Origin: Pseudomonadota bacterium
GTDB lineage: Bacteria; Pseudomonadota; Gammaproteobacteria; Xanthomonadales; Xanthomonadaceae
Direction of reading: 5' to 3'
Assembly: GCA_963205415.1 (NCBI GenBank)
Contig: CAUJJS010000254.1
Span: 52,098 to 116,097, forward strand
Length of the DNA stretch: 64,000 nt
This document shows positions 1 to 64,000 of this stretch, in pieces. Positions within the stretch are counted from its first letter, which is position 1; each line of letters begins with the position of its first letter. The position numbers and the translations under genes were made by a program. The notes under the pieces are model-generated. The model worked only from the letters and a program-made list of their open reading frames with translations, made no database searches and was not told where the DNA came from.

Positions 1-429
1 GACCGTGAGTGGACCACCTTTTGCGACAAGGTGCTGCAACTGCCCGACCTGACCGCACAGTACCTGGGCAATGCCCACCGGCTGGCCCAGCGCGAGAAAT
101 TGCGGGGCATCATCGAAGGCGTGTGCGCCACCTTGACCGCCGCGCAATTGGTGGAGCGGCTCGACGCGGCGCAAATCGCCAATGGCCAGCTCAACGAGAT
201 GGCCGACCTGTGGAAGCACCCGCAACTCGCGGCGCGCGGACGCTGGACCGAGATCGGCTCGCCCGGCGGCACGTTGCCGGCGTTGTACCCGCCGCACCAC
301 GTCAATGGCAGCGAGCCGCCGCCCATGGGGCCGGTGCCTGCCCTAGGCGAGCACACCGAAGCCATCCTGACCGAGCTCGGCTACGGCGAGACTGACATCG
401 CCCGGCTGCGTGCGGACCAAGCCATCTGA
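1..429 (+). CDS. CaiB/BaiF family CoA-transferase, C-terminal part (5' truncated by window)
   Basis: Open from base 1 in frame 1; ...WKHPQLAARGRWTEIGSPGG...PPMGPVPALGEHTEAILTELGY typical of the type III CoA-transferase C-terminus. Confidence 0.85.
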   Translation, partial: DREWTTFCDKVLQLPDLTAQYLGNAHRLAQREKLRGIIEGVCATLTAAQLVERLDAAQIANGQLNEMADLWKHPQLAARGRWTEIGSPGGTLPALYPPHHVNGSEPPPMGPVPALGEHTEAILTELGYGETDIARLRADQAI

Positions 430-445
430 CTGCGAGATCGATACC

Positions 446-1810
446 ATGACCCTGGATACAAACCCGAGCGCGACGCTGGCCGCCTTTGCCGCGGGCTTGC
501 AGTTCGACGCCATTCCCGCTCCGGTGCTGCGCCGCACCGAAGACCTGTTCCTCGACTGGTACGCCTCGGCCCTCGCGGGCAAGGGCGCGCGGCCGGTCGA
601 GGCCATTGAAGCTTACGCCCGGGCCATGGGGCCGGACTCGGGCCGCGCCGAAGTGCTGATCTCGCGCCGCATGAGCTCGCCGCATTTCGCGGCCATGGTC
701 AATGCGGCCGCCTCGCACTTTGCCGAGCAGGACGACGTGCACAACGGCTCGGTGTTCCACCCGGCGGCGGTAGTGTTCCCGGCCGCGCTGGCGGTGGCGC
801 AGGAGATCGGTGCCAGCGGCCGCGAGTTCCTGACCGCCGTGGTGGCGGGCTATGAGGTCGGCATTCGTGTTGGCGAGTTCCTGGGCCGCTCGCACTACCG
901 CATCTTTCACACCACCGCCACTGCCGGTACCCTGGCCGCCGCTGCGGCGGCCGGCCGGCTGCTCAAGCTGGACGCGACGACCATGCTGCATGCCTTCGGC
1001 AGTGCCGGCACGCAAGCCGCCGGCCTGTGGGAGTTTTTGCGCGACGCCGCCGACTCCAAGCAACTGCACACCGCCCATGCGGCGTCCAGCGGCCTGGCTT
1101 CCGCCTACCTGGCGCGCGAGGGGCTGACCGGCGCGCGCCAGATTCTGGAAGGGCCGCAGGGCATGGCCGCGGGCATGTCGAGCGACGCCGATCCGGCGCG
1201 CCTGACCGACCGCCTGGGCCAGCGCTGGGCCACGGCGGAAACCTCGTTCAAATACCACGCCTCGTGCCGCCACACCCACCCCAGCGCCGATGCACTGCTG
1301 GCGCTGATGCAGACGCATGGGCTCAAGGCCGACGATATTGCCGCGGTGATCACCCAGGTGCACCAGGGCGCCATCGACGTGCTGGGCCGCGTCACCGTGC
1401 CCGCCACCGTGCACCAGGCCAAGTTCTCGATGGGCACGGTGCTGGCGCTGGCGGCCGAGTACGGCTTTGCCGGGCTGAACGAATTCGAGCAGCATTACCT
1501 CGCGCCGCGCGTGGCGGCCTTGCGCGACCGTGTGACCATGCAGCTCGACGCCGAGGTCGATCAGGCCTACCCGCAGCGCTGGATCGGCAAGGTGACGGTG
1601 ACGACGCGCGATGGCCGCACGCTGAGTGCGCGCGTCGACGAGCCCAAGGGCGACCCTGGCAACACCCTGACCCGCGCTGAACTGGAAGACAAGGCGCAGC
1701 GCCTGGCGGCCTACGGCAAAGCCGCCACGCCGCAGGAAATGCAGGCGCTGATCGCGCGCGTCTGGGCCGTGGCCGAGGCGCCGCGCATGGACCGCTGGCT
1801 GGGGGCATGA
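446..1810 (+). CDS. MmgE/PrpD family protein
   Basis: ORF 410..1810, ATG at 446; Ala-rich MmgE/PrpD-type sequence with FKYHASCRHTHPSADALL. Confidence 0.85.
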   Translation: MTLDTNPSATLAAFAAGLQFDAIPAPVLRRTEDLFLDWYASALAGKGARPVEAIEAYARAMGPDSGRAEVLISRRMSSPHFAAMVNAAASHFAEQDDVHNGSVFHPAAVVFPAALAVAQEIGASGREFLTAVVAGYEVGIRVGEFLGRSHYRIFHTTATAGTLAAAAAAGRLLKLDATTMLHAFGSAGTQAAGLWEFLRDAADSKQLHTAHAASSGLASAYLAREGLTGARQILEGPQGMAAGMSSDADPARLTDRLGQRWATAETSFKYHASCRHTHPSADALLALMQTHGLKADDIAAVITQVHQGAIDVLGRVTVPATVHQAKFSMGTVLALAAEYGFAGLNEFEQHYLAPRVAALRDRVTMQLDAEVDQAYPQRWIGKVTVTTRDGRTLSARVDEPKGDPGNTLTRAELEDKAQRLAAYGKAATPQEMQALIARVWAVAEAPRMDRWLGA

Positions 1811-2643
1811 GCATGGCGAACCCTACCGCTAGCCTGCCGCGCGCCTACCTTTTTGTGCCTGCCGACCGGCCTGAGCGTTTCGCCAAGGCGCGCGCCAGCG
1901 GCGCCGACGCGGTGATCATCGACCTGGAAGACGCGGTTGCCCCGGAGGCAAAGGAGCGCGCACGCGACGCGCTGGCGCTAGCGCTTGATGAGTCGGCACC
2001 GCTGGTGGTGCGTATCAATGCCGCTGGCACGCCCTGGTTTGACGACGATCTCGAACTGTGTCGCCATCCTGGTGTGGCCGCGGTGATGCTGCCCAAGGCC
2101 CAGGGCATCGACGCCGTCTGCACCGTGGTTGAGACCACCTACAAGGACGTGTTGCCGATCATCGAGTCGGCGCGCGGCCTTCAGGAGATCTACAGCATTG
2201 CGCGCGTGCCGGGCGTGATCCGCCTGGCTTTTGGCAGCGTTGATCTGGCGCTGGATCTGGGCATCGACTGTGCGCCTGATGGTGCGGAGACAGAGCTCCT
2301 GGCTTTTCGTTCCCAATTGGTGCTGGCCTCGCGGCTGGCCGGGCTGGCTGCGCCGGTCGACGGCGTCAGCACCGCGATCGACGACCTGCAACGCTTGCAG
2401 GCGGACGCCGAGCGCGCACGCCGGCTCGGCTTCGGCGCCAAGCTGTGCATCCACCCGAAGCAGCTGGCCATCGTCCAGGCGGTGTTCACGCCGACCCCCG
2501 AGCGGCTTGACTGGGCGCGCCGCGTCTGCAAGGCATTTGCATCAGCCGGCGGTGCCGCCGTGGCCGTGGATGGCCAGATGGTGGACCTGCCGGTGGTCCA
2601 GCGTGCGCGCGCCGTGCTGCGTGACGCGGGCCAGAGCGCCTGA
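1807..2643 (+). CDS. HpcH/HpaI aldolase / citrate lyase beta-subunit-like (CitE) protein
   Basis: RAYLFVPADRPERFAKARASGADAVIIDLEDAV...; 4-nt overlap with the upstream ORF. Confidence 0.9.
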   Translation: MSMANPTASLPRAYLFVPADRPERFAKARASGADAVIIDLEDAVAPEAKERARDALALALDESAPLVVRINAAGTPWFDDDLELCRHPGVAAVMLPKAQGIDAVCTVVETTYKDVLPIIESARGLQEIYSIARVPGVIRLAFGSVDLALDLGIDCAPDGAETELLAFRSQLVLASRLAGLAAPVDGVSTAIDDLQRLQADAERARRLGFGAKLCIHPKQLAIVQAVFTPTPERLDWARRVCKAFASAGGAAVAVDGQMVDLPVVQRARAVLRDAGQSA

Positions 2644-2680
2644 TTTTTTTGAACCCACCCCCAACCGACTGGAATTCCTT

Positions 2681-3469
2681 ATGACCCGCAAAACCAAACC
2701 CATACGCTCCGACATTGCCTGGAGTACCCCCGACCGCATCGAAGTGCACGGCAAGAGTCTGCCTGACGAGATTCTCGGCCATCTCAACCTGGGCGACATG
2801 GCCTACCTGCAGATCGTCGGGCGCATGCCGACACCGCAGGAATCGAACGTGTTCAACGCCATTGCGGTGACGCTGGTCGAGCACGGCATCACGCCCAGTG
2901 CGCTGGTCGCGCGACTGACCTACGCCGGTGCGCCCGAATCGCTGCAGGCCGCGGTGGCGGCCGGATTGTGCGGCCTGGGCAGCGTGTTCGTCGGCAGCAC
3001 CGAAGGCACCGCCAAAATGCTGTACGAGGCCCTGCCACCCGGAACGAAAGGAGCTGACCTAGAGCGCATCGCTTGCGACACCGTGGCAGCCTTTCGTGCG
3101 CGCGGCCAGATCATTCCCGGACTCGGTCATCCGCTGCACAAGCCGGTCGATCCGCGCGCCCCGCGCCTGTTTCAGATCGCCAAGGACAACGGTTTTTCCG
3201 GCGACTACATCCGGCTCGAACAACTGATCTGCGCCGAGGCCGAGCGGGTGGCCGGCAAGATGCTGCCGGTCAACGCGACCGGCGCCATCGGCGCCATCAG
3301 TTGCGAACTCGGGCTGCCCTGGAAGATCGTGCGCGGCATCGGCGTGCTGGCGCGCGCCATCGGGCTGGTGGGGCACATCCTGGAAGAAAGCAAGAACCCG
3401 ATGGCGGTCGAGATCTGGCAGCGGGTCGAAGACGAGGCCACCCGGCACATCAGACCACAAAGCGCCTGA
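2681..3469 (+). CDS. citryl-CoA lyase / citrate-synthase-like protein
   Basis: MTRKTKPIRSDIAWSTPDRIEVHGKSLPDEILGHLNLGDMAYL...IPGLGHPLHKPVDPRAPRLF. Confidence 0.85.
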   Translation: MTRKTKPIRSDIAWSTPDRIEVHGKSLPDEILGHLNLGDMAYLQIVGRMPTPQESNVFNAIAVTLVEHGITPSALVARLTYAGAPESLQAAVAAGLCGLGSVFVGSTEGTAKMLYEALPPGTKGADLERIACDTVAAFRARGQIIPGLGHPLHKPVDPRAPRLFQIAKDNGFSGDYIRLEQLICAEAERVAGKMLPVNATGAIGAISCELGLPWKIVRGIGVLARAIGLVGHILEESKNPMAVEIWQRVEDEATRHIRPQSA

Positions 3470-3600
3470 TGCGCTGTAGCTGGACAAATTCGATTTTCAG
3501 GGTGACAAGCTGCTCACTACCGGTAACCCCGACTGGGCCAGCGACCGACGCCTGTTTGATACCCTGGGGCTGATGGCCCGCCGAACTTTCTTGAAGGTGA
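3470..3600 (+). pseudogene. bioB 3'-terminal remnant (frameshifted)
   Basis: Frame-corrected reading ...NSIF(x)[24 protein letters not shown] matches the BioB C-terminus ([17 protein letters not shown]... in the intact bioB of this window); 1-nt loss after ATTTTC. Confidence 0.8.
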
Positions 3601-3604
3601 AACC

Positions 3605-3985
3605 ATGTACCGTACCCTCCTCAAGTCCAAGATCCACCGCGCCACAGTGACGGCATGCGAACTGCATTACGAGGGCTCCTGCGCGATCGACGAGGATCTG
3701 ATGGATGCTGCCGATCTGCGCGAGAACGAGCAAATCCACATCTGGAATATCAACAATGGTGAGCGCTTTGTCACCTATGCCATCAAGGGCGAGCGAGGCT
3801 CGGGCATGATCTCGGTCAACGGTTCAGCGGCACGCCGTGCTGCAGTGGGCGACCTCATCATCATCGCGGCCTTTGCCCAAGTGCATGAAGAGCGGGTCGC
3901 TGGGCATCATCCCCAACTGGTGTTTGTGGACGAGCACAACCGCCAAACAGCCTTGCGCCACCACGTGCCAACGCAGGCACTGTGA
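3605..3985 (+). CDS. panD: aspartate 1-decarboxylase
   Basis: [29 protein letters not shown]: pyruvoyl site Gly-Ser and typical N-terminus. Confidence 0.95.
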
Positions 3986-5337
3986 TGTCGGCAAGCCTCT
4001 CCAGCCGCAGCACGGCCAGCGTGTGGCATCCCTGCACCCAGATGAAACGCCACGAGACGCAGCCGCCGCTGGCGCTGGTGCGCGGCAGCGGTGCCTGGCT
4101 CTATGACGAAGCGGGCAAAGGCTACCTGGACGGCTTGAGTTCCTGGTGGGTCAACCTGTTCGGCCACGCCAACCCGCGCATCAACGCCGCCGTGAAAGCC
4201 CAGCTCGACACGCTGGAGCATGTGATGCTGGCCGGGTGTACCCATGCGCCTGTGGTCGAGCTTTCCGAGCGGCTGGCGGCGCTGACGGGGCATGCACTCG
4301 GGCATTGCTTTTACGCCTCTGATGGTGCCTCCGCCGTGGAAATCGCGCTCAAGATGAGCGCCCACTACTGGCGCAACAGCGGCCAACCCCTCAAGCGTGA
4401 CTTTGCCTGCCTCGCGCAGAGCTACCACGGCGAAACCCTGGGAGCCCTGGGCGTGACCGATGTGCCGCTGTTTCGTCAGGCTTACGATGGCCTGCTGCGA
4501 CCGGCCCACATCGTCGCCAGCCCGGATGCGCGTGCAGCCCGTCCGGGTGAAAGCGCGCGGGACGTGGCAGCGCGCGCGGCGGAAACACTGCGGCAGTTGT
4601 TCGAGGCCAAGGCCGACACCATCGCCGCGCTGATCGTGGAACCGCTGGTGCAGTGTGCCGCTGGCATGGCCATGCACGATGCGCAGTACCTTCAGGACAT
4701 CCGCCGCCTGTGCGACCAGTACCACGTGCATTTGATCGCCGATGAAATCGCCGTGGGTTGTGGCCGCACCGGCACCTTCTTCGCTTGTGAGCAGGCCGGG
4801 AATGGGGGAGGTGAGGGGGAAAGGATGTGGCCCGACTTCCTCTGCTTGTCCAAAGGCATCAGCGGCGGCTACCTGCCGCTGTCACTGGTGATGACGACGC
4901 CAAATGTCTACCAGGCTTTTTACGACGATGGCATCAACCGTGCCTTTTTGCATTCTCATTCCTACACCGGCAACCCGCTGGCCTGCCGCGCAGCCCTGGC
5001 TTGCCTGGATATTTTTGAAGAAGACGATGTGCTGAACGCCAACCGCGTGCGTGCCAGGCGGCTCAGCACCCTGCTCGCCCCTGTAGCCGCGCACCCGCAG
5101 GTGCGGCATTTCCGGCAGCAGGGCATGATTTGGGCCTTTGATGTTACGGTTGAAGATCCCGCGCATGCGGCCACCTTCTCGCGGCGCTTTCATGCCCTGG
5201 CCTTAGAAAGCGGGTTGATGTTGCGCCCCATCGGTAAAACCGTCTACCTGATGCCGCCCTATATCCTGAACGACCACGAACAGACATTGCTTGCCGAGGG
5301 CGTGCAAAGCGCGTTGTCCGAAGCGCTGCGAACCTGA
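3985..5337 (+). CDS. bioA: adenosylmethionine-8-amino-7-oxononanoate aminotransferase
   Basis: VWHPCTQMK...[16 protein letters not shown]...[20 protein letters not shown]...[15 protein letters not shown]. Confidence 0.95.
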
Positions 5338-5344
5338 AACCACC

Positions 5345-6526
5345 ATGCATTTGATCGACACCCTGGAGGCGCGCATGGCGCAACTCGACGCCCAACACCT
5401 GCGCCGCCGCACGCGCCCTACGCAATCGCCCTGTGAGCCCCATGTCAAGCTGAACAACCGTGATTGCCTGGCGTTTTGCTCGAACGACTACCTGGGGCTT
5501 GCCAACCACCCTGCGGTGGTGGCGGCCTTGCAGGAAGGGGCCGGGCTGCACGGCGCGGGCAGTGGTGCATCCCACCTCATCAGCGGACACAGCCAGGCGC
5601 ACGAGGCGCTGGAGCACCGGCTGGCGGAGTTTGTCAGCCCCCAGTTCGAGACCTGCCGCACGCTGTTTTTTTGCACCGGCTACATGGCCAACCTGGCGGT
5701 GACGCCTGCGCTGGCAGCCACGGGCGAGCCCACGGCGATTTTTTCGGAAGCGCTCAACCACGCCTCGCTGATCGACGCGGTGCGCCTGGCCCGAGGCGCG
5801 CGTGTGCATGTGTATCCGCACGGCGATTTGCGAACCCTGGAGACGAGGCTAGCGCAAGAGACAGCGACGAACAAGCTGATCGTGACCGACAGCGTGTTCT
5901 CGATGGATGGCGACATCGCACCGCTGCCGCAGTTGCTGGCCCTGGCCGAGCGCTATGGTGCTTGGCTGATCGTGGACGATGCCCACGGTTTTGGCGTGCT
6001 GGGTGCCGGTGGACGTGGCGTGCTGGAGCATTTCGGCCTGAAGTCTCCGCACATCGTCTACATGGGCACCTTGGGCAAGGCCGCCGGGGTAGGCGGGGCC
6101 TTTGTCGCGGCCTGCCCGCAAGTGATTGATTGGCTGGTGCAAAAGGCTCGCACCTACATCTTCAGCACCGCAGCGCTGCCGGCATTGGCGCACGCCCTGT
6201 GTACCAGTCTGGACGTGATTGCCGGGCTACAGGGGCACTCCCGCCGCCAGCACCTGCAAGCGCTGATTGCCCACCTGCGCGAACGCATGGCCAGCAGCTC
6301 GTGGCGCTTGCTGCCATCCGACACGCCCATACAACCGCTGATTCTGGGCAGCAATGAGACCGCGCTGGCCGTGTCTGCCCAGCTCGAAGCGCAGGGGCTG
6401 TGGGTTCCCGCCATCCGCCCACCGACAGTGCCACCGGGCACAGCCCGCCTGCGCATTGCGCTGTCTGCTGCGCACAGCATCAACGATGTGGACAGGTTGG
6501 CAGACACCCTGAAAGCACTGCAATGA
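5345..6526 (+). CDS. bioF: 8-amino-7-oxononanoate synthase
   Basis: [16 protein letters not shown]...[10 protein letters not shown]...[11 protein letters not shown]...[14 protein letters not shown]. Confidence 0.95.
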
Positions 6527-7248
6527 CACTGCCACCACCCCTACCACGCAGCCTGCCCCGTGCTGATTTTTTTGTCACAGGCACGGACACAGGCGTCGGC
6601 AAAAGTCTGGTGGCCGCCGCTTTGCTGCGCCACCTGGGGCGAGCCGGTCGGCGGACCGTGGGCATGAAGCCGGTGGCCGCAGGCGCGACACAGGTGGATG
6701 ACCGCTGGTGCAACGACGATGTGGAAGCACTGAGCGCGGCCAGCAATGTACAAGCCCCGGCGCCATGGGTATGCCCCTACCTGCTGCGGGACGCCATGGC
6801 ACCGCATATCGCCGCCGACCATGCGGGCGTCCACCTGAGTCTTGAGCATATGCGCGATTGTTTTGCACAACTGCAGTCGGTATCCGACAGCGTGGTGGTC
6901 GAAGGTGCAGGTGGTTTTTCTGTGCCGATCAATGCCACCGACACCTTGGCCGATCTTGCCCAAGTTTTGGCTGTGCCGGTCGTGCTGGTGGTCGGCATAC
7001 GCCTGGGCTGCCTGAACCACGCCTTGCTGACGGCGCAGGCGATCCGGCAGGCCGGTTTGCCCCTGGTCGGCTGGGTGGCCAACCACATCGACCCCGGGAT
7101 GTCGGCTCCGGTCGAGAATGTCAACGCGCTGGCCCAGCGGCTGGGCGCGCCCTGCTGGGCGCAGATTCCCTGGCAAATGCAGAGTCCTCGCATTAGTTTT
7201 GCAGATGGGTTGGAGGCAATTCCATCGGTCATTGTTCCGTCTTATTGA
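6523..7248 (+). CDS. bioD: ATP-dependent dethiobiotin synthetase
   Basis: [38 protein letters not shown]. Confidence 0.95.
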
Positions 7249-7261
7249 AAGAGAGTTTTTC

Positions 7262-8278
7262 ATGTCCTCTGTTGTCGAGCAAACCGTTACCCTGCATCGC
7301 CGCGCTGTTGCCATCGCCGCGCCCCAACCGGCGCGATGGACGGTCGAAGCCGTGCAAGCCCTATTTGCACTTCCCTTTCCTGAGTTGATGCACCGTGCCC
7401 AGACGGTACACCGGGAACACTTCGACCCTACCCAGATCGAATTTGCTACGCTGCTTTCGGTCAAGACCGGGGGCTGCCCAGAAGACTGTGGCTACTGCCC
7501 TCAATCCGCCAAGTTCGACACTGGCGTCGAGGCCAGCAAGCTGATGGAGCCCCAAGCCGTGCTGCAAGCTGCGCAACTCGCCAAGGCAGCCGGTGCCACG
7601 CGTTTTTGTATGGGTGCGGCCTGGCGCGCACCGAAAGACCGCGATATTGAAAAAATGGCCGAACTGGTCAGCACCGTCAAGGCCCTGGGGCTGGAAACCT
7701 GCGCTACGCTGGGAATGCTGAATGACGGCCACGCCGAAACCCTGCGCGATGCCGGGCTGGACTACTACAACCACAACCTTGACAGCGCACCCGATTTCTA
7801 TGGTGACATCATCACCACCCGTGACTATCAGGACCGGCTAGACACCTTGGAACGTGTGCGTGGTGCCGGCGTCAAAGTCTGCTGCGGCGGCATCGTAGGG
7901 ATGGGCGAGACACGTCTGCAACGCGCTGGCCTGATCGCCCAGTTGGCCAACCTTGACCCCTATCCTGAATCGGTGCCAATTAACAACCTAGTGCCCGTTC
8001 CCGGCACGCCACTGGCCGACCAGCCACCGCTCGACCCTTTCGAGTTCGTGCGCACCATCGCTGTGGCGCGCCTTACCATGCCCTTGGCGCGCGTGCGTTT
8101 GTCGGCAGGTCGCCAGCAGATGGGCGACGCGGTGCAGGCCCTATGCTTTTTGGCCGGTGCCAATTCCATTTTCTACGGCGACAAGTTGCTGACGACCGGC
8201 AACCCCGATACGCACGCCGATCTTGACCTGCTGCAGCGCCTGGGCCTGCGTCAAGCCACTACGGCTGCGACTGCGTGA
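7262..8278 (+). CDS. bioB: biotin synthase
   Basis: Radical SAM motif [55 protein letters not shown]. Confidence 0.97.
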
Positions 8279-8285
8279 GAACACT

Positions 8286-8607
8286 GTGAGCGAGCAAACC
8301 ACCCCACGCAAACCCCTGACCCTGCACCGCCTGCGTGAAATGCCCACCCTGGCGCAAAAAGTGACGCAAACGCTCACGATACCCGTCATCGGCATCGGTG
8401 CAATGCGTGGCCGGCAGCGGTCAGGTGCTGGTGCTGGTGCTACACGACATGCTGGCCGTAAGTCACGGCAAACGCCCCCGCTTTGTGCACAACTTCATGG
8501 ATGACAGCGCCTCGGTGCAATGTGCCGTGCCGTGCCGTGCAGTGCAGTGCTACGTCGAGGACGTGAAAGCCAGCCGCTTTCCCGTTGAGAACATCCATAC
8601 TTGCTGA
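8286..8607 (+). pseudogene. panB: panB (3-methyl-2-oxobutanoate hydroxymethyltransferase) internally deleted and frameshifted
   Basis: N-term VSEQTTPRKPLTLHRLREM runs directly into C-term VTQTLTIPVIGIGA, then shifts frame to GSGQVLVLVLHDMLAVSHGKRPRFVHNFMDDSASVQCAV..YVEDVKASRFPVENIHTC. Confidence 0.85.
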
Positions 8608-8684
8608 GCGGTTGCGAACCCAGCGTTAGGCCACGGCCAGCCCCCTATTGAGCCTCACCTCCGTCCATCCTGACCCAACGATAA

Positions 8685-9527
<843 letters not shown>

Positions 9528-9586
9528 GTCTCTTGAGCGGAGCGAGACCGGCACGGTCAGATGTTATTTATTCAGCAGAGAATTCA

Positions 9587-10192
9587 ATGTCACTACCACC
9601 ACCCCAAACCAGGAAGCATCTGCACACGCGCAGGGTTACGTTTCGCGGCTACCAGCGTGAGGACGGGCTCTGGGACATCGAGGCCGAGATAGTCGACGTT
9701 AAAACCTATGTCCTGAAAACGCCTGACCGAGGCACACTGCGACCGGGCACCCCGGTCCACGACATGGCGATCCGGGTGACAGTGGACGACAGCATGACGA
9801 TCCGCGAGATCGTCACGTCCATGACCAGTACGCCGTTTCCCGAATGCCTGCAGGCCCAGGACCCGATGCAGCAAATGGTTGGCTGCACGATGGGGCCGGG
9901 CTGGCGTCACACCATCGAGAAAAACCTCGGTGGAATCAAGGGCTGCACCCACTTGCGCGAATTGCTGTTCAACATGGCGACGGCGGCTTACCAGACTATT
10001 CCTGGCTATCGCGAGCATCAGAGCAAGCTGGCAGGCCTGCCAGCTCCGTCCGCAGGACAACCGCCATACCACTTGGGCAAATGCATGTCTTGGGATTTCA
10101 ATGGGCCGGTGGTTAAGCGCCATGAGCCGGAGTTTTTTGGCTGGCAGCCGCTGAAGAAGGCCGCGAAACCGGAGTATTTGGTTGGCTTGTAG
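9587..10192 (+). CDS. DUF2889 domain protein
   Basis: HTRRVTFRGYQREDGLWDIEAEIVDVKTYVL...CTHLRELLFNMATAAYQT. Confidence 0.75.
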   Translation: MSLPPPQTRKHLHTRRVTFRGYQREDGLWDIEAEIVDVKTYVLKTPDRGTLRPGTPVHDMAIRVTVDDSMTIREIVTSMTSTPFPECLQAQDPMQQMVGCTMGPGWRHTIEKNLGGIKGCTHLRELLFNMATAAYQTIPGYREHQSKLAGLPAPSAGQPPYHLGKCMSWDFNGPVVKRHEPEFFGWQPLKKAAKPEYLVGL

Positions 10193-10195
10193 CTG

Positions 10196-10426
10196 TCACC
10201 GTCTTTCGATCAAAAATAAGAGCAACACCGCGTGCTCCTCCGCCAGTCGTTTGACGGCGGCCTTTGAGCCAGACCAGGCCAAACTCAGGTGCTTCAAGGC
10301 ACAGTTGGCCCGTCCCCCATGATCGACGTATTCCGTCACCGCATTGAGCAGTTTCCATGCTGCGCCGGCGCTGACCCAAATGTGTGCACTTGACTCAGGA
10401 TCAGTTCGAAAACCGTGAGCCTGCAA
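10196..10426 (-). pseudogene. DUF932-like C-terminal fragment (phage/plasmid protein remnant)
   Basis: AAWKLLNAVTEYVDHGGRANCALKHLSLAWSGSKAAVKRLA resembles the DUF932 C-terminal (LNAVTEYVDH) signature; upstream portion missing. Confidence 0.55.
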
Positions 10427-10586
10427 TACTGGTGTTGCCGATATTGGACTGTTGCAGCGCTAGCGGGTGTGTGATCGCGGATGACCGAAGCCAATATCGA
10501 AACCCCCCGTGTTTTCTGGCAATTTCGCTTGGCGGCTCGAAGCGAAGCGGTCGAGGATGGAGGAACACTAGGAGCACCGGTTCAGT

Positions 10587-11543
10587 ATGGGCAAAAACTT
10601 TAGGCCAAGCGATCGAGTTTCTGATCAGTTGAACGAGACGGCGATGCAATCCGTCGCGATGCTCAAGGCGGCGATCAATGGTGAAACGTATGAAGCTGTT
10701 GCTGCCAAATTTGGCAAGTCACGAACCGCCGTTGAGAGGCGAATCAAGGCCATTGCGACCCAGTTGACCAAGGCAGTCGGCATTCAAGGACTCAACGAAG
10801 AGGGGGCTGCTTTCGTTCGCCGCCTGCGCTTGCACCGGGACGCCATCCTGATCGCGCTGGAAGCCTTCGAGCCAACAGCATCCTGCGGGCCTCGGGAGAA
10901 CCGCATCGTCTCCAGGGAGGAAATCGCCCAGGCTGCGCAGCGCATCAGAGGCCGCAGCAGCCGACCGTGGCACGATCTCTCTTTGTTCTACATGGTGTTT
11001 GCCACTGGAGCCAGACCGCTGGAAATCGCCCGGCTGGAGGTGCGGGACTACCTCGATGTGGACGGCAGCGTGCGCCGGGAATCGCAGATACGTGCTGAAG
11101 TAGCTATCATCGGAAAGATCAGACCCTTGCATTTCAGCAGTACCAGGCTTGACGAGGTGCTGGCGCTGTACCTGCAGGAGCGGCTGACACTGAAGCTGGG
11201 CGTACATACGGAGGGTGCCTACCGGGGCCTCGATCCCGACAGCCGTCTGTTCCTCTCAGCTACGGGCGAAGGCTTCAAGATCACACCTTACGGCAAAGAA
11301 GGACAGCGGCGCTTTCTGTGCCGTCCGATTCTGGAGACCTACGGCAAACTGTTCCGGTATTCCGAGCTTGAGGGCGTATCAGCGCTATCAATAAGGCGCA
11401 CGGTGATTTCTCGGCTGTATGAACGCGGCGCCGATGAAGACCAGGTAGGGATCCTGCTGGGCATCAGCGAACGAAGCGCGGTGCGGGAACTGCTGTCCAG
11501 GCAAAAACCGACCCTTTTGGCGCTGGTCGACGAACTGATCTGA
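10587..11543 (+). CDS. tyrosine-recombinase-like protein with atypical catalytic positions
   Basis: FATGARPLEIARLEVRDYL and SALSIRRTVISRLYERGADEDQVGILLGISERSAV fit a phage-integrase fold; the usual HxxR, GH and Tyr positions look substituted. Confidence 0.6.
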   Translation: MGKNFRPSDRVSDQLNETAMQSVAMLKAAINGETYEAVAAKFGKSRTAVERRIKAIATQLTKAVGIQGLNEEGAAFVRRLRLHRDAILIALEAFEPTASCGPRENRIVSREEIAQAAQRIRGRSSRPWHDLSLFYMVFATGARPLEIARLEVRDYLDVDGSVRRESQIRAEVAIIGKIRPLHFSSTRLDEVLALYLQERLTLKLGVHTEGAYRGLDPDSRLFLSATGEGFKITPYGKEGQRRFLCRPILETYGKLFRYSELEGVSALSIRRTVISRLYERGADEDQVGILLGISERSAVRELLSRQKPTLLALVDELI

Positions 11544-11648
11544 GGTACTTGGCTCAGCCGGTGCCGAAATCCAACCCCTTTTCTCGCTGTTTTAAGTGGC
11601 GCTTTGAGACAGGAAGGTTGAGCCTGCCTGAACAGGAGTTTGACGACC

Positions 11649-12854
11649 ATGGATATTCAGCGTTTCTTCATCAAAGGAAGTGTATTCGGTGCTGACGACC
11701 CGAAATTGCAGGGGGTATTCGCGCAGGTCCACGAGACACCAGAACGTCCTCGCTGCCTGTGCATACCGGGTGGCGTGGAGATGTACATTGCGCACCATCG
11801 GCAGTTTGTGGTCAAGCGCATGCCCGAAACGGGGAGTCAGCACCACCCCGGTTGTCCATCCTACGAACCTGAACTTCGGCAATCGGGTCTGGGTGAACTG
11901 GTTGGCGAAGCGGTGCTTGAATCAGAGTTGGGTTCGATAGAACTGCGAGTTGACTTTCCGTGGACCAGGTCCACCGGGAGAGGCGTGCCACGCGGGGAAC
12001 CGCAGGACGCGTCCGAGGTCGGAGTGTCGCGTCGACGCATGAGTCTGCGGGCGTTGATGCACTTTCTGTTTGAGCGTGCGGGTTTCAATCGCTGGAGTCC
12101 TGCGATGGAAGGCAGGCGCAACCAGGGCGTGTTGCACAAGTACCTGCAGGAAGCGGCGGAAAGTGTAGCGATCAAGGGAGTGGCACTGGTTGAGCGACTG
12201 TATGTGCCCGAACCCTTCAGTGAAGCTGGAAGGGCCGCCGCTGCCCAGCGGCGTCGCGAAAAACTGGCGGTATTGCGGCCCCGGGAAGGGCAGAGCCCTC
12301 TGGCCGTGGTCATCGGCGAATTCAAGGCGAGCGATGTGACGCCACTGGGGCACCGGGTATGGATCAAGCACATGCCGGATGCACCGCTGCTGATTGCAGC
12401 CAAGGCATGGGAACGCGTCGAGCGTGTGTTTGCCCCTCTATTGGAAGCACGGGATGCCGATACCGGTCACAAGGTCCGGCTGATGATGGCCGCTTTGATC
12501 CGTGCGCGGCGCGAACATACCTATGAGATTGACGTTGCGAGCCTGATGCTGACCAGCGAGCACTGGATCCCGGTCGAGGGTATTCATGAGCTGCCGCTGG
12601 TGCAGGCCCTGGTTGATCAGCAAAGGCGCTTCGTGAAGCCCTTGCGCTACGACGCCAGGAATGCAGCAAGTTTTCCGAATGTATTGTTGCTGGACGCAGG
12701 CGCTTCACCGGTTCCCTTGCATGTGGTCAGTGCCTATTTGGATCCGAAAGAACAAGCGGCCAAGGCCCTCGCCTTGAAATCTGGTGGTGACACGCAATGG
12801 ATATGGCGCACGGATGAATCGATGCCGGAATTGCCAGCCCGAGCGCGTCCATAG
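11649..12854 (+). CDS. DUF1173 family protein
   Basis: RPRCLCIPGGVEMYIAHHRQFVVKRMPETGSQHHPGCPSYEP Cys/His-rich N-terminus and ~400 aa size. Confidence 0.65.
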   Translation: MDIQRFFIKGSVFGADDPKLQGVFAQVHETPERPRCLCIPGGVEMYIAHHRQFVVKRMPETGSQHHPGCPSYEPELRQSGLGELVGEAVLESELGSIELRVDFPWTRSTGRGVPRGEPQDASEVGVSRRRMSLRALMHFLFERAGFNRWSPAMEGRRNQGVLHKYLQEAAESVAIKGVALVERLYVPEPFSEAGRAAAAQRRREKLAVLRPREGQSPLAVVIGEFKASDVTPLGHRVWIKHMPDAPLLIAAKAWERVERVFAPLLEARDADTGHKVRLMMAALIRARREHTYEIDVASLMLTSEHWIPVEGIHELPLVQALVDQQRRFVKPLRYDARNAASFPNVLLLDAGASPVPLHVVSAYLDPKEQAAKALALKSGGDTQWIWRTDESMPELPARARP

Positions 12855-13026
12855 CGCACCGGCAGATTCGCCGGCGTTGGGTGGAGCTGTGCCGCAGGTC
12901 GTGCTTTAGCCGATGTCGAAATGTCGCGTCTTTCGCGCGGCTTGTTTCTGGAGTGTTTCCTGTGCATCCGTGAACATCGTGCTGCTTCGGTTGCCAATGC
13001 AACCCCAACCAACCCGACAGCAGTTT

Positions 13027-13482
13027 ATGAATCACCAACAGGTAAGCGAGATATGTTTCGAAGAGACCTACACCGTGCCAATCGATCAGACGGCACGTTC
13101 ACTGTTCACGCGTTTGCCGCATGGGAAACACTATGCCGAGACGCTCATCGAGTGTCTGGCCACCGGGTACCTGATCGCGGTTGTCGAGTCGATTTGCATT
13201 CGGGAGATGCACCGGCAGATCGATCCCACAGTGGAAGTTGTTGTCGGCAAGACCATCCACTTGGAGCACTGCGGCCCAATACCGCCCGGTGCGACGATTC
13301 GTCTGCAGGGCTGGGTAGAGCGGCTGGGCCAGCGTAGCGCCACGTTTTGCATCAGGGCCTACGACGACCATGAACTCGTTTGCGATGGCAAAGTGACGTT
13401 GGTGGCGGCAGACCGTGCATCGATGGAGTCAAAAATTGCGACCAAGGTAAACGATCTTCTAAAAATTGACGTCGTTTCATAG
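13027..13482 (+). CDS. hotdog-fold thioesterase (fluoroacetyl-CoA thioesterase/FlK-like)
   Basis: LATGYLIAVVESICIREM...VVVGKTIHLEHCGPIPPGATIRLQGWVERLGQRSATFCIRAYDDHELVCDGKVT. Confidence 0.65.
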   Translation: MNHQQVSEICFEETYTVPIDQTARSLFTRLPHGKHYAETLIECLATGYLIAVVESICIREMHRQIDPTVEVVVGKTIHLEHCGPIPPGATIRLQGWVERLGQRSATFCIRAYDDHELVCDGKVTLVAADRASMESKIATKVNDLLKIDVVS

Positions 13483-13634
13483 AGGCAGAACAGCCCGGGA
13501 GCAGGTGTCTACTTACGGATCTATGAATTGGGCGCTGCTTGCGCCCAACCACGTCAGACATCCGGTTGACATAGCCGTTTTGCACGAGAGCATGAATTAG
13601 CGAATTCTTTCGCGATTCATGAAGGAGTGCATCC

Positions 13635-15071
13635 ATGTCGAATGCAGTGGTCAAGGTCAAGGTCAATGGCAGCCAGTCTATGCTGCCCACCGTGCTGGGA
13701 CAAGGCCCGGCACGGATCCCCACAGGCGGCAAGATCCGCGCCGGCATCAAGGTTCTGACGGCGAAGGCGGCTGCGCACCCCGATGCCCGCGCCATCTACG
13801 AGCGGGGCGTGGCAGCAGGCGACTCGTTTATCCAAATCGAGCAGGCGCTTGCCGCAGCGCTGCCCCAGCTCAAAACCCCGCTCATCCCCAAGAACGTGTC
13901 CTGGTTCACGGTGCGTGGCCAGGACTTTTCCAACCCCGAGATCGCCCGTCAGATTCTGGAGGTCCATGGGGAAGACCGGGATGATGGCGTTAAGCGCCTC
14001 TACCGGTTCCCGGTCGTGTTCCCATCCGACTTCTGGCAGGTGGTGATGCCCCACGAGCTGGCGGCCTGGGGTGCTGCAGAGAAGCACTACTGGTCCGAAT
14101 ACTCGCCGGATGGCCGTGTGCGCTACTGCAAACAGCACGCATCCGTGCCCTTTGACGACACGGGCAAGCGGGTGATTCGCTTGTTTGGCGGGCGCAAGAC
14201 GATGTTGCGTGAACAGAACGGTGGTTTGTGTGACCCGGAGTCCTGCAGTGAATACCAACTTCGCCAGTGCAACCTGACTGGGCGCTTCCTGTTCTTCATC
14301 CCGGGCATCCGCTCCATCAGTGCCTTCGAGCTGCACACCAACAGCTTTTATGCGATGAACATGGCCATCCAGAAGTTCGAGACCATCAGCTTTCTGCGCG
14401 GCGGGCGCATCTCGGGCTTTCTGGACAGCCAGCGCACGCCGTTCTACCTGACCAAGAAGCTGATGGATGTGGCGCGCATCGACGAGCAGGGTCGGGCAGT
14501 GCGGGTGCCGCAATGGATCATCGATCTGGAAGCACCGGTCGATGTGACCGCGTTGATACGCCACAACGAGGACCAAGGCGCTGCCATCGTCCAAGCGCAA
14601 CTTGCGGCGCACGTGCTTGACGGTGCCTTAGGCCCAGGGAATGGTGTTGACACCGCCGATCAACCGCCCGTAGACGCAGAGCCAGCAGGCAACCAACGCC
14701 AGAGCCAGCCAGAGAGCGAGGTCGGCTGGAGGGATATTGTCACGAAGGGGCCAACGCTTGAACAAATTGCTGACAAGGTCCAATCCTATGGCATCAATCT
14801 GGCCCAGTATGACGCCTACGCTGACCAGCGCTGGGGCAGTGGCTGGCGTTTCAATGCTTTTGGTCGCCAGCACGCCCATGAGGAACTGGCGCGTTACCGG
14901 AACGACCCGAAGGGCTACCTCGACAAGATCGACTGCGTGATGCGGGGGGGCATGAGCGGGCCGCGAACTTTCAAGGCTTGGTCTGACCACGCCCTTGACC
15001 CCAAGGGGGGCGGGACGAAGCTGTCGGAACCGACCCCATCGTTCAAAGCACAAGCCCAGGAGGCCCCATGA
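13635..15071 (+). CDS. Gp3-like / recombination-directionality-factor-like protein (hypothesis)
   Basis: NGGLCDPESCSEYQLRQCNLTGRFLFFIPGIRSISAFELHTNSFYAMNMAIQKFETISFLRGGRISG resembles Gp3-like RDF signature (Cys pair, LPGI.., T-S-.., GGRI). Confidence 0.5.
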   Translation: MSNAVVKVKVNGSQSMLPTVLGQGPARIPTGGKIRAGIKVLTAKAAAHPDARAIYERGVAAGDSFIQIEQALAAALPQLKTPLIPKNVSWFTVRGQDFSNPEIARQILEVHGEDRDDGVKRLYRFPVVFPSDFWQVVMPHELAAWGAAEKHYWSEYSPDGRVRYCKQHASVPFDDTGKRVIRLFGGRKTMLREQNGGLCDPESCSEYQLRQCNLTGRFLFFIPGIRSISAFELHTNSFYAMNMAIQKFETISFLRGGRISGFLDSQRTPFYLTKKLMDVARIDEQGRAVRVPQWIIDLEAPVDVTALIRHNEDQGAAIVQAQLAAHVLDGALGPGNGVDTADQPPVDAEPAGNQRQSQPESEVGWRDIVTKGPTLEQIADKVQSYGINLAQYDAYADQRWGSGWRFNAFGRQHAHEELARYRNDPKGYLDKIDCVMRGGMSGPRTFKAWSDHALDPKGGGTKLSEPTPSFKAQAQEAP

Positions 15072-16384
15072 TCCGCATTGCCCAGTTTTCTGATCTTCAC
15101 TACAGCGCCAAGAACCTGGTCGAGGCCGACCGCTGCTTCAGCCATGCCGTGGACCGTGCCATCGCCGTGAAAGTGGATGCCGCTGTGGTGTCGGGTGACT
15201 CGACGGACCATGCGCTGGACCTGCATTCACCCGCTGTGGAGCGGCTGGCACGCAATATCCGGCGTTTGGCCGACCATTGCCCGGTGCTGATGCTACAGGG
15301 CACGTTCTCGCATGAACCGCCGGGCACACTGTCGATGTTCCGGTTGCTGGGCGGACGCTACCCGGTGCATGTCGCCGACCGGATCGGGCAGGTGGGGCTC
15401 ATGGATGACGGGCGCTGGGTAGCGTCGGAAGACTGGCAGTTCACGGTCTGGCCCAGTGGGCTGCGTGCCTTGTTTTCTTGCGTGCCGACGGTGAACAAGG
15501 CGGTTGTGGCGGCCACCGTGGGTGCCAGTTCAGCGGCAGAAGCTGTGGGGGAGCATCTGGCTGTGCTGCTGCGTGGGTTTGCCGCCAGCAACCTGGCAGC
15601 ACGCGATCAAGGCCTGCCCACCATCGCGGTGTCGCACGGCACAGTGTTCGGCTGCATTTCAGAGCATGGTGTGCCCATGGCGGGTTTTGATCATGAATTC
15701 ACGACCGGCGCGCTGTTTGCGGCTGAGGCGAGCGCCTTCATGCTGGGCCACATCCATCGGCATCAGGCCTGGGAGAACAAGGCTGCGGCGTTTGAGGGCA
15801 GGGCGGGACATCAGTGCATCGCCTATCCCGGCTCCATCGGGCGTTTCCACTATGGCGAGGAGGGCGACAAAGGCTTCCTGCTGTGGAAGATCGATGCAGA
15901 CAAGGTGCGCTTCACGCTGGAGCCCACGCCGGCGCGCCGCACCCTTGACATCGTGTTTGAAGGCAAACCCGATCTGGCCGGGTTGCGCGAAGTTGTCGAG
16001 CGGGAAGGCATTGACGGGGCCTTTGTTCGGGTGCGCTGGACCGTGGCCGACGAGGATCGACACGAAGTGAACCGCGCGGCGATGCAGAAGACGCTGGAAG
16101 GCGCAGCGGAAATCAAGCTAGAAGGACGCATCGTGCCGGTGGTGCGCACACGGGCGGCGGGAATCTCCCAACTCGCCAGCCTTGCGGACAAGGTGCGGGT
16201 TTGGGCGACATCCACTGAAGCGAAGCCCCAGCCGCTGCTCGACTGCCTTCAAGCGCTGGCAAGCCAGGCGCCGGAGGCGATTGCCGAGCGAACCCTGTGC
16301 GGGACTGCGGTGCCCACGGCGGAAGTCATGGCGGAGTTGTCATTGACCGAAGACGCAGATGCGGAGCCCGCACTGTTGTTCTGA
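15068..16384 (+). CDS. SbcD/Mre11-like metallophosphoesterase
   Basis: IRIAQFSDLHYSAKN...VVSGDSTDH...LMLQGTFSHE...FMLGHIHRHQ calcineurin-like motifs; 4-nt overlap with the upstream ORF. Confidence 0.85.
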   Translation: MIRIAQFSDLHYSAKNLVEADRCFSHAVDRAIAVKVDAAVVSGDSTDHALDLHSPAVERLARNIRRLADHCPVLMLQGTFSHEPPGTLSMFRLLGGRYPVHVADRIGQVGLMDDGRWVASEDWQFTVWPSGLRALFSCVPTVNKAVVAATVGASSAAEAVGEHLAVLLRGFAASNLAARDQGLPTIAVSHGTVFGCISEHGVPMAGFDHEFTTGALFAAEASAFMLGHIHRHQAWENKAAAFEGRAGHQCIAYPGSIGRFHYGEEGDKGFLLWKIDADKVRFTLEPTPARRTLDIVFEGKPDLAGLREVVEREGIDGAFVRVRWTVADEDRHEVNRAAMQKTLEGAAEIKLEGRIVPVVRTRAAGISQLASLADKVRVWATSTEAKPQPLLDCLQALASQAPEAIAERTLCGTAVPTAEVMAELSLTEDADAEPALLF

Positions 16385-16466
16385 CGCGGCCACCCAAGGC
16401 GCGAATGGACTTGAACAAGGTCCATTGCGCGCGAGACTGGTTCCATCCTTTATCTGGAGCACGATC

Positions 16467-18944
16467 ATGCAAGTTCTTTCATTGACCCTCAAGGGGTTTC
16501 GGGGCATCCGCGATGGCTTGGGCCGCGACGAGCTGAGCCTGGACTTCGAACAGCTGGCCGATGGCGCCGAGCTGGTCGCCATTGCTGGCGCCAATGGGCG
16601 GGGCAAGACCACCGTCATGGACAACATGCATCCCTACCTGACCATGCCCTCGCGCGCCGCCGTGGCGGGGCCGGGTGGTTTTTCATACTACGACCACGTC
16701 TGCCTGCCCGAGAACGAGAAGGACCTGACCTGGGCGCACGAGGGGCGCAGCTACCGTTCGCAGGTGGTGATCCGCCTCAATGGCCGGCGCAAGACCGAAG
16801 CTTTTCTGTTCGCACTGGGCGATACGGGCAGCTGGATGCCGCTGCGGCTTGATGATGGCACGGTCTCCGATGGCAAGGTGGAAACCTATAACCGTTGCGT
16901 GGAGGCGATCTGCGGCAGTGCCGACACCTTCTTTACATCGGTGTTCTCCGCTCAGGGCAAACGCCAGCTCAGCACCTACCGCAATGCGGAGATCAAGACC
17001 TTGCTGGCGGATTTGCTCGGGCAGGAGGAAATCCGCGCCCTGGGTCAGAAGGCGGGTGAGACGGCGCGGCTGCTCAAGGCCGGGCTGTCGGCCATCCGGC
17101 AGGAACTGGCCGGTTTCGATGAGGAGGCCGGGCGGGTCTCAAGCGAGCGGCGACGGCTTGATGGCGCGTCGGGTCGGGTGGTGCAGAGCCTTGCCGCCCG
17201 GCAACTGGCGCAGCGTGACCTTGAAGCCGTTAGGGCCCGGCATGCCAGGCTGTCGGCCGAACGCGACCAGTCACGGGTCACCGAGACACGGCGTGCGCAA
17301 TTGCTGGCCGAGCGCAAGGCGCTGGTCGATACGGGTACCCAGGCCATCGAGGCCCTCAAAGCACAAGACCAGGGCGAGCAGCAGCGGCTGGAACGGCTGG
17401 TGCAGCGCATCCTGAACCGGGTGAACCAGGAACGCACCCGCTGGCAGGCTTTGCAGCATACGCAGCGGCAGTGTCGGGAGGTCTTGGAGGCTGCCGGAGC
17501 AGTGCGGCGCGCCGTTGCCCGACTGCCGCTGGCCGAGCGTGTGCTGTCGTTGCGTAATGCGCAGACTGCGACGAGTCGTCAGCAGGCCCAGCGCCTGACC
17601 CAATGCCAAGGGGCCGAGCACATGGCCGAGCAGAAGCTTGCAGGCATTGAGCGGGAGGCGGGTAAGGCGGTGCTCCAGGCCGAAGAACTGGCCCACCGCT
17701 TCGGCCTGACGAGCGAGGTGCCTTGTGCCGGAACCGACCTGCAGGGCCAATGCAAGCTGCTGGGAGATGCGCGCGACGCGCAGGCCTTGATCCCGAGTGC
17801 CAAGGGGCAGATCACCCGGTTGGTACGGGAGAAGGCGCAGGCGCAATCGGAGTTGGCCGCCGCCCGCCAGCTACGGGAGGCCCTGGTCGATGCGCCGCAG
17901 GCTGTTGCGTGGGCTGAGCACAGGGGCGATAGGGCCCGGGAGCGTGCGTCACGGCTCGCGGTACTCGCTGCGAAGGCAGGTGAAATGGCGCAAGCGCGCA
18001 CCGCACTGGTCCACGTCGAGCAGGAACTTGGGGCGCTGGGGCAAGGTGATGCTGCCCAATGGGATGGGGCAGAGACCTCCGAGGAGCAGGCCGAACGCCA
18101 GCAGATCGACAGGGCACGACAGGTGGTTGCCGAACAACTGGCGCGGCAGTCCCAGCATTTTCGGGCAGGGATGAACCGGTTGGAAGAAACGCTGACTGCC
18201 ATGCCTGTGCCCTACGACGAGCAGCAACTCGCTGCGGCTGTCCAGGCCATGGCGCAGACCGAAGAGTCGGTTGCAGGAGCAGAGCAATCACATCTGGCGG
18301 TGGTGCGGGATGCCCAGCAACTGGAGGCACTGTGCCATCACACCCAGTCGCTCGCGGCGCGGCGCTCGCAGGTTCAGACCCGAATCGCCCACGTGGAAGC
18401 CGAACTGGGTGGCTGGAACCTGTTCGCGCGCTGCATGAGCAATGACGGCTTGATCGCCCTGGCCATCGACGATGCCGGTCCGGCTCTGTCGGGGCTGGCC
18501 AACGACCTGCTGCTGGCGTGCTACGGTTCGCGCTTCACGGTGTCCATCCATACCTTGGTGGAGACCGGCAAGGGCGAGCAGCGGGAAGGCTTTGACATCG
18601 TCGTGCACGATGGCGATTCGGGCGAGAGCAAGAGTGTTGGCTTGATGAGCGGCGGTGAACGCGTCTGGATCAACGAGTGTTTGATCCGGGCGGTCGCCCT
18701 GTACCTGGTCCAGAACTCTGGCCGGCGCTATGCGACGCTGTTCTCGGACGAAGCCGATGGGCCGCTGGACCCCGAGCGCAAGCGCATGTTCATGGCGATG
18801 AAGCGGGAGGTCTTGCGCCTGGGCGGCTATGAGCGGGAGTTCTTCGTTTCGCAGACGCCAGAGCTGACGGCCATGGCTGATGTGGTGATTGACCTGGATG
18901 CGCAGATGGTGTCGGCGCATGCTGCGGAATGCGTGGCCGTTTGA
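16467..18944 (+). CDS. SbcC/Rad50-like AAA ATPase
   Basis: Walker A GANGRGKTT, coiled coil with PCAGTDLQGQC hook-like Cys pair, signature LMSGGERVW, Walker B TLFSDEADGPLD. Confidence 0.85.
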   Translation: MQVLSLTLKGFRGIRDGLGRDELSLDFEQLADGAELVAIAGANGRGKTTVMDNMHPYLTMPSRAAVAGPGGFSYYDHVCLPENEKDLTWAHEGRSYRSQVVIRLNGRRKTEAFLFALGDTGSWMPLRLDDGTVSDGKVETYNRCVEAICGSADTFFTSVFSAQGKRQLSTYRNAEIKTLLADLLGQEEIRALGQKAGETARLLKAGLSAIRQELAGFDEEAGRVSSERRRLDGASGRVVQSLAARQLAQRDLEAVRARHARLSAERDQSRVTETRRAQLLAERKALVDTGTQAIEALKAQDQGEQQRLERLVQRILNRVNQERTRWQALQHTQRQCREVLEAAGAVRRAVARLPLAERVLSLRNAQTATSRQQAQRLTQCQGAEHMAEQKLAGIEREAGKAVLQAEELAHRFGLTSEVPCAGTDLQGQCKLLGDARDAQALIPSAKGQITRLVREKAQAQSELAAARQLREALVDAPQAVAWAEHRGDRARERASRLAVLAAKAGEMAQARTALVHVEQELGALGQGDAAQWDGAETSEEQAERQQIDRARQVVAEQLARQSQHFRAGMNRLEETLTAMPVPYDEQQLAAAVQAMAQTEESVAGAEQSHLAVVRDAQQLEALCHHTQSLAARRSQVQTRIAHVEAELGGWNLFARCMSNDGLIALAIDDAGPALSGLANDLLLACYGSRFTVSIHTLVETGKGEQREGFDIVVHDGDSGESKSVGLMSGGERVWINECLIRAVALYLVQNSGRRYATLFSDEADGPLDPERKRMFMAMKREVLRLGGYEREFFVSQTPELTAMADVVIDLDAQMVSAHAAECVAV

Positions 18945-19008
18945 ATCGGCATCCCTGCATCAGGTGCGCAGTGTCACTTTTGGCAAAATACCGCCAACTA
19001 TTTCAACA

Positions 19009-19491
19009 ATGTATCTCGGTGACAGAGGAGCCTGTTTGACACCCGAACGATTTCACACCCATTCTGTGGGGCCGGATGAAGCGGCCCTGCGCGCTGCATT
19101 CCTCCAATGCAGCGCGCTGATGCAACAGCGCAATAGCACGACCATGGGTCTGGCCGTCCACAACAAAAGCAATCTGGACGGCGTTGTGCGTACCGTCTTT
19201 GGCGACAGCGTGGTCAAGGTGCTGGACCGGGACAACAAACTGGACTTGAAAGGGATCACGATCCACCTGCTGACCGAGAAAATCCAACTCCGAAAGCTGG
19301 AAGGGCCTGTCGTAGCCGCCTTCGTCGACCCCCACAAGCTTGACAAGATCGTGTCCAGCGCAGGGGTCACCGATATTGTGTTTGTGCCATGGGCGGTGGA
19401 AGAGCTTCCCATCTACCTGGCAGAGCATCCTTTGTCGCAGGAGATTTTTCGTTCGCCGTCGCTTTACGGGTCGATGGCCGACGGCGCTTGA
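19009..19491 (+). CDS. hypothetical protein
   Basis: ORF in same orientation after the SbcC-like gene; ATG at 19009. Confidence 0.6.
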   Translation: MYLGDRGACLTPERFHTHSVGPDEAALRAAFLQCSALMQQRNSTTMGLAVHNKSNLDGVVRTVFGDSVVKVLDRDNKLDLKGITIHLLTEKIQLRKLEGPVVAAFVDPHKLDKIVSSAGVTDIVFVPWAVEELPIYLAEHPLSQEIFRSPSLYGSMADGA

Positions 19492-19522
19492 ACGATGGTC
19501 AACTGCTTGTCGGTGGGCCGCT

Positions 19523-20233
19523 CTACTGAAAAATCCGTGGCTCTATCGTTTCTCCCCGCATGAACGCGATGTAGGCGCAGGCCTTGCCCATGTCTTTAAA
19601 CCGGGCAATCACTTCATTGAGATGAATGACGGCCCAGGGGTTCTCAGGAATGTTCGATGGCTGCAAACTGAGCTCTGGCTCCCGGTAGGCGGGATGACGG
19701 TACAACGTCCGCCCTGACTTCCAGTCGATGATGTTCAGCATGCAAGCCGTGAGAATGGCACCGCCGCCCGACTCGCCTTCTTCTACCAGCAGAGGGACTT
19801 TGAGACTACCGCCCGAGCGGCCAATCTTGCCAACCACGTCATATTCATTCAGCCACGGTTCACCAGTGTGAGTGTTACCCAATACGAGCCGAACTTTGCC
19901 GCCGGTTTGACGGCGGGATTCAAGAACAGCTGCCGCTTTGGGATCCGTTTCCGGGTCAAAGTAGGTCTGCAGGGTCAGGGCTGACCGAGACCACGCCGAA
20001 ACTGCTTCCTCGTATTTCCTGTACCCGGCGAGCGCCGCGTAATCGTTCGAGGTGAATGACAGGTCGGCTCGGTTCAGGCGCTGCGCAATCTGATTCGCAT
20101 GATCGCGGGCATTGTCGAAACCAAAGCAGCTATAGCCATAGTCGGTGGCGATCACGTACAGTTTCTGCTCAATGTTCAGGGTCACTTGCTGGGTCGAACG
20201 TTCCTTTCCCAGCCCGGTGTTGTCATGTTGCAT
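19523..20233 (-). CDS. hypothetical protein
   Basis: ATG at 20233 preceded by TTTTTGGAGCAAGAT; coherent ORF MQHDNTGLGKERSTQQVTLNIEQKLYVIATDYGYSCFGF. Confidence 0.65.
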   Translation of the reverse strand: MQHDNTGLGKERSTQQVTLNIEQKLYVIATDYGYSCFGFDNARDHANQIAQRLNRADLSFTSNDYAALAGYRKYEEAVSAWSRSALTLQTYFDPETDPKAAAVLESRRQTGGKVRLVLGNTHTGEPWLNEYDVVGKIGRSGGSLKVPLLVEEGESGGGAILTACMLNIIDWKSGRTLYRHPAYREPELSLQPSNIPENPWAVIHLNEVIARFKDMGKACAYIAFMRGETIEPRIFQ

Positions 20234-20318
20234 ATCTTGCTCCAAAAAGAACAGGGCGTCGGCCTTGCAGCGCGACGCCCTGAGGGACTTGAGACCACCT
20301 TGTGGTGGCCGATAAAAT

Positions 20319-20651
20319 TCATCCGGCCAGCAACACCTCCGGTGGCTGGTTGAGGTGGTGCCGGACCATGCGGTTGCCGGCATGGAACAACTGGTCCAGG
20401 TACACGGCTTCCAACAGGCTGTCGGGTACCTCGATGCCGAGTTCGGTCAGCCTGTCTGACACGGTGTTGATGTCGGTCCAGTCGCGCTGGGGCTCATGGA
20501 GGCTGCTGTAGTGGACACGTTCCTCAATGACCTGTGGGGCATCCTCATGCGCCAGCACTTGCAGAAAAAGATCGTTCAGCGGTCGGTCATAACCCGCGAT
20601 CACCACGACTTCGTCGTCTTGGTAGCGTGTGCGGACAGAATGCTGACTCAC
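20319..20651 (-). CDS. hypothetical protein
   Basis: 110-aa ORF, overlaps next minus-strand gene by 4 nt. Confidence 0.6.
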   Translation of the reverse strand: MSQHSVRTRYQDDEVVVIAGYDRPLNDLFLQVLAHEDAPQVIEERVHYSSLHEPQRDWTDINTVSDRLTELGIEVPDSLLEAVYLDQLFHAGNRMVRHHLNQPPEVLLAG

Positions 20652-20956
20652 AACGCTTCTCCTGGGGGGGCGAAGACAGGTAGCCCATCAATGACGGCTG
20701 AATCTGCATCGAACTTCAGCCAGACGATACCGGCCAGTTCTGCCGCTTCAAAGACGGTAGCCAGGTCGGCTTCCGTTGGAATGTCGTAGCGCGGCGAACC
20801 GACGTAGACAAAGCCGCCGTGGGCGGTGGGATAGGCGTTGACCGACAAATCATTGGCGATCAACTTGTGACGTGTGGCTGGCGTCAGGTGCGCACTCGAC
20901 AGTGCAGCCAGGGGCTCGGCCTGCTGGCGCAGGCTGGTGACAGTGGCTTCATTCAT
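20648..20956 (-). CDS. DUF5983-like small protein (possible anti-restriction associated)
   Basis: SSAHLTPATRHKLIANDLSVNAYPTAHGGFVYVG...IVWLKFDADSAVIDGLPVF. Confidence 0.55.
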   Translation of the reverse strand: MNEATVTSLRQQAEPLAALSSAHLTPATRHKLIANDLSVNAYPTAHGGFVYVGSPRYDIPTEADLATVFEAAELAGIVWLKFDADSAVIDGLPVFAPPGEAL

Positions 20957-21131
20957 GGGGGACTCCTTGGGGTTGGGGTGATTGGTTTGCGGCACATCGG
21001 GCACGGGATGGACGGTTGAAGTCCATCCCGCAGGCCTGGCAGCGAAACCAGCGCAGTTGGCCGAGTTGGCCAAGCAAAACCCCCAAGCCCGGACACAGGG
21101 GGCAACGGGGCTGTGTGGATGCAGGCATCAT
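20949..21131 (-). CDS. small Cys-rich (zinc-ribbon-like) protein
   Basis: CPLCPGLGVLLGQLGQLRWFRCQACGMDF. Confidence 0.5.
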   Translation of the reverse strand: MMPASTQPRCPLCPGLGVLLGQLGQLRWFRCQACGMDFNRPSRARCAANQSPQPQGVPHE

Positions 21132-21225
21132 TTTTCCTTCAGAAAATAGAAGGACTCGCCAGGCCCTTATGGGGCAGCAAGCCCTTCGGGGTAGTAATTT
21201 TTTGGTGGGAACGCAGGCCAAGGTG

Positions 21226-21807
21226 TCAGATCAGGCCACGTTCAGCAAACGACAACACTTGGTCGCCTGCCACAATCAAATGGTCGATTACGCGCACGTC
21301 CACCAGGCTCAGCGCTGTTTTCAGCGTTTGCGTCAGGTGCTCATCGGCACGACTGGGCTCGGCATGCCCACTCGGATGGTTGTGGGCGATGACGACAGCG
21401 GATGCGTTTCGGGCAATCGCGCCCTTGACCAGTTCGCGCGGATAAACGCTGGTCTGGGTCAAGGTGCCCCGAAACATCTCCACTGCTTCGATCAACTGGT
21501 GTTGCGCGGTCAGGTACAACACCAGAAACACCTCATGTTCCAGGTTGGCACAGTGCAGGCGCAGCCAATCGCGCAGCGCCTGGGGCGAATGCATGACCGG
21601 ACCAGTGCACATCTGGGTCAGCAGGTCACGTAGCAGCAATTCGCGGGCTACGCCGAGTTTGTGGGTCAGCGCCGAATCGTTGGCGGCGGCGCCGTGGTAG
21701 CCCGCTTCATGGTCACCGACATGGGGTTCAGTATCAAGAAAATCCCGGACCGGCGGCGCGAGCAACTCTCGGACCAGGTCGGAACGGGACAGAAAGGATG
21801 GATTCAA
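21226..21807 (-). CDS. radC: RadC/JAB (MPN) domain protein, TTG start
   Basis: VIAHNHPSGHAEPSRADEHLTQTL...DHLIVAGDQVLSFAERGLI; AGAGGAGAACGCC upstream of TTG. Confidence 0.9.
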   Translation of the reverse strand: MNPSFLSRSDLVRELLAPPVRDFLDTEPHVGDHEAGYHGAAANDSALTHKLGVARELLLRDLLTQMCTGPVMHSPQALRDWLRLHCANLEHEVFLVLYLTAQHQLIEAVEMFRGTLTQTSVYPRELVKGAIARNASAVVIAHNHPSGHAEPSRADEHLTQTLKTALSLVDVRVIDHLIVAGDQVLSFAERGLI

Positions 21808-21876
21808 GGCGTTCTCCTCTATAAACAGAAAAGCGGAAACGCCGATCCCGAGGGGAACAAGGTTCCCGCTCGGGAT
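21808..21876 (-). promoter_or_regulatory. structured 5' leader (radC-RNA-motif-like), copy D
   Basis: Nested stems ATCCCGAG/CTCGGGAT and GGGAAC/GTTCCC, then GGCGTTTCC...GGAGAACGCC pairing with the SD. Confidence 0.7.
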
Positions 21877-21905
21877 GCGCAGGCCAGGGCATGCGCGGTT
21901 GATAA

Positions 21906-21927
21906 GGCAGGTGTCGACTGCGACGCC
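21906..21927 (-). repeat. 22-nt hairpin box GGCGTCGCAGTCGacACCTGCC
   Basis: One of four copies on the minus strand upstream of minus-strand genes. Confidence 0.7.
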
Positions 21928-22269
21928 GGCCAAAGACCGGATGGGCACTCCGCGATGGAATGCACAGGGATCACCCGCATAGTCTGGCGCGGTGATGGGA
22001 TGTGTTCAAGTGGGGGTGCCACGACACCACCCGAAAATGTCGTAAAAGATCGGGTGATTTCGGTGGCGTGCGCCGGGAGGCGGCCGTCTGGTGTTGGACT
22101 TGTTGCAGGGACGCGACGTGGTGTTCCAGGTGGGTTCGCAATTCACAGTGAAGTGACATAGGCCCGCGACTGGAGTCATGCTGGAAATATCTTTAAGGCG
22201 CGCCACAGAAAACCAACGACATGCGGGTCAAATTCGGCCAAGATACTGGGCAAACCCATTTGCTGGGGT

Positions 22270-22491
22270 ATGACCATGATTCGACTCAACGACCAGATTC
22301 GCTTGACCCGCAAGGAAATCGAAGTTTTTACCAAGATCACCGACATTGAGCCGGTGGGCATTTGCACGATGGGGGACCTGGATGCCTATGTTGCGCGGTG
22401 CAAAACGCATTACTGGGGTGTTTCGGAACAAACGCAATTCATCCATTGGCTGATTGACCGCGAGTACCGGCATTGCCGCAAGGTGGCATAG
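22270..22491 (+). CDS. small hypothetical protein (73 aa)
   Basis: ORF with coherent composition MTMIRLNDQIRLTRKEIEVFTKITDIEPVGICT. Confidence 0.5.
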   Translation: MTMIRLNDQIRLTRKEIEVFTKITDIEPVGICTMGDLDAYVARCKTHYWGVSEQTQFIHWLIDREYRHCRKVA

Positions 22492-22617
22492 CGGCGGTGA
22501 CTGAGAAGTGCCGCCAGTCTGGTTTGCTGGTTCAGGAGAGAAAAATAGCCTGCCCGGCCCCGAAAGGGCAGGGCAGGCTCCACAGACATCACGACGTACG
22601 CCAGGTACGGGGCACGT

Positions 22618-23202
22618 TCAGGCAGCCTTGGGCATCAAGTCGAACAACTGTTCAATGCGCGAGGCATCGCCCGTTTGCAGCGCCTGGCAGACTTTGTTGA
22701 CGATGGGGTCCACAGAAACGTCAACGACATCAGCCGCTTCCACGGTCGCCAGCGTGGCACCCGTAGGCGTCAGCACTTTGAGGGCACCTCTGCCGTTGGT
22801 CCAACTGGCTTCGATCGCATGTCCGCGATGGGCATCCACGCGATCAAGAACCAACTGGACTCCGGCATCGAAGGCGTCGAGCGTCACGACGTCTTCCAGA
22901 TCACCGCACGCACGGCCATAGAAGTGGACCTTGTACTCCACAGGCGCGAGCGCCTGAATCTCATCAAGACGCAAGTCCGGCATCAGCAAGGCAGGCGTAT
23001 CGGTGGCACCGGCCGGTGCCACCGTCTGGTCTTGTGCAAGGCGGTCCAGCTTCAGCAACAGGGCGTCAGCATGGTTACGGTCTTGCAGCACGAGCAGCGT
23101 GCGCATGGCGAGGATCTCTTGCGTCATCAGTCGCAATTCCTGGACGATGGCGCGTTCGGCGCGTGCCTCGATGGCACGCAGGGTATCAGCAATGGAAGTC
23201 AT
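22618..23202 (-). CDS. hypothetical protein
   Basis: ORF with AAAGGAGTTCATCC-ATG. Confidence 0.6.
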   Translation of the reverse strand: MTSIADTLRAIEARAERAIVQELRLMTQEILAMRTLLVLQDRNHADALLLKLDRLAQDQTVAPAGATDTPALLMPDLRLDEIQALAPVEYKVHFYGRACGDLEDVVTLDAFDAGVQLVLDRVDAHRGHAIEASWTNGRGALKVLTPTGATLATVEAADVVDVSVDPIVNKVCQALQTGDASRIEQLFDLMPKAA

Positions 23203-23288
23203 GGATGAACTCCTTTCATGAGGGATGCCGCCATGCCCAAGGCAAGTCGACGGGAGGGGCTGACGTGCAGCCCACAGGTGTTGACAAA

Positions 23289-23828
23289 TCAGGCCGCCTT
23301 GCGGACAGCCGGGGAGGGGGCCGAATCACCGGCCTGTTCGGTCGTCGCGGCAGGGTCTGCCGATAACGCCGTTCTCTGCTGGCGGAAGTCCGCCTGCGCC
23401 GTGGCGAAGGTGGGCTCCTGGGCCAATTGCCTGGCTTTGGCCAGGGCAGGCTCTTTGCCGACATCCTTCTCGGTCTGGGGCAAACACTCGGCGACGATGT
23501 CGCCGCCCTGGCTCAGACTGCGACGCCATGCGCTCGGCCATTGGACGAACAGCTGCGTGAACAACCCACTGCAGAACCAGCGGACAAACTGTCCAATCCG
23601 TTTGTTGCGCGCCTGCCGGGCCTTGTGCGTTCGCAAGGACTCCTTGCAGCCCAGGTACAAAGCCAGATGGGAGCGCTTCATGTCTGGATCAGAATCCAGT
23701 TGGGCCAGCACTTCGGTGGCGAGGGCAAGGTCATTGCCAACACGCTTGTAGAAGCTGACCCAGGCTCTTTCTTCCTCGTGCTCGATGCTGGGGCGCTTCG
23801 CGCGAGGATGGGGTTTCTCAAGGGACAT
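23289..23828 (-). CDS. hypothetical protein
   Basis: ATG at 23828 directly after GGAGAAACACC leader. Confidence 0.6.
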   Translation of the reverse strand: MSLEKPHPRAKRPSIEHEEERAWVSFYKRVGNDLALATEVLAQLDSDPDMKRSHLALYLGCKESLRTHKARQARNKRIGQFVRWFCSGLFTQLFVQWPSAWRRSLSQGGDIVAECLPQTEKDVGKEPALAKARQLAQEPTFATAQADFRQQRTALSADPAATTEQAGDSAPSPAVRKAA

Positions 23829-23895
23829 GGTGTTTCTCCAGATGAAAGAGGGAACACCCATCCCCGGTGGGGAGACGGTGGACTCCCCAAGGGTT
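23829..23895 (-). promoter_or_regulatory. structured 5' leader (radC-RNA-motif-like), copy A
   Basis: GGGGA..TCCCC hairpin then GGTGTTCCC-n10-GGAGAAACACC-ATG. Confidence 0.65.
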
Positions 23896-24186
23896 TGCGA
23901 CGATGTTGCGAAAAGGCGCGGCACTGATAAGCTCAGTGACACACAGGAAAGGCCCACACCATGCTTTGTGCAGGCAACGCGGTACGGTTCACGCCCAACG
24001 AAGTCGAGGACTACCGATCACTCGGTATCGACTTCGTAGGGACGCGAACGCAGGACGACATCGAACAGGCGCTGGGCCGGTGGGCTCAGACGCTTGCTGA
24101 TGAACGCCCCGATCTGCTGGACAAGATCGTCCTGGAGATGGCAAAGGCCAAGGGCGTGCGACCGCCCCCATCGCTGGACCTGGTGG

Positions 24187-24387
24187 TCAGCGACGTGCCT
24201 TCTGCCGGTTCTCCCGGGCAATCCTGATCCAGCGGTCGGCGATCTGGTCCAGGTAGACCAGGTCGTCGGGCTCGATCTCGCCAGACTTTCTGAGTCGGGC
24301 GATGACTTCCTTGACCAATTGAGGGTCATCCTTGGCGAGTTGAATCGCCATGGCGGCCACGCGCTTGCGGTAGAGACTGGCCAACAT
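24187..24387 (-). CDS. small hypothetical protein (66 aa)
   Basis: MLASLYRKRVAAMAIQLAKDDPQLVKEVIARLRKSGEIEPDDLVYLDQIADRWIRIARENRQKARR. Confidence 0.5.
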   Translation of the reverse strand: MLASLYRKRVAAMAIQLAKDDPQLVKEVIARLRKSGEIEPDDLVYLDQIADRWIRIARENRQKARR

Positions 24388-24389
24388 GG

Positions 24390-24566
24390 TCAGGCGGCCG
24401 AAGCGCAGGCTTCTACAACCGATCCGTTCTGTTCGGAAACAGACTGGTACGGTCTCAACAATGCGGCCACCACTGGCTTGCGAACTGCGAGCATCCGGGC
24501 AAGCCCGGAACCTCCCAGCAGCACGCCAACGGGGCGCATTTCTCTCGTCACAGGGACTGCGAACAT
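24390..24566 (-). CDS. small hypothetical protein (58 aa) behind leader copy B
   Basis: ATG at 24566 directly after AGGAGAGCACC leader. Confidence 0.5.
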   Translation of the reverse strand: MFAVPVTREMRPVGVLLGGSGLARMLAVRKPVVAALLRPYQSVSEQNGSVVEACASAA

Positions 24567-24640
24567 GGTGCTCTCCTTCAGGGTAAGAAGGGGAACACCC
24601 ATCCCTGGCGGGGAACTTGGGGTTCCCCGTTCGGGAATGC
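24567..24640 (-). promoter_or_regulatory. structured 5' leader (radC-RNA-motif-like), copy B
   Basis: CGGGGAA..TTCCCCG hairpin then GGTGTTCCCC...AGGAGAGCACC-ATG. Confidence 0.65.
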
Positions 24641-24900
24641 TCGGGCCGAAAACGGCTGAGCGGCTTGGTGGCGGCACCTTGCGGCGTGCCATAAAACGAA
24701 GGTACACGGTTCTTTCGAACGGAAACCTTCTATCAATGCCTGAGCGATGACACGCAAGATGTCATCGCGCAAGGCATTCCATGCCATCGAATTCGAAGGT
24801 TCAACGGCAAGCACAGTGTTCAGCCTGGGGCTGAGCGGATCACGAGATCATGTGCAAGAAGCTCATGACCAGACCGAGCTAAAACTCGGACTCTCTCAAG

Positions 24901-24922
24901 GGCAGGTAACGACTGCGACGCC
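24901..24922 (-). repeat. 22-nt hairpin box GGCGTCGCAGTCGTTACCTGCC
   Basis: Exact match to the copy at 38997. Confidence 0.75.
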
Positions 24923-25299
24923 AGCCAGGCTGGACTTCAGGAGAACCAAAATCCTCGATGAAGGCTGTGCAGGCGCGATGCCCACGGATAGCCCTTGCAG
25001 TGTGGCTCGGGATATGGCGAGTGATCAAGGATGCGCAGCAACAGACAGGGCGATGCCATCGGGAAACGCCTTCAACATGGGGTGCTTTGGGGTGGTGCAT
25101 GACAAGCTCGGCAGATCAATTGACGGGCCTCCCTTTGCGACAGCACCGTTTTCGGGGAGTTCGATCATGTCCCGTTGTCTCTGTGGCAAACATGGACCCC
25201 GATCCGAGATGGTGACGCGCAAGCTGGTAGGTAAATCCCAGGCGGTCTGTTCACCCAAATGTGGATAGGCCGCAGCAACCAGATTGCTGTGCACGCAAA

Positions 25300-25325
25300 A
25301 GAAAAGGCCCCGCGGGGCCTTTCAT
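25300..25325 (-). terminator. intrinsic terminator GAAAAGGCCCCGCGGGGCCTTTTC
   Basis: GGCCCCGCGGGGCC palindrome flanked by A/T runs downstream of the basic-protein gene. Confidence 0.75.
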
Positions 25326-25352
25326 ATTGGGCGACAGAGTCGCGTATCCAAA

Positions 25353-25682
25353 TTACTTCTTCGCAGCCGGCTTTGCCTTCTTGGCGGGGGCCGCCGCTTT
25401 AGGAGCAGTCTTTGCCTTGGGCGCTGCAGGCGCTGCAACAGCAGGAGCAACCTTCAGTGCAGTGCGCTGATCACGCAGGGCGTTGATTTCAGCAGCGATC
25501 TTGTTTTTACGCTCGGTCAGCTTGGCAATGTTTGCCGTCAGTTTGGCTATGGCCTTGGCTGTCTTGGACACGGGCGCCTTTTTTGTGGGGGGCTTTGCAG
25601 CGGGCTTTGGTGCCTTCGCGGGAGCCGTTACCTTCTTTGTCGTCGTTGCAGCCTTGGGAGCCACTTTCTTCGCAGTTGCCAT
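25353..25682 (-). CDS. histone H1-like Lys/Ala/Pro-rich basic protein
   Basis: MATAKKVAPKAATTTKKVTAPAKAPKPAAKPPTKKAP...APAKKAKPAAKK. Confidence 0.75.
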   Translation of the reverse strand: MATAKKVAPKAATTTKKVTAPAKAPKPAAKPPTKKAPVSKTAKAIAKLTANIAKLTERKNKIAAEINALRDQRTALKVAPAVAAPAAPKAKTAPKAAAPAKKAKPAAKK

Positions 25683-25981
25683 TTGTATTCCTATTTTGTT
25701 ATCTGGCCAAACGTTTTTGCCAGGCAAGTATTGTCCTCAATATTTTGATGATCTGGAATTTACGTGTCGTCTGTAGACGTCGACATGGATTCAATCCAGC
25801 TTGCAGATAGTCTTTGCATTGGCCGATGGGAAGATTCAACCGTTCAAGCCCAGGCGGTTCGTGGCGACGGGTCTGCTTTCGCAATCGCATGAGGATTCGG
25901 GCTGTTTGACGCGGCAATTCCGGGAAATGAACTCCGCGATGTGGACGACGGGGTGATAGGCCTTGACAAGGGATGCCTTTC

Positions 25982-26000
25982 AAGATATCTTAAAGATATC
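25982..26000. promoter_or_regulatory. putative operator, inverted repeat GATATCTTaAAGATATC
   Basis: 8-bp arms, single central base, immediately upstream of antitoxin-like ORF. Confidence 0.55.
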
Positions 26001-26020
26001 CAAACCAAGGAGATGCCATC

Positions 26021-26308
26021 ATGAGCACCCGTGCTGCTGCCGACCAGATCGCCTTCCGCTACCGTACCGTCGACAGCGCCACGGGCGTGACGCGCGAAAC
26101 CGCAAAACGCGTGGCGGAACGACTGGGCGTCGATGAGACTCAGGCTATCCACATTGCACTGCACACAATGGCCGTCAAGCTGCTGCCGCAGTACGAGGCG
26201 GATGAGGGGCCGCTGACTGCCGCCCAAGTTCGCCAAATCAAGAAGCGTGTCCCGCAGGGCAAGAAGCGTTCTGTACGCTCCAGCCTGTTTGAGGTCGAGT
26301 TGGCATGA
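26021..26308 (+). CDS. putative antitoxin partner of MazF/PemK-like toxin
   Basis: Small ORF overlapping the toxin ORF by 4 nt (ATGA); preceded by operator-like palindrome. Confidence 0.6.
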   Translation: MSTRAAADQIAFRYRTVDSATGVTRETAKRVAERLGVDETQAIHIALHTMAVKLLPQYEADEGPLTAAQVRQIKKRVPQGKKRSVRSSLFEVELA

Positions 26309-26715
26309 TGCCTCAGTGGTGGGACGAACCTACTGCTGGCGAAATTGTTTGGTGCCACTTTCCCGACGATGTCAACCCGCGCCCGAAGCCACGGCCAGCG
26401 CTGATTCTGGCGGTATTTGATGACGATGCGCCGCAGTTTCACGTTCGAGTTGCCTACGGTACCAGCCAACGCACGACCACCCTGCACCGAGGCGAATTTG
26501 CCGTCCTGCGTGACCGCAATCTGGCGGCTTATGAGGCAGCGGGTCTCAGCTATGACACCAAGTTCGATTTAAAGCAAGCGCTCGATCTGCCATACACGAC
26601 AGAGTGGTTCTCGGTGCCGCCTGCGGCATCACATGGCCAGACGCCCAAGCTTGGCACCCTGCATCCTTCGCTGGTGCGCGCTGTGCAAGCCGCATTTCAG
26701 GCGGCCAACGGGTAA
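26305..26715 (+). CDS. PemK/MazF-like toxin
   Basis: GEIVWCHFPDDVNPRPKPRPALILAVF. Confidence 0.65.
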   Translation: MMPQWWDEPTAGEIVWCHFPDDVNPRPKPRPALILAVFDDDAPQFHVRVAYGTSQRTTTLHRGEFAVLRDRNLAAYEAAGLSYDTKFDLKQALDLPYTTEWFSVPPAASHGQTPKLGTLHPSLVRAVQAAFQAANG

Positions 26716-26877
26716 GTCAGGGGGCTGACGGTCGGCATTGGTTGATCACTGTCGAAAGTTTTGCAGCGCGTTCTCTGGGCGTGCCCAATTTGCGGGCAGG
26801 CCAGTCGTACATTGCCAGACGCGGGTTGTCGGCTTGCCGTGACCTGCTTGTCCACAGCCTCTGTGGATAAACAAGCA

Positions 26878-26920
26878 CAAAAAAAGACCCCCATCGCCTT
26901 TCAGCCATGGGGGTCAACTT
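26878..26920. terminator. bidirectional terminator-like hairpin GACCCCCAT...ATGGGGGTC
   Basis: 9-bp stem with A-run, at the 3' end of the large minus-strand gene. Confidence 0.7.
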
Positions 26921-26922
26921 GA

Positions 26923-29900
26923 TCAAGCGACCTGTCTAACCTCTTCGGTATCGACTTTCGCGCTGCCCATCTCATCCTTGTCCAGATCAAGCTGTTTGAG
27001 CAGCTCTCGCTGACGGGCGAGCAGATTCACCAGACGCCCTTCGTGCTCGAAGGTCCGTGCCAGTTCCAGCCGGATGTCGTCCAGCCGCTTGCGCCGCACC
27101 TCCAATTGCACAACTGCATCGGTGTGGTGCTTGACCACCGATTCCAGTGCCGCCATCAGGCTAGCCACGAGGGCCGGACCCGTCTGGTACGGTTCAGAGT
27201 TGTACAGGCAATGGCCAGACAGGTACAGGTTGGGCACTTCCTCGCCGCGTGCCGCCAGGATGCCCAGATCAAACCCACCAAAGCGGCCAACCACCCGTTC
27301 AATCATGCGGGTGCCGGTGCGCACCTCTTCTTTGGCTGCCTTGACCAGACCCCGCAGGACTTCCCCCACGGTATCCGGCCCGGTGACCGGTCGACCCGCC
27401 AGTTCCAGGGCAATGCCCTGCATGGTTTGCGGCTCGATACGCGCCACGTCCTGGGCATACAGCGCAATCTTCTTCTCCAGGGCTTCGATCATCATCGGCA
27501 GCCGCCCCACCTCGCTTTCATTGGCGTAGCGCTGATTGCGCCACACCGAGAACAGCGTTGACAGTTTGGCCACCTCTGCGTCCACACCAGCTTTTTCGAT
27601 GACAAGCGGATTGCCGGAGGCCAAGGCTTTGACCTCGGCATATGACAACGTCGCCAGTTCCACATCTTCCAGTGATCGGATGCCCTTGTCGCCCTTCATC
27701 ACCTGGGCGATGAAGCGCGCCTTGGTCTCCAGCGTTTGCCACAGGTACGCATCGAAGCTCTGCTCCGTCACGTACCTGAATATCTCCACGTCCTCGCACT
27801 CATTCCCTTGGCGCAGGATGCGCCCCTCTCTTTGCTCGACGTCACAGGGACGCCAGGGCGCATCGAGGTGGTGCAGGGCGCACAATCGGGTTTGCACATT
27901 GGTGCCAATACCCATTTTCGCGGTCGACCCGAGCAGCACCCGGACCCGTCCCTCACGCACCGCCTTGAACAGCGTGGCTTTCTGGACGTCGGTGTCAGCA
28001 TCGTGCACAAAGGCAATCTCCTTGTCAGGCAGGCCCGCATCGATCAGCCGTTGCCGCAAATCGTCGTACACGCTGAACCTCTTGTCCCCCTTGGGCGATG
28101 ACAGATCACAGAACACCATCTGGGCACCACGGAAGTCCGATGTCCTTCGCCAGATGTCCGCCACCTCGCGCACACAGGCGGCCACCTTGCCCTTGGCGTC
28201 GAACCTGGCAGTCGGCACCACCAGCCGGAAATCCAGCGCCGCCTTGCGGCCGTCCGTGGTGATCGCCAGCATGTTGTCGTCCTGCGGCTTCACATGGCCG
28301 CTGCGGATGGCTTCCGCCCGCAACACCAGGGTCTGCACAAAAGCCTTGAGCGCCTTGCTGGCCGGACAGGCCACGATGCGTGGTTTGCCACCGCGCAGAG
28401 GTGGTACCGGCAGGTTCAGCATCTCCGCCGTGCGGATGTCGGCCACTTCACCGAATACTGCCATCAACTCGGGCACGTTGATGAAACGGGCAAACCGCGT
28501 GTGCATGCGGTAGCCACTGCCGTCCGGTGCAATTTCCAGTGCCGTGACGCTCTCCCCGAAGGTGGCGGCCCAGGCATCAAACTGCTGCAACCCGAGCTCC
28601 TGCAGCCGGTTCGGCTGCAGGTAGCGCATCATGGTGTGGATCTCCGCCATGGTGTTGGCCACCGGCGTCGCGGTGGCGAATACCACCCCACGCTGCGCAT
28701 GCCCATGAATCTGCATGGTGTAGCGCGTCTTCAGGAACAGGTCGAACGCGCGTTCCGAGCTGGTCAGCGGTAGGCCCGCGACGCGGGTCATCTTGGTGAA
28801 CCGGTACAGGTTCTTGTGCAGATGCGCCTCGTCCACGAACAGGCAGTCGATGCCCAGCAGTTCCCAGGTGAGCAGGTCATCCTTCTTCTGGTCCGCCAAC
28901 AGGCGCTCCAGCCGGGCGGCCCAGTTCTTCTTCATCGCCTCCAGTTGTTTGACGATCCGGTTGGACTTGTCATTGCTCTTTTCAGCGCGTACTGCCATCT
29001 CTAGCTCATGAATAATCTCCTTGATAAAGCGCTCCGTAAATTGCGGTGACATCTTGATGCGCTCAAAGCTTGAGTGCGTGATGACCACTGCGTCCCAGTC
29101 GCCCGTGGCAATGCGCGACACCAGTTCGCGCCGGCGGTCGCCTTCCAGGTCCTCCTTGCTGGCCATCAGCACCGATGCATTCGGGTAGAGCCGCACAAAC
29201 TCCGCCGTGTACTGGCTCAACATATGGTTCGGTACCACATGGCAAGGCTTGGTGATGAAACCCAGGCGACGCAACTCGATGCTGGCGATCACGCACACCG
29301 CCGTCTTGCCCGCGCCGACCACGTGGAACAGCCCGGTGTTACCCGACTGCACGATTCGCCAGACGGAATCCAACTGGTGCGGGTGCAGCGTGAAACAGCG
29401 GGAGAATCCCGGCAGCTTCAGGTGTGAACCATCGAACTGCCGTGGCCGGGTGGCGTTGAACAGCTCGTTGTAGATGCGGCACAGCTTTTCTCGGCGGGCT
29501 GTATCGTCGAAGGCCCAGTTCGCGAACCGTTCCTTGATCAGTCCCAGCTTCTCGCGCGCGGCCAGCGTCTCACCCGGATTGACGACGTACTTGTCCGTCT
29601 CGGGGTCCGGGTCACGCACCGTGGGCACCTGCACGTTCAGCGCGCATTGCACCAGCTCCATTGCGTTCATGCGCGAGGTGCCGAACTCCTGCGTCACCTT
29701 CACGTTCTGGCGCGCTTCCCAGTCGCCATAGCGTACCGACCAGGCACCGGCCTCGGCCGAATAGCTGACCTGGCAGTCCTTGAGTTCAAGAACCTCCTGG
29801 ACAAACGACTCGACGTCGATGGCCGGGATCCAGACCGCACCCAGGCGCGGCTCGATGGACGCTGGTGGCAGGTCTTCGGGTTGCACCTGCTCCAGCGCGT

Positions 29901-31911
29901 TGACGTTGCGCCGGTAGGCGCTGCCCGACATCACGGCTTGCTTGAGCTTGGCCTTCACGTTGCCTGACAGGTAGTCGTCGGCGGTTTTCCACTCAGAATC
30001 TGCCGGATCCAGAAATATCTGTCCAGCCTCGGTCAGTGCTTGCAGCACTGCATCATCGGGCACGGCGAGCAGTTCGGCCATGTAGGCTGGATCGACCCGA
30101 CCGCGCCACTGAATGGATGCCGCCAGCGCTTCGACCGGTTCTCCCGCCGTGGCTGGTTCCACCACCCGTGTCAGCGTGCGCCGAGTGAACAGCGCCGCCT
30201 TCTTGGCGGTGTCCGATTCTTCATCGTAGTGTTCCAGCGACAGCAGCAAGGGGTAATCCGGGTCGCGCCGGAACGCCAGCGCATTGGCTCGGGTGCTCAG
30301 ACAACCGTATTTGGCAACGAAGCGGTCATAGGTGCCGTTGAGCAGGGCCCGCAAGTGACCCAGCCGTCCGTCGTTACTTTCGGACAGCTGTGCGTCGAGC
30401 AAGGTCCGGGCGTAGTCGCGAATGGCACACATGCCAGTGATCCGGCCTCGCTGCGTCGCGTTGAGCCGGTCATGGACGTCCGTCATCTCACTGCCTTCGA
30501 CCCGATGTACCCGCCCTTGGTGGAGGCGGTAGCTGCCGGGGTGGGCGACGGATTCGGCCGGCACCACGACGCGCAGCGCCATAGGTTTTCTGATCAGCGG
30601 CGCGTAGACATCAGAAGGGAGCAGGGCAACCCGTTCCGGCAATGCGACTTCCAGGTCACCGTCGAACACCGCGACCGGCACTTCCTCGTAGCCGTTGCTC
30701 TCCTGCCGAATCCGGCCAATGCAGAACTCAGGATGCTTGGCGTACCAGGCATTGATCTGCAGGTATTTCTGATAGCACTGCGGGTCGCGCAGTGTCTCGG
30801 GCACCATATTGAGGGTCAGCCACGTGTCATCGACCATCTCGGCCCGCTGCCGCTTGCGCAGAAACAGGATGTCGGTCTGCACGTCGGTGGACGCGATGCC
30901 TGAGAAAGCACCTTTGGGAAGCCGGATCGCGCCCAGCAACTGAGCTTGTGCGCCGAGGTAGTGGCGCACAGTCGCATCCTGTGCATCCAGCGTGTAACTG
31001 GTGGTGATCAGGCACACCAGCCCACCGGGCCGCACCAGATCCAGCGCGCGGCCAAAGAAGTAGTTGTGGATGCTGAACCGGGCGTAGGCCCGATTGCTCA
31101 CGTCGGCGACGGGGTACTTGCCAAACGGCACGTTGCCGATCACCAGGTCGAACCAGTTGTCGGCAAGGGCGGTTTTCTCGAAGGGGGAAATCCGCACATC
31201 GGCACCGCCCGGCGCATACAGCGCGTGCAGCATGCGCCCGGATAACTGGTCGATCTCGACCGCCGTGACGCTGCTTTGCTCGGCGATGGCTGCTGGCATC
31301 GCGCCGATGAAGTGGCCAATACCCGCAGCGGGCTCCAAAATGCGCCCGCCATTGAAGCCAAAGCGTTGCACGGCCTGCCACATTACTTCGATCACATGGA
31401 CCTCGGTGTAGTGGCTGTTGTTGACCGAGGCACGGGCTGATTCGTACTCATCCGGGGTCAGCAGTGCACTCAACTGCCGGGCACGTTTGGCCCAGGCCGC
31501 GTCTTCGGCTTCGAGGTTGAAGCTGGCGGGCAAGCCGCCCCAGCCGGTGTAGCGCAGCAGGGTGCTGAGTTCTTTCGGGGTGACTGCACGTTGTTCGGCC
31601 TCGATGTGGTGCAGTACCTTGATCGCAGCCAGGTTGGCCTCGAACTTGGTGACGCTGCCGCCCAGCTTATTCAGATCGGCGCGGACCAACTGTGGCCACA
31701 AATTGCGCGGTGCAGTTTCTGCGGTGCCGCTGACCACACGCCAGTTGGCACGCAGACGCGCCGGTTCAGCAGATTCTCCGGCAGGACTTTCCTCCGTAGT
31801 GGATGCCAGATCAGAAACAGGCGGTTCGGTCTCGATGAAAAGAGCTGCGGGCTCGGACGGCTCCGGATTGAACCCGGGTAGCCATAGGGAAGGCGCGGTA
31901 AAGCGTGCCAT
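26923..31911 (-). CDS. very large N6-adenine methylase + SNF2/DEAD helicase fusion (DarB-like)
   Basis: Motif I EPAAGIGHFIGAMP, NVPFGKYP, Walker A GAGKT, DEAH, FATATPVANTMAE, MGIGTNVQTRL..QREGRILRQGN; ATG at 31911 after GGAGAACACACCC. Confidence 0.85.
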   Translation of the reverse strand: MARFTAPSLWLPGFNPEPSEPAALFIETEPPVSDLASTTEESPAGESAEPARLRANWRVVSGTAETAPRNLWPQLVRADLNKLGGSVTKFEANLAAIKVLHHIEAEQRAVTPKELSTLLRYTGWGGLPASFNLEAEDAAWAKRARQLSALLTPDEYESARASVNNSHYTEVHVIEVMWQAVQRFGFNGGRILEPAAGIGHFIGAMPAAIAEQSSVTAVEIDQLSGRMLHALYAPGGADVRISPFEKTALADNWFDLVIGNVPFGKYPVADVSNRAYARFSIHNYFFGRALDLVRPGGLVCLITTSYTLDAQDATVRHYLGAQAQLLGAIRLPKGAFSGIASTDVQTDILFLRKRQRAEMVDDTWLTLNMVPETLRDPQCYQKYLQINAWYAKHPEFCIGRIRQESNGYEEVPVAVFDGDLEVALPERVALLPSDVYAPLIRKPMALRVVVPAESVAHPGSYRLHQGRVHRVEGSEMTDVHDRLNATQRGRITGMCAIRDYARTLLDAQLSESNDGRLGHLRALLNGTYDRFVAKYGCLSTRANALAFRRDPDYPLLLSLEHYDEESDTAKKAALFTRRTLTRVVEPATAGEPVEALAASIQWRGRVDPAYMAELLAVPDDAVLQALTEAGQIFLDPADSEWKTADDYLSGNVKAKLKQAVMSGSAYRRNVNALEQVQPEDLPPASIEPRLGAVWIPAIDVESFVQEVLELKDCQVSYSAEAGAWSVRYGDWEARQNVKVTQEFGTSRMNAMELVQCALNVQVPTVRDPDPETDKYVVNPGETLAAREKLGLIKERFANWAFDDTARREKLCRIYNELFNATRPRQFDGSHLKLPGFSRCFTLHPHQLDSVWRIVQSGNTGLFHVVGAGKTAVCVIASIELRRLGFITKPCHVVPNHMLSQYTAEFVRLYPNASVLMASKEDLEGDRRRELVSRIATGDWDAVVITHSSFERIKMSPQFTERFIKEIIHELEMAVRAEKSNDKSNRIVKQLEAMKKNWAARLERLLADQKKDDLLTWELLGIDCLFVDEAHLHKNLYRFTKMTRVAGLPLTSSERAFDLFLKTRYTMQIHGHAQRGVVFATATPVANTMAEIHTMMRYLQPNRLQELGLQQFDAWAATFGESVTALEIAPDGSGYRMHTRFARFINVPELMAVFGEVADIRTAEMLNLPVPPLRGGKPRIVACPASKALKAFVQTLVLRAEAIRSGHVKPQDDNMLAITTDGRKAALDFRLVVPTARFDAKGKVAACVREVADIWRRTSDFRGAQMVFCDLSSPKGDKRFSVYDDLRQRLIDAGLPDKEIAFVHDADTDVQKATLFKAVREGRVRVLLGSTAKMGIGTNVQTRLCALHHLDAPWRPCDVEQREGRILRQGNECEDVEIFRYVTEQSFDAYLWQTLETKARFIAQVMKGDKGIRSLEDVELATLSYAEVKALASGNPLVIEKAGVDAEVAKLSTLFSVWRNQRYANESEVGRLPMMIEALEKKIALYAQDVARIEPQTMQGIALELAGRPVTGPDTVGEVLRGLVKAAKEEVRTGTRMIERVVGRFGGFDLGILAARGEEVPNLYLSGHCLYNSEPYQTGPALVASLMAALESVVKHHTDAVVQLEVRRKRLDDIRLELARTFEHEGRLVNLLARQRELLKQLDLDKDEMGSAKVDTEEVRQVA

Positions 31912-31985
31912 GGGTGTGTTCTCCAAAAAAAATGGGGAACACAGCCACCCACTGGGGAGACGTGCTCCCCGGGTGGGAATGAATG
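31912..31985 (-). promoter_or_regulatory. structured 5' leader (radC-RNA-motif-like), copy C
   Basis: CCACCC-GGGGA-GCACGTC-TCCCC-AGT-GGGTGG then GTGTTCCCC-T8-GGAGAACAC. Confidence 0.7.
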
Positions 31986-32169
31986 AGAGGGTCAAGAATG
32001 ACCCCGTGTTTGAACGCGAGCACGCCGGGCTTCGGGAGAAGCTGGTGGGCTCAATGGGCTATGAAAAAGATGAAATGGCCTGTCGTCAGACGACGACAAG
32101 CGGATAAATCAAGCCGGGGTAAGAACCCCGGCACGAATGACAGCCGCTAGGTGCGGCGCCAACAGGGAA

Positions 32170-32191
32170 GGCGGGTAACGACCGCAACGCC
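32170..32191 (-). repeat. 22-nt hairpin box GGCGTTGCGGTCGTTACCCGCC
   Basis: Covarying copy (GCGG/CCGC versus GCAG/CTGC). Confidence 0.7.
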
Positions 32192-32418
32192 TGAGCAGAC
32201 TCAAGAGCGCTCCGACGGGCGCGCTTTGGCCGAGGCCAAGGTGTGCGGGATCAGTGTGCCTTTGCCAGACGGCGGGAACGAGTATTTCTACGAATTTCCA
32301 GGTGCAACGCTGGAGAAAGCAGATTGATTTCCGGTGGTAACCCTTCAGCTGAAAAGTTCAGCATCCACCGATGTGGGGTTCGTTGCTGCGAATATGACTC
32401 CGATTCCGTCAAGTCCGA

Positions 32419-33018
32419 TCACCCGCCAGGGTTTTCCGGCGCCATGTGCATTCTGACCAATGCCTTGCCGGAGCGCTTGGCATCCAGCAGGGCGGCATCG
32501 GCGCGTGCCAGTGCGTCGGGCAATGATTCATGAACCTGTCGGTCGGCAACGCCCGCCGAGAAGCGCAAGCGCACCGATGTTCCATGAATGGTCAGGGGCG
32601 AGGCCGCCAATACCCTTTGCAAATGTTCCAGTACGCGCAGCGCATCGGTGCTCAGCGTGTTGACCAGCACCAGGGCAAACTCATCACCACCGAGCCGCGC
32701 CAACACATCCGCATGGCGCAGGTGCTGGAGCAGGGTTTTGGAGAAATGCAGTAGCGCGGCATCACCCACCGGGTGACCATATTGATCGTTGACGGACTTG
32801 AAATCATCCAGGTCCACCATCACACAGCACATTCGGGTCTCCATTGGTCGCGACGCTGGCCACTGGTCGCAAGTCCGCCGGAATCCTCGCCGGTTCAGGA
32901 GCGGTGTTAGTTCATCCTGGTAGAGCAGGTGTTGGGCCTGTTCCAAGGCCAGTTCCAATGCCTCGATCCGCCGTACATAGGCCAATCGCTGAAGCGGTCG
33001 AACGGAGCCAAGGCGCAT
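32419..33018 (-). CDS. GGDEF domain protein (diguanylate cyclase)
   Basis: DELTPLLNRRGF, DLDDFKSVNDQYGHPVGDAAL, LARLGGDEFAL. Confidence 0.9.
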   Translation of the reverse strand: MRLGSVRPLQRLAYVRRIEALELALEQAQHLLYQDELTPLLNRRGFRRTCDQWPASRPMETRMCCVMVDLDDFKSVNDQYGHPVGDAALLHFSKTLLQHLRHADVLARLGGDEFALVLVNTLSTDALRVLEHLQRVLAASPLTIHGTSVRLRFSAGVADRQVHESLPDALARADAALLDAKRSGKALVRMHMAPENPGG

Positions 33019-33670
33019 GGAGGAAATTTCGTGTCAACAAGAAGACCTCAGCATAGGCATGGGGGGCTGACTGCCCCAACGGAAATGGCGTGTTTTACGG
33101 CGGCTTATTGTGATCAGTCCAACGGTGTGGAAGGCGAATCGGCGTAGTGACTGTGATTCAACTCAAGTGCAAATTTACCAGTAGGATCAGAGGCTGAGGC
33201 AGAGCCTGGCTTGGCTCCGCCACGAGCTGTACGGTCGGCCCGCTGTTCCAGCGTAGCTCGCCTTTCGTATCGTCGAACCAAAGCAACGCTTCTTTGAAAG
33301 TGCGGTGTTGGCGCGGGGAAGTGGCCATGTTCACGAACAGGAGTGTGGTCACCGTCGCTTTGTCGATCCACAACCATTGAAAAACCGTGGATTTGGGTGT
33401 GTTGATGGGTTGGTTGAGCCGCTTGATTTCCGCAAGATACCCTTGTGGTGCGGAAAAAAGGAACAGGATTTCGTACAGCGGTGGCATGGACAGGACGGCG
33501 TGAGTGGTGCAGAGAAATGCGTTGAAATCAGGCTGAGTTTTGCCGCGCTATTTTCCGTGGGACATGGAGCGATGCTATCGCACATGGGGCTTGAAGAACG
33601 GGTGGCGCATGAGATTCTGAATGCATGGACAGCACGTCGCTGTGTCCTTTTCAACCCTTCAGGAGTTCCC

Positions 33671-35716
33671 ATGAAATTCTCGAAAGCCGAAATTGAAGCC
33701 GTCATTGAAGCATCCCCTCGCACCACCGTCCCCTTCAATAAGCTGGTCTTGTCGGAGGCTTACCAGGCGCGGTCGGCTGGCAGCACGTCGAAGATGAGCA
33801 TTGCTGAACTGGCGGCATCTATCAAGGAAAGCAATGTCCTGCAAAACCTGATCGTCGTGAAAGGAGCACGCGGTCTGTTCGAGGTTTGTGCAGGCGGTCG
33901 CCGTCTCGAAGCACTGGCCCTGTTGGTCATTAACGGCGACATTCCCGAAAACTACCCCGTTCCCGTGCTGATCGTGCCCGCCGACAAGGCCCTGATGGCC
34001 AGCCTTTCAGAAAATTTCTTCCACATTCCCATGCACCCGGCCGACGAATACACCGCCTTTGCCAGGCTGATCGTGCAGGGCAAGTCGATTGAGGACGTGG
34101 CAGCCGCCTTTGGTGTCACACCGCTGGTGGTCAAACGCCGCATGAAGCTGGCGACAGTGTCCCCGAAGTTGATGGCGCAGTTCCGGGAAGACAAGATCGG
34201 GCTGGACTGCCTCATGGTGCTGGCTTCGGTCGATGAGCACGACAAGCAGGAGCAGGCTTGGGCCGGTGTGCCGGCCTGGAATCGCCGCCCTGACTACCTG
34301 CGTCAATGGCTCACGCTGGGCGAGATCGAATCTGATCGTGACCCGGTGGTCAAGTACGTGACTGTCAAGGCCTATGAGAAAGCCGGTGGCACACTGCGTC
34401 GCGACCTGTTCAGTGACGACGACAAGAAAGCCTATCTGCTGGATGCTCCGCTGCTGGAAAAGCTGGCGACCGACAAACTGCAGAAAAAGGCCAAGCAGGT
34501 CTTGCTGGAGGGCTGGAAGTGGGTTGATGTCCGCGTGCGCTACAACTACGACGAATTCGTCAAGTACGGTGAATTGCGCAAGACCCGGCGCGTGCCGACC
34601 GAGCAGGAAGCCGCCAGCATCGCTGAACTCGAAGCCAAAATGACAGCGCTGCATGACCAGATGGAAGCATTAGCCGAAGCAGGCACAGATGAGGGCGATG
34701 AGGACCGCGAATATGAGAATGAGAAGCTCGAAAGCGAGTCCGAGGGTCTGCAGGCGCAGTTCAAGGCTCTGGAAAACACTCTCAGTGTGTGGCCTGCTGA
34801 CCTGATGGCCCAGGCCGGATGCGTGGTTTTTGTCGGCAACGACGGTGCAGTGGCCCTCAAGTGCGGCTTGGTCCGACCCGAAGATCGTAGCGAGATGGCG
34901 CAGGCGGTGCGGCTGGCAGGCGAGGGCGGTGACGACGAATCGCTTGTGTCGCTGCCATCACCCAAGACCCGCCCCGTCCATTCCGACAAGCTGATGCGGC
35001 GACTTACCGCCCACCGTGTCATCGCCGTTCAGGCTGAACTGGTCGACCGTTCGGACGTGGCGCTGGCGGCGCTTACCGCGCAACTGGCCCAGAAGATGTT
35101 CCGGGATAACGACCATCGCTACTACCGGTTGGAACCTGTCTTCGCGATCACCGCGACCGACAGCGAGTTCGAACTGCGATCCGCTGCCGATGACCTGGAA
35201 AGCTGCGCTGCCTGGGCGAAGGTGCAGGCCGAACGTGCCGCGTGGGCCAAACGCTTGCCGACCGATCTGGATGCGGTCTTCCCGTGGCTGCTGGCGCAGG
35301 ATCAGACCACGGTGCTGCAACTGCTGACCTTCGTGGTCGCGGTCACCACCGTCGGCATTTGTGGTGTCGAATCCGAACGGCAGAGCAACGACGCGCTAGC
35401 CCACGCCTTGGGGTTGGACATGAGCAAATGGTGGACGGCCACCGGCCCTTCGTATTTCAACCACGTGTCCAAGGGGCGAATCCTGGAAGTCGTGACCGAA
35501 GCCGTCGATGCCAATGCAGCCAGCCCGCTGGCCGCACTCAAGAAGGATGCCGCCGTGACGGGGGCCGAGCAGACTGTGGCGGGCTCGGACTGGTTGCCCA
35601 CCGTGCTGCGGGTCGGGATGCCTGAGAAAGTCAGCCCGTCCGGAGGTGCCGACGAACCGCCTGTGGGACCGGACGGCGCAACACAGCGGGTGCAGGAGCC
35701 CGCGTTGGCGGGGTAA
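33671..35716 (+). CDS. ParB/Spo0J-like partition protein (large)
   Basis: ATG at 33671 after CAGGAG; SIKESNVLQNLIVVKG...VCAGGRRLEALALL...SLSENFFHIPMHPADEYTAF. Confidence 0.85.
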   Translation: MKFSKAEIEAVIEASPRTTVPFNKLVLSEAYQARSAGSTSKMSIAELAASIKESNVLQNLIVVKGARGLFEVCAGGRRLEALALLVINGDIPENYPVPVLIVPADKALMASLSENFFHIPMHPADEYTAFARLIVQGKSIEDVAAAFGVTPLVVKRRMKLATVSPKLMAQFREDKIGLDCLMVLASVDEHDKQEQAWAGVPAWNRRPDYLRQWLTLGEIESDRDPVVKYVTVKAYEKAGGTLRRDLFSDDDKKAYLLDAPLLEKLATDKLQKKAKQVLLEGWKWVDVRVRYNYDEFVKYGELRKTRRVPTEQEAASIAELEAKMTALHDQMEALAEAGTDEGDEDREYENEKLESESEGLQAQFKALENTLSVWPADLMAQAGCVVFVGNDGAVALKCGLVRPEDRSEMAQAVRLAGEGGDDESLVSLPSPKTRPVHSDKLMRRLTAHRVIAVQAELVDRSDVALAALTAQLAQKMFRDNDHRYYRLEPVFAITATDSEFELRSAADDLESCAAWAKVQAERAAWAKRLPTDLDAVFPWLLAQDQTTVLQLLTFVVAVTTVGICGVESERQSNDALAHALGLDMSKWWTATGPSYFNHVSKGRILEVVTEAVDANAASPLAALKKDAAVTGAEQTVAGSDWLPTVLRVGMPEKVSPSGGADEPPVGPDGATQRVQEPALAG

Positions 35717-35822
35717 ACGGAAGTCGGCAGTACGCAACCGTGGAGAGGGTGGCCCAGGTGGCCTGACACGCTCTTCGTGTCAGGCCATGAGGTTTGAACT
35801 GTTGCAACGGAGGTTTCAAATC

Positions 35823-36029
35823 ATGTTGAGAAAGTGGAACGTGTACGTGATCCGAGAAGGCCGGTCACAGTACATCGGCGAGGTGAACGAATCCAGCGAG
35901 GAAATGGCCCGTTACGCGGCGCTGTCCCGGTTCGGCGTTGGCGCGGACGAGATCGATGTCGGGGAAGCTCTGTCGCGCTGCGTGGCGATTTACCCCGATG
36001 ACAACTTCGAGGTATCGCCCACGACATAG
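35823..36029 (+). CDS. small hypothetical protein (68 aa)
   Basis: MLRKWNVYVIREGRSQYIGEVNESSEEMARYAALSRFGV, SD-like CGGAGG upstream. Confidence 0.6.
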   Translation: MLRKWNVYVIREGRSQYIGEVNESSEEMARYAALSRFGVGADEIDVGEALSRCVAIYPDDNFEVSPTT

Positions 36030-36111
36030 GGGAACGACATCAATATTTATAGTGCGTGATAAGTGCAAAATTAGTGCATAATTTGGTTAATTATTCGTAT
36101 GAGAGGAAAGT

Positions 36112-36519
36112 ATGCACACCGCAACCCTTCAGGTTTCCCCAGCCTTGAGTCACGGTTTCGATGGCTTCATCGATTTCCTGCGTGACCAGGAAGCGGGGGC
36201 GTCTACGCTGTCGCCGAAACGATTCGGCGACGTGCTGAGCATCGACATCCAGACGCTTGCCACCCAGGCACATGTCCATCGCAACACCATCAGCCGGGCA
36301 CCGGCGTCGGAGAGTGTGCAGAAATTTCTGCGCGAGGCGCTGCGCGTGATGCGCGCGGCCCATGACCTGTCCGGCGACGTCACCCGTGCCATCTTTTGGT
36401 ATCGCAACGAGCCGTTGCCCCCGTTTGGCTACAAGACAGCAGAGCAGCTGGTGTCGGAAGGGCGAACCGAAGATGTCCTGCGTTATGTGGAGTCGCTCGA
36501 AGCGGGTGCCGCAGGATGA
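36112..36519 (+). CDS. Xre/MbcA/ParS-family antitoxin
   Basis: HTH region and C-term FWYRNEPLPPFGYKTAEQLVSEGRTEDVLRYVESLEAG. Confidence 0.8.
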   Translation: MHTATLQVSPALSHGFDGFIDFLRDQEAGASTLSPKRFGDVLSIDIQTLATQAHVHRNTISRAPASESVQKFLREALRVMRAAHDLSGDVTRAIFWYRNEPLPPFGYKTAEQLVSEGRTEDVLRYVESLEAGAAG

Positions 36520-37037
36520 AGCTGACCGCGTTGGCCGATGTCACGGCTTACCGGATGCATGTGCCCAGATGGGCCGTCGCGCCAACCAGCGGGGCGGGGG
36601 CGGCCAAGCTTGGCGGGAGAGCCAATCGTCCCGGCGTGGAGGCCCTTTATCTGGCGCTGGAGACGGAGACGGCCGTTCGTGAATACCAGCAGGTTTCCAC
36701 GCTGTTGCCGCCCGGCACATTGACGAGCTATAAACTGACGGCAGCGCCGGTGGTCGATTTCACTGCGAGCTTCAGCGCGTCCGTATGGGAGCCCATTTGG
36801 GAAGACTTCTACTGCGACTGGCGTGAACTGTGGTTCAACCAACGTGTCGAGCCACCGAGTTGGGTCGTTGGGGATACGGTGATCGCTGTGGGGGTGAAAG
36901 GCATCCTGTTTCCTTCGCGTCTGGCCAAGGGCGGAACCAACCTGGTGTTATTTACCCACATGCTGGCTGCGCCGGATGTGTTGGAAGTTTTCGATCCGGG
37001 AAAGGCACTGCCGCAGACTCAGGCCTCCTGGTCTTGA
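36516..37037 (+). CDS. RES domain toxin
   Basis: YRMHVPRWAV...GGRANRPGVEALYLALETETAVREYQQ; ATGA overlap with antitoxin. Confidence 0.8.
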   Translation: MKLTALADVTAYRMHVPRWAVAPTSGAGAAKLGGRANRPGVEALYLALETETAVREYQQVSTLLPPGTLTSYKLTAAPVVDFTASFSASVWEPIWEDFYCDWRELWFNQRVEPPSWVVGDTVIAVGVKGILFPSRLAKGGTNLVLFTHMLAAPDVLEVFDPGKALPQTQASWS

Positions 37038-37143
37038 CGGGAATGGCTGGCGAACTGGATTCGCCAGTTGTCTGGTGAGCCTGCTGGCATGGAGCAGTCC
37101 CGGACCATCTCATCCATCTTGCCAGTTTCGGTGGAGGCCGTTC

Positions 37144-38331
37144 TCACTGCCATGGGCTGTCGTCCGAATCGCTGAGCTCCATTGATACCGCTGGAGTGGG
37201 CGCTTTTGTGCGCATAACTACTGACGGACCTATATACGCGCCTGATGCCCGAATGCGCGCATGTCCAGCCAGTTCTGACACTTCTTTTCGAGCGAACTGA
37301 TCGGCGTCGCGCGGCAAAGCCACACCGCCCCGAACGGGTGGTGGCTGTCCCGTCAACAACTCAAAATGGTCAATCAATGCCTCATGGCGCAATCCGTGAG
37401 CGGTTACCCCCAGTTCCCGAAACGTGATTCCGAATTTCTCCAGCACGTAATCAAAGCGCCGCAGGTTCTGCTTTAGATCACTTGCAGGGTCCCCCATGTG
37501 AGCATCCCGGTTACAGACAACACTTTGTGCGAGAATGACCGCCGCCAACCGGGCAGGGCTGTCCACGGGTATAAAACGCACCCGTCCGCCCTTGCCTTTG
37601 ATCCTCACATACCGATCCGCTGCCTTGCTTTCGGGGGGCAGTCCCGTTTCGCTGAAAGGCAAGACGTGCTCAAAGGGCCGGAATTGGATGGACTCCTTGC
37701 GTCGCAGCCCCATGGCCCTGATCAGCCGCAGCGAAGCGCCGACATACTGGTCATAGGCATGCACCTGGTCGATTACATCGTCAATGTCAACGCCAGCGGC
37801 AGACCAACTTTTGTCCCGCTGCGCATACTCATGTCGCTGGTATTCCTCCACGCTCAGGCCGTAATGCGCTGGCCCCCGCACAAAGCCATGCTTGCCCATC
37901 CACATGCCCAAGCCGCGCAGGAAACTCAGGTAAGTCTGAATCGTGGCCGGAGCGAGATGCTCCTGTTGCCAGACCTGCACCATGGCATGAATGTGTTTCT
38001 GTCCCAGGTTGCGCGGATCGGGAATGGTGTTGAATCCGGCTTTGACCTTCAAGTCGCGGAAGAAGCGCCGCAGGAACTGGGCACGTTCATACCGTGTCTT
38101 GTGGGAAACGGTTTTCTCCAGCGAGGTGTGCAATGTATTGAAGAGTTCCAGCAGCACCTCCAGTACTTTGAGCGGAGGTGCTTTGCCTGGCGGGTAGCCC
38201 GCCAGGATTTCCTGGGCAGTCTTGCCTGACCACGACAGGCGGCGTGGGGGTTGATTGGCAGTCAGGCGGCCAGGACTGACCGAGCCTTGAGGTCGGCGAA
38301 GCGAAGTTCCAAAAGAAAGTCTGTTTTTCAT
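37144..38331 (-). CDS. integrase domain protein (tyrosine recombinase)
   Basis: MGLRRKES, IKGKGGRVRFIPVD, VTAHGLRHEALIDHF, SELAGHARIRASGAYIG. Confidence 0.8.
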   Translation of the reverse strand: MKNRLSFGTSLRRPQGSVSPGRLTANQPPRRLSWSGKTAQEILAGYPPGKAPPLKVLEVLLELFNTLHTSLEKTVSHKTRYERAQFLRRFFRDLKVKAGFNTIPDPRNLGQKHIHAMVQVWQQEHLAPATIQTYLSFLRGLGMWMGKHGFVRGPAHYGLSVEEYQRHEYAQRDKSWSAAGVDIDDVIDQVHAYDQYVGASLRLIRAMGLRRKESIQFRPFEHVLPFSETGLPPESKAADRYVRIKGKGGRVRFIPVDSPARLAAVILAQSVVCNRDAHMGDPASDLKQNLRRFDYVLEKFGITFRELGVTAHGLRHEALIDHFELLTGQPPPVRGGVALPRDADQFARKEVSELAGHARIRASGAYIGPSVVMRTKAPTPAVSMELSDSDDSPWQ

Positions 38332-38996
38332 GACGTTGTATTCCAGGGTCGACCGCCCGCCGCCCGAACGGCGGGCAGGTATTAAGAAATGCATGGAATC
38401 CCAAGGGAATCACCCACCGAGCGGATTCCGTCGCCCGGCAGGTTCGTGGTCAAAACTCCGGTGCAGCACGCGACCACCGAAGTGCGGCACCGACCCAGTG
38501 TTTTGCCAGCCAGCGCTTTAGCGCTGGCCAGCTCGGTCTTTCTTAAAAATGAAATATGTGATCCGTCCCACCTGTGCATTTCTACAACCATGGGGTTGGT
38601 GATGCCGACCCGCCTCAAGGGCGTGCCAAAGGGCATCCGTGACAAGGTCAAGCCTTGCACGTACTGATGGATCAGTTCTGGATTCATAGCGCCATCCACT
38701 CGTATGGGTCCACCCCTGACCGAAAGTCCAGGGCAGTGCCGAGTTTGTGAGCGGGGACGCGCGGGGAGCCTAAAGAGGCAAACACAACCGCGCGCTGCGT
38801 AAAACGCGTGCTCAAAGGATGGCGGGAACAGGGGTGCGGCATCCAGTGCCGACCGTGTGCTCGAAAACCGTGGCGCGTTTCAGGGAACGCCCAGCGAACA
38901 ACGCTGGCAAGGCCACAAGGGGTTGCACTACGAGGAAACCACGGGGCCATCACCTCATGGGTGATGGCTATTCCGGTTCAAAGACCGGAGTTTGGG

Positions 38997-39018
38997 GGCA
39001 GGTAACGACTGCGACGCC
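38997..39018 (-). repeat. 22-nt hairpin box GGCGTCGCAGTCGTTACCTGCC
   Basis: Exact match to the copy at 24901. Confidence 0.75.
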
Positions 39019-39552
39019 TTTTGCTCCGCGATGGAGCAGGGCCAGGACGGCCCTCGGGAATCTGTAGTTGACGCCGACCAGGAGTATGAGTCAAGCAGGC
39101 GTGCCGGAAACGGTGTCGATTTCCAGGCGGTTTTGGGTGGCGATTGAAGGGCCGGGATGTGCCCGTGAGCCGCGTTTATTTTCCCGAAGGTGTTGAAAGT
39201 GAGGCTGGATGCGGGCTTGACAAGGGAAATCGCAGCCTCTGGTTTCGGACGGGACTTTGACCGGGCTGTGGGCCAATTTGGAGGGGGGAACGGAAAAGAA
39301 CCTCAATCAGCGCGATCTGCGCAATTCACACCCTTGACAGCTCGGTTTGCCGTGAGACCGTGGTTCGACACGCAGGACTATTCCGCACATTCGATGAAAT
39401 CGATCTCGTTTCAGTGCGACCTGACAAGGTTGCATTGGGACCCATGCCAGAGCTGATCCCGAAATCGGACGGTTTGAAGGGAACTTCTGCGTGGATGGAC
39501 GGTATCGGGCCACCGATGCTGATCGCCCTGTAACCCTGATTTGGAGTTTTTT

Positions 39553-40599
39553 ATGGAATTGATCATTCGAGCCGTGGACGTTGGCTACGGCAACACCAAG
39601 TACGTCGCTGGGATTTCCGGTGATGAAATCCGTTGCGCCAGCTTTCCGTCGCTGGCCTATCCCTTTCCGCGCGACCCATCCACCACCCTGGGCGCAGATC
39701 GGCGCAAAACCGTCGCCATCCCGATTGGCGGCATGTTTTTTGAGGTGGGGCCGGACGTGATGCTGGCCGCCGACGCTTTTCGTGCCACGCAGATCCACGA
39801 CAACTTTATTGACACCCCGGAATACTTGGCCCTGGCACGCGGGGCACTGCGCATGATGAAGGTCGACACCATCGACCTGCTGGTGGTGGGGCTGCCGGTG
39901 GCCATGTTTGCCTTGAAGAAGGCCGCGCTGGAAAAGTTGATGACTGGTACTCACGACGTGGGTAATGGAAAGACCGTGCTGGTGCGCAAGGCGCTGGCCA
40001 TGGCACAGCCCAATGGGGCACTGATCGACTATGCCTCGCAGCATGACAAAGTGGTGGCAATGGAGAACGAGCACAGCCTGGTGATTGACCCCGGTTCGCG
40101 CACCTTCGACTGGCTGGTGGCGCGGGGCATGAAGTTGTCGCACAAGCGCAGCCATTCGGTCAACCGCGGGGTGTCCGACATCCTGCAGGTCATTGCGGAT
40201 GACATCAGCGCGGAGATTGGCCAACCTTACAACCAGTTGGACGCCATCGACCTGGCCTTGCGCACCAACAAGAATCTGACGATCTTCCAGCGGACCTACA
40301 GCCTGGCGCGCATGAAGCCCATGGTCGAAAGCGTGGCCAAGCAAGCGGTCGGGGCCATGATCCGCCGCATTGGCGAGTTCTATGACGTTCAGCACGTTAT
40401 TCTGGTTGGTGGAGGTGCCTTTCTTTTCAAGAAGGCAGTCAAGGAGGCTTTTGCGACGCACCAGATATTGGAGGTGAAGGAACCAATGTTCTCGAATCTC
40501 CGGGGTTACCAGATCGCAGGCACGAATTACGCCGCCACTGCGATGCAGGCGTCGTCACGCTTGTCGCCCGCAGTGCGGTCGGAAGGAGAGGGCGCATGA
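39553..40599 (+). CDS. ParM/StbA-like plasmid segregation actin (PRTRC protein D-like)
   Basis: AVDVGYGNTKYV...LVIDPGSRTFDWLV...HVILVGGGAFLFKKAV. Confidence 0.8.
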   Translation: MELIIRAVDVGYGNTKYVAGISGDEIRCASFPSLAYPFPRDPSTTLGADRRKTVAIPIGGMFFEVGPDVMLAADAFRATQIHDNFIDTPEYLALARGALRMMKVDTIDLLVVGLPVAMFALKKAALEKLMTGTHDVGNGKTVLVRKALAMAQPNGALIDYASQHDKVVAMENEHSLVIDPGSRTFDWLVARGMKLSHKRSHSVNRGVSDILQVIADDISAEIGQPYNQLDAIDLALRTNKNLTIFQRTYSLARMKPMVESVAKQAVGAMIRRIGEFYDVQHVILVGGGAFLFKKAVKEAFATHQILEVKEPMFSNLRGYQIAGTNYAATAMQASSRLSPAVRSEGEGA

Positions 40600-40898
40600 C
40601 ACAGAAGACAGACCCCAATACCGAGCCGGTGCGCTTGCTGTTTGAGATGACACGCGAGGACAACCCGCGCCTGTATGACGACCTGATCCGGTTCAACAAG
40701 GGGACGAAGCGGGTGAACCGGCTGCGCTTTCTGGCCCAAGAAGGGCTGTTGGCGCAGAACTGGATGTTGGTGCCGGTGGGAGGTGGCATATCTCATTCGC
40801 CTGGGGCAGCACGGCCCGCTTCTATAAGTGTGAACCCAATCGCAGCGGGGCACATGGTCCAGGCATTCGATGTGCCGACCCTTGGTGGGGAGGACTGA
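40596..40898 (+). CDS. putative ParR/StbB-like partner of the ParM-like protein
   Basis: 4-nt overlap with parM-like gene; NPRLYDDLIRFNKGTKRVNRLRFLAQEGLL. Confidence 0.55.
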   Translation: MTQKTDPNTEPVRLLFEMTREDNPRLYDDLIRFNKGTKRVNRLRFLAQEGLLAQNWMLVPVGGGISHSPGAARPASISVNPIAAGHMVQAFDVPTLGGED

Positions 40899-40900
40899 TC

Positions 40901-41224
40901 GTGGCCGAGCTGAAAAAGCATATGCATCAGAAGGTGACGGTCGGCGCCTCGGAACTGGCACAGATGGGTGTGTGCGAACGCTTGGTGGTTTTCGAGCATC
41001 GGTATGGCAGGCAACGGACCGCAGAACAGCAGCGGGCAGCCATGCGCGGCCTGCGAGCCCATAAGCGGTTCTATCGGGAGCGGCAGGGGGATTCAGCCCG
41101 CCAGGGACGTTGTTTTGTGGGGCACTTCAGATATTGGGCCAGAAAGCTTCAGCGGGCCTGGTACCGTTTGATCCGGTATGTGGCACGATGGCTTCAGGCC
41201 CCGGAATCGCGCGATGGGCCTTGA
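40901..41224 (+). CDS. Cas4/RecB-like N-terminal half (GTG start)
   Basis: SELAQMGVCERLVVFEHRYG...QQRAAMRGLRAHKRFYRERQG resembles Cas4 first Cys + GxxxH region. Confidence 0.5.
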   Translation: MAELKKHMHQKVTVGASELAQMGVCERLVVFEHRYGRQRTAEQQRAAMRGLRAHKRFYRERQGDSARQGRCFVGHFRYWARKLQRAWYRLIRYVARWLQAPESRDGP

Positions 41225-41741
41225 AACTGTTGCCGTGGTGTGGTTTGTTGCGGTTGTTGTTGTCCTCTGGTGGCACTTGTGGCCGCGTCCTCCTGAGGAC
41301 GAGCTACCGCCGGAGTTGCGTGGCACTCGCTTGGTCTATGCGGAGCGCCTATTTCGTTCGTTTGGGCCGATATCGATCACGGCCAAGGTGGACAGGGCCT
41401 ACCGCGATGCGAAAGGAGCGTTGGTACTGGTCGAGCTGAAGACCCGGACGGTGCATCGGGCATATCGGTCGGATGTCATTGAGTTGTCGGCCCAGCGCGT
41501 GGCGTTGATGGCACAGATGGGGGAGAGTGTTGCGGACCATGCCTATGTCTTGACGGAGCGACCGGATGGTCTCCGAACGGGATGCCATCGAGTGAGGCTC
41601 ATGGAGCCTGTCGATCTGAATGCCCTGGTTGCGAGGCGGGAAAAACTGCTTGCTGGAAAGGTCGAACCTCAGCCCACCTGCGCACCGGGGATGTGTCAGA
41701 AATGTGCGTTCGTTCGGCCATGCGATCCACCTTGGCGGTGA
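41214..41741 (+). CDS. Cas4/PD-(D/E)XK nuclease-like C-terminal half with N-terminal TM and Fe-S Cys motif
   Basis: TM VAVVWFVAVVVVLWWHLW; AKVDRAYRDAKGALVLVELKT (D..ExK); CAPGMCQKCAFVRPC. Confidence 0.65.
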   Translation: MGLETVAVVWFVAVVVVLWWHLWPRPPEDELPPELRGTRLVYAERLFRSFGPISITAKVDRAYRDAKGALVLVELKTRTVHRAYRSDVIELSAQRVALMAQMGESVADHAYVLTERPDGLRTGCHRVRLMEPVDLNALVARREKLLAGKVEPQPTCAPGMCQKCAFVRPCDPPWR

Positions 41742-41805
41742 GCAGATCGACCAAATCCGTCATTGGTACTTGCTGCCCGTAAGCTGAATCGAATCGGCGG
41801 AGTTG

Positions 41806-43167
41806 CTAATTCTTCACTTTCAATATCGATTCAAGATGCGCGCCGAGCACATTCCACGCGTCGCGCTTCTCGGGAGCAAACTCATAGCGCCCGTAGATAC
41901 GTCCGAGCTTGCCACCTACTACATGATTGAGGCACCGTTCACGCACATGCTCGGACACGCCGAGTGACTGCATCAAAGTCGACCCAGTTCGGCGCAAATC
42001 ATGAGGGGTCCATTCACCGCCTGGGAGGACGAGTGTGTTGTCGTTGCGGCGATTCTTCAGCGGTTTGCGCTTCTTGAACTGGAATTGGCGGTCCCCAATC
42101 TGCTTCGAGACCGACTTCGGACTCAAGTGACTGTCTTCGTCGCGCGATGGAAAGCACCAAATGCTGTCCTTCGTGATCTGTCGAAGTGCCTGAAACTGTT
42201 GCAGCGCGAAGTCGGACAGGAACACCATCCATTCGACTTTTGTCTTTGTACTCTCGCGGGGCACAAGCCACTCGCCGGTTTGCAAGTTGACGTGCTCCCA
42301 GCGCGCATTGCAAAGCTCCCCTATGCGGCAGCAAGTGGACAGCATGATCCATATGGAAAGTCTCGTTTCGGCGCTCACGGGGCGAACTCCGGTGCGCTTA
42401 TTCGGGGCATTGTCGTACTCGGCCTGCATCCTGACAAAGATGTCGCGCAGAGTGCGTATCTCATCCGCGGTGAGGATGCGATCACGTTCGTTGGCGAGAT
42501 CGTATTCGGCAAGCACAACCTGCTTTGCTTCGACAAGCTCAGCTGGATTGCCTTCTATCAGCAACGGTCGCCAAGGTTTGCGTTTCTCGGCCCAGCGAAA
42601 GAGCTGACGGAGATCTGCAAGCTGAAGGACCGCTGTACGGCACTTTCCCCGCGTGCGGCCAATCTTACGGAGCAGGTCCCGAATGTCCGACTCTGTCACA
42701 TGGCGGACAGGCTTTGCGCCGAGCGTCGGCAGGATATTCTTTTCGAACGACCTTCGTAATTCTGCGTTGGCATCACCTCGCGCCACGCCATCTGCAAGCC
42801 ATGCATCGAACATGGCTTTGAAAGGAAGGTCTTCCGCCTTGCGGCGCTCAGCCTCGGCACTGAGGGCTTTGAGTTCTTTTGCCTGTTCGGCCTCGACCGC
42901 GATCAGCGCGACTCGGGGATCGAGGCCTCCAGCGATGCGTTCTCGTTCGACATTAGCCCGTTCACGTGCGCTGGCCAGTGTGACGTCGTCCATATCGCCG
43001 AGAGATAGCTTGCGTCGCCGCCCGCTGTGCGTGTAAATAAGTTGCCACGTCTTCTTGCCAGTTGGAAGCACACGCAAGAACAGTCCATCACCGTCGCTGA
43101 CCAGGTACTCCTTGCCCGTTGGCTTGGCCGCTCTTACGGCCTTTACGGTCAATAAATCACGTGCCAT
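41806..43167 (-). CDS. P4-type tyrosine integrase (DUF4102 N-terminus)
   Basis: LTVKAVRAAKPTGKEYLVSDGDGLFLRVLPTGKKTWQLIY...CCRIGELCNARW...WTPHDLRRTGSTLMQSLG...IYGRYEF. Confidence 0.92.
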   Translation of the reverse strand: MARDLLTVKAVRAAKPTGKEYLVSDGDGLFLRVLPTGKKTWQLIYTHSGRRRKLSLGDMDDVTLASARERANVERERIAGGLDPRVALIAVEAEQAKELKALSAEAERRKAEDLPFKAMFDAWLADGVARGDANAELRRSFEKNILPTLGAKPVRHVTESDIRDLLRKIGRTRGKCRTAVLQLADLRQLFRWAEKRKPWRPLLIEGNPAELVEAKQVVLAEYDLANERDRILTADEIRTLRDIFVRMQAEYDNAPNKRTGVRPVSAETRLSIWIMLSTCCRIGELCNARWEHVNLQTGEWLVPRESTKTKVEWMVFLSDFALQQFQALRQITKDSIWCFPSRDEDSHLSPKSVSKQIGDRQFQFKKRKPLKNRRNDNTLVLPGGEWTPHDLRRTGSTLMQSLGVSEHVRERCLNHVVGGKLGRIYGRYEFAPEKRDAWNVLGAHLESILKVKN

Positions 43168-43431
43168 GTAGCCCCACTTTCTAGCAGTACCATGTGTGAG
43201 AACGCTCGTGGCAATGTTCACGAGTTAGCCCCTTTCATGATGGTAAATATTTTAGGTCAAATGCCATGTTCTGGGAACAGTCTGGGAACGATTGGCGAGG
43301 GCTATGGTGAAACGCTTTGGGACGGTGTGACACCACTATTTGCAATAATTCTTAATATTATCAATAAGTTAGGCGAATTTCATGGCATCCAATGACGTCT
43401 CAAGAAGTGCATTAAAAAGGTGTATATACGT

Positions 43432-43478
43432 GGCTACGAACCAAGGGGTCGTGGGTTCGATTCCTGCCAGCCGCACCA
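43432..43478 (+). other. 3' fragment of tRNA-Arg(ACG)-like gene: presumptive attR of the island
   Basis: CTACGAA anticodon-loop-like, GGTCGTGGGTTCGATTCCTGCC T-arm and AGCCGCACCA acceptor/CCA, without a 5' half upstream. Confidence 0.75.
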
Positions 43479-43483
43479 ACTTG

Positions 43484-43519
43484 AAAAGCCTTGCAAACCT
43501 GGGTTTGCAAGGCTTTTTT
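43484..43519. terminator. intrinsic terminator AAAAGCCTTGCAAACctGGGTTTGCAAGGCTTTTTT
   Basis: 13-bp perfect stem and T-run. Confidence 0.9.
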
Positions 43520-43535
43520 CATGCCCGCGCCCGCG

Positions 43536-44531
43536 CTATTGCGGGCTCTCGCCCCGCGGTTCCCGCTCCATCAGGGCGGCCACTGCCTGCGCGGGCCGCA
43601 TCCGGCCATCGAGCAGCGCCACCACCGCCTCGGCGATCGGCATTTCCACGCCGAGCCGGCGCGCCCGCTCGGCGACGGTGCGGGCGCTGTAGACCCCCTC
43701 GGCGACGTGGCCGAGGGACTGCACCGCCTGCTCCAGCGACCGGCCCTGCGCCAGCAGCAGGCCGACGCGGCGGTTGCGCGACAGGTCTCCGGTCGCGGTG
43801 AGCACCAGGTCCCCCAGGCCGGACAGGCCCATGAAGGTTTCGGCGCGCGCGCCCAGGGCGGCCCCCAGGCGCGACATCTCGGCCAGGCCGCGCGTGATGA
43901 GCGCGGCGCGCGCGTTCAGGCCCAGCTGCAGGCCGTCGCACAGGCCGGTGGCGATCGCCAGCACGTTCTTGACCGCACCACCCACCTCGACGCCGACGAT
44001 GTCATCGTTCGCATACACCCGCAGATGGGGGCCGTGCAAGGCCCGCACCAGCGCATCGCGCACCGCCGCGCGGCTGCTGGCGGCCACCAGCGCGGTGGGC
44101 CGCGACTGCGCCACTTCGAGCGCGAAACTCGGGCCGCTGAGCGCACCGGCCTGCAGCGCGGGCGCCACCTGGGCGCACACCTCGTGCGCCATCAGCCCGG
44201 AACCGGCCTCGAAGCCCTTGCAGAGCCAGGCGACGGGCGCCGCCACGCCCCGCAGCGCCTGGAGCCACGTGCGCAGCGCCGCCATGGGCGTGGCGACGAT
44301 GACCAGGCCGGCCTGCGCGAGCAGGGCCGCGCAGTCGCCGCTGGCGACGTGCAGTGCCTCCGGGAACGCGGCGCCGCGCAGATAGCGGGCATTTTCCCGC
44401 GCGGCCTGCATCGCACCGGCCTGCGCCGCATCGCGCGCCCAGAGCGTGACGCGGTGCCCGGCCGGGTGCCCGGCCGCGCTGATGGCGATCGCCGTGCCCC
44501 ATGCGCCGGCACCGATGACGACGATGTTCAT
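43536..44531 (-). CDS. gpsA: NAD(P)H-dependent glycerol-3-phosphate dehydrogenase
   Basis: [16 protein letters not shown]...LWARDA...[23 protein letters not shown]. Confidence 0.95.
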
Positions 44532-44586
44532 GGCGTGCAGCGCCTGCCGCGCAACGGCAAGAGAGAGGGGTCCGGCGCGCGCGGCC

Positions 44587-45048
44587 TCACTGCGGCGTGC
44601 CGTTCGCCCCCTGCGCCGCGGCGGCCGCCTGCTGCTGCTCGAACATCACCTGGAAGTTGATTTCGGCCAGGTGCACCGGCGGAAAGCCCGCCCGCGTGAT
44701 CACGTCGGCGACGTTGGAGCGCGCATAGGGGTAGATGATCTGCGGGCAGACGACGCGCAGCACGCTGTCCATCTGCTCCTGCGGCACGTTGCGGATCTCG
44801 AAGATGCCGGCCTGCTTGACCTCCGCCAGGAAGACCGTCTTGTCCTTGTGCTTGGCATGCACCGTGGCCGACACCGTGACCTCGTAGATGCCCTCGGCCA
44901 CGGACTCCGCCCCGACGCCGAGCTGGATGTCGACGCTGGGCTGCTCCGGTTCGAGCAGGATCCCCGGAGAGTTGGGCTGCTCGAGCGACATGTCCTTCAG
45001 GTACATGCGCTGGATCTGGAAAACGGGGTTTGCTGGTGCGTCGGCCAT
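44587..45048 (-). CDS. secB: protein-export chaperone SecB
   Basis: [19 protein letters not shown]...[27 protein letters not shown]. Confidence 0.95.
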
Positions 45049-45149
45049 GGTCAGGGTTTTCAAAGTTGCGGATACGACAAGGCCCGCCGGGGAGCGGCTC
45101 CCGCGGCAGGCACTTCAGCGGCGCATTATGCAGCGCCGCACGGGCTTGC

Positions 45150-45416
45150 TCACGATCGCAGCAGCGGCGCCAGGCCGCCCCGGGCATCGAGCGCCATCAG
45201 GTCGTCGTGCCCGCCCACGTGGGTCTCGCCGATGAAGATCTGCGGCACGGTGCGCCGGCCGGTGATCTCCGTCATCCGCTGGCGCGCCTGCGGGTCGGCA
45301 TCGACCCGGATTTCCTCGATGTGCTCCACGCCCCTGGACTGGAGGAACTGCTTGGCCCGTATGCAATAGGGGCATGTGGCAGTGGTGTACATCCTGACGG
45401 CTGGCATGGCGCCCAT
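45150..45416 (-). CDS. grxC: glutaredoxin 3
   Basis: [19 protein letters not shown]...[18 protein letters not shown]. Confidence 0.93.
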
Positions 45417-45443
45417 CCTTTCCCGTTGCGTTCGGAATCGCTT

Positions 45444-45851
45444 TCAGGCCTTTTCGACCGGCATGTTGGCCTCACGCCAGGCATGCAGCCCCCCCGAGAG
45501 CACCTGCGCCTTCTCGTAGCCGAGCTGGCGCGCCAGCGCCGCCGCGCGGCGCGCGCGCATGCCGCGGGCGCACACCAGCACCAGCGGCACGGCCTTGTTC
45601 TTGACCACCTGCGGCAGGCGTTCCTTGAACTGCGACAGCGGCACGTTCCTGGAGCCGCTCACGTGCCCGGCGGCGAATTCCTGCGCCTCGGACACGTCGA
45701 CCACCATCGCCTTCTCGCGGTTGATGAGCTGCACGGCCTGCACCGCCGAAAGCCCGCCGGCCGCGCCGCCCGAGAGCATCGGCCAGGCCAGCAAGGCGCC
45801 GGACACGAGCGCGAGGACGATCAGGTACCAGTTTTCGATGACGAAGTTCAC
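45444..45851 (-). CDS. rhodanese-like domain protein
   Basis: [23 protein letters not shown]...[15 protein letters not shown]. Confidence 0.9.
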
Positions 45852-45926
45852 GGCGGCGGGGATTCAAAGCCAAAGAGGGTCGATTCTAGAATAGACGGTT
45901 TTGGCTCGCGCACCCGAAGGCTACGC

Positions 45927-46670
45927 ATGCACACGCTCGTCCTGATCCGCCACGGCGAATCCACCTGGAACCTGGAAAACCGCTTCACCGGCTGGACCGA
46001 CGTCCCGCTCACGGCCACCGGCATCGAACAGGCCAGAAATGCCGGGCAGCTGCTGCGGGACGGGGGCTACGAATTCGACGTGGCCCACACCAGCGTGCTC
46101 AAGCGCGCCACGCACACGCTCTGGCACTGCCTGGACGCGATGGACCGCACCTGGCTGCCGGTGCGCCACAGCTGGCGCCTGAACGAGCGCCACTACGGCG
46201 CGCTGCAGGGCCTGAACAAGGCCGAGACGGCCAGGCAGTACGGCGACGCCCAGGTGCACACCTGGCGGCGCAGCTACGACGTGCCGCCGCCCGCGCTCGC
46301 GGCCGACGACCCGCGCTGCGAGCGCGGCGACATCCGCTACGCCGGCCTCGCGCCCGGCCAGGTGCCGCTGACCGAGTGCCTCAAGGACACCGTGGCCCGC
46401 GTGCTGCCCTACTGGCAGGACGCGATCGCGCCGGCGATCCGGGCGGGCCAGCGCGTGCTGGTGGCGGCGCACGGCAACTCGATCCGCGCGCTGGTCAAGT
46501 ACCTGGACGGCATCTCGGACGACGACATCGTGGGGCTCAACATCCCCAACGGCATTCCGCTGGTCTACGCGCTGGACGCCGACCTCAAGCCCCTGGGCCG
46601 GCGCTACCTCGGCGACGCCGGCGCCGCCGCCCGGGCCGCGGCGGCCGTGGCATCGCAAGGCAAGGCGTGA
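45927..46670 (+). CDS. gpmA: 2,3-bisphosphoglycerate-dependent phosphoglycerate mutase
   Basis: [28 protein letters not shown]...[18 protein letters not shown]. Confidence 0.96.
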
Positions 46671-46747
46671 CGCGGCGCGCACCGGGGAACCCCGCCTGTC
46701 GCGCGCGTTCCAAGGTGTATATTGCCGCGATGCGGTAAAGGTGGCAT

Positions 46748-48187
46748 ATGGGGCAGAAACTCAAGATAGCAGGGTGGATTTCGGTGGGCTTGCTCGCCGG
46801 AGCGCTCACGACGGTGTCCCTGCAGACCGTCGCGCGCGGCGCGATGACCCCGCTGCCGCTCGAGGAGCTGCAGCAGCTGGCTGCCGTCTTCAGCCTGATC
46901 AAGACCGACTACGTCGAGCCGGTCAACGACAAGAAGCTCATCACCGATGCGATCTCCGGCATGGTCGCCGGGCTCGATCCGCACTCGCAGTATTTCGACA
47001 AGAAGGCATTCAAGGAATTCCGCGAAGGCACGTCGGGGCGCTTCGTCGGCGTGGGCATAGAGATCACGCAGGAAGACGGCCTGATCAAGGTGGTCTCGCC
47101 GATCGAGGGCTCGCCCGCCGACCGCGCGGGCCTGAAGACGGGCGACCTGATCACCAAGATCGGCGACGAGGCGGTGCGCGGCCTGCCGCTGAACGACGCG
47201 GTCAAGCGCATCCGCGGCGAGCCCGGCACCAAGGTCACGCTCACCATCTTCCGCAAGGACGAGAGCCGCACCTTCCCGGTGACGATCACGCGCGAGGAAA
47301 TCAAGACCCGCTCGGTCAAGGGCAAGGTGGTCGAGCCCGGCTACGCCTGGATCCGCCTGTCGCAGTTCCAGGACCAGACGGTGGACGACTTCGTGCGCAA
47401 GGTCGAGGAGATCTACACCCAGGAGCCGCAGCTCAAGGGCCTGGTGCTGGACCTGCGCAACGACCCGGGCGGCCTGCTGGACGCGGCGGTCGGCGTCTCC
47501 GCTGCCTTCCTGCCCGAGGGCGCGACGGTGGTGACGACCAATGGCCAGCTGCCCGAGAGCAAGGCCATCTTCACCACCGCGCCGCAGTTCTACCGCCGCC
47601 GCGGCGGGGGCGACCCGCTCAAGCGCCTGCCCGAGGCCATCAAGAAGGTGCCCGTGGTGGTGCTGGTCAACGAAGGCTCGGCCTCGGCCAGCGAGATCGT
47701 CGCGGGCGCGCTGCAGGACAACCACCGCGCCACCATCATGGGCAGCCAGACCTTCGGCAAGGGCTCGGTGCAGACCGTGCGCCCGCTCGGCCCCGACACC
47801 GGGATCAAGCTGACCACCGCGCGCTACTACACGCCCAGCGGCAAGTCGATCCAGGCGCGCGGCATCGTGCCCGACATCATGATCGACGAAACCGCCGAGG
47901 GCGACGTGTTCGGCACGCTGCGCCTGCGCGAATCCGACCTGGCCAAGCACCTGGACAACAACCAGGGCGGCGAGGCCGCGCGGGACAAGGCGCTGGAGAA
48001 GGCGCGCGAAGAGGCGCGCAAGAAGCTCGAGGAAGAGGCCAAGACGTCCAAGGTGGAGCACAAGCTGCCGGAGTTCGGCTCCGACAAGGACTTCCAGCTG
48101 GCCCAGGCACTCAACCAGCTCAAGGGCGCGCCGGTGCTGATGAGCAAGACGCTCACCGAGCGCAAGGAAGCGCCGAAAGAGGATTAG
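46748..48187 (+). CDS. S41 family carboxy-terminal processing peptidase
   Basis: PDZ GVGIEITQEDGLIKVVSPIEGSPADRAGLKTGDLI; LDLRNDPGGLL; NEGSASASEIVAGALQD. Confidence 0.93.
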   Translation: MGQKLKIAGWISVGLLAGALTTVSLQTVARGAMTPLPLEELQQLAAVFSLIKTDYVEPVNDKKLITDAISGMVAGLDPHSQYFDKKAFKEFREGTSGRFVGVGIEITQEDGLIKVVSPIEGSPADRAGLKTGDLITKIGDEAVRGLPLNDAVKRIRGEPGTKVTLTIFRKDESRTFPVTITREEIKTRSVKGKVVEPGYAWIRLSQFQDQTVDDFVRKVEEIYTQEPQLKGLVLDLRNDPGGLLDAAVGVSAAFLPEGATVVTTNGQLPESKAIFTTAPQFYRRRGGGDPLKRLPEAIKKVPVVVLVNEGSASASEIVAGALQDNHRATIMGSQTFGKGSVQTVRPLGPDTGIKLTTARYYTPSGKSIQARGIVPDIMIDETAEGDVFGTLRLRESDLAKHLDNNQGGEAARDKALEKAREEARKKLEEEAKTSKVEHKLPEFGSDKDFQLAQALNQLKGAPVLMSKTLTERKEAPKED

Positions 48188-48206
48188 CCTTGGCGCCCCG
48201 CGCTTC

Positions 48207-48238
48207 CGAAGGCCGGGCCGCGTCCCGGCCTTTTTCTC
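48207..48238 (+). terminator. intrinsic terminator GGCCGGGccgcgtCCCGGCCTTTTTC
   Basis: GC-rich stem and T-run after S41 protease stop. Confidence 0.75.
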
Positions 48239-48241
48239 GCC

Positions 48242-48991
48242 ATGGATGACGACCAGCTGCTGCGCTACTCGCGCCACATCCTGCTCGACGAGATCGGCAT
48301 CGAGGGGCAGGAGCGCATCCTCGCCGCGCGCGCGCTCGTCGTCGGCGCGGGCGGGCTCGGCTCGCCGGCGGCGCTGTTCCTGGCCTCGGCGGGCGTGGGC
48401 CGGATCACGCTGGTCGACGACGACGTGGTCGACCTGACCAACCTGCAGCGCCAGATCGCGCACACCACCGCGCGCGTGGGCCAGGCCAAGGTGGACTCGT
48501 GCGCCGAGGCGCTGGCCGCGCTCAACCCCGGGGTGGCGGTGCGCCGCGTGCGCGAGCGCCTCACGCGCGAGCGCCTGGCGCCGCTGGTGGCCGACGCCGA
48601 CGTGGTGCTCGACTGCAGCGACAACTACGCCACGCGCCACGCGATCAACGCCGCCTGCGTGGCCGCGCGCACGCCGCTGGTGGCGGGCGCGGCGATCCGC
48701 TTCGACGGGCAGATCGCGGTGTACGACACGCGCGACGCCGCCTCGCCCTGCTACGCCTGCCTGTTCGCGCCCGGCGCGGCCTTCGAGGAGGTGGCCTGCG
48801 CCACCATGGGGGTGTTCGCGCCCATGGTCGGCATCATCGGCAGCATGCAGGCGGCCGAGGCGCTCAAGCTGATCGCGGGCGCGGACGAGACGCTCGCCGG
48901 GCGCCTGCTGATGCTCGACGGGCGCGCCATGCGCTGGAGCGAGGTGCGCCTGGCGCGCGACCCCGGCTGCAGCGTCTGCGCGCACCGCTGA
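48242..48991 (+). CDS. HesA/MoeB/ThiF family protein
   Basis: DDQLLRYSRHILLDEIGIEGQERI...VVGAGGLGSPAALFLA...DCSDNYATRHAIN. Confidence 0.92.
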   Translation: MDDDQLLRYSRHILLDEIGIEGQERILAARALVVGAGGLGSPAALFLASAGVGRITLVDDDVVDLTNLQRQIAHTTARVGQAKVDSCAEALAALNPGVAVRRVRERLTRERLAPLVADADVVLDCSDNYATRHAINAACVAARTPLVAGAAIRFDGQIAVYDTRDAASPCYACLFAPGAAFEEVACATMGVFAPMVGIIGSMQAAEALKLIAGADETLAGRLLMLDGRAMRWSEVRLARDPGCSVCAHR

Positions 48992-49060
48992 GCCGGGGCC
49001 ATGCCCAGGCTCGCCCGCGTTGGCTAAGATCGTTTCCGTCCCCGCTTCCGGAGTCCGGCG

Positions 49061-50941
49061 ATGTCCACCCCCCACTTTGTCGCCACGCACGTGCGCTACA
49101 CCACCCTCGCGCTGTGCGTGGCCGCCGCGGTCGCCAGCCTGCCGTGGATGGCGCTGCGGCCGGGGGCCTGGCCGGCCGTGATCTTCCTGCTGGCGTGCGC
49201 GCTCATCCTCGTGGGCCTGTACGACATGCGCCAGACGCGCCACGCCATCCTGCGTAACTACCCCATCCTCGGGCACATGCGCTTCATGCTGGAGTTCATC
49301 CGCCCGGAAATCCGCCAGTACTTCATCGAGGGCGACATCGACAAGGGCGAGCCCTTCACCCGCGCGCAGCGCACCGTGGTCTACCAGCGCTCCAAGGGCG
49401 TGCCGGACGTGCGGCCCTTCGGCACCAAGCTGGACGTGGGCGCCAAGGGCTACGAGTGGATCAACCACTCGCTGCACACCACGGTGATCGATTCGCACGA
49501 CTTCCGCATCTGGATCGGCGGCCAGCCCGGCCAGGCGCGCGCGGGCGCCGCGCCCTGCACCCAGCCCTACAACGCCAGCGTCTTCAACATCTCGGCGATG
49601 AGCTTCGGCGCGCTCTCGGCCAACGCCATCCTGGCGCTCAACCTGGGCGCGAAGATGGGCGGCTTCGCGCACGACACCGGCGAGGGCGGCATCAGCCGCT
49701 ACCACCGCCAGAACGGCGGCGACCTGATCTGGGAGATCGGCTCGGGCTACTTCGGCTGCCGCAACCAGGACGGCAGCTTCAACCCCGAGCGCTTCGCCGA
49801 GCAGGCACGCAACCCGCAGGTGAGGATGATCGAGATCAAGCTCAGCCAGGGCGCCAAGCCGGGGCACGGCGGCATCCTGCCGGGCGCCAAGGTGACGGCC
49901 GAGATCGCCGCCGCGCGCGGCGTGCCGGTGGGGCAGGACTGCGTCTCGCCCTCGTCGCACGGCGCGTTCTCCACGCCGGTGGAGATGATGCGCTTCATCG
50001 CCCGGCTGCGCGAGCTCTCGGGCGGCAAGCCCGTGGGCTTCAAGCTGTGCATCGGCCACATCTGGGAGTGGTTCGGCATCGTCAAGGCGATGCTCGAGAC
50101 CGACATCACGCCCGACTACATCGTCGTCGACGGCGCCGAGGGCGGCACGGGCGCGGCGCCGGTGGAGTTCGCCGACCACATGGGCGCGCCGGTGCAGGAG
50201 GGCCTGCACCTGGTGCACAACACGCTGATCGGCGTGGGCCTGCGCGAGCGCATCAAGATCGGCGCGGCCGGCAAGGTGATCACCTCGTTCGACCTGGCGC
50301 GCATGTTCGCGCTCGGCGCGGACTGGTGCAACTCGGGGCGCGGCTTCATGATGGCGCTGGGCTGCATCCAGGCGCAGGTCTGCCACACAGGCTTCTGCCC
50401 CACCGGCATCACCACGCAGGACCCGGTGCGCGAGCGCGCGCTGGTGGTGGCCGACAAGGCGCCGCGCGTGGCGCAGTACCACGCCAACACGCTGCACGCG
50501 CTCAAGGAGCTGCTGCAGGCGGCCGGCCTGATGCACCCCGACCAGCTCTCCACCCACCACATCGTGCGGCGCATCGACAGCGCGCGCATCCGCCTGCTCT
50601 CGGCGCTGATGCCGACGATGGAGCGGCGCGCCATCCTCGACGACCTGGCGCACCAGCACAACGTCTATCGGCTGTACTGGCCGCTGGCGAACGCGTACGA
50701 CTTCGCGCCGCGCGTCCCCAAGCCGAGCGAGCTGCAGGACAGCCCCGACGTGCTGCGGCCCACGGTGGCCGGGCGCCCGGCGTCGGCGGCGCAGATCGCC
50801 GAGGCGCTGACCCGGCGGCGCGCGCCCCACCCGGCCCCGGTGAGCGCGGTCGTGCCCGGGCAGGCGCGCACGCCGCACGCGGCGATTACCGCGTCGCAGG
50901 TGCCCGGGGAATGGACGGCATCGGGCAACGGAAAAGCATGA
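49061..50941 (+). CDS. FMN-binding glutamate synthase family protein
   Basis: NISAMSFGALSANAILALNLGA...GEGGIS...VVDGAEGGTGAAPVEFADHMG. Confidence 0.9.
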   Translation: MSTPHFVATHVRYTTLALCVAAAVASLPWMALRPGAWPAVIFLLACALILVGLYDMRQTRHAILRNYPILGHMRFMLEFIRPEIRQYFIEGDIDKGEPFTRAQRTVVYQRSKGVPDVRPFGTKLDVGAKGYEWINHSLHTTVIDSHDFRIWIGGQPGQARAGAAPCTQPYNASVFNISAMSFGALSANAILALNLGAKMGGFAHDTGEGGISRYHRQNGGDLIWEIGSGYFGCRNQDGSFNPERFAEQARNPQVRMIEIKLSQGAKPGHGGILPGAKVTAEIAAARGVPVGQDCVSPSSHGAFSTPVEMMRFIARLRELSGGKPVGFKLCIGHIWEWFGIVKAMLETDITPDYIVVDGAEGGTGAAPVEFADHMGAPVQEGLHLVHNTLIGVGLRERIKIGAAGKVITSFDLARMFALGADWCNSGRGFMMALGCIQAQVCHTGFCPTGITTQDPVRERALVVADKAPRVAQYHANTLHALKELLQAAGLMHPDQLSTHHIVRRIDSARIRLLSALMPTMERRAILDDLAHQHNVYRLYWPLANAYDFAPRVPKPSELQDSPDVLRPTVAGRPASAAQIAEALTRRRAPHPAPVSAVVPGQARTPHAAITASQVPGEWTASGNGKA

Positions 50942-51002
50942 GCCGAATCGGGCTCCAGCGCTTTGCCATCAAGTGCCAGCAGCTATCGACAGTGGAGCAA
51001 AT

Positions 51003-51491
51003 TCAGGCGCGGCCGACCTTGGCCAGCAGGCGCGGCCGCACGGCGGCGCCCACCAGGGCGTCGATCCGGCCGCCCAGCGTGGCGATCTCGCGCACCAGCG
51101 TGCTGCTGATGCTCTGCCAGCGCGCGTCGGGCGTGAGGAAGACCGTGTCCACCTCGGGCCGCAGGTAGCGGTTCATGCCCGCGAGCTGCAGCTCGTAGTC
51201 GAAGTCGGTGCCCGAGCGCAGGCCGCGCACCATCACCTGCGCGCCCTGCGCCACGGCGAACTCGGTCACCAGGCCGTCGAACGGCAGCACCGCCACGTTC
51301 GGCTGGTCGGCCAGCGCGTCGCGCACGAGCGCCAGGCGCTCGTCGAGCGTGAACAGCGTCTTCTTGTGGTGCGCCATGGCCACCGCGACGAGCACGCGGT
51401 CGAACAGCCGGCAGGCGCGGCGCACCATGTCCTCGTGCCCCAGGGTGATCGGGTCGAAGGTTCCGGGGAAGACGGCGGTGACGGACGGCAT
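51003..51491 (-). CDS. coaD: pantetheine-phosphate adenylyltransferase
   Basis: AVFPGTFDPITLGHEDMVRRA...MVRGLRSGTDFDYELQLAGMNR. Confidence 0.95.
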   Translation of the reverse strand: MPSVTAVFPGTFDPITLGHEDMVRRACRLFDRVLVAVAMAHHKKTLFTLDERLALVRDALADQPNVAVLPFDGLVTEFAVAQGAQVMVRGLRSGTDFDYELQLAGMNRYLRPEVDTVFLTPDARWQSISSTLVREIATLGGRIDALVGAAVRPRLLAKVGRA

Positions 51492-51583
51492 GGCATTCCT
51501 CTGGCGGGTTCGGGGGCATTATCGAACAAAACAGGCGAAATCGGCCACGAATCCAATACCGGCAAGCGCGGGCAGCTTCTGTT

Positions 51584-52168
51584 TCAGGAGCTTTCGGGGA
51601 TTTTTTTCAGCAGGTGGGCGTGCACCGCGCCGGCCTTCAGGTGGCGGTGCACGGCCAGCCCGAGCGGGGCGAGGCGCTCCTCCGGCCACTGCCGCGGCGC
51701 CTCGAGGTAGATCAGGCCCTGCGGCGCCAGCGCCCGCGCCGCCGCTTCGAGCGCGGGGACGAACAGCGCCTCGGCGCCGAACGGCGGGTCGAGCAGCACG
51801 AGGTCGACGCTGCCCGGCGCGCACCGGGTGAGCTGCGCCACGCCGTCGCCCCGGCGCACCCGCACGGCGCCGGCCTGCAGGCGCTCGGCGTGCTGCTCGA
51901 GCCGGCGCGCCAGCGCCGCATCCTGCTCGACCAGCAGTACCTCGGCGGCGCCGCGCGAGGCGGCCTCCAGGCCAAGCGCGCCGGTGCCGGCGAAGGCGTC
52001 GACGCAGCGCCAGCCGGCCAGCTCCTGCCCGAGCCAGTTGAACAGCGTCTCGCGCACGCGGTCGGGCGTGGGGCGCAGGCCGGGGTGCTGCGGCACCGGC
52101 AGGCGGGTGCGCTTCCACTGCCCGCCGATGATGCGCACCTCGCCCGCCGGGCCCGCGGGCCGCTTCAC
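51584..52168 (-). CDS. rsmD: 16S rRNA (guanine(966)-N(2))-methyltransferase
   Basis: RIIGGQWKRTRLPVPQHPGLRPTPDRVRETLFNWL...DPPFGAEAL. Confidence 0.93.
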   Translation of the reverse strand: MKRPAGPAGEVRIIGGQWKRTRLPVPQHPGLRPTPDRVRETLFNWLGQELAGWRCVDAFAGTGALGLEAASRGAAEVLLVEQDAALARRLEQHAERLQAGAVRVRRGDGVAQLTRCAPGSVDLVLLDPPFGAEALFVPALEAAARALAPQGLIYLEAPRQWPEERLAPLGLAVHRHLKAGAVHAHLLKKIPESS

Positions 52169-53535
52169 GGCTTGGCGCCCGCCGGCCGCGCGCCGACGAT
52201 GATGGTGGCCATGCGGTCGGGCTGGAGCTTGCGCTGGATGGCGGCCCGCACGTCGGCCGCGGTGAGCGCCTCGACGCGCTCGCTCCAGTGCTCCAGGTAG
52301 TCCAGCGGCAGGCCGTTGCGCGCGATGTTGACCACGTTGCCCAGGAGCTTGCGGTTGCTGTCGATGCGCAGCGCGAAGCCGCCGATCAGGTTGTCCTTGG
52401 CGGCGCGCAGCTCGGCCTCGGTCGGGCCGTCGGCGACGAAGCGGGCGACCACGTCGCGCGTGATCTTCACCGCCTCGGCCGCCTGGTCGGGCCGCGTCTC
52501 CAGGCCGACGATGAACGCGCCCGCGCTCAGCCCCGGCGCGAACTGGCTGAACACGCTGTAGGTCAGGCCGCGCTTTTCGCGCACCTGCTCCGTCAGGCGC
52601 GAGGTGAAGCCGCCGCCGCCCAGGATGTGGTTGCCCACCAGCAGCGCGAGGAAGTCCGGGTCGCTGCGCGGGGCGCTGGGCCCGCCGATCAGCACGTGCG
52701 CCTGCGCGGAGGTGAAGGGGATGTCGTCCTCCACGGCCTTGGCCAGGGGCGGCGCCGGGGGGATGTCCGGCAGCGCGGCGCAGCCCTGCGCGCCCTGGTC
52801 GGGCAGGCGCGCGAGCAGGCCGTCGACGAGCTGCTGCGCCCGCGCCCGGTCCACCGCGCCGACGATGGCCACGCGCGCGCGGCAGCGCTGCAGGTACTGC
52901 GCCCGCCAGGCGCGCAGGTCGGCCACGGTGATGCGCTCCAGCGTCTCGGCCGTCGGGCGCAGGCCGTAGGCGTGGTCGCCATAGATCGCCTGGGCGAAGG
53001 CCTTGCCAGCGACCACGCCGGGCTTGGTGTCGGCCTCGCGGATGCTCGCCTGCCAGCGCGCGCGCTCGCGCTGCCAGACGTCGCCGGGGTCGCTCGGCTC
53101 GCCGATCTGGCGCGCCGCGAGCCGCACCGCGCGGTCGAGCAGGTCGGCCTGCGTGAGCGAGCGCAGCGAAAAGCTCAGTGCATCGCGCCCGGCGCCCGCA
53201 TCCAGGCTGGCGCCCAGGTCGGCCCAGGCCTCGCCCAGCTGGTTCTCGTCGAGCGCGGCCTCGCCGCCCGCGGCGCGCACGCCCTTGGCGCTCATCAGCG
53301 CGGCGGCGCCGGCCAGCCCCGCCTGCGCGGGCGGATCGCGGCGGCTGCCGGCGTCGAAATCGACCTGCACGTCGACCATGGGGATCGCCGGGCTCTGCAC
53401 CAGCCAGACCTGCGCGCCGCCGGGCTGCGTCCAGTGCTCTATGGGCAGCAGCGCAAACGCGCTTTGGGCATAAAAAAGGCCGCCAGCGCCCACCAGCAAA
53501 GCGCCAGCAGCTATTTTTTTGATGGTTCTGAACAT
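52165..53535 (-). CDS. M16 family peptidase (HxxEH-lacking paralog)
   Basis: MFRTIKKIAAGALLVGAGG...HILGGGGFTSRLTEQVREKRGLTYSVFSQF; no HxxEH seen. Confidence 0.85.
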   Translation of the reverse strand: MFRTIKKIAAGALLVGAGGLFYAQSAFALLPIEHWTQPGGAQVWLVQSPAIPMVDVQVDFDAGSRRDPPAQAGLAGAAALMSAKGVRAAGGEAALDENQLGEAWADLGASLDAGAGRDALSFSLRSLTQADLLDRAVRLAARQIGEPSDPGDVWQRERARWQASIREADTKPGVVAGKAFAQAIYGDHAYGLRPTAETLERITVADLRAWRAQYLQRCRARVAIVGAVDRARAQQLVDGLLARLPDQGAQGCAALPDIPPAPPLAKAVEDDIPFTSAQAHVLIGGPSAPRSDPDFLALLVGNHILGGGGFTSRLTEQVREKRGLTYSVFSQFAPGLSAGAFIVGLETRPDQAAEAVKITRDVVARFVADGPTEAELRAAKDNLIGGFALRIDSNRKLLGNVVNIARNGLPLDYLEHWSERVEALTAADVRAAIQRKLQPDRMATIIVGARPAGAKP

Positions 53536-53546
53536 GATGGATCTCG

Positions 53547-54986
53547 TCAACGCAGGGGGCCGCCGGGCATGCTCGGCGCCGGCCTGGCGCCGGCCGCCAG
53601 GGGCTGCGGCAGCAGCGCGCCGACGGTGAGCCGGTCGTCGCCGAAATAGCGCGCCGCCACCGACTGCACCTGCGCGGGCGTCACGCCCTGCAGGAGCGCG
53701 AGCAGCCGGTCGTCGGCGTCGAGCGGCAGGCCCTGGATCCAGTTGCTGCCCAGGTCGCTCGCCTGGCCCTGCAGGGAATCGCGCGCATAGATCGTCGAGG
53801 CGGCCCACTGCGCCTTCACGCGCGCGAGCTCCGCGGGGCTCACGCCCTCTTGCGCCACGCGCGCCACCTCGGCGCGCAAGGCGGCCTCCACCTGCCCGGC
53901 CGTCTTGCCCTGCGCCGGCACGCCGGTCAGCATGAACAGCGCCGGGCCGCGGCCGAACACCGAGGCGTAGGCGCTGGCGCTGTCGGCCACGCGGTCCGGC
54001 CCCTGCGTGAGCGAGCGGTCGAGCCGCGCGCCGTCGTAGCCGCTCAAAACCGCCGAGAGCACCAGCAGCGAGAGCGCGTCCTGGTCCCCCGGCCCCATGT
54101 CCTGCAGCCTGCGCATCGCGGGCGCCTGGAATGCCAGCGCCACGTAGGCCTGCTCGGCCGGGGCCTTGAAGGCGATGCGCCGCAGGCCCTTCTGCTCGGG
54201 CTCGACGCGCGGCTTGCGCTCGGGCAGCGGGTGCGCCGGCAGCTGCCCGTAGATGCGGTTGGCGAGCTGGTACACCTGCCGCGGCTCGACGTCGCCCGCC
54301 ACCACCACCGCCGCGTTGGCCGGCGTGTACCAGGTGCGGTAGAAGCGGCGCGCGTCGTCGGGCTGCATGCTGTCGAGGTCGCCCATCCAGCCGACCACCG
54401 GGTGGTGGTAGGGCGAGGCGACGAAGGCGGCGGCGTGCAGCTGCTCCATCAGCGCCGCGCGCGGCTGGTCGTCGGTGCGCATGCGCCGCTCTTCCTTGAC
54501 CACCTCCAGCTCCTTCCTGAACTCCTCGTCCGGCCACTGGTTGTGCGCGAAGCGGTCGGCCTCGAGCGCCATCACGTCCCCCAGGCGGTTCGCCGGGATC
54601 TGCTGGTAGTAGCCGGTGTAGTCGCGCGTGGTGAAGGCGTTCTCCTGCCCGCCCAGCTGCGCCACGCGCCGCGAGAACTCGCCCGGCCCGAGCGTGGCCG
54701 AGCCCTTGAACATCATGTGCTCGAGGATGTGCGCCACGCCCGTGGTGCCGCCCACCTCGTCCATCGAGCCCACGCGCACCCAGAGCATGTGGATGGCGGT
54801 GGGCGCGCGGTGGTCGGGCTGCACGATCAGCGGCATGCCGTTGTCGAGCCGGAACTCCTGCGCGCCCGAGGCGGTGGTGACGACAGGGGAGGCCCCGGAT
54901 GGCGCACCCGGGGTGCCCGGCGCCGGGGTTTGCGCCAGCGCGCCCACGCACGCCAGCACGCCGCAAAAAAGAAGAGCATGTTTCAT
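53547..54986 (-). CDS. M16 family zinc peptidase
   Basis: TGVAHILEHMMFKGS (HxxEH), signal peptide MKHALLFCGVLACVGALA. Confidence 0.9.
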   Translation of the reverse strand: MKHALLFCGVLACVGALAQTPAPGTPGAPSGASPVVTTASGAQEFRLDNGMPLIVQPDHRAPTAIHMLWVRVGSMDEVGGTTGVAHILEHMMFKGSATLGPGEFSRRVAQLGGQENAFTTRDYTGYYQQIPANRLGDVMALEADRFAHNQWPDEEFRKELEVVKEERRMRTDDQPRAALMEQLHAAAFVASPYHHPVVGWMGDLDSMQPDDARRFYRTWYTPANAAVVVAGDVEPRQVYQLANRIYGQLPAHPLPERKPRVEPEQKGLRRIAFKAPAEQAYVALAFQAPAMRRLQDMGPGDQDALSLLVLSAVLSGYDGARLDRSLTQGPDRVADSASAYASVFGRGPALFMLTGVPAQGKTAGQVEAALRAEVARVAQEGVSPAELARVKAQWAASTIYARDSLQGQASDLGSNWIQGLPLDADDRLLALLQGVTPAQVQSVAARYFGDDRLTVGALLPQPLAAGARPAPSMPGGPLR

Positions 54987-55015
54987 AGAATGGTTGCGAT
55001 TCTAGAAACACCGCA

Positions 55016-56047
55016 ATGTTCAGCTTCTTCAAGAAAAAAACGCCGCCGCCCGCACCGGCGGCCGCACCTGCCCCGGTGGCTCCTGTGGCCACCGCCGCAC
55101 CGGCACCGGCGCCCCCGCCCGCCGCCGACGCGCCAGCGCCGGAGCCCGGGCGCAAGGGCTGGATGGCGCGCCTGTCGGCCGGCCTGCGCAAGACCGGCAG
55201 CAGCATCGCCACCGTCTTCACCGGCACCCGGATCGACGACGCGCTGTACGAGGAGCTCGAAGACGCCCTCCTGATGGCCGACACCGGCGTCAAGGCCACC
55301 GCGCACCTGCTCGCCGACCTCAGGCGCCGCGTCAAGGACAGCAAGGCCACCGACCCCGCCGCCGTCAAGGCGCTGCTGGCCGACGCCCTGGCCGAGCTGC
55401 TCGCGCCGCTGGAAAAGCCGCTGGTGATCGGCGAGCACCAGCCCACGGTGATCATGGTCGCGGGGGTGAACGGCGCGGGCAAGACCACCTCGATCGGCAA
55501 GCTCACCAGGCACCTGGCCGACGACGGCCAGAGCGTGCTGCTGGCCGCCGCCGACACCTTCCGCGCCGCCGCGCGCGAGCAGCTCGGCGTCTGGGCCACG
55601 CGCAACACGGTCGAGATCGTCAGCCAGGAAGGGGGCGACCCGGCCGCCGTGAGCTTCGACGCGGTGAGCGCCGGCAAGGCGCGCGGCAAGGACGTGGTGC
55701 TGGTCGACACCGCCGGGCGCCTACCGACGCAGCTGCACCTGATGCAGGAGCTGCAGAAGATCCGGCGCGTGATCACCAAGGCCGACGCCGGCGCGCCGCA
55801 CGAGGTGCTGCTGGTGATCGACGGCAACACCGGCCAGAACGCGCTGGCGCAGGTCAAGGCGTTCGACGACGCGCTCTCGCTCACCGGCCTGATCGTCACG
55901 AAACTGGACGGCACCGCCAAGGGCGGCGTGCTCGCCGCCATCGCGCAGGAGCGGCCGGTGCCGGTGTACTTCATCGGCGTGGGCGAGAAGGTCGAGGACC
56001 TGGAGACCTTCAGCGCGCGCGAGTTCGCCCAGGCGCTGCTGGCCTGA
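55016..56047 (+). CDS. ftsY: signal recognition particle receptor
   Basis: MVAGVNGAGKTTSIGKLTRHL...AADTFRAAAREQL...VDTAGRLPT...TKLDGTAKGG. Confidence 0.96.
   Translation: MFSFFKKKTPPPAPAAAPAPVAPVATAAPAPAPPPAADAPAPEPGRKGWMARLSAGLRKTGSSIATVFTGTRIDDALYEELEDALLMADTGVKATAHLLADLRRRVKDSKATDPAAVKALLADALAELLAPLEKPLVIGEHQPTVIMVAGVNGAGKTTSIGKLTRHLADDGQSVLLAAADTFRAAAREQLGVWATRNTVEIVSQEGGDPAAVSFDAVSAGKARGKDVVLVDTAGRLPTQLHLMQELQKIRRVITKADAGAPHEVLLVIDGNTGQNALAQVKAFDDALSLTGLIVTKLDGTAKGGVLAAIAQERPVPVYFIGVGEKVEDLETFSAREFAQALLA
56008..56047 (+). repeat. 40-bp direct repeat, copy 1 (ftsY 3' end)
   Basis: CTTCAGCGCGCGCGAGTTCGCCCAGGCGCTGCTGGCCTGA identical at 60963..61002. Confidence 0.95.
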
Positions 56048-56238
56048 CCCCCCCTCGCCCATCCGCCTGCCGCACCACCCACTGCGTATGGTCACACTCG
56101 GCCTGTACCACCCGGACGAGCAACTGCGGCACCCCATAAGGATGCACGGTACGCGTCGCCAAAGTCGGCGGGAGCGGAAGGCGGTGCGATCATGAGGCGG
56201 AGCACGGCAGCAGGCGGGAGGCAACTGCCGTCTCCCGC

Positions 56239-57216
56239 CTATTCGACCGTGATGTTCGCCACCTCGATGATCCGCGCCCACTTGCGCGTCTCGGCCTCCA
56301 TGAAGGTGCTGAACTCCTCGGGCCTGCCGCCGCGCAACTGCAGTCCGGCGGCTTGCGCCTTCTGGCGAATGTCCGGATCAGCAACCGCCGCGTTGAGTTC
56401 AGCGTTCATCCGGGCGACGATGCCCGGCGGCGTGCCCGCTGGCGCGAGCATGCCGTACCAGCCATAGCCGACTACATCGGCCAAGCCCTGCTCACGCAGC
56501 GTGAGCGCCTGCGGATACAGCGGTGTGCGCTCTTCGTTGGCCACTCCCAGCACCCGCAGCTTGCCTGCCTGGATGTGCGGAATGGCCGTCGAGATCGCTG
56601 TGAGCGTAGCGTCGATGCGGCCAGCCAGCAACTCGGTATACGCTGGAGCATCCCCACGGTACTGCACCACGATGCCCCGTACGTTGGCCGCGCGCAGCAA
56701 CAGTTCGGCGGTAAGGTGGGGCGCCGAGCCCACTCCTGGAGAGCCGAGAGTCGCGCCCTCCGGCTTCTTCCCGACATGCGCAATGAACTCAGCGAGCGTC
56801 CTGTAGGGTGCTTCGGCGTTGACCACCAGGAACAGCGGGGCGATCGCCGTGCTGCCAATGGAAGCAAAACTTTTGCTCGCGTCGTAGGGCAGCCCCTTGT
56901 ACAGGGCCTCGCCGATGGCAATTGGCGCAGCAGCGTGCAGAAGGGTGTAGCCATCGGGGGGCGCCTTGGCGACGAACTCGTTCGCGATCCTGGTCCCGGC
57001 ACCGGGCTTGTTCTCCACCACGACACTCTGGCCGAGCCTGCGCGCCAGAAAGTCGCCTAGCACGCGCGTCAGAATATCGCTCGCCCCCCCAGCCGCATAC
57101 GGAGAAATGAGGCGAATGGGCCTGGAAGGCCACGCCTGGGCCCACCCAGGAGCACTGGCGCACAGGGAGAGCACAGCGGTGCTGGCGTGAAGAAAATGTC
57201 GGCGATCGAATGGCAT
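56239..57216 (-). CDS. Bug/TctC-family tripartite tricarboxylate transporter substrate-binding protein
   Basis: WPSRPIRLISPYAAGGASDILTRVLGDFLARRLGQSVVVENKPGAGT. Confidence 0.93.
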   Translation of the reverse strand: MPFDRRHFLHASTAVLSLCASAPGWAQAWPSRPIRLISPYAAGGASDILTRVLGDFLARRLGQSVVVENKPGAGTRIANEFVAKAPPDGYTLLHAAAPIAIGEALYKGLPYDASKSFASIGSTAIAPLFLVVNAEAPYRTLAEFIAHVGKKPEGATLGSPGVGSAPHLTAELLLRAANVRGIVVQYRGDAPAYTELLAGRIDATLTAISTAIPHIQAGKLRVLGVANEERTPLYPQALTLREQGLADVVGYGWYGMLAPAGTPPGIVARMNAELNAAVADPDIRQKAQAAGLQLRGGRPEEFSTFMEAETRKWARIIEVANITVE

Positions 57217-57251
57217 GGTAGTCTCCTTTTCCTTGTGCCGGTACTGGGTTT

Positions 57252-58526
57252 TCAAGAAATGCGCCGCAACGGCGGATAGCGGAAACGGCCTTCCAGGTGG
57301 TCGGCATGGGGCTGGTACAGCCTGAGCACGACGTAGAAGAGTCCCTCGGCCGGCGTGGGCAGCCAGTTGGCGCCTCCTCCCGGGTCCGTGGCCTGCATGC
57401 GGATCGCGAGGCTGCCATCCGTTCCATAGCGCAGGCCCGGAGTGCGATCGCAGATGGAATGGCGCCCGATGGGATTGGCGACCAACAGGCAGTCGCTGCG
57501 GCGATAGAGGGTCAGGGACCAAAAGGCTCCTACCTTTGGCATCCGTCCGGACGGAAAAAGCAGCTCGTACGCCCGGGCTCCGTCCAGCAGGCTGCCATCG
57601 GCATCCACCTCCGCCGTGGGGTACATCGCCTCGTCGACACCGAGCGCTCCGATGAAATTGCGCGCCACGCGGGCGCGGGCGTAGCGGTCGCCGCCCCAGT
57701 GGGTACGCACCGTCAGGGCAATCGCCCAGCCGCCGCCCAGCGCGTGCGGCAGTTCCCGGCACCGCAATTCCTCATACACCTGAGGCAGCAGGCGCGCCAG
57801 GCGGCTGTCGTCCAACTCGCGCCACACCAAACTCTCGCCCACAGGGGGCGGGTTGCCCCGCAAGGCAGCGGCCACCGTGGACCGGTACAACGCGGCCGAC
57901 GGCACCTGCGTGCAGCGACCATCCATCGCCGTATCCACCCGCATCGCCGCGTCGCCGCCATCGAGCCGCGAGATGCGGAATTGCAACTGCAGCACGCGCA
58001 CGCGCTCGGCATCCGGACCATCGTCATCCACCAGGATGCGCCCGATAAGCCAGACATCGGAGCCCGGCGCCGCCACCGCATGGCTGATCCCCGGTGGCAT
58101 GGGACCGCTCCAGCCCGGCCCATGCACCAGCGTGCGCTGCGGGCGGTTGCCGGTGGTACGCCGGCCGATGTAGGCGAACGGGTTGGTCCAGGCGTCGAGC
58201 AGCCCAAGCGTCCAGTAGCGCTCTCCCATCTCCGGCGAATCAATGACGATCGGACCAGCCGAAAGGTCCAGCCAGGCATTGCTGAAAACCGTGTCGTTGT
58301 TCGGGCTCACGACCTCTCGGTCATCGGGGCCGATCCGGCGATGCGTGTGGGTGAACTGATTGACCCAGCGCAGCGTCGATCCACGATCGTCCGAAGCAAA
58401 GCCCCGTGTGGGATGGCGCCGCGCCGTGGTGGCCGCACGCATGCGCATCATCTCGAACAATGGCAAGGTCTGCACCACGGCGGCGTGAGCACAGGCGATG
58501 TCTTCGGGCGAATCCATGGCAGTCAT
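57252..58526 (-). CDS. DUF1254/DUF1214 domain protein
   Basis: REVVSPNNDTVFSNAWLDLSAGPIVIDSPEMGERYWTLGLLDAWTNPFAYIGRRTTG. Confidence 0.85.
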   Translation of the reverse strand: MTAMDSPEDIACAHAAVVQTLPLFEMMRMRAATTARRHPTRGFASDDRGSTLRWVNQFTHTHRRIGPDDREVVSPNNDTVFSNAWLDLSAGPIVIDSPEMGERYWTLGLLDAWTNPFAYIGRRTTGNRPQRTLVHGPGWSGPMPPGISHAVAAPGSDVWLIGRILVDDDGPDAERVRVLQLQFRISRLDGGDAAMRVDTAMDGRCTQVPSAALYRSTVAAALRGNPPPVGESLVWRELDDSRLARLLPQVYEELRCRELPHALGGGWAIALTVRTHWGGDRYARARVARNFIGALGVDEAMYPTAEVDADGSLLDGARAYELLFPSGRMPKVGAFWSLTLYRRSDCLLVANPIGRHSICDRTPGLRYGTDGSLAIRMQATDPGGGANWLPTPAEGLFYVVLRLYQPHADHLEGRFRYPPLRRIS

Positions 58527-58547
58527 GCTATTTCTTCCTCGCAACGG

Positions 58548-59747
58548 TCAACCCACGACGCCTGCGCGCCGCATCCGCTGGATGTCCTCTTCGCAGTAAC
58601 CCGCCTCCGCCAGCACCGTGTCGGTGTCGGCGCCGCAGGCAGGCGCCGCACTCGGCGCGAGGCGCGGCGCGTCGCCCAAGCGGTAGGGCAGGCCCAGTGC
58701 CCGGTAGCTTTCGCCCCCCTGCGTCTCGGCCTGAACCAACATGCCACTCGCCTGCAGATCGGGGCAGGCCAGCACCTGGGCGTAGCTGCGTACCGCGCCC
58801 GCCACGATCCGGTTGCGGCTGAGCAGGGTCACACACTCGTCGCTGCTGCGCGTGGACAGGCATTCACGCAACACTTCGCGTAGCGCGGGCCGGTTGCGCA
58901 CCCGCAGTGCATTGGTGCGAAAGCGCGGGTCCTCGATCAAATGCTCGCGCTCCATCGCCCGGCAAAAGCGCACCCAGTGATCCTCGGCGTAGGCCGAGAG
59001 CACGATGTGGCCGTCGCGCGTGGGCACCACCTCTGCGGCTGGCGCATTGCTGGGTTGGCCGTCGCCTGTACGCGTGGGCTCTGGCGCGCCACCCAGGTAG
59101 CCGCACCAGGTAGCCGCCTGCAGATGCAGGGCGACCTCCAGCAACGATGTCTCGAGCGTTTCACCGACGCCGCTGCGCTCACGCCCATACAGCGCCGCCA
59201 GTACGGCCTGAGCCCCCAAGTGGGCTGCCGCCGCGTCGATGATGGGTACGCCGACCTTCTGCGGCATACGTCCCGGCTCACCCGTGACCGACATGAGCCC
59301 GCTTTCGGCCTGTGCCGCGATGTCGTAGCCGGGACGGCCCTGGCGCACGAAACCAGTGATCGACAGATAGACCAAGCGCGGAAAGCGCCGACGCACTTGC
59401 GCGGGCCCCAAGCCCAGCGCATCGGCGACACCAGGGCGCAGGTTCTGTATCACCACATCGCTGCGGCCGATCAAGCGCAGCGCCGCTTCGCGGCCGGTCT
59501 CCCTCTTGAGGTCAAGCGCGATCGATCGCTTGCCGCGGTTGTAGGCCCGTACCATCGAGTCGCCATAAGGCCCGACGTGCCGCGCCTGGTCACCGTCCAG
59601 AGGCTCGACCTTGATCACCGAGGCGCCCAGTTCCACGAGCACCATGGCCGCCCCCGGACCGGCGATGTACTGCCCCAGATCGATCACCCGTATACCCTTC
59701 AGGGGCGCGGCGGCTGGAGAATTCCCGGTCTGCTGACTCATGTTCAT
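58548..59747 (-). CDS. CaiB/BaiF family CoA-transferase
   Basis: LKGIRVIDLGQYIAGPGAAMVLVELGASVIKVEPLDGDQAR. Confidence 0.95.
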   Translation of the reverse strand: MNMSQQTGNSPAAAPLKGIRVIDLGQYIAGPGAAMVLVELGASVIKVEPLDGDQARHVGPYGDSMVRAYNRGKRSIALDLKRETGREAALRLIGRSDVVIQNLRPGVADALGLGPAQVRRRFPRLVYLSITGFVRQGRPGYDIAAQAESGLMSVTGEPGRMPQKVGVPIIDAAAAHLGAQAVLAALYGRERSGVGETLETSLLEVALHLQAATWCGYLGGAPEPTRTGDGQPSNAPAAEVVPTRDGHIVLSAYAEDHWVRFCRAMEREHLIEDPRFRTNALRVRNRPALREVLRECLSTRSSDECVTLLSRNRIVAGAVRSYAQVLACPDLQASGMLVQAETQGGESYRALGLPYRLGDAPRLAPSAAPACGADTDTVLAEAGYCEEDIQRMRRAGVVG

Positions 59748-59886
59748 GGTGGGTAACCATAGCCGGCGCGGTCATTCCTGAAAATTCAATATTCATGATT
59801 CTGTGATCACTTTTGGTGATCGCCAGAAGCGATCGCAAAATCCCTGCCTGTGCGACGCGCACGCATTTCGCCCCGAGACCATTCCG

Positions 59887-60891
59887 ATGAACGACGCCAC
59901 CACCGACTACATGGTCCGCAGACTACGGCTGCGACACCTCGAACTTCTGGTCGTCCTCTCGGAAGAATCGACCCTGCGCGGCGCTGCCACCCGCCTGCAC
60001 CTGAGCCAGCCGGCCATCAGCAAGATGCTCCACGAGATCGAGACGTGCTTCGCGGCCAAGCTCTTCGAGCGCAGCCACCAGGGCATCCACGCCAACGCGC
60101 TGGGCGGAGCAGCCAGCCAGCGCGCACGCGTCATGCTCAACGAGCTGCGGCGCGCCGCAGACGACACCGCCGCCCTGCGCGCCGGAGCTCGGGCCGTACT
60201 GCGCGTGGGGGCACCATCCGTCACGGCAACCGCCCCGGCCGCCATCGTGCGGCTACGGGCACGCCTGCCGGCAACCGTCGTGCAAATCCGCGAAGGCCAA
60301 GTACGCGAACTCATCCAGCGCCTGCTCGACGGCGAACTCGATTGCGTCTTTGGCGCCATCACCCCCGAACTGCTGTCAGGCGACATGCTGCCGCGGCTGA
60401 AGTCCGAGGTGCTCCTGGAAGACGAGCTGTGCGTGCTGGCTTCGGCCTCCAACAGGATGACTCGGCGTCGACGCCTGCGCTGGGCCGATCTGCAGACTGC
60501 CCCCTGGGTCGCGCCACCCAAGGAAACGCTGGTGCGCCAAGCTTTTATGATGGCCTTCTTGAACGAAGGCGTCGCCCCTCCCGAGCCAGTGATCGAGGCC
60601 ATGTCGTCTGTGACGGTAGGCACGGTACTGCGCCTGGATACATCGCTGCTGTGCGCCGTACGCCTGGAGCACGCGCACGATGAAGTCGCCCGCGGCGACG
60701 TGCGCAGAGTGCGCGTCGAACCCACCATGGCTCTGCCATCATTCGGCCTCTTCACCCGCCGGGAGGAGACCAGCCAACCCGCACCGCTGCAAGAATTCAT
60801 CCGCGAGATTCGGCAAAGCGCCGACGCAGCCGCAAGAAGCAGGCTCGTCAGGCAACCAGCGTCCCCGGATACACGGAAACTTCGCCCTTAG
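59887..60891 (+). CDS. LysR family transcriptional regulator
   Basis: RLRHLELLVVLSEESTLRGAATRLHLSQPAISKMLHEIE HTH. Confidence 0.93.
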   Translation: MNDATTDYMVRRLRLRHLELLVVLSEESTLRGAATRLHLSQPAISKMLHEIETCFAAKLFERSHQGIHANALGGAASQRARVMLNELRRAADDTAALRAGARAVLRVGAPSVTATAPAAIVRLRARLPATVVQIREGQVRELIQRLLDGELDCVFGAITPELLSGDMLPRLKSEVLLEDELCVLASASNRMTRRRRLRWADLQTAPWVAPPKETLVRQAFMMAFLNEGVAPPEPVIEAMSSVTVGTVLRLDTSLLCAVRLEHAHDEVARGDVRRVRVEPTMALPSFGLFTRREETSQPAPLQEFIREIRQSADAAARSRLVRQPASPDTRKLRP

Positions 60892-60962
60892 CACAAGCCA
60901 CCCCGCCCCGAGCGACGACAGCGAGCAGGCCCTCGTGCCTGTCGCCTGCTTCTCGAACACGG

Positions 60963-61002
60963 CTTCAGCGCGCGCGAGTTCGCCCAGGCGCTGCTGGCCT
61001 GA
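60963..61002 (+). repeat. 40-bp direct repeat, copy 2
   Basis: Identical to ftsY 3' end 56008..56047. Confidence 0.95.
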
Positions 61003-61008
61003 GCGGCG

Positions 61009-61374
61009 CTACCGGCCGGCGGAACCGGGCGGCGCCACCTCCTCGTGCACCCACCGGGCATAGTCGGCGCTGGCGCGCAGAGGCTGCGCCACCAGCTGCG
61101 GCAGCTCGTACCCATGGTGCGCGCGCAGCAACTCGCACAGCGCCGCGCTGGCCTGCGGCGTCGTCTTGCAGACCAGGCGCCATTCCGCCTCTTCGTGCAC
61201 CACACCCTGCCAGCGGTAGTACGACGTGATCGGCTGCACCTGCACGCAGGCGGCCAGCCGGCGCTCCAGCGCCAGGCGCGCCAGCGCGCCGGCGGCCTCG
61301 CGGCTCGCCACCGTCGTGGTGACCTGCACCAGCGCGGCATCGGGCAAATCGTCTCGCATCACCACCTCGCTCAT
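61009..61374 (-). CDS. cutA: divalent-cation tolerance protein
   Basis: VQVTTTVASREAAGALARLALERRLAACVQVQPITSYYRWQGVVHEEAEWRLVCKTT. Confidence 0.93.
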   Translation of the reverse strand: MSEVVMRDDLPDAALVQVTTTVASREAAGALARLALERRLAACVQVQPITSYYRWQGVVHEEAEWRLVCKTTPQASAALCELLRAHHGYELPQLVAQPLRASADYARWVHEEVAPPGSAGR

Positions 61375-61507
61375 CGCCGCCGCATCCGGCGCGGCGGTCC
61401 ACCGCCAGCATAGCGGCCGCCGGCGATGACGGCAAAGCACAGGCATGGCCCCGCAGGATCGACAATGCGGCCCTGCCATTCCATTTCCAGACCACGGAGT
61501 CCAGGCC

Positions 61508-62314
61508 ATGCCCCGACTGGCTGCCAACCTGACGCTGCTCTACAACGAGGTGCCCTTCCTCGAACGCTTCGCGCTGGCCGCGCGCGACGGCTTCACGGCG
61601 GTCGAGTGCCAGTTCCCGTACGCCTGGGACGCGCGGGACATCCGCCAGTGCCTCGACGCCAGCGGGCTGCAGCTGGTGCTGCACAACCTGCCCGCGGGCG
61701 ACTGGGCCGCGGGCGATCGCGGCATCGCCTGCCATCCCGACCGGGTGGACGAATTCCGCGAGGCTGTGTCGCTCGCCCTCGACTACGCCCGCGTGCTGGG
61801 CGCCGGGCAGCTCAACTGCCTGGCGGGCATCGCCCCCGCCGGGCCGAGCGACGAGGAACTGCGCCACACGCTGGTCGAAAACCTGCGCCACGCGGCCGCC
61901 CGGCTCGGGGCGGAGGGCCTGAAGCTGCTGGTCGAGCCGATCAACACCTTCGACATGCCCGGGTTCTACCTGCACGGCAGCGCGCAGACGCTGGCGCTGC
62001 TCGACGCCGTGGGCGCCGGCAACGCCTGGCTGCAGTACGACATCTACCACATGCAGCGCATGGAGGGCGAACTGGCGGCGACGCTGCACCGGCACCTGCC
62101 GCGCATAGCCCACATCCAGCTCGCCGACAACCCCGGCCGCCACGAGCCGGGCACGGGCGAGATCAACTACGCCTTCCTGCTGCGGTTCCTCGACCGCATC
62201 GGCTACCAGGGCTGGGTCGGCTGCGAATACCTGCCGCTCGGCGCCACCCGCGACGGCCTGGGCTGGCTGCAGGCGCTGCGCCGGCCGGATCGGCCAGGAG
62301 ACCTGCACCCATGA
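61508..62314 (+). CDS. hyi: hydroxypyruvate isomerase family protein
   Basis: LAANLTLLYNEVPFLERFALAARDGFTAVECQFPY...QYDIYHMQRMEG. Confidence 0.92.
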   Translation: MPRLAANLTLLYNEVPFLERFALAARDGFTAVECQFPYAWDARDIRQCLDASGLQLVLHNLPAGDWAAGDRGIACHPDRVDEFREAVSLALDYARVLGAGQLNCLAGIAPAGPSDEELRHTLVENLRHAAARLGAEGLKLLVEPINTFDMPGFYLHGSAQTLALLDAVGAGNAWLQYDIYHMQRMEGELAATLHRHLPRIAHIQLADNPGRHEPGTGEINYAFLLRFLDRIGYQGWVGCEYLPLGATRDGLGWLQALRRPDRPGDLHP

Positions 62315-63591
62315 ACCACGCCAGCCTCATGCGCGCGATGTTCGACGCCGCGATCGCCTCCGCGCAGCCCGCACGGTGCGTGCCGCCGCACCTGCCGCGG
62401 CCCGACGAAGTCGGGGGGCGGCTCGTCGTCCTCGGCGCCGGCAAGGCCTCGGCCGCCATGGCGCGGGCGGTGGAAGACCACTGGAAGGGCCCGCTCGGTG
62501 GCCTGGTGGTGACCCGCTACGGCTACCAGGTGCCGTGCGAGCGCATCGAGATCGTCCAGGCCGCGCACCCGGTGCCCGACGCGGCCGGCCTGCAGGCCGC
62601 CCGGCGCCTGCTGGCGCTGGCCGACGGCCTGGGCCCCGACGACGTGGCGCTGTGCCTGATCTCCGGCGGCGGCTCGTCGCTGCTGGCGCTGCCGCTCGCA
62701 GGCATCACGCTGGAAGACCTGCAGCAGGTCCACCGCGACCTGCTGGCCAGCGGCGCCAGCATCGGCGAGATGAATACCGTGCGGCGGCACCTCTCGGCGA
62801 TCCAGGGCGGGCGCCTCGCGGCCGCGTGCCACCCGGCGCGCGTCATCTCGCTGCTGCTCTCCGACGTCCCTGGCGACCAGCCGCCGGACATCGCGTCCGG
62901 CCCCACCGTCGGCGACGCCAGCACCTGCGCCGACGCGCTCGACATCGTGCGCCGCTACCGCATCGCGCTGCCCGCCAGCGCGCGCGAGGCGCTGGAAAGC
63001 GGCCGCGGCGAGTCGGTCAAGCCGGGGGATCCGCGGCTGGCCGGCACCGCCACCCGCATCGTCGCCGCGCCGCAGCAGGCACTGCACGCCGCGGCCGAGG
63101 TCGCCCGCCGCCACGGCTACACGCCGCACATCCTGGGCGACGCCATCGAAGGCGAGGCGCGCGACGTCGGCAAGGTGCTGGCGGCGCTCGCCCTGAACGT
63201 GGCCGAGCGCGGCGAGCCCTTCGCCCGGCCCTGCGCCCTGCTCTCGGGCGGCGAGACCACGGTGACGCTGCGTGGCCAGGGCCGCGGCGGGCGCAACGTG
63301 GAGTGCCTGCTCTCGCTGGCCATCGCCACGCGCGGCCACCCGCGCATCCATGCGCTGATGGGCGACACCGACGGGGTCGACGGCATGGAGGAGATCGCCG
63401 GCGCGTGCGCCGGACCCGACACGCTGGCGCGCGCCTTCGCGCGAGGCATCCACCCGCTGCGCAGCCTGGATGCCAACGACGGCCACGGCTTTTTCGCGGC
63501 CCTGGGCGATTCGGTCGTCACCGGCCCGACGCTGACCAACGTCAACGATTTCCGCGTGATCCTGGTCGACGCCTGTGTCGATATGCCCTGA
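62311..63591 (+). CDS. glycerate 2-kinase (MOFRL family)
   Basis: VVLGAGKASAAMARAVE...LISGGGSSLLALP...LSGGETTVTLRGQGRGGRNVECLLSLAIA. Confidence 0.92.
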   Translation: MNHASLMRAMFDAAIASAQPARCVPPHLPRPDEVGGRLVVLGAGKASAAMARAVEDHWKGPLGGLVVTRYGYQVPCERIEIVQAAHPVPDAAGLQAARRLLALADGLGPDDVALCLISGGGSSLLALPLAGITLEDLQQVHRDLLASGASIGEMNTVRRHLSAIQGGRLAAACHPARVISLLLSDVPGDQPPDIASGPTVGDASTCADALDIVRRYRIALPASAREALESGRGESVKPGDPRLAGTATRIVAAPQQALHAAAEVARRHGYTPHILGDAIEGEARDVGKVLAALALNVAERGEPFARPCALLSGGETTVTLRGQGRGGRNVECLLSLAIATRGHPRIHALMGDTDGVDGMEEIAGACAGPDTLARAFARGIHPLRSLDANDGHGFFAALGDSVVTGPTLTNVNDFRVILVDACVDMP

Positions 63592-63714
63592 GCGTTGTAC
63601 TAGTCAGCCAGAAAAATCAACCACATAGAGCGACCTGGGGTGCACATCTTTGTACTGATTTTTCGCTGAGTGTTGTACTTTCCTGAGATCTTTTCATTGA
63701 GTCTTGTATTTTCC
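63589..63714 (+). repeat. three direct repeats TGAG(Y)(S)TTGTA(Y)T, putative transposon end
   Basis: TGAGCGTTGTACT (63589), TGAGTGTTGTACTTTCC (63667), TGAGTCTTGTATTTTCC (63698), with a further partial TTGTACTGATTTTT between the first two; AT-rich. Confidence 0.6.
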
Positions 63715-64000
63715 GCAGAGGACCGCGCAAACGATCCCCCTGCATTAGCCCGCAAGGTACTGAATCTCTGCCATTGCCATGAAAATACCCTCATGGCGAC
63801 CACGCCCGCAGGCCCCCTTTCCCCCTACATCCCGGCCTCCGCTCCCCGCAGCGCTGATGTCGTTCTGTACCTTGCCTCGATGGTGTGGTTCACCACGAGG
63901 CCGTGCTCTGGCACCCACGCCAAGGCATCTACATGAGCCCCTACGAAGCCCCAGACCATGCGCTGTTCGAGTGGCTTCCTATCCTGGAGGAAGAACTGGC

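Follow-up and report, generated by a model that had tools for sequence, protein, structure and literature searches.

Three adjacent genes in the window, the 64,000-nucleotide stretch of Xanthomonadaceae DNA analysed here, probably make up a recombination or replication cassette carried by a mobile element, in which a Gp3-like protein occupies the slot of a nuclease partner; on this reading the role of phiC31 gp3 in excision would be a later use of the family. The genes, P1, P2 and P3, are genuine, follow the order described in an earlier note on this DNA, and lie in an island of mobile DNA. Relatives of P1 almost always sit beside a nuclease gene and not beside an integrase, which suggests that DNA recombination or replication, and not excision, was the original job of these proteins.

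The three genes and their products

P1 (13635-15071; this and all other features of the three genes are on the forward strand) matches the Pfam Gp3-like family PF18897 with 96.2 bits (E=2.9e-27), above the gathering cut-off of 23.6, and so belongs to the family in which the earlier note had placed it. The Gp3-like domain proper spans residues 32-262 (13728-14420) in the Pfam match and the alignments, and carries an insertion at about residues 42-85 that the ICE and phiC31 types lack. Four cysteines, C165, C199, C204 and C212 (14127-14270), are invariant in alignment A1, the last three also in the mixed alignment A5, and the set is a putative zinc site. A C-terminal helical domain (about residues 370-438; 14742-14948) is present in most SbcCD-associated Gp3-like members and absent from the ICE type. 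AlphaFold models of P1 built from alignment A5 and from the narrow alignment A7 had mean pLDDTs of 51 and 50, with confidence limited to the helical insertion near the N-terminus and to the C-terminal helices, the latter at roughly 70-90 in both models. PF18897 was the sole profile match of P1 at E<0.1 in a comparison that included RecT and the other known single-strand annealing families. Searching PDB chains with the single sequences of P1, P2 and P3 gave no significant match. A tblastn search of phage records with P1 returned nothing at E<0.01; contigs bearing the trio are nevertheless found in IMG/VR.

P1 is read as 478 amino acids and overlaps P2 by 4 nt, from which the earlier note had proposed translational coupling. 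The overlap is there in the window sequence, but it is not conserved and the coupling is not supported. In the four closest relatives P1 ends about 40 codons sooner, at the equivalent of position ~14948, leaving a gap of about 120 nt before P2. The overlap arises because a 2-nt deletion in a G-run (14944-14950, near 14947; DNA alignment A6, against four relatives) carries the window's frame past the relatives' stop codon. On this alignment, residues ~439-478 of P1 and the overlap itself either belong to this copy alone or stem from an assembly error. Relatives L009-L012 are 82-86% identical to P1 across residues 1-438.

P2 (15068-16384) is, by its sequence, a divergent SbcD/Mre11-like phosphoesterase. 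Its similarity to metallophosphoesterases and SbcD is weak and under the curated cut-offs (phrog_100, 1e-5; TIGR00619, 8e-5 and 22.5 bits where 77.65 are needed), and a profile search reached the Thermotoga SbcD/Mre11 structures 2q8u and 4o24 at E=0.0011. Seven residues, D9, H11, D44, H82, H190, H228 and H230, are invariant in the alignment, as are the motifs DxH, GD, H and GHxH. In motif III, GTFSHE replaces GNHD/E (15299-15316; GTxxH[DE] across the lineage), so that the histidine is retained and the usual asparagine is missing.

P3 (16467-18944) is SbcC/Rad50-like by its match to phrog_77 (6.6e-26), and the alignments show its Walker A (GANGRGKT), signature (SGGE) and Walker B (LFSDEADGPLD) motifs to be invariant or nearly so. 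It most likely starts at 16467, giving 825 amino acids, rather than at an ATG further upstream (16359), since the start MQ/MR..L.LTL is conserved at the former. The earlier note had taken P2 and P3 for an SbcD/SbcC pair with an unusual hook, and both observations hold. The cysteine pair C420-x8-C429 (17724-17753; PCAGTDLQGQC in P3) is invariant in alignment A4 and in all seven aligned SbcC-like relatives, and the same spacing occurs in IMG/VR members L054, L055 and L057. None of the ten related SbcC-like proteins inspected contains a CxxC, the usual zinc-hook motif.

Gene neighbourhood and serine integrases

The conservation of the three genes as neighbours, which the earlier note had made part of its own refutation test, is borne out. 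The order P1>P2>P3 on one strand is kept in 46 of the 51 Burkholderiales plasmids with all three genes, and in 49 of 52 plasmids P2 follows P1 at no more than 3 kb. IMG/VR contigs L054-L057 and L124 also carry the trio, as do the more distant L126 (27-30% identity) and G217, the same as L121 (27-35%). Exceptions are two Janthinobacterium plasmids with P1 and no P2, a Paraburkholderia plasmid with P2 and P3 and no P1, and two Polaromonas plasmids with P1 10-13 kb away. Carriers of the trio in PLSDB are mostly free plasmids, where it is part of the backbone, with tra genes, helicases and further conserved genes close by; its neighbours in L055, a temperate phage-like contig, are CI/S24-type and DnaT-like genes.

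Nuclease genes are the almost constant neighbours of the wider family. Among 150 family genomes with 18 Gp3-like loci, YqaJ lies directly upstream in 14 and the SbcCD-like pair is the neighbour in 4. The 16 loci in 399 phylum genomes comprise eight with YqaJ, three with the SbcCD-like pair, three with DUF3799, one with a phrog_298 exonuclease resembling phiC31 gp1, and one that is degenerate. Pooling both surveys, with the window's own locus counted in each and related elements of common ancestry making the counts other than independent events, a nuclease of one of these four types adjoins 33 of 34 locus observations, the exception being the degenerate one. The type of nuclease tracks the Gp3-like clades in the tree. 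In phiC31 itself, gp3 is the second gene downstream of gp1 (also a phrog_298 exonuclease, 1.1e-55) and precedes the primase gene. IncA/C and SXT-type elements, which we took to have a Gp3-like gene beside bet/exo, were dropped as a further case when plasmid pRA1 gave no PF18897 match.

Serine integrases show no such association. They occur in 4 of the 17 genomes with Gp3-like genes and 37 of the 150 overall (Fisher P=1), and at none of the 18 loci in these genomes is one found on the same contig. No serine integrase scored above the cut-off in six IMG/VR and five plasmid records, in a search where the phiC31 control was positive. The earlier note had seen no serine integrase, and indeed there is no large one on the window's contig (C254), the genome's only large serine recombinase being on contig C241. 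The integrase that the island itself encodes (41806-43221) is a tyrosine recombinase; no direct repeats of at least 12 nt flanking the island were found between 1-10000 and 43000-43700.

This pattern supports the suggestion that P1 serves some purpose other than directing a serine integrase. The earlier note had gone further and supposed that a recombination directionality factor (RDF) had been repurposed. The direction was probably the reverse: as family members in different genomes go with end-processing nucleases rather than serine integrases, the use of gp3 as an RDF in phiC31 looks derived, and its role in excision would be a later co-option of an older function. Deleting gp3 from phiC31 abolishes plaques, from which the authors inferred a need in phage DNA replication besides excision (PMC3836970).

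Proposed function and alternatives

In our proposal, P2 and P3 together make an ATP-dependent nuclease of the Mre11-Rad50 (SbcCD) kind, which would open and trim DNA ends or hairpins that arise while the element is replicated, transferred or repaired. P1 would serve this nuclease as a dedicated partner, a Gp3-like protein containing zinc that takes up the nuclease product, most likely by binding the exposed single strand or by recruiting annealing or replication proteins. It would hold the slot taken elsewhere by RecT-type annealases beside YqaJ and DUF3799 exonucleases. That Gp3-like proteins are nuclease partners, like everything said here on function, is read from gene neighbourhood, and their biochemical role is inferred. 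More tentatively, the Gp3-like family could be an unrecognised class of phage and plasmid recombination proteins, zinc-containing mediators of strand binding or annealing with at least four unrelated end-processing nucleases as partners. The phiC31 RDF would then be a specialised descendant, its control of the integrase having evolved from the element's recombination machinery.

P1 could instead be a structural or regulatory cofactor that recruits the nuclease to the replication fork or a transfer intermediate of the element, or restrains it, with no part in strand binding or annealing. The constant association with very different nucleases would fit this, as would the invariant cysteines, the clade-specific insertion and C-terminal helical domain of the SbcCD-linked clade, and the finding that phiC31 gp3 acts through protein-protein contact and does not bind att DNA alone (PMC3132441). 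However, if one partner serves four unrelated types of nuclease, a DNA product common to them all is an easier explanation than direct contact, and we regard a pure cofactor role as rather unlikely.

It is very improbable that P1 works as an RDF, binding an integrase to drive the island's excision, with the nuclease genes as incidental neighbours. P1 and phiC31 gp3 do belong to the same Pfam family, and the best Foldseek match of the first, low-confidence P1 model (pLDDT ~50) was the phiC31 RDF (9teh_I), a non-significant match (E=0.027, prob 0.41); the second low-confidence model gave unrelated, non-significant matches only. OB-fold and SSB matches of the first model were dropped, as the second did not reproduce them. 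Seven gp3 positions are required for integrase binding (PMC5814800), and of these the aligned SbcCD-type members keep G27, C117 and G119 unchanged, with M105 (L/M) and L170 (I/L) conservative, but P154 and P168 differ. G27, G119 and L170 may be fold residues, since most ICE-type members keep them as well. An RDF reading also sits badly with the missing large serine integrase, on the contig and in the 11 related records, with the tyrosine recombinase of the island and with the mostly free plasmids that carry the trio. We know of no gp3-type RDF for a tyrosine recombinase.

That the trio defends the element's host against phages or plasmids, or is the anti-defence device suggested earlier, is just as improbable: although defence commonly uses SMC/Rad50-like ATPases with nucleases, and P3 has weak PADLOC matches (mads_3, 2.7e-8; PtuA, 5e-4; AriAB, 8e-4), these are generic to the ATPase, P1 and P2 have none, nothing speaks positively for an anti-defence role, and the trio keeps company with the backbone and phage genes described above.

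We found no mention of "Gp3-like" or PF18897 in the literature searched. The diversity of large serine-integrase RDFs, and what they did before they controlled excision, is to our knowledge an open question. Reviews have proposed co-option from other functions as the origin of RDFs (PMC3132441). The recurrent pairing of Gp3-like proteins with end-processing nucleases provides a testable ancestral function for an RDF, with phiC31 gp1/gp3 or the trio of pMOL28, a plasmid of Cupriavidus metallidurans CH34, as simple model systems. Should Gp3-like proteins anneal single-stranded DNA or load onto it, they would be a new family of recombination proteins for the conjugative elements of Proteobacteria.

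Relation to known systems

The closest characterised relatives are the gp3 RDFs of phiC31, phiBT1 and TG1 (PDB 9teh), which have the same Pfam domain (1.7e-17 for phiC31 gp3 against 2.9e-27 for P1) and share the family's glycine and cysteine positions; the phiC31 gene, too, has an exonuclease gene (gp1) and genes for replication close by. P1 differs in its helical insertion, extra C-terminal domain and additional cysteines, and its locus in that the SbcCD-like pair takes the position of gp1 and a serine integrase partner is missing. In the RecE/YqaJ/DUF3799-RecT modules of phages, RecT has YqaJ and DUF3799 as common neighbours in Firmicutes phages (PMC8093625), and Gp3-like proteins are found in that slot, next to these two families of nuclease. 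P1 and RecT, however, have no detectable sequence similarity, and annealing by P1 is putative. RecT and a Gp3-like gene occur together in none of 49 YqaJ loci, an exclusion that is not significant (P=0.32).

P2 and P3 resemble SbcCD, Mre11-Rad50 and the gp46/47 type of phage T4 in their ATPase and signature motifs, most of the phosphoesterase motifs and the adjoining nuclease and ATPase genes. They differ in falling under the TIGR00619 cut-off, in motif III, in the C-x8-C hook and in their linkage to a Gp3-like gene. The RDF of Bxb1, gp47, is likewise of metallophosphoesterase type, with RDF and replication roles (PMC3836970), but P2 could not be aligned with it (BLASTP E=1.0) and was rejected as a relative. 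Leptospira phage LE1 keeps the canonical GNHD motif, and its upstream gene gp76, considered as a hidden Gp3-like gene, has no PF18897 match; its gp74-gp75 are an adjoining phosphoesterase and SMC ATPase, and P3 is similar to the latter over the C-terminal ATPase region (42% over 152 amino acids).

The three-gene cassette and its conservation

The Gp3-like gene P1 (13635-15071), the SbcD/Mre11-like phosphoesterase gene P2 (15068-16384), and the SbcC/Rad50-like ATPase gene P3 (16467-18944), all on the plus strand, probably form an element-borne recombination nuclease cassette of a known kind with an unexpected partner family. Conservation of the three genes as neighbours was a check set in advance, and it was borne out. 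Relatives of P1, P2, and P3 occurred in 57, 53, and 56 PLSDB records, almost exclusively from Burkholderiales; P1 and P2 were ordered on the same strand within 3 kb in 49 of the 52 records sharing both, and all three were ordered in 46 of 51. The trio lies in the plasmid backbone of, for example, pMOL28 (Cupriavidus metallidurans), pBcn842-1, and PPGU16_p2. It is also found on IMG/VR contigs (L054-L057, L124, and, at ~27-30% identity, L126). One of these, L055, carries genes for an S24-type repressor, a DnaT-like protein, and a cytosine methylase, and resembles a temperate phage region.

P1 belongs to the Gp3-like family, as the earlier note had proposed. It matches PF18897 over residues 32-262 with 96.2 bits (E=2.9e-27) against a curated cut-off of 23.6, above the 64 bits (1.7e-17) of phiC31 gp3 in a scan of the same format. 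Four cysteines (C165, C199, C204, and C212) are invariant in the P1 subfamily. Two models of P1 reached a mean pLDDT of only 51 and 50; their one relevant match in Foldseek, 9teh (phiC31 RDF), was non-significant.

In the four closest relatives of P1, from Rhodoferax (L009-L012, 82-86% identity), the protein stops at about residue 438, followed by a gap of ~120 nt before P2. The window is 2 nt shorter in a G-run near 14947, which carries the frame beyond the relatives' stop, adding about 40 residues and producing the 4-nt overlap with P2. The overlap described earlier is thus present in the window sequence but not conserved, and could be an assembly error.

Partners of Gp3-like genes

As a recombination directionality factor (RDF), phiC31 gp3 works through contact with the integrase, to which it binds (PMC5814800, PMC3132441). 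Gp3-like genes showed no link to large serine recombinases in the genomes surveyed. Of 150 same-family genomes, 37 encode such an enzyme, as do 4 of the 17 with a Gp3-like gene, which is no enrichment (Fisher P=1); none shared a contig with a Gp3-like gene in this survey, which bears out the earlier remark that no serine integrase was visible. Nor did any exceed the cut-off in 11 further records that carry Gp3-like genes, six from IMG/VR and five of plasmids, while the phiC31 control was detected. A phiC31 derivative without gp3 gave no plaques, which its authors take to mean that both DNA replication and excision require gp3 (PMC3836970). The RDF genes of phiC31 and Bxb1 lie near replication genes, and replication roles are stated for both proteins (PMC5311408).

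The association of Gp3-like genes with nucleases is well supported. The same-family genomes gave 18 matches: 14 were full-length ICE-type proteins, each preceded at a distance of ~550 nt by a YqaJ exonuclease domain encoded on the same strand, and four (the window, G107, G113:C11, and G126) accompanied P2 and P3. Among 16 matches in 399 phylum genomes, eight adjoined YqaJ, three (the window, G401, and G217) were with P2 and P3, three (G299, G416, and G168) were near the PD-(D/E)XK nuclease DUF3799, one (G225) adjoined a small phrog_298 exonuclease, and one was a degenerate copy. DUF3799 was 2.2 kb downstream in G416 and on the opposite strand in G168. phiC31 gp1, two genes ahead of gp3, is also phrog_298 (1.1e-55). 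As YqaJ is rare, chance adjacency is expected at ~0.0002 per locus, with loci sharing descent being non-independent.

In a tree built from 29 Gp3-like domains, clades match the type of partner nuclease: one SbcCD-linked clade (98/99 support, with the nuclease-less L013 inside it), one YqaJ clade, and branches linked to DUF3799 and to phrog_298. Some branches are very long, which makes any count of partner changes approximate. In Firmicutes phages, the commonest neighbours of RecT genes are YqaJ and DUF3799 (PMC8093625), both of which also partner Gp3-like genes. At L117:2971-4929 a DUF3799-linked Gp3-like gene precedes an SbcC-like ATPase (phrog_77, 1.5e-18) without a phosphoesterase, possibly an intermediate arrangement.

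The SbcD/SbcC-like pair and its proposed role

The earlier note called P2 a calcineurin-type nuclease. Its SbcD/Mre11-type similarity is confirmed, but the profile matches are weak (PF00149, 0.017; phrog_100, 1e-5; TIGR00619, 8e-5) and miss every curated cut-off. The P2-family profile finds Thermotoga SbcD/Mre11 structures (E=0.0011), and D9, H11, G43-D44, H82, H190, and G227-H228-x-H230 are kept across seven relatives. Motif III reads GTFSHE where GNHD/E is usual; GTxxH[DE] is the lineage form, distant L121 and L126 included, whereas the Leptospira phage LE1 phosphoesterase retains GNHD.

P3, described previously as a Rad50-like ATPase with unusual cysteine spacing, fits that description: it matches the phage SbcC family phrog_77 (6.6e-26) and shows Walker A, SGGE, and Walker B motifs together with an invariant VPC-x8-C hook pair, with CxxC absent from all ten SbcC-like proteins checked. 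Neither L126 nor LE1 showed the VPC-x8-C pattern. P3 most likely starts at the conserved MQVLSLTLKGF at 16467, the listed ATG at 16359 being non-conserved. In Rhodoferax L009 (4703-10141) and L010 (7308-12746) the first 56 and last ~80 codons of a split sbcC flank an intact, ~70% identical copy. Between them also lie small ORFs, one of which is HTH-like, and an MBL-fold-like gene. A similar 5' fragment and a second copy are present in L045. These look like allelic replacement.

Given the conserved motifs and established knowledge of Mre11-Rad50, P2 and P3 probably form an ATP-driven nuclease that would process ends and hairpins. From its gene slot, P1 is most likely a strand-binding or annealing mediator that would then act on the nuclease product; the main rival is a protein cofactor recruiting or restraining the nuclease.

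The surrounding island

From roughly 2-3 kb up to 43.5 kb, GC is ~60%, down from ~70%, and this region has a P4-type tyrosine integrase (41806-43221) and a ParM-type actin (39541). The trio therefore lies in an integrated island, in agreement with the mobile setting proposed earlier. The nearest plasmid relative, from Piscinibacter, has the integrase-DUF1173 pair in common with the window, plus the trio. Two further tyrosine-recombinase-like genes are a PF12834/PF12835 integrase (37144-38394) and an HTH plus degenerate integrase adjoining the DUF1173 gene (10587-11543).

The left end (3605-9527) carries cofactor-biosynthesis cargo: class-III (BioA-like) and class-I/II (BioF-like) aminotransferases, a biotin-synthase-like radical SAM protein, and genes that, from the look of their sequences, resemble panD and panC. 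A fluoroacetyl-CoA thioesterase-like (FlK/4HBT) gene (12913-13482) lies just upstream of P1. Directly past P3, a 200-aa ORF (18889-19491) has no match in Pfam or PHROG; the Rhodoferax relatives conserve it from MYLGDRG onward. The island bears ParM/ParB and a 1690-aa protein (26923-31995) whose sole match is a weak Eco57I-type methylase. A RadC gene often follows ICE-type Gp3-like genes (L038-L042, L059-L079), and the island has one at 21226-21948, 2.3 kb beyond P3.

Follow-up and report, generated by a model that had tools for sequence, protein, structure and literature searches.

Cas4/RecB-type nucleases are described as single chains in which a cluster bound by four cysteines staples the N- and C-terminal parts of the domain together. 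AddB and AdnA have such an Fe-S staple, and MGME1 is not known to have an Fe-S cluster. In the Cas4 family (TIGR00372, PF01930/PF12705) the conserved residues follow one another in the order Cys, GxxxH, D, ExK, Q-x3-Q/Y and CxxCx5C, and a survey of the family states four cysteines in the Fe-S module for all members; the same survey mentions a Cas4 clade in conjugative plasmids of Burkholderiales, and no split (PMC5704561). Here, we describe two genes, A and B, whose products together carry this same motif order. Whereas Cas4 is single-chain, A and B are two polypeptides, always encoded by two genes, with a membrane helix on B and either a CFI box or a membrane helix on A, and, unlike CRISPR Cas4, they occur without cas genes. 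The PD-(D/E)XK core of B is that of the RecB, AddB and AdnA nuclease domains; however, those domains are fused to helicases, whereas A and B are two chains with no helicase. EXO5, which shares with A an 'L...CE' start in a weak alignment, and MGME1 also differ from A/B in being single chains, eukaryotic or mitochondrial. In A and B an Fe-S staple would join two gene products, so that nature itself provides a test of two points, whether the cluster keeps the active site together and whether a split enzyme can be controlled through its assembly or its location.

The window, by which we mean the whole stretch of 64,000 nucleotides that was analysed, comes from a Xanthomonadaceae genome whose assembly is fragmented and about 85% complete. 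The A/B region is seated in what looks like an integrated element lying between about 10.5 and 43.4 kb of the window, and integrase genes are present at either end of it. The features of the locus are as follows.

39553..40599, plus strand: ParM/StbA-type actin-like protein of the PRTRC system protein D family (TIGR03739, E 1.9e-130; ALP_N/MreB-like_C).
40596..40898, plus strand: conserved 100-aa partner ORF, possibly a ParR-like adaptor; overlaps the ParM stop by 4 nt.
40901..41224, plus strand: half A, probable N-terminal part of a Cas4/EXO5-type nuclease with a degenerate CFI-box domain as its tail (invariant residues in homologues; hhalign to the Cas4 N-terminus).
40973..40975, plus strand: codon of Cys25, predicted Fe-S ligand 1 (sequence; invariant in 22 CFI-type A proteins).
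41060..41062, plus strand: codon of His54 in G50xxxH54, predicted active-site His (sequence; invariant in alignments).
41214..41741, plus strand: half B, with membrane helix, PD-(D/E)XK core and C-terminal CxxCx5C (PDDEXK_1; hhalign to Cas4; AlphaFold2 model).
41220..41279, plus strand: N-terminal transmembrane helix of B, model residues 3-22 (Kyte-Doolittle 2.27; helix in the AlphaFold2 model).
41391..41441, plus strand: predicted catalytic D60 ... E74-x-K76 of B (in 31 homologues D and K never vary and E/D is conserved).
41694..41723, plus strand: C161-x2-C164-x5-C170 of B, predicted Fe-S ligands 2-4 (alignment).
41806..43221, minus strand: tyrosine integrase found where the integrated element has its right end (Pfam Arm-DNA-bind_3 and Phage_integrase), given as context and outside the module.

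An earlier, sequence-only reading of this DNA had placed the two ORFs in different frames with an 11-nt overlap, named their motifs, seen a transmembrane segment in ORF B and called the gene next door a ParM-like actin. The ORFs, the overlap and all of the named motifs are present in the sequence, the transmembrane segment is borne out by both the hydropathy value and the model, and the actin scores 434.5 bits with TIGR03739 (PRTRC_D) against a cut-off of 214.8. ORF A opens with GTG and encodes 107 aa, with Glu26 directly after Cys25; ORF B encodes 175 aa from the ATG at 41214, conservation giving no backing to a second in-frame ATG upstream, at 41178, as the start. That reading had also called the gene at 40596-40898 ParR-like. 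It is indeed a conserved gene, kept in all of the Rhodoferax, Hydrogenophaga, Rubrivivax and Cupriavidus loci with dN/dS of 0.09-0.27, but its identity as ParR is unproven, since scans with family profiles gave no family match. BLAST likewise detected no homology between it and either the small gene beside the IncC ParM or the Piscinibacter counterpart. The window ParM itself is homologous to the ParM-like gene beside oriT/mobI in IncC (28%, E 4e-28). As for other members of a PRTRC system, a ParB-like gene at 33305-35716 reaches 67.7 bits with the PRTRC ParB model, under its cut-off of 278.6, and no ThiF-related member was found among the ORFs covered by a non-exhaustive scan. The absence of CRISPR, also claimed earlier, agrees with our searches: no CRISPR-like repeat array was found at 38-44 kb of the window, and no Cas1 in the host genome, about 85% of which is in the assembly.

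Half B is readily placed. Pfam PDDEXK_1 (PF12705) matches it at E 7.5e-6 with 26.5 bits against a gathering cut-off of 22, and hhalign aligns it with type I-C CRISPR Cas4 at E 8e-10. Compared with Cas4 proper its scores are low: cas4 profiles give sub-threshold matches to B, and TIGR00372 gives 20-23 bits for the window, below the curated cut-off of 65 bits. An AlphaFold2 model of B (pLDDT 75.6) matches human MGME1, EXO5, AdnA and Cas4 in the PDB; EXO5 is the best sequence-profile match, and MGME1 and EXO5 are the best fold matches. The Cys tail is unstructured in this model, as would be expected if a partner were missing.

Half A is less conspicuous. In the window it has no significant match in Pfam and none to the CFI-box-CTERM model (NF041770, 40-bit cut-off), and the family as a whole, CFI box aside, has no significant match of its own in family libraries or the PDB; a poor AlphaFold model of A alone (pLDDT 60.5) matched nothing in the PDB. 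Nevertheless, when the A profile is aligned with the Cas4 N-terminus by hhalign, Cys falls on Cys and GxxxH on GxxxH, with a score of 17.4 against 15.9 for the best of 150 column shuffles. The concatenated A+B profile can be aligned from one end to the other with type I-C CRISPR Cas4 and, used as a query, retrieves this single-chain enzyme (positions 2-201, E 4e-9), and in the window the match to cas4g_cas1g improves from E 0.011 with B only to 3.6e-6 with A added (residues 6-205). Scoring single sequences against Cas4 HMMs is less clear, as adding A brings a slight gain that in several members does not exceed that from shuffled A. Profile-profile comparison with column shuffles is more informative than raw HMM scores of A+B against shuffled-A+B; descent of A from the N-terminal part of Cas4 is therefore probable, and not certain given the simpler scores.

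Relatives of the pair are widespread, and the split is kept in every intact one examined, across Beta-, Gamma- and Alphaproteobacteria. A first search of species genomes gave seven further loci (four Rhodoferax, Hydrogenophaga, Rubrivivax and Cupriavidus), all with the order ParM, ~100-aa gene, A, B, and with A and B separate. Plasmids with both genes were found in Piscinibacter, Dyella, Methylophaga, Rhodanobacter, Xanthomonas, Cupriavidus, Acidovorax, Burkholderia and Denitratisoma. The two genes may overlap by 4-11 nt, be parted by another gene, diverge, or lie about 5 kb from each other. An intervening gene occurs in Dyella, Rhodanobacter and Xanthomonas plasmids (including L013, L017 and L023); in Dyella and Rhodanobacter it is a conserved gene of about 222 aa (4181-4852 in L013; 4438-5106 in L017 and L023), and the Xanthomonas plasmids have a gene in the same slot. 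Pseudomonas megaplasmids encode A as a 72-aa ORF that is divergent from B (L040, L041) or nearby. In an Azospirillum locus (L043) B is immediately preceded by a 98-aa ORF that ends in the A motif, and in genome G506 (L025) A is directly upstream of B. The annotated B of Cupriavidus pRK1-4 has a truncated 3' end immediately ahead of an IS21 element. In the Alcaligenes plasmid (L015), the only one with B and no detected A, B is without any ligand Cys. There, and in IncC-type plasmids, the gene directly upstream of B (L015 4399-4836; L016 4336-4845) is small and carries a conserved CDG...PH.W...D..LR, which by eye looks transglutaminase/papain-like. A search of phages gave no match, and a scan of IMG/VR gave no relative.

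The largest group is formed by IncC-like plasmids, which make up most of the roughly 1150 plasmids that have a B homologue without A adjacent to it. B had been considered to stand alone in IncC, Pseudomonas, Vibrio and Pseudoalteromonas plasmids, and this was rejected when profile searches of whole records found a short A elsewhere on them; the Vibrio A, left out of a later profile, was recovered by it at E 2.5e-14. The IncC-type A is present in 1093 plasmid records and the IncC-type B in 1155, with near-identical genus tallies. In IncC, Edwardsiella and Pseudoalteromonas the A ORF encodes 90-95 aa, with a membrane helix at the C-terminus. This ORF directly adjoins mobI in IncC and Edwardsiella, and in IncC it precedes repA, with B downstream of repA about 5 kb from A. 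In pVCR94 mobI is vcrx001 and repA is vcrx003, and the ParM-like gene of the IncC backbone is vcrx152 (PMC3915882, PMC4207636); A sits at the position of vcrx002, and the ParM-like gene is divergent from mobI. The IncC arrangement differs from that of the window in the distance between A and B, in having membrane helices on both, and in a CxCx4H tail on B. Some A proteins are annotated by NCBI as 'CFI-box-CTERM' and some B proteins as 'Dna2/Cas4 domain' or 'PD-(D/E)XK nuclease', with no link found between the two annotations. Among openly licensed papers we found nothing on a split Cas4 or on the CFI box, an absence that is weak evidence; the split on IncC plasmids appears to have been overlooked.

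The 22 CFI-type A proteins have invariant C, E, G, G and H, and C, G and H are invariant across all A types in an alignment that leaves out G506, whose A has no Cys. Across an alignment of 31 B proteins, D, K and the Q/E-helix Ser do not vary, and the E/D position is conserved. Values of dN/dS are 0.23-0.50 among A genes and 0.22-0.31 among B genes, except that one very close B pair reaches 0.54, with 0.03-0.07 for ParM, and by this measure both A and B are under purifying selection and functional. At the C-terminus of most A homologues, behind the Cas4 N-terminal half, there is an intact CFI box (NF041770; E 8e-18 to about 1e-17 in members scanned, and 61-64 bits, above the 40-bit cut-off, in L012, L011 and L003); the box is degenerate in the window A and its closest relatives.

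The two halves also vary together across 31 pairs. Every B with CxxCx5C pairs with an A with 'CE' (25/25; the A of L050, whose short N-terminus was missed by the pattern script, has 'CE' and was scored by eye), every B with CxCx4H pairs with an A that has both 'CE' and a C-terminal membrane helix (4/4), and the B proteins without ligand Cys pair with A proteins without 'CE' (2/2). The four Cys of the Fe-S module are thus complete only jointly, one in A and three in B, in the window and in 25/31 pairs, and are changed or lost in six. Membrane features follow the same pattern, in that all five soluble B proteins pair with a short A lacking both CFI box and membrane helix, and B with a membrane helix pairs with A bearing either a membrane helix of its own or a CFI box, intact or as a remnant. 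The 31 pairs share descent and perhaps represent six to eight lineages, by estimate, rather than 31 independent events, so the covariation gives strong support for pairing, though not from independent samples. Departures from Cas4, with one or all cluster ligands changed, occur in some lineages. B proteins of the IncC clade (L048 5092-5613, L049, L045, L016) have a conserved C-x-C-x4-H tail in place of CxxCx5C, which may form an altered metal site to which A contributes one ligand. The L025 (G506) and L043 (Azospirillum) pairs keep GxxxH and D/ExK and have lost the cluster Cys in B and 'CE' in A; judged by their residues these are natural cluster-free variants, and with two members lacking the ligands Fe-S would not be universal in the split family.

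Taken together, these data lead us to propose that a single Cas4/EXO5/RecB-type Fe-S PD-(D/E)XK nuclease domain is encoded as two polypeptides, A forming its N-terminal half and B its C-terminal half. To this reading we assign a probability of roughly 0.78; complex formation, the cluster and nuclease activity are inferred. A would supply the first cluster ligand and the GxxxH helix, and B would supply three further cluster ligands along with D, ExK and the Q/E-x3-Q/Y helix. Since neither half alone has a full active site or cluster, activity should need assembly of A and B through the shared Fe-S cluster. The B helix, with the CFI box or C-terminal membrane helix of A, would hold the enzyme at the cytoplasmic face of the inner membrane, and some lineages would make a soluble version. 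Basic residues follow the B helix in most lineages, which by the positive-inside rule would put the B domain in the cytoplasm. Because the CFI box takes the place of the C-terminal membrane helix of the IncC A, we suggest that it is a membrane-associating element.

The neighbours of A and B on conjugative elements are a ParM-like actin, mobI/oriT, repA, an S49/SppA peptidase, DsbA and conjugation genes, and it is from these that a role in transfer, establishment or maintenance is proposed. The nuclease is most likely an obligate two-subunit enzyme of conjugative elements, usually membrane-tethered and linked to a ParM-like actin and the oriT/mobI region. Working at the membrane, it might process DNA ends or single strands while the element is transferred, becomes established or segregates, a role that is speculative and that we put forward tentatively. 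In IncC, vcrx152, at the ParM-like position, is activated by the transfer activator AcaCD (PMC4207636). A broader version, to which we give somewhat less than even odds, is that an ancient, obligately split Fe-S nuclease, with an active site and cluster completed between separately encoded, membrane-held subunits and an activity switched on by assembly at the membrane, serves a core and unrecognised function of conjugative MOBH/MPF_F-type plasmids including IncC, acting on DNA at the transfer channel or in establishment. The module is carried, in genes annotated as hypothetical, by over a thousand IncC resistance plasmids and by other conjugative families, making A and B specific and readily deleted candidates for genes that act in the transfer, establishment or stability of major resistance plasmids.

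The same neighbourhood could be read differently, with A+B, Cas4-like in fold but catalytically weak, binding DNA or its ends as a membrane anchor in segregation driven by ParM instead of acting as a nuclease. Such an anchor would fit with the genes for a ParM-like protein and a 100-aa partner that immediately precede A/B in the window family, with the ParM-like gene near the A half in IncC and with the membrane tether on B, and a Cas4-like protein has become a structural part of the nucleocapsid in an archaeal virus (PMC5704561). Nevertheless, D, E/D and K are near-invariant in highly diverged members, even where the Cys are lost, and several plasmids have A/B without an adjacent ParM, so we regard an anchor as unlikely. 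A defence nuclease acting against plasmids or phages from mobile elements is distinctly unlikely: Cas4 homologues are known in defence and defence-like genes also lie on the window element, but PADLOC matches are at most weak, generic Cas4 ones to B, and the location of A and B next to mobI, repA and ParM, within the conserved backbone of IncC, suggests a core function of the element and not variable cargo.

In a third alternative B would work by itself as a membrane PD-(D/E)XK nuclease, with A an unrelated CFI-box/membrane neighbour. All of D/ExK and three Cys are indeed in B, and A has no significant stand-alone Cas4 match. Against this, the motif in A is the very part absent from B, in the right order and spacing, the Cys of A and those of B are gained and lost jointly and the membrane elements match, and A is found even when far from B; we consider this alternative very unlikely. 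The sequence-only reading had left a choice between a real two-subunit Cas4-like nuclease, which our results support, and a single gene broken by a frameshift, whether sequencing error or pseudogene, which they refute. Two overlapping ORFs in different frames that together make one domain would look like the latter. Against it, relatives are split throughout, in frames that vary and with the two genes parted by another gene, divergent or far from each other; both halves are under purifying selection; and no single-chain relative found has the insertions that make up the A tail and the membrane helix of B.

Two further candidates were tried and rejected for the split genes. The frame offset from A to B is +1 in the window and L012 and +2 in L003 and L011, and because it differs among lineages a frameshift fusion product is not conserved; with A also lying elsewhere in some plasmids, programmed frameshifting was rejected. 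A single-chain A+B homologue with a membrane segment was sought in about 800 genomes with the A+B profile, which found only ordinary type I-C Cas4. What had gone unnoticed in the earlier reading is that A normally has a CFI-box C-terminal domain, that A bears a second membrane anchor in some lineages, and that the pair is widely spread on conjugative plasmids.

Several other features of the window were observed. A 1690-aa protein encoded at 26923-31995 on the minus strand joins an N-terminal Eco57I/Mad2-like methyltransferase region to a C-terminal DISARM DrmD-like SNF2 helicase region and is possibly a defence gene on the same element as A/B. At 15068-18944 on the plus strand an SbcD-like phosphoesterase precedes an SbcC/Rad50-like ATPase that matches MAD3 weakly, beside a Gp3-like protein, a set that may be a recombination or defence module. 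An Xre/MbcA/ParS-type antitoxin and RES-domain toxin pair lies at 36112-37037 (plus strand), just left of the second integrase. Beside the integrase at 41806-43221 there is a possible 3' tRNA remnant (GGGTTCGATTCC-like) at 43420-43480, perhaps an attachment site, where ARAGORN called no tRNA. Finally, a DUF1173 protein (E 4e-96) is encoded at 11640-12854 on the plus strand, and DUF1173 also occurs a few genes upstream of A/B in Methylophaga plasmids.
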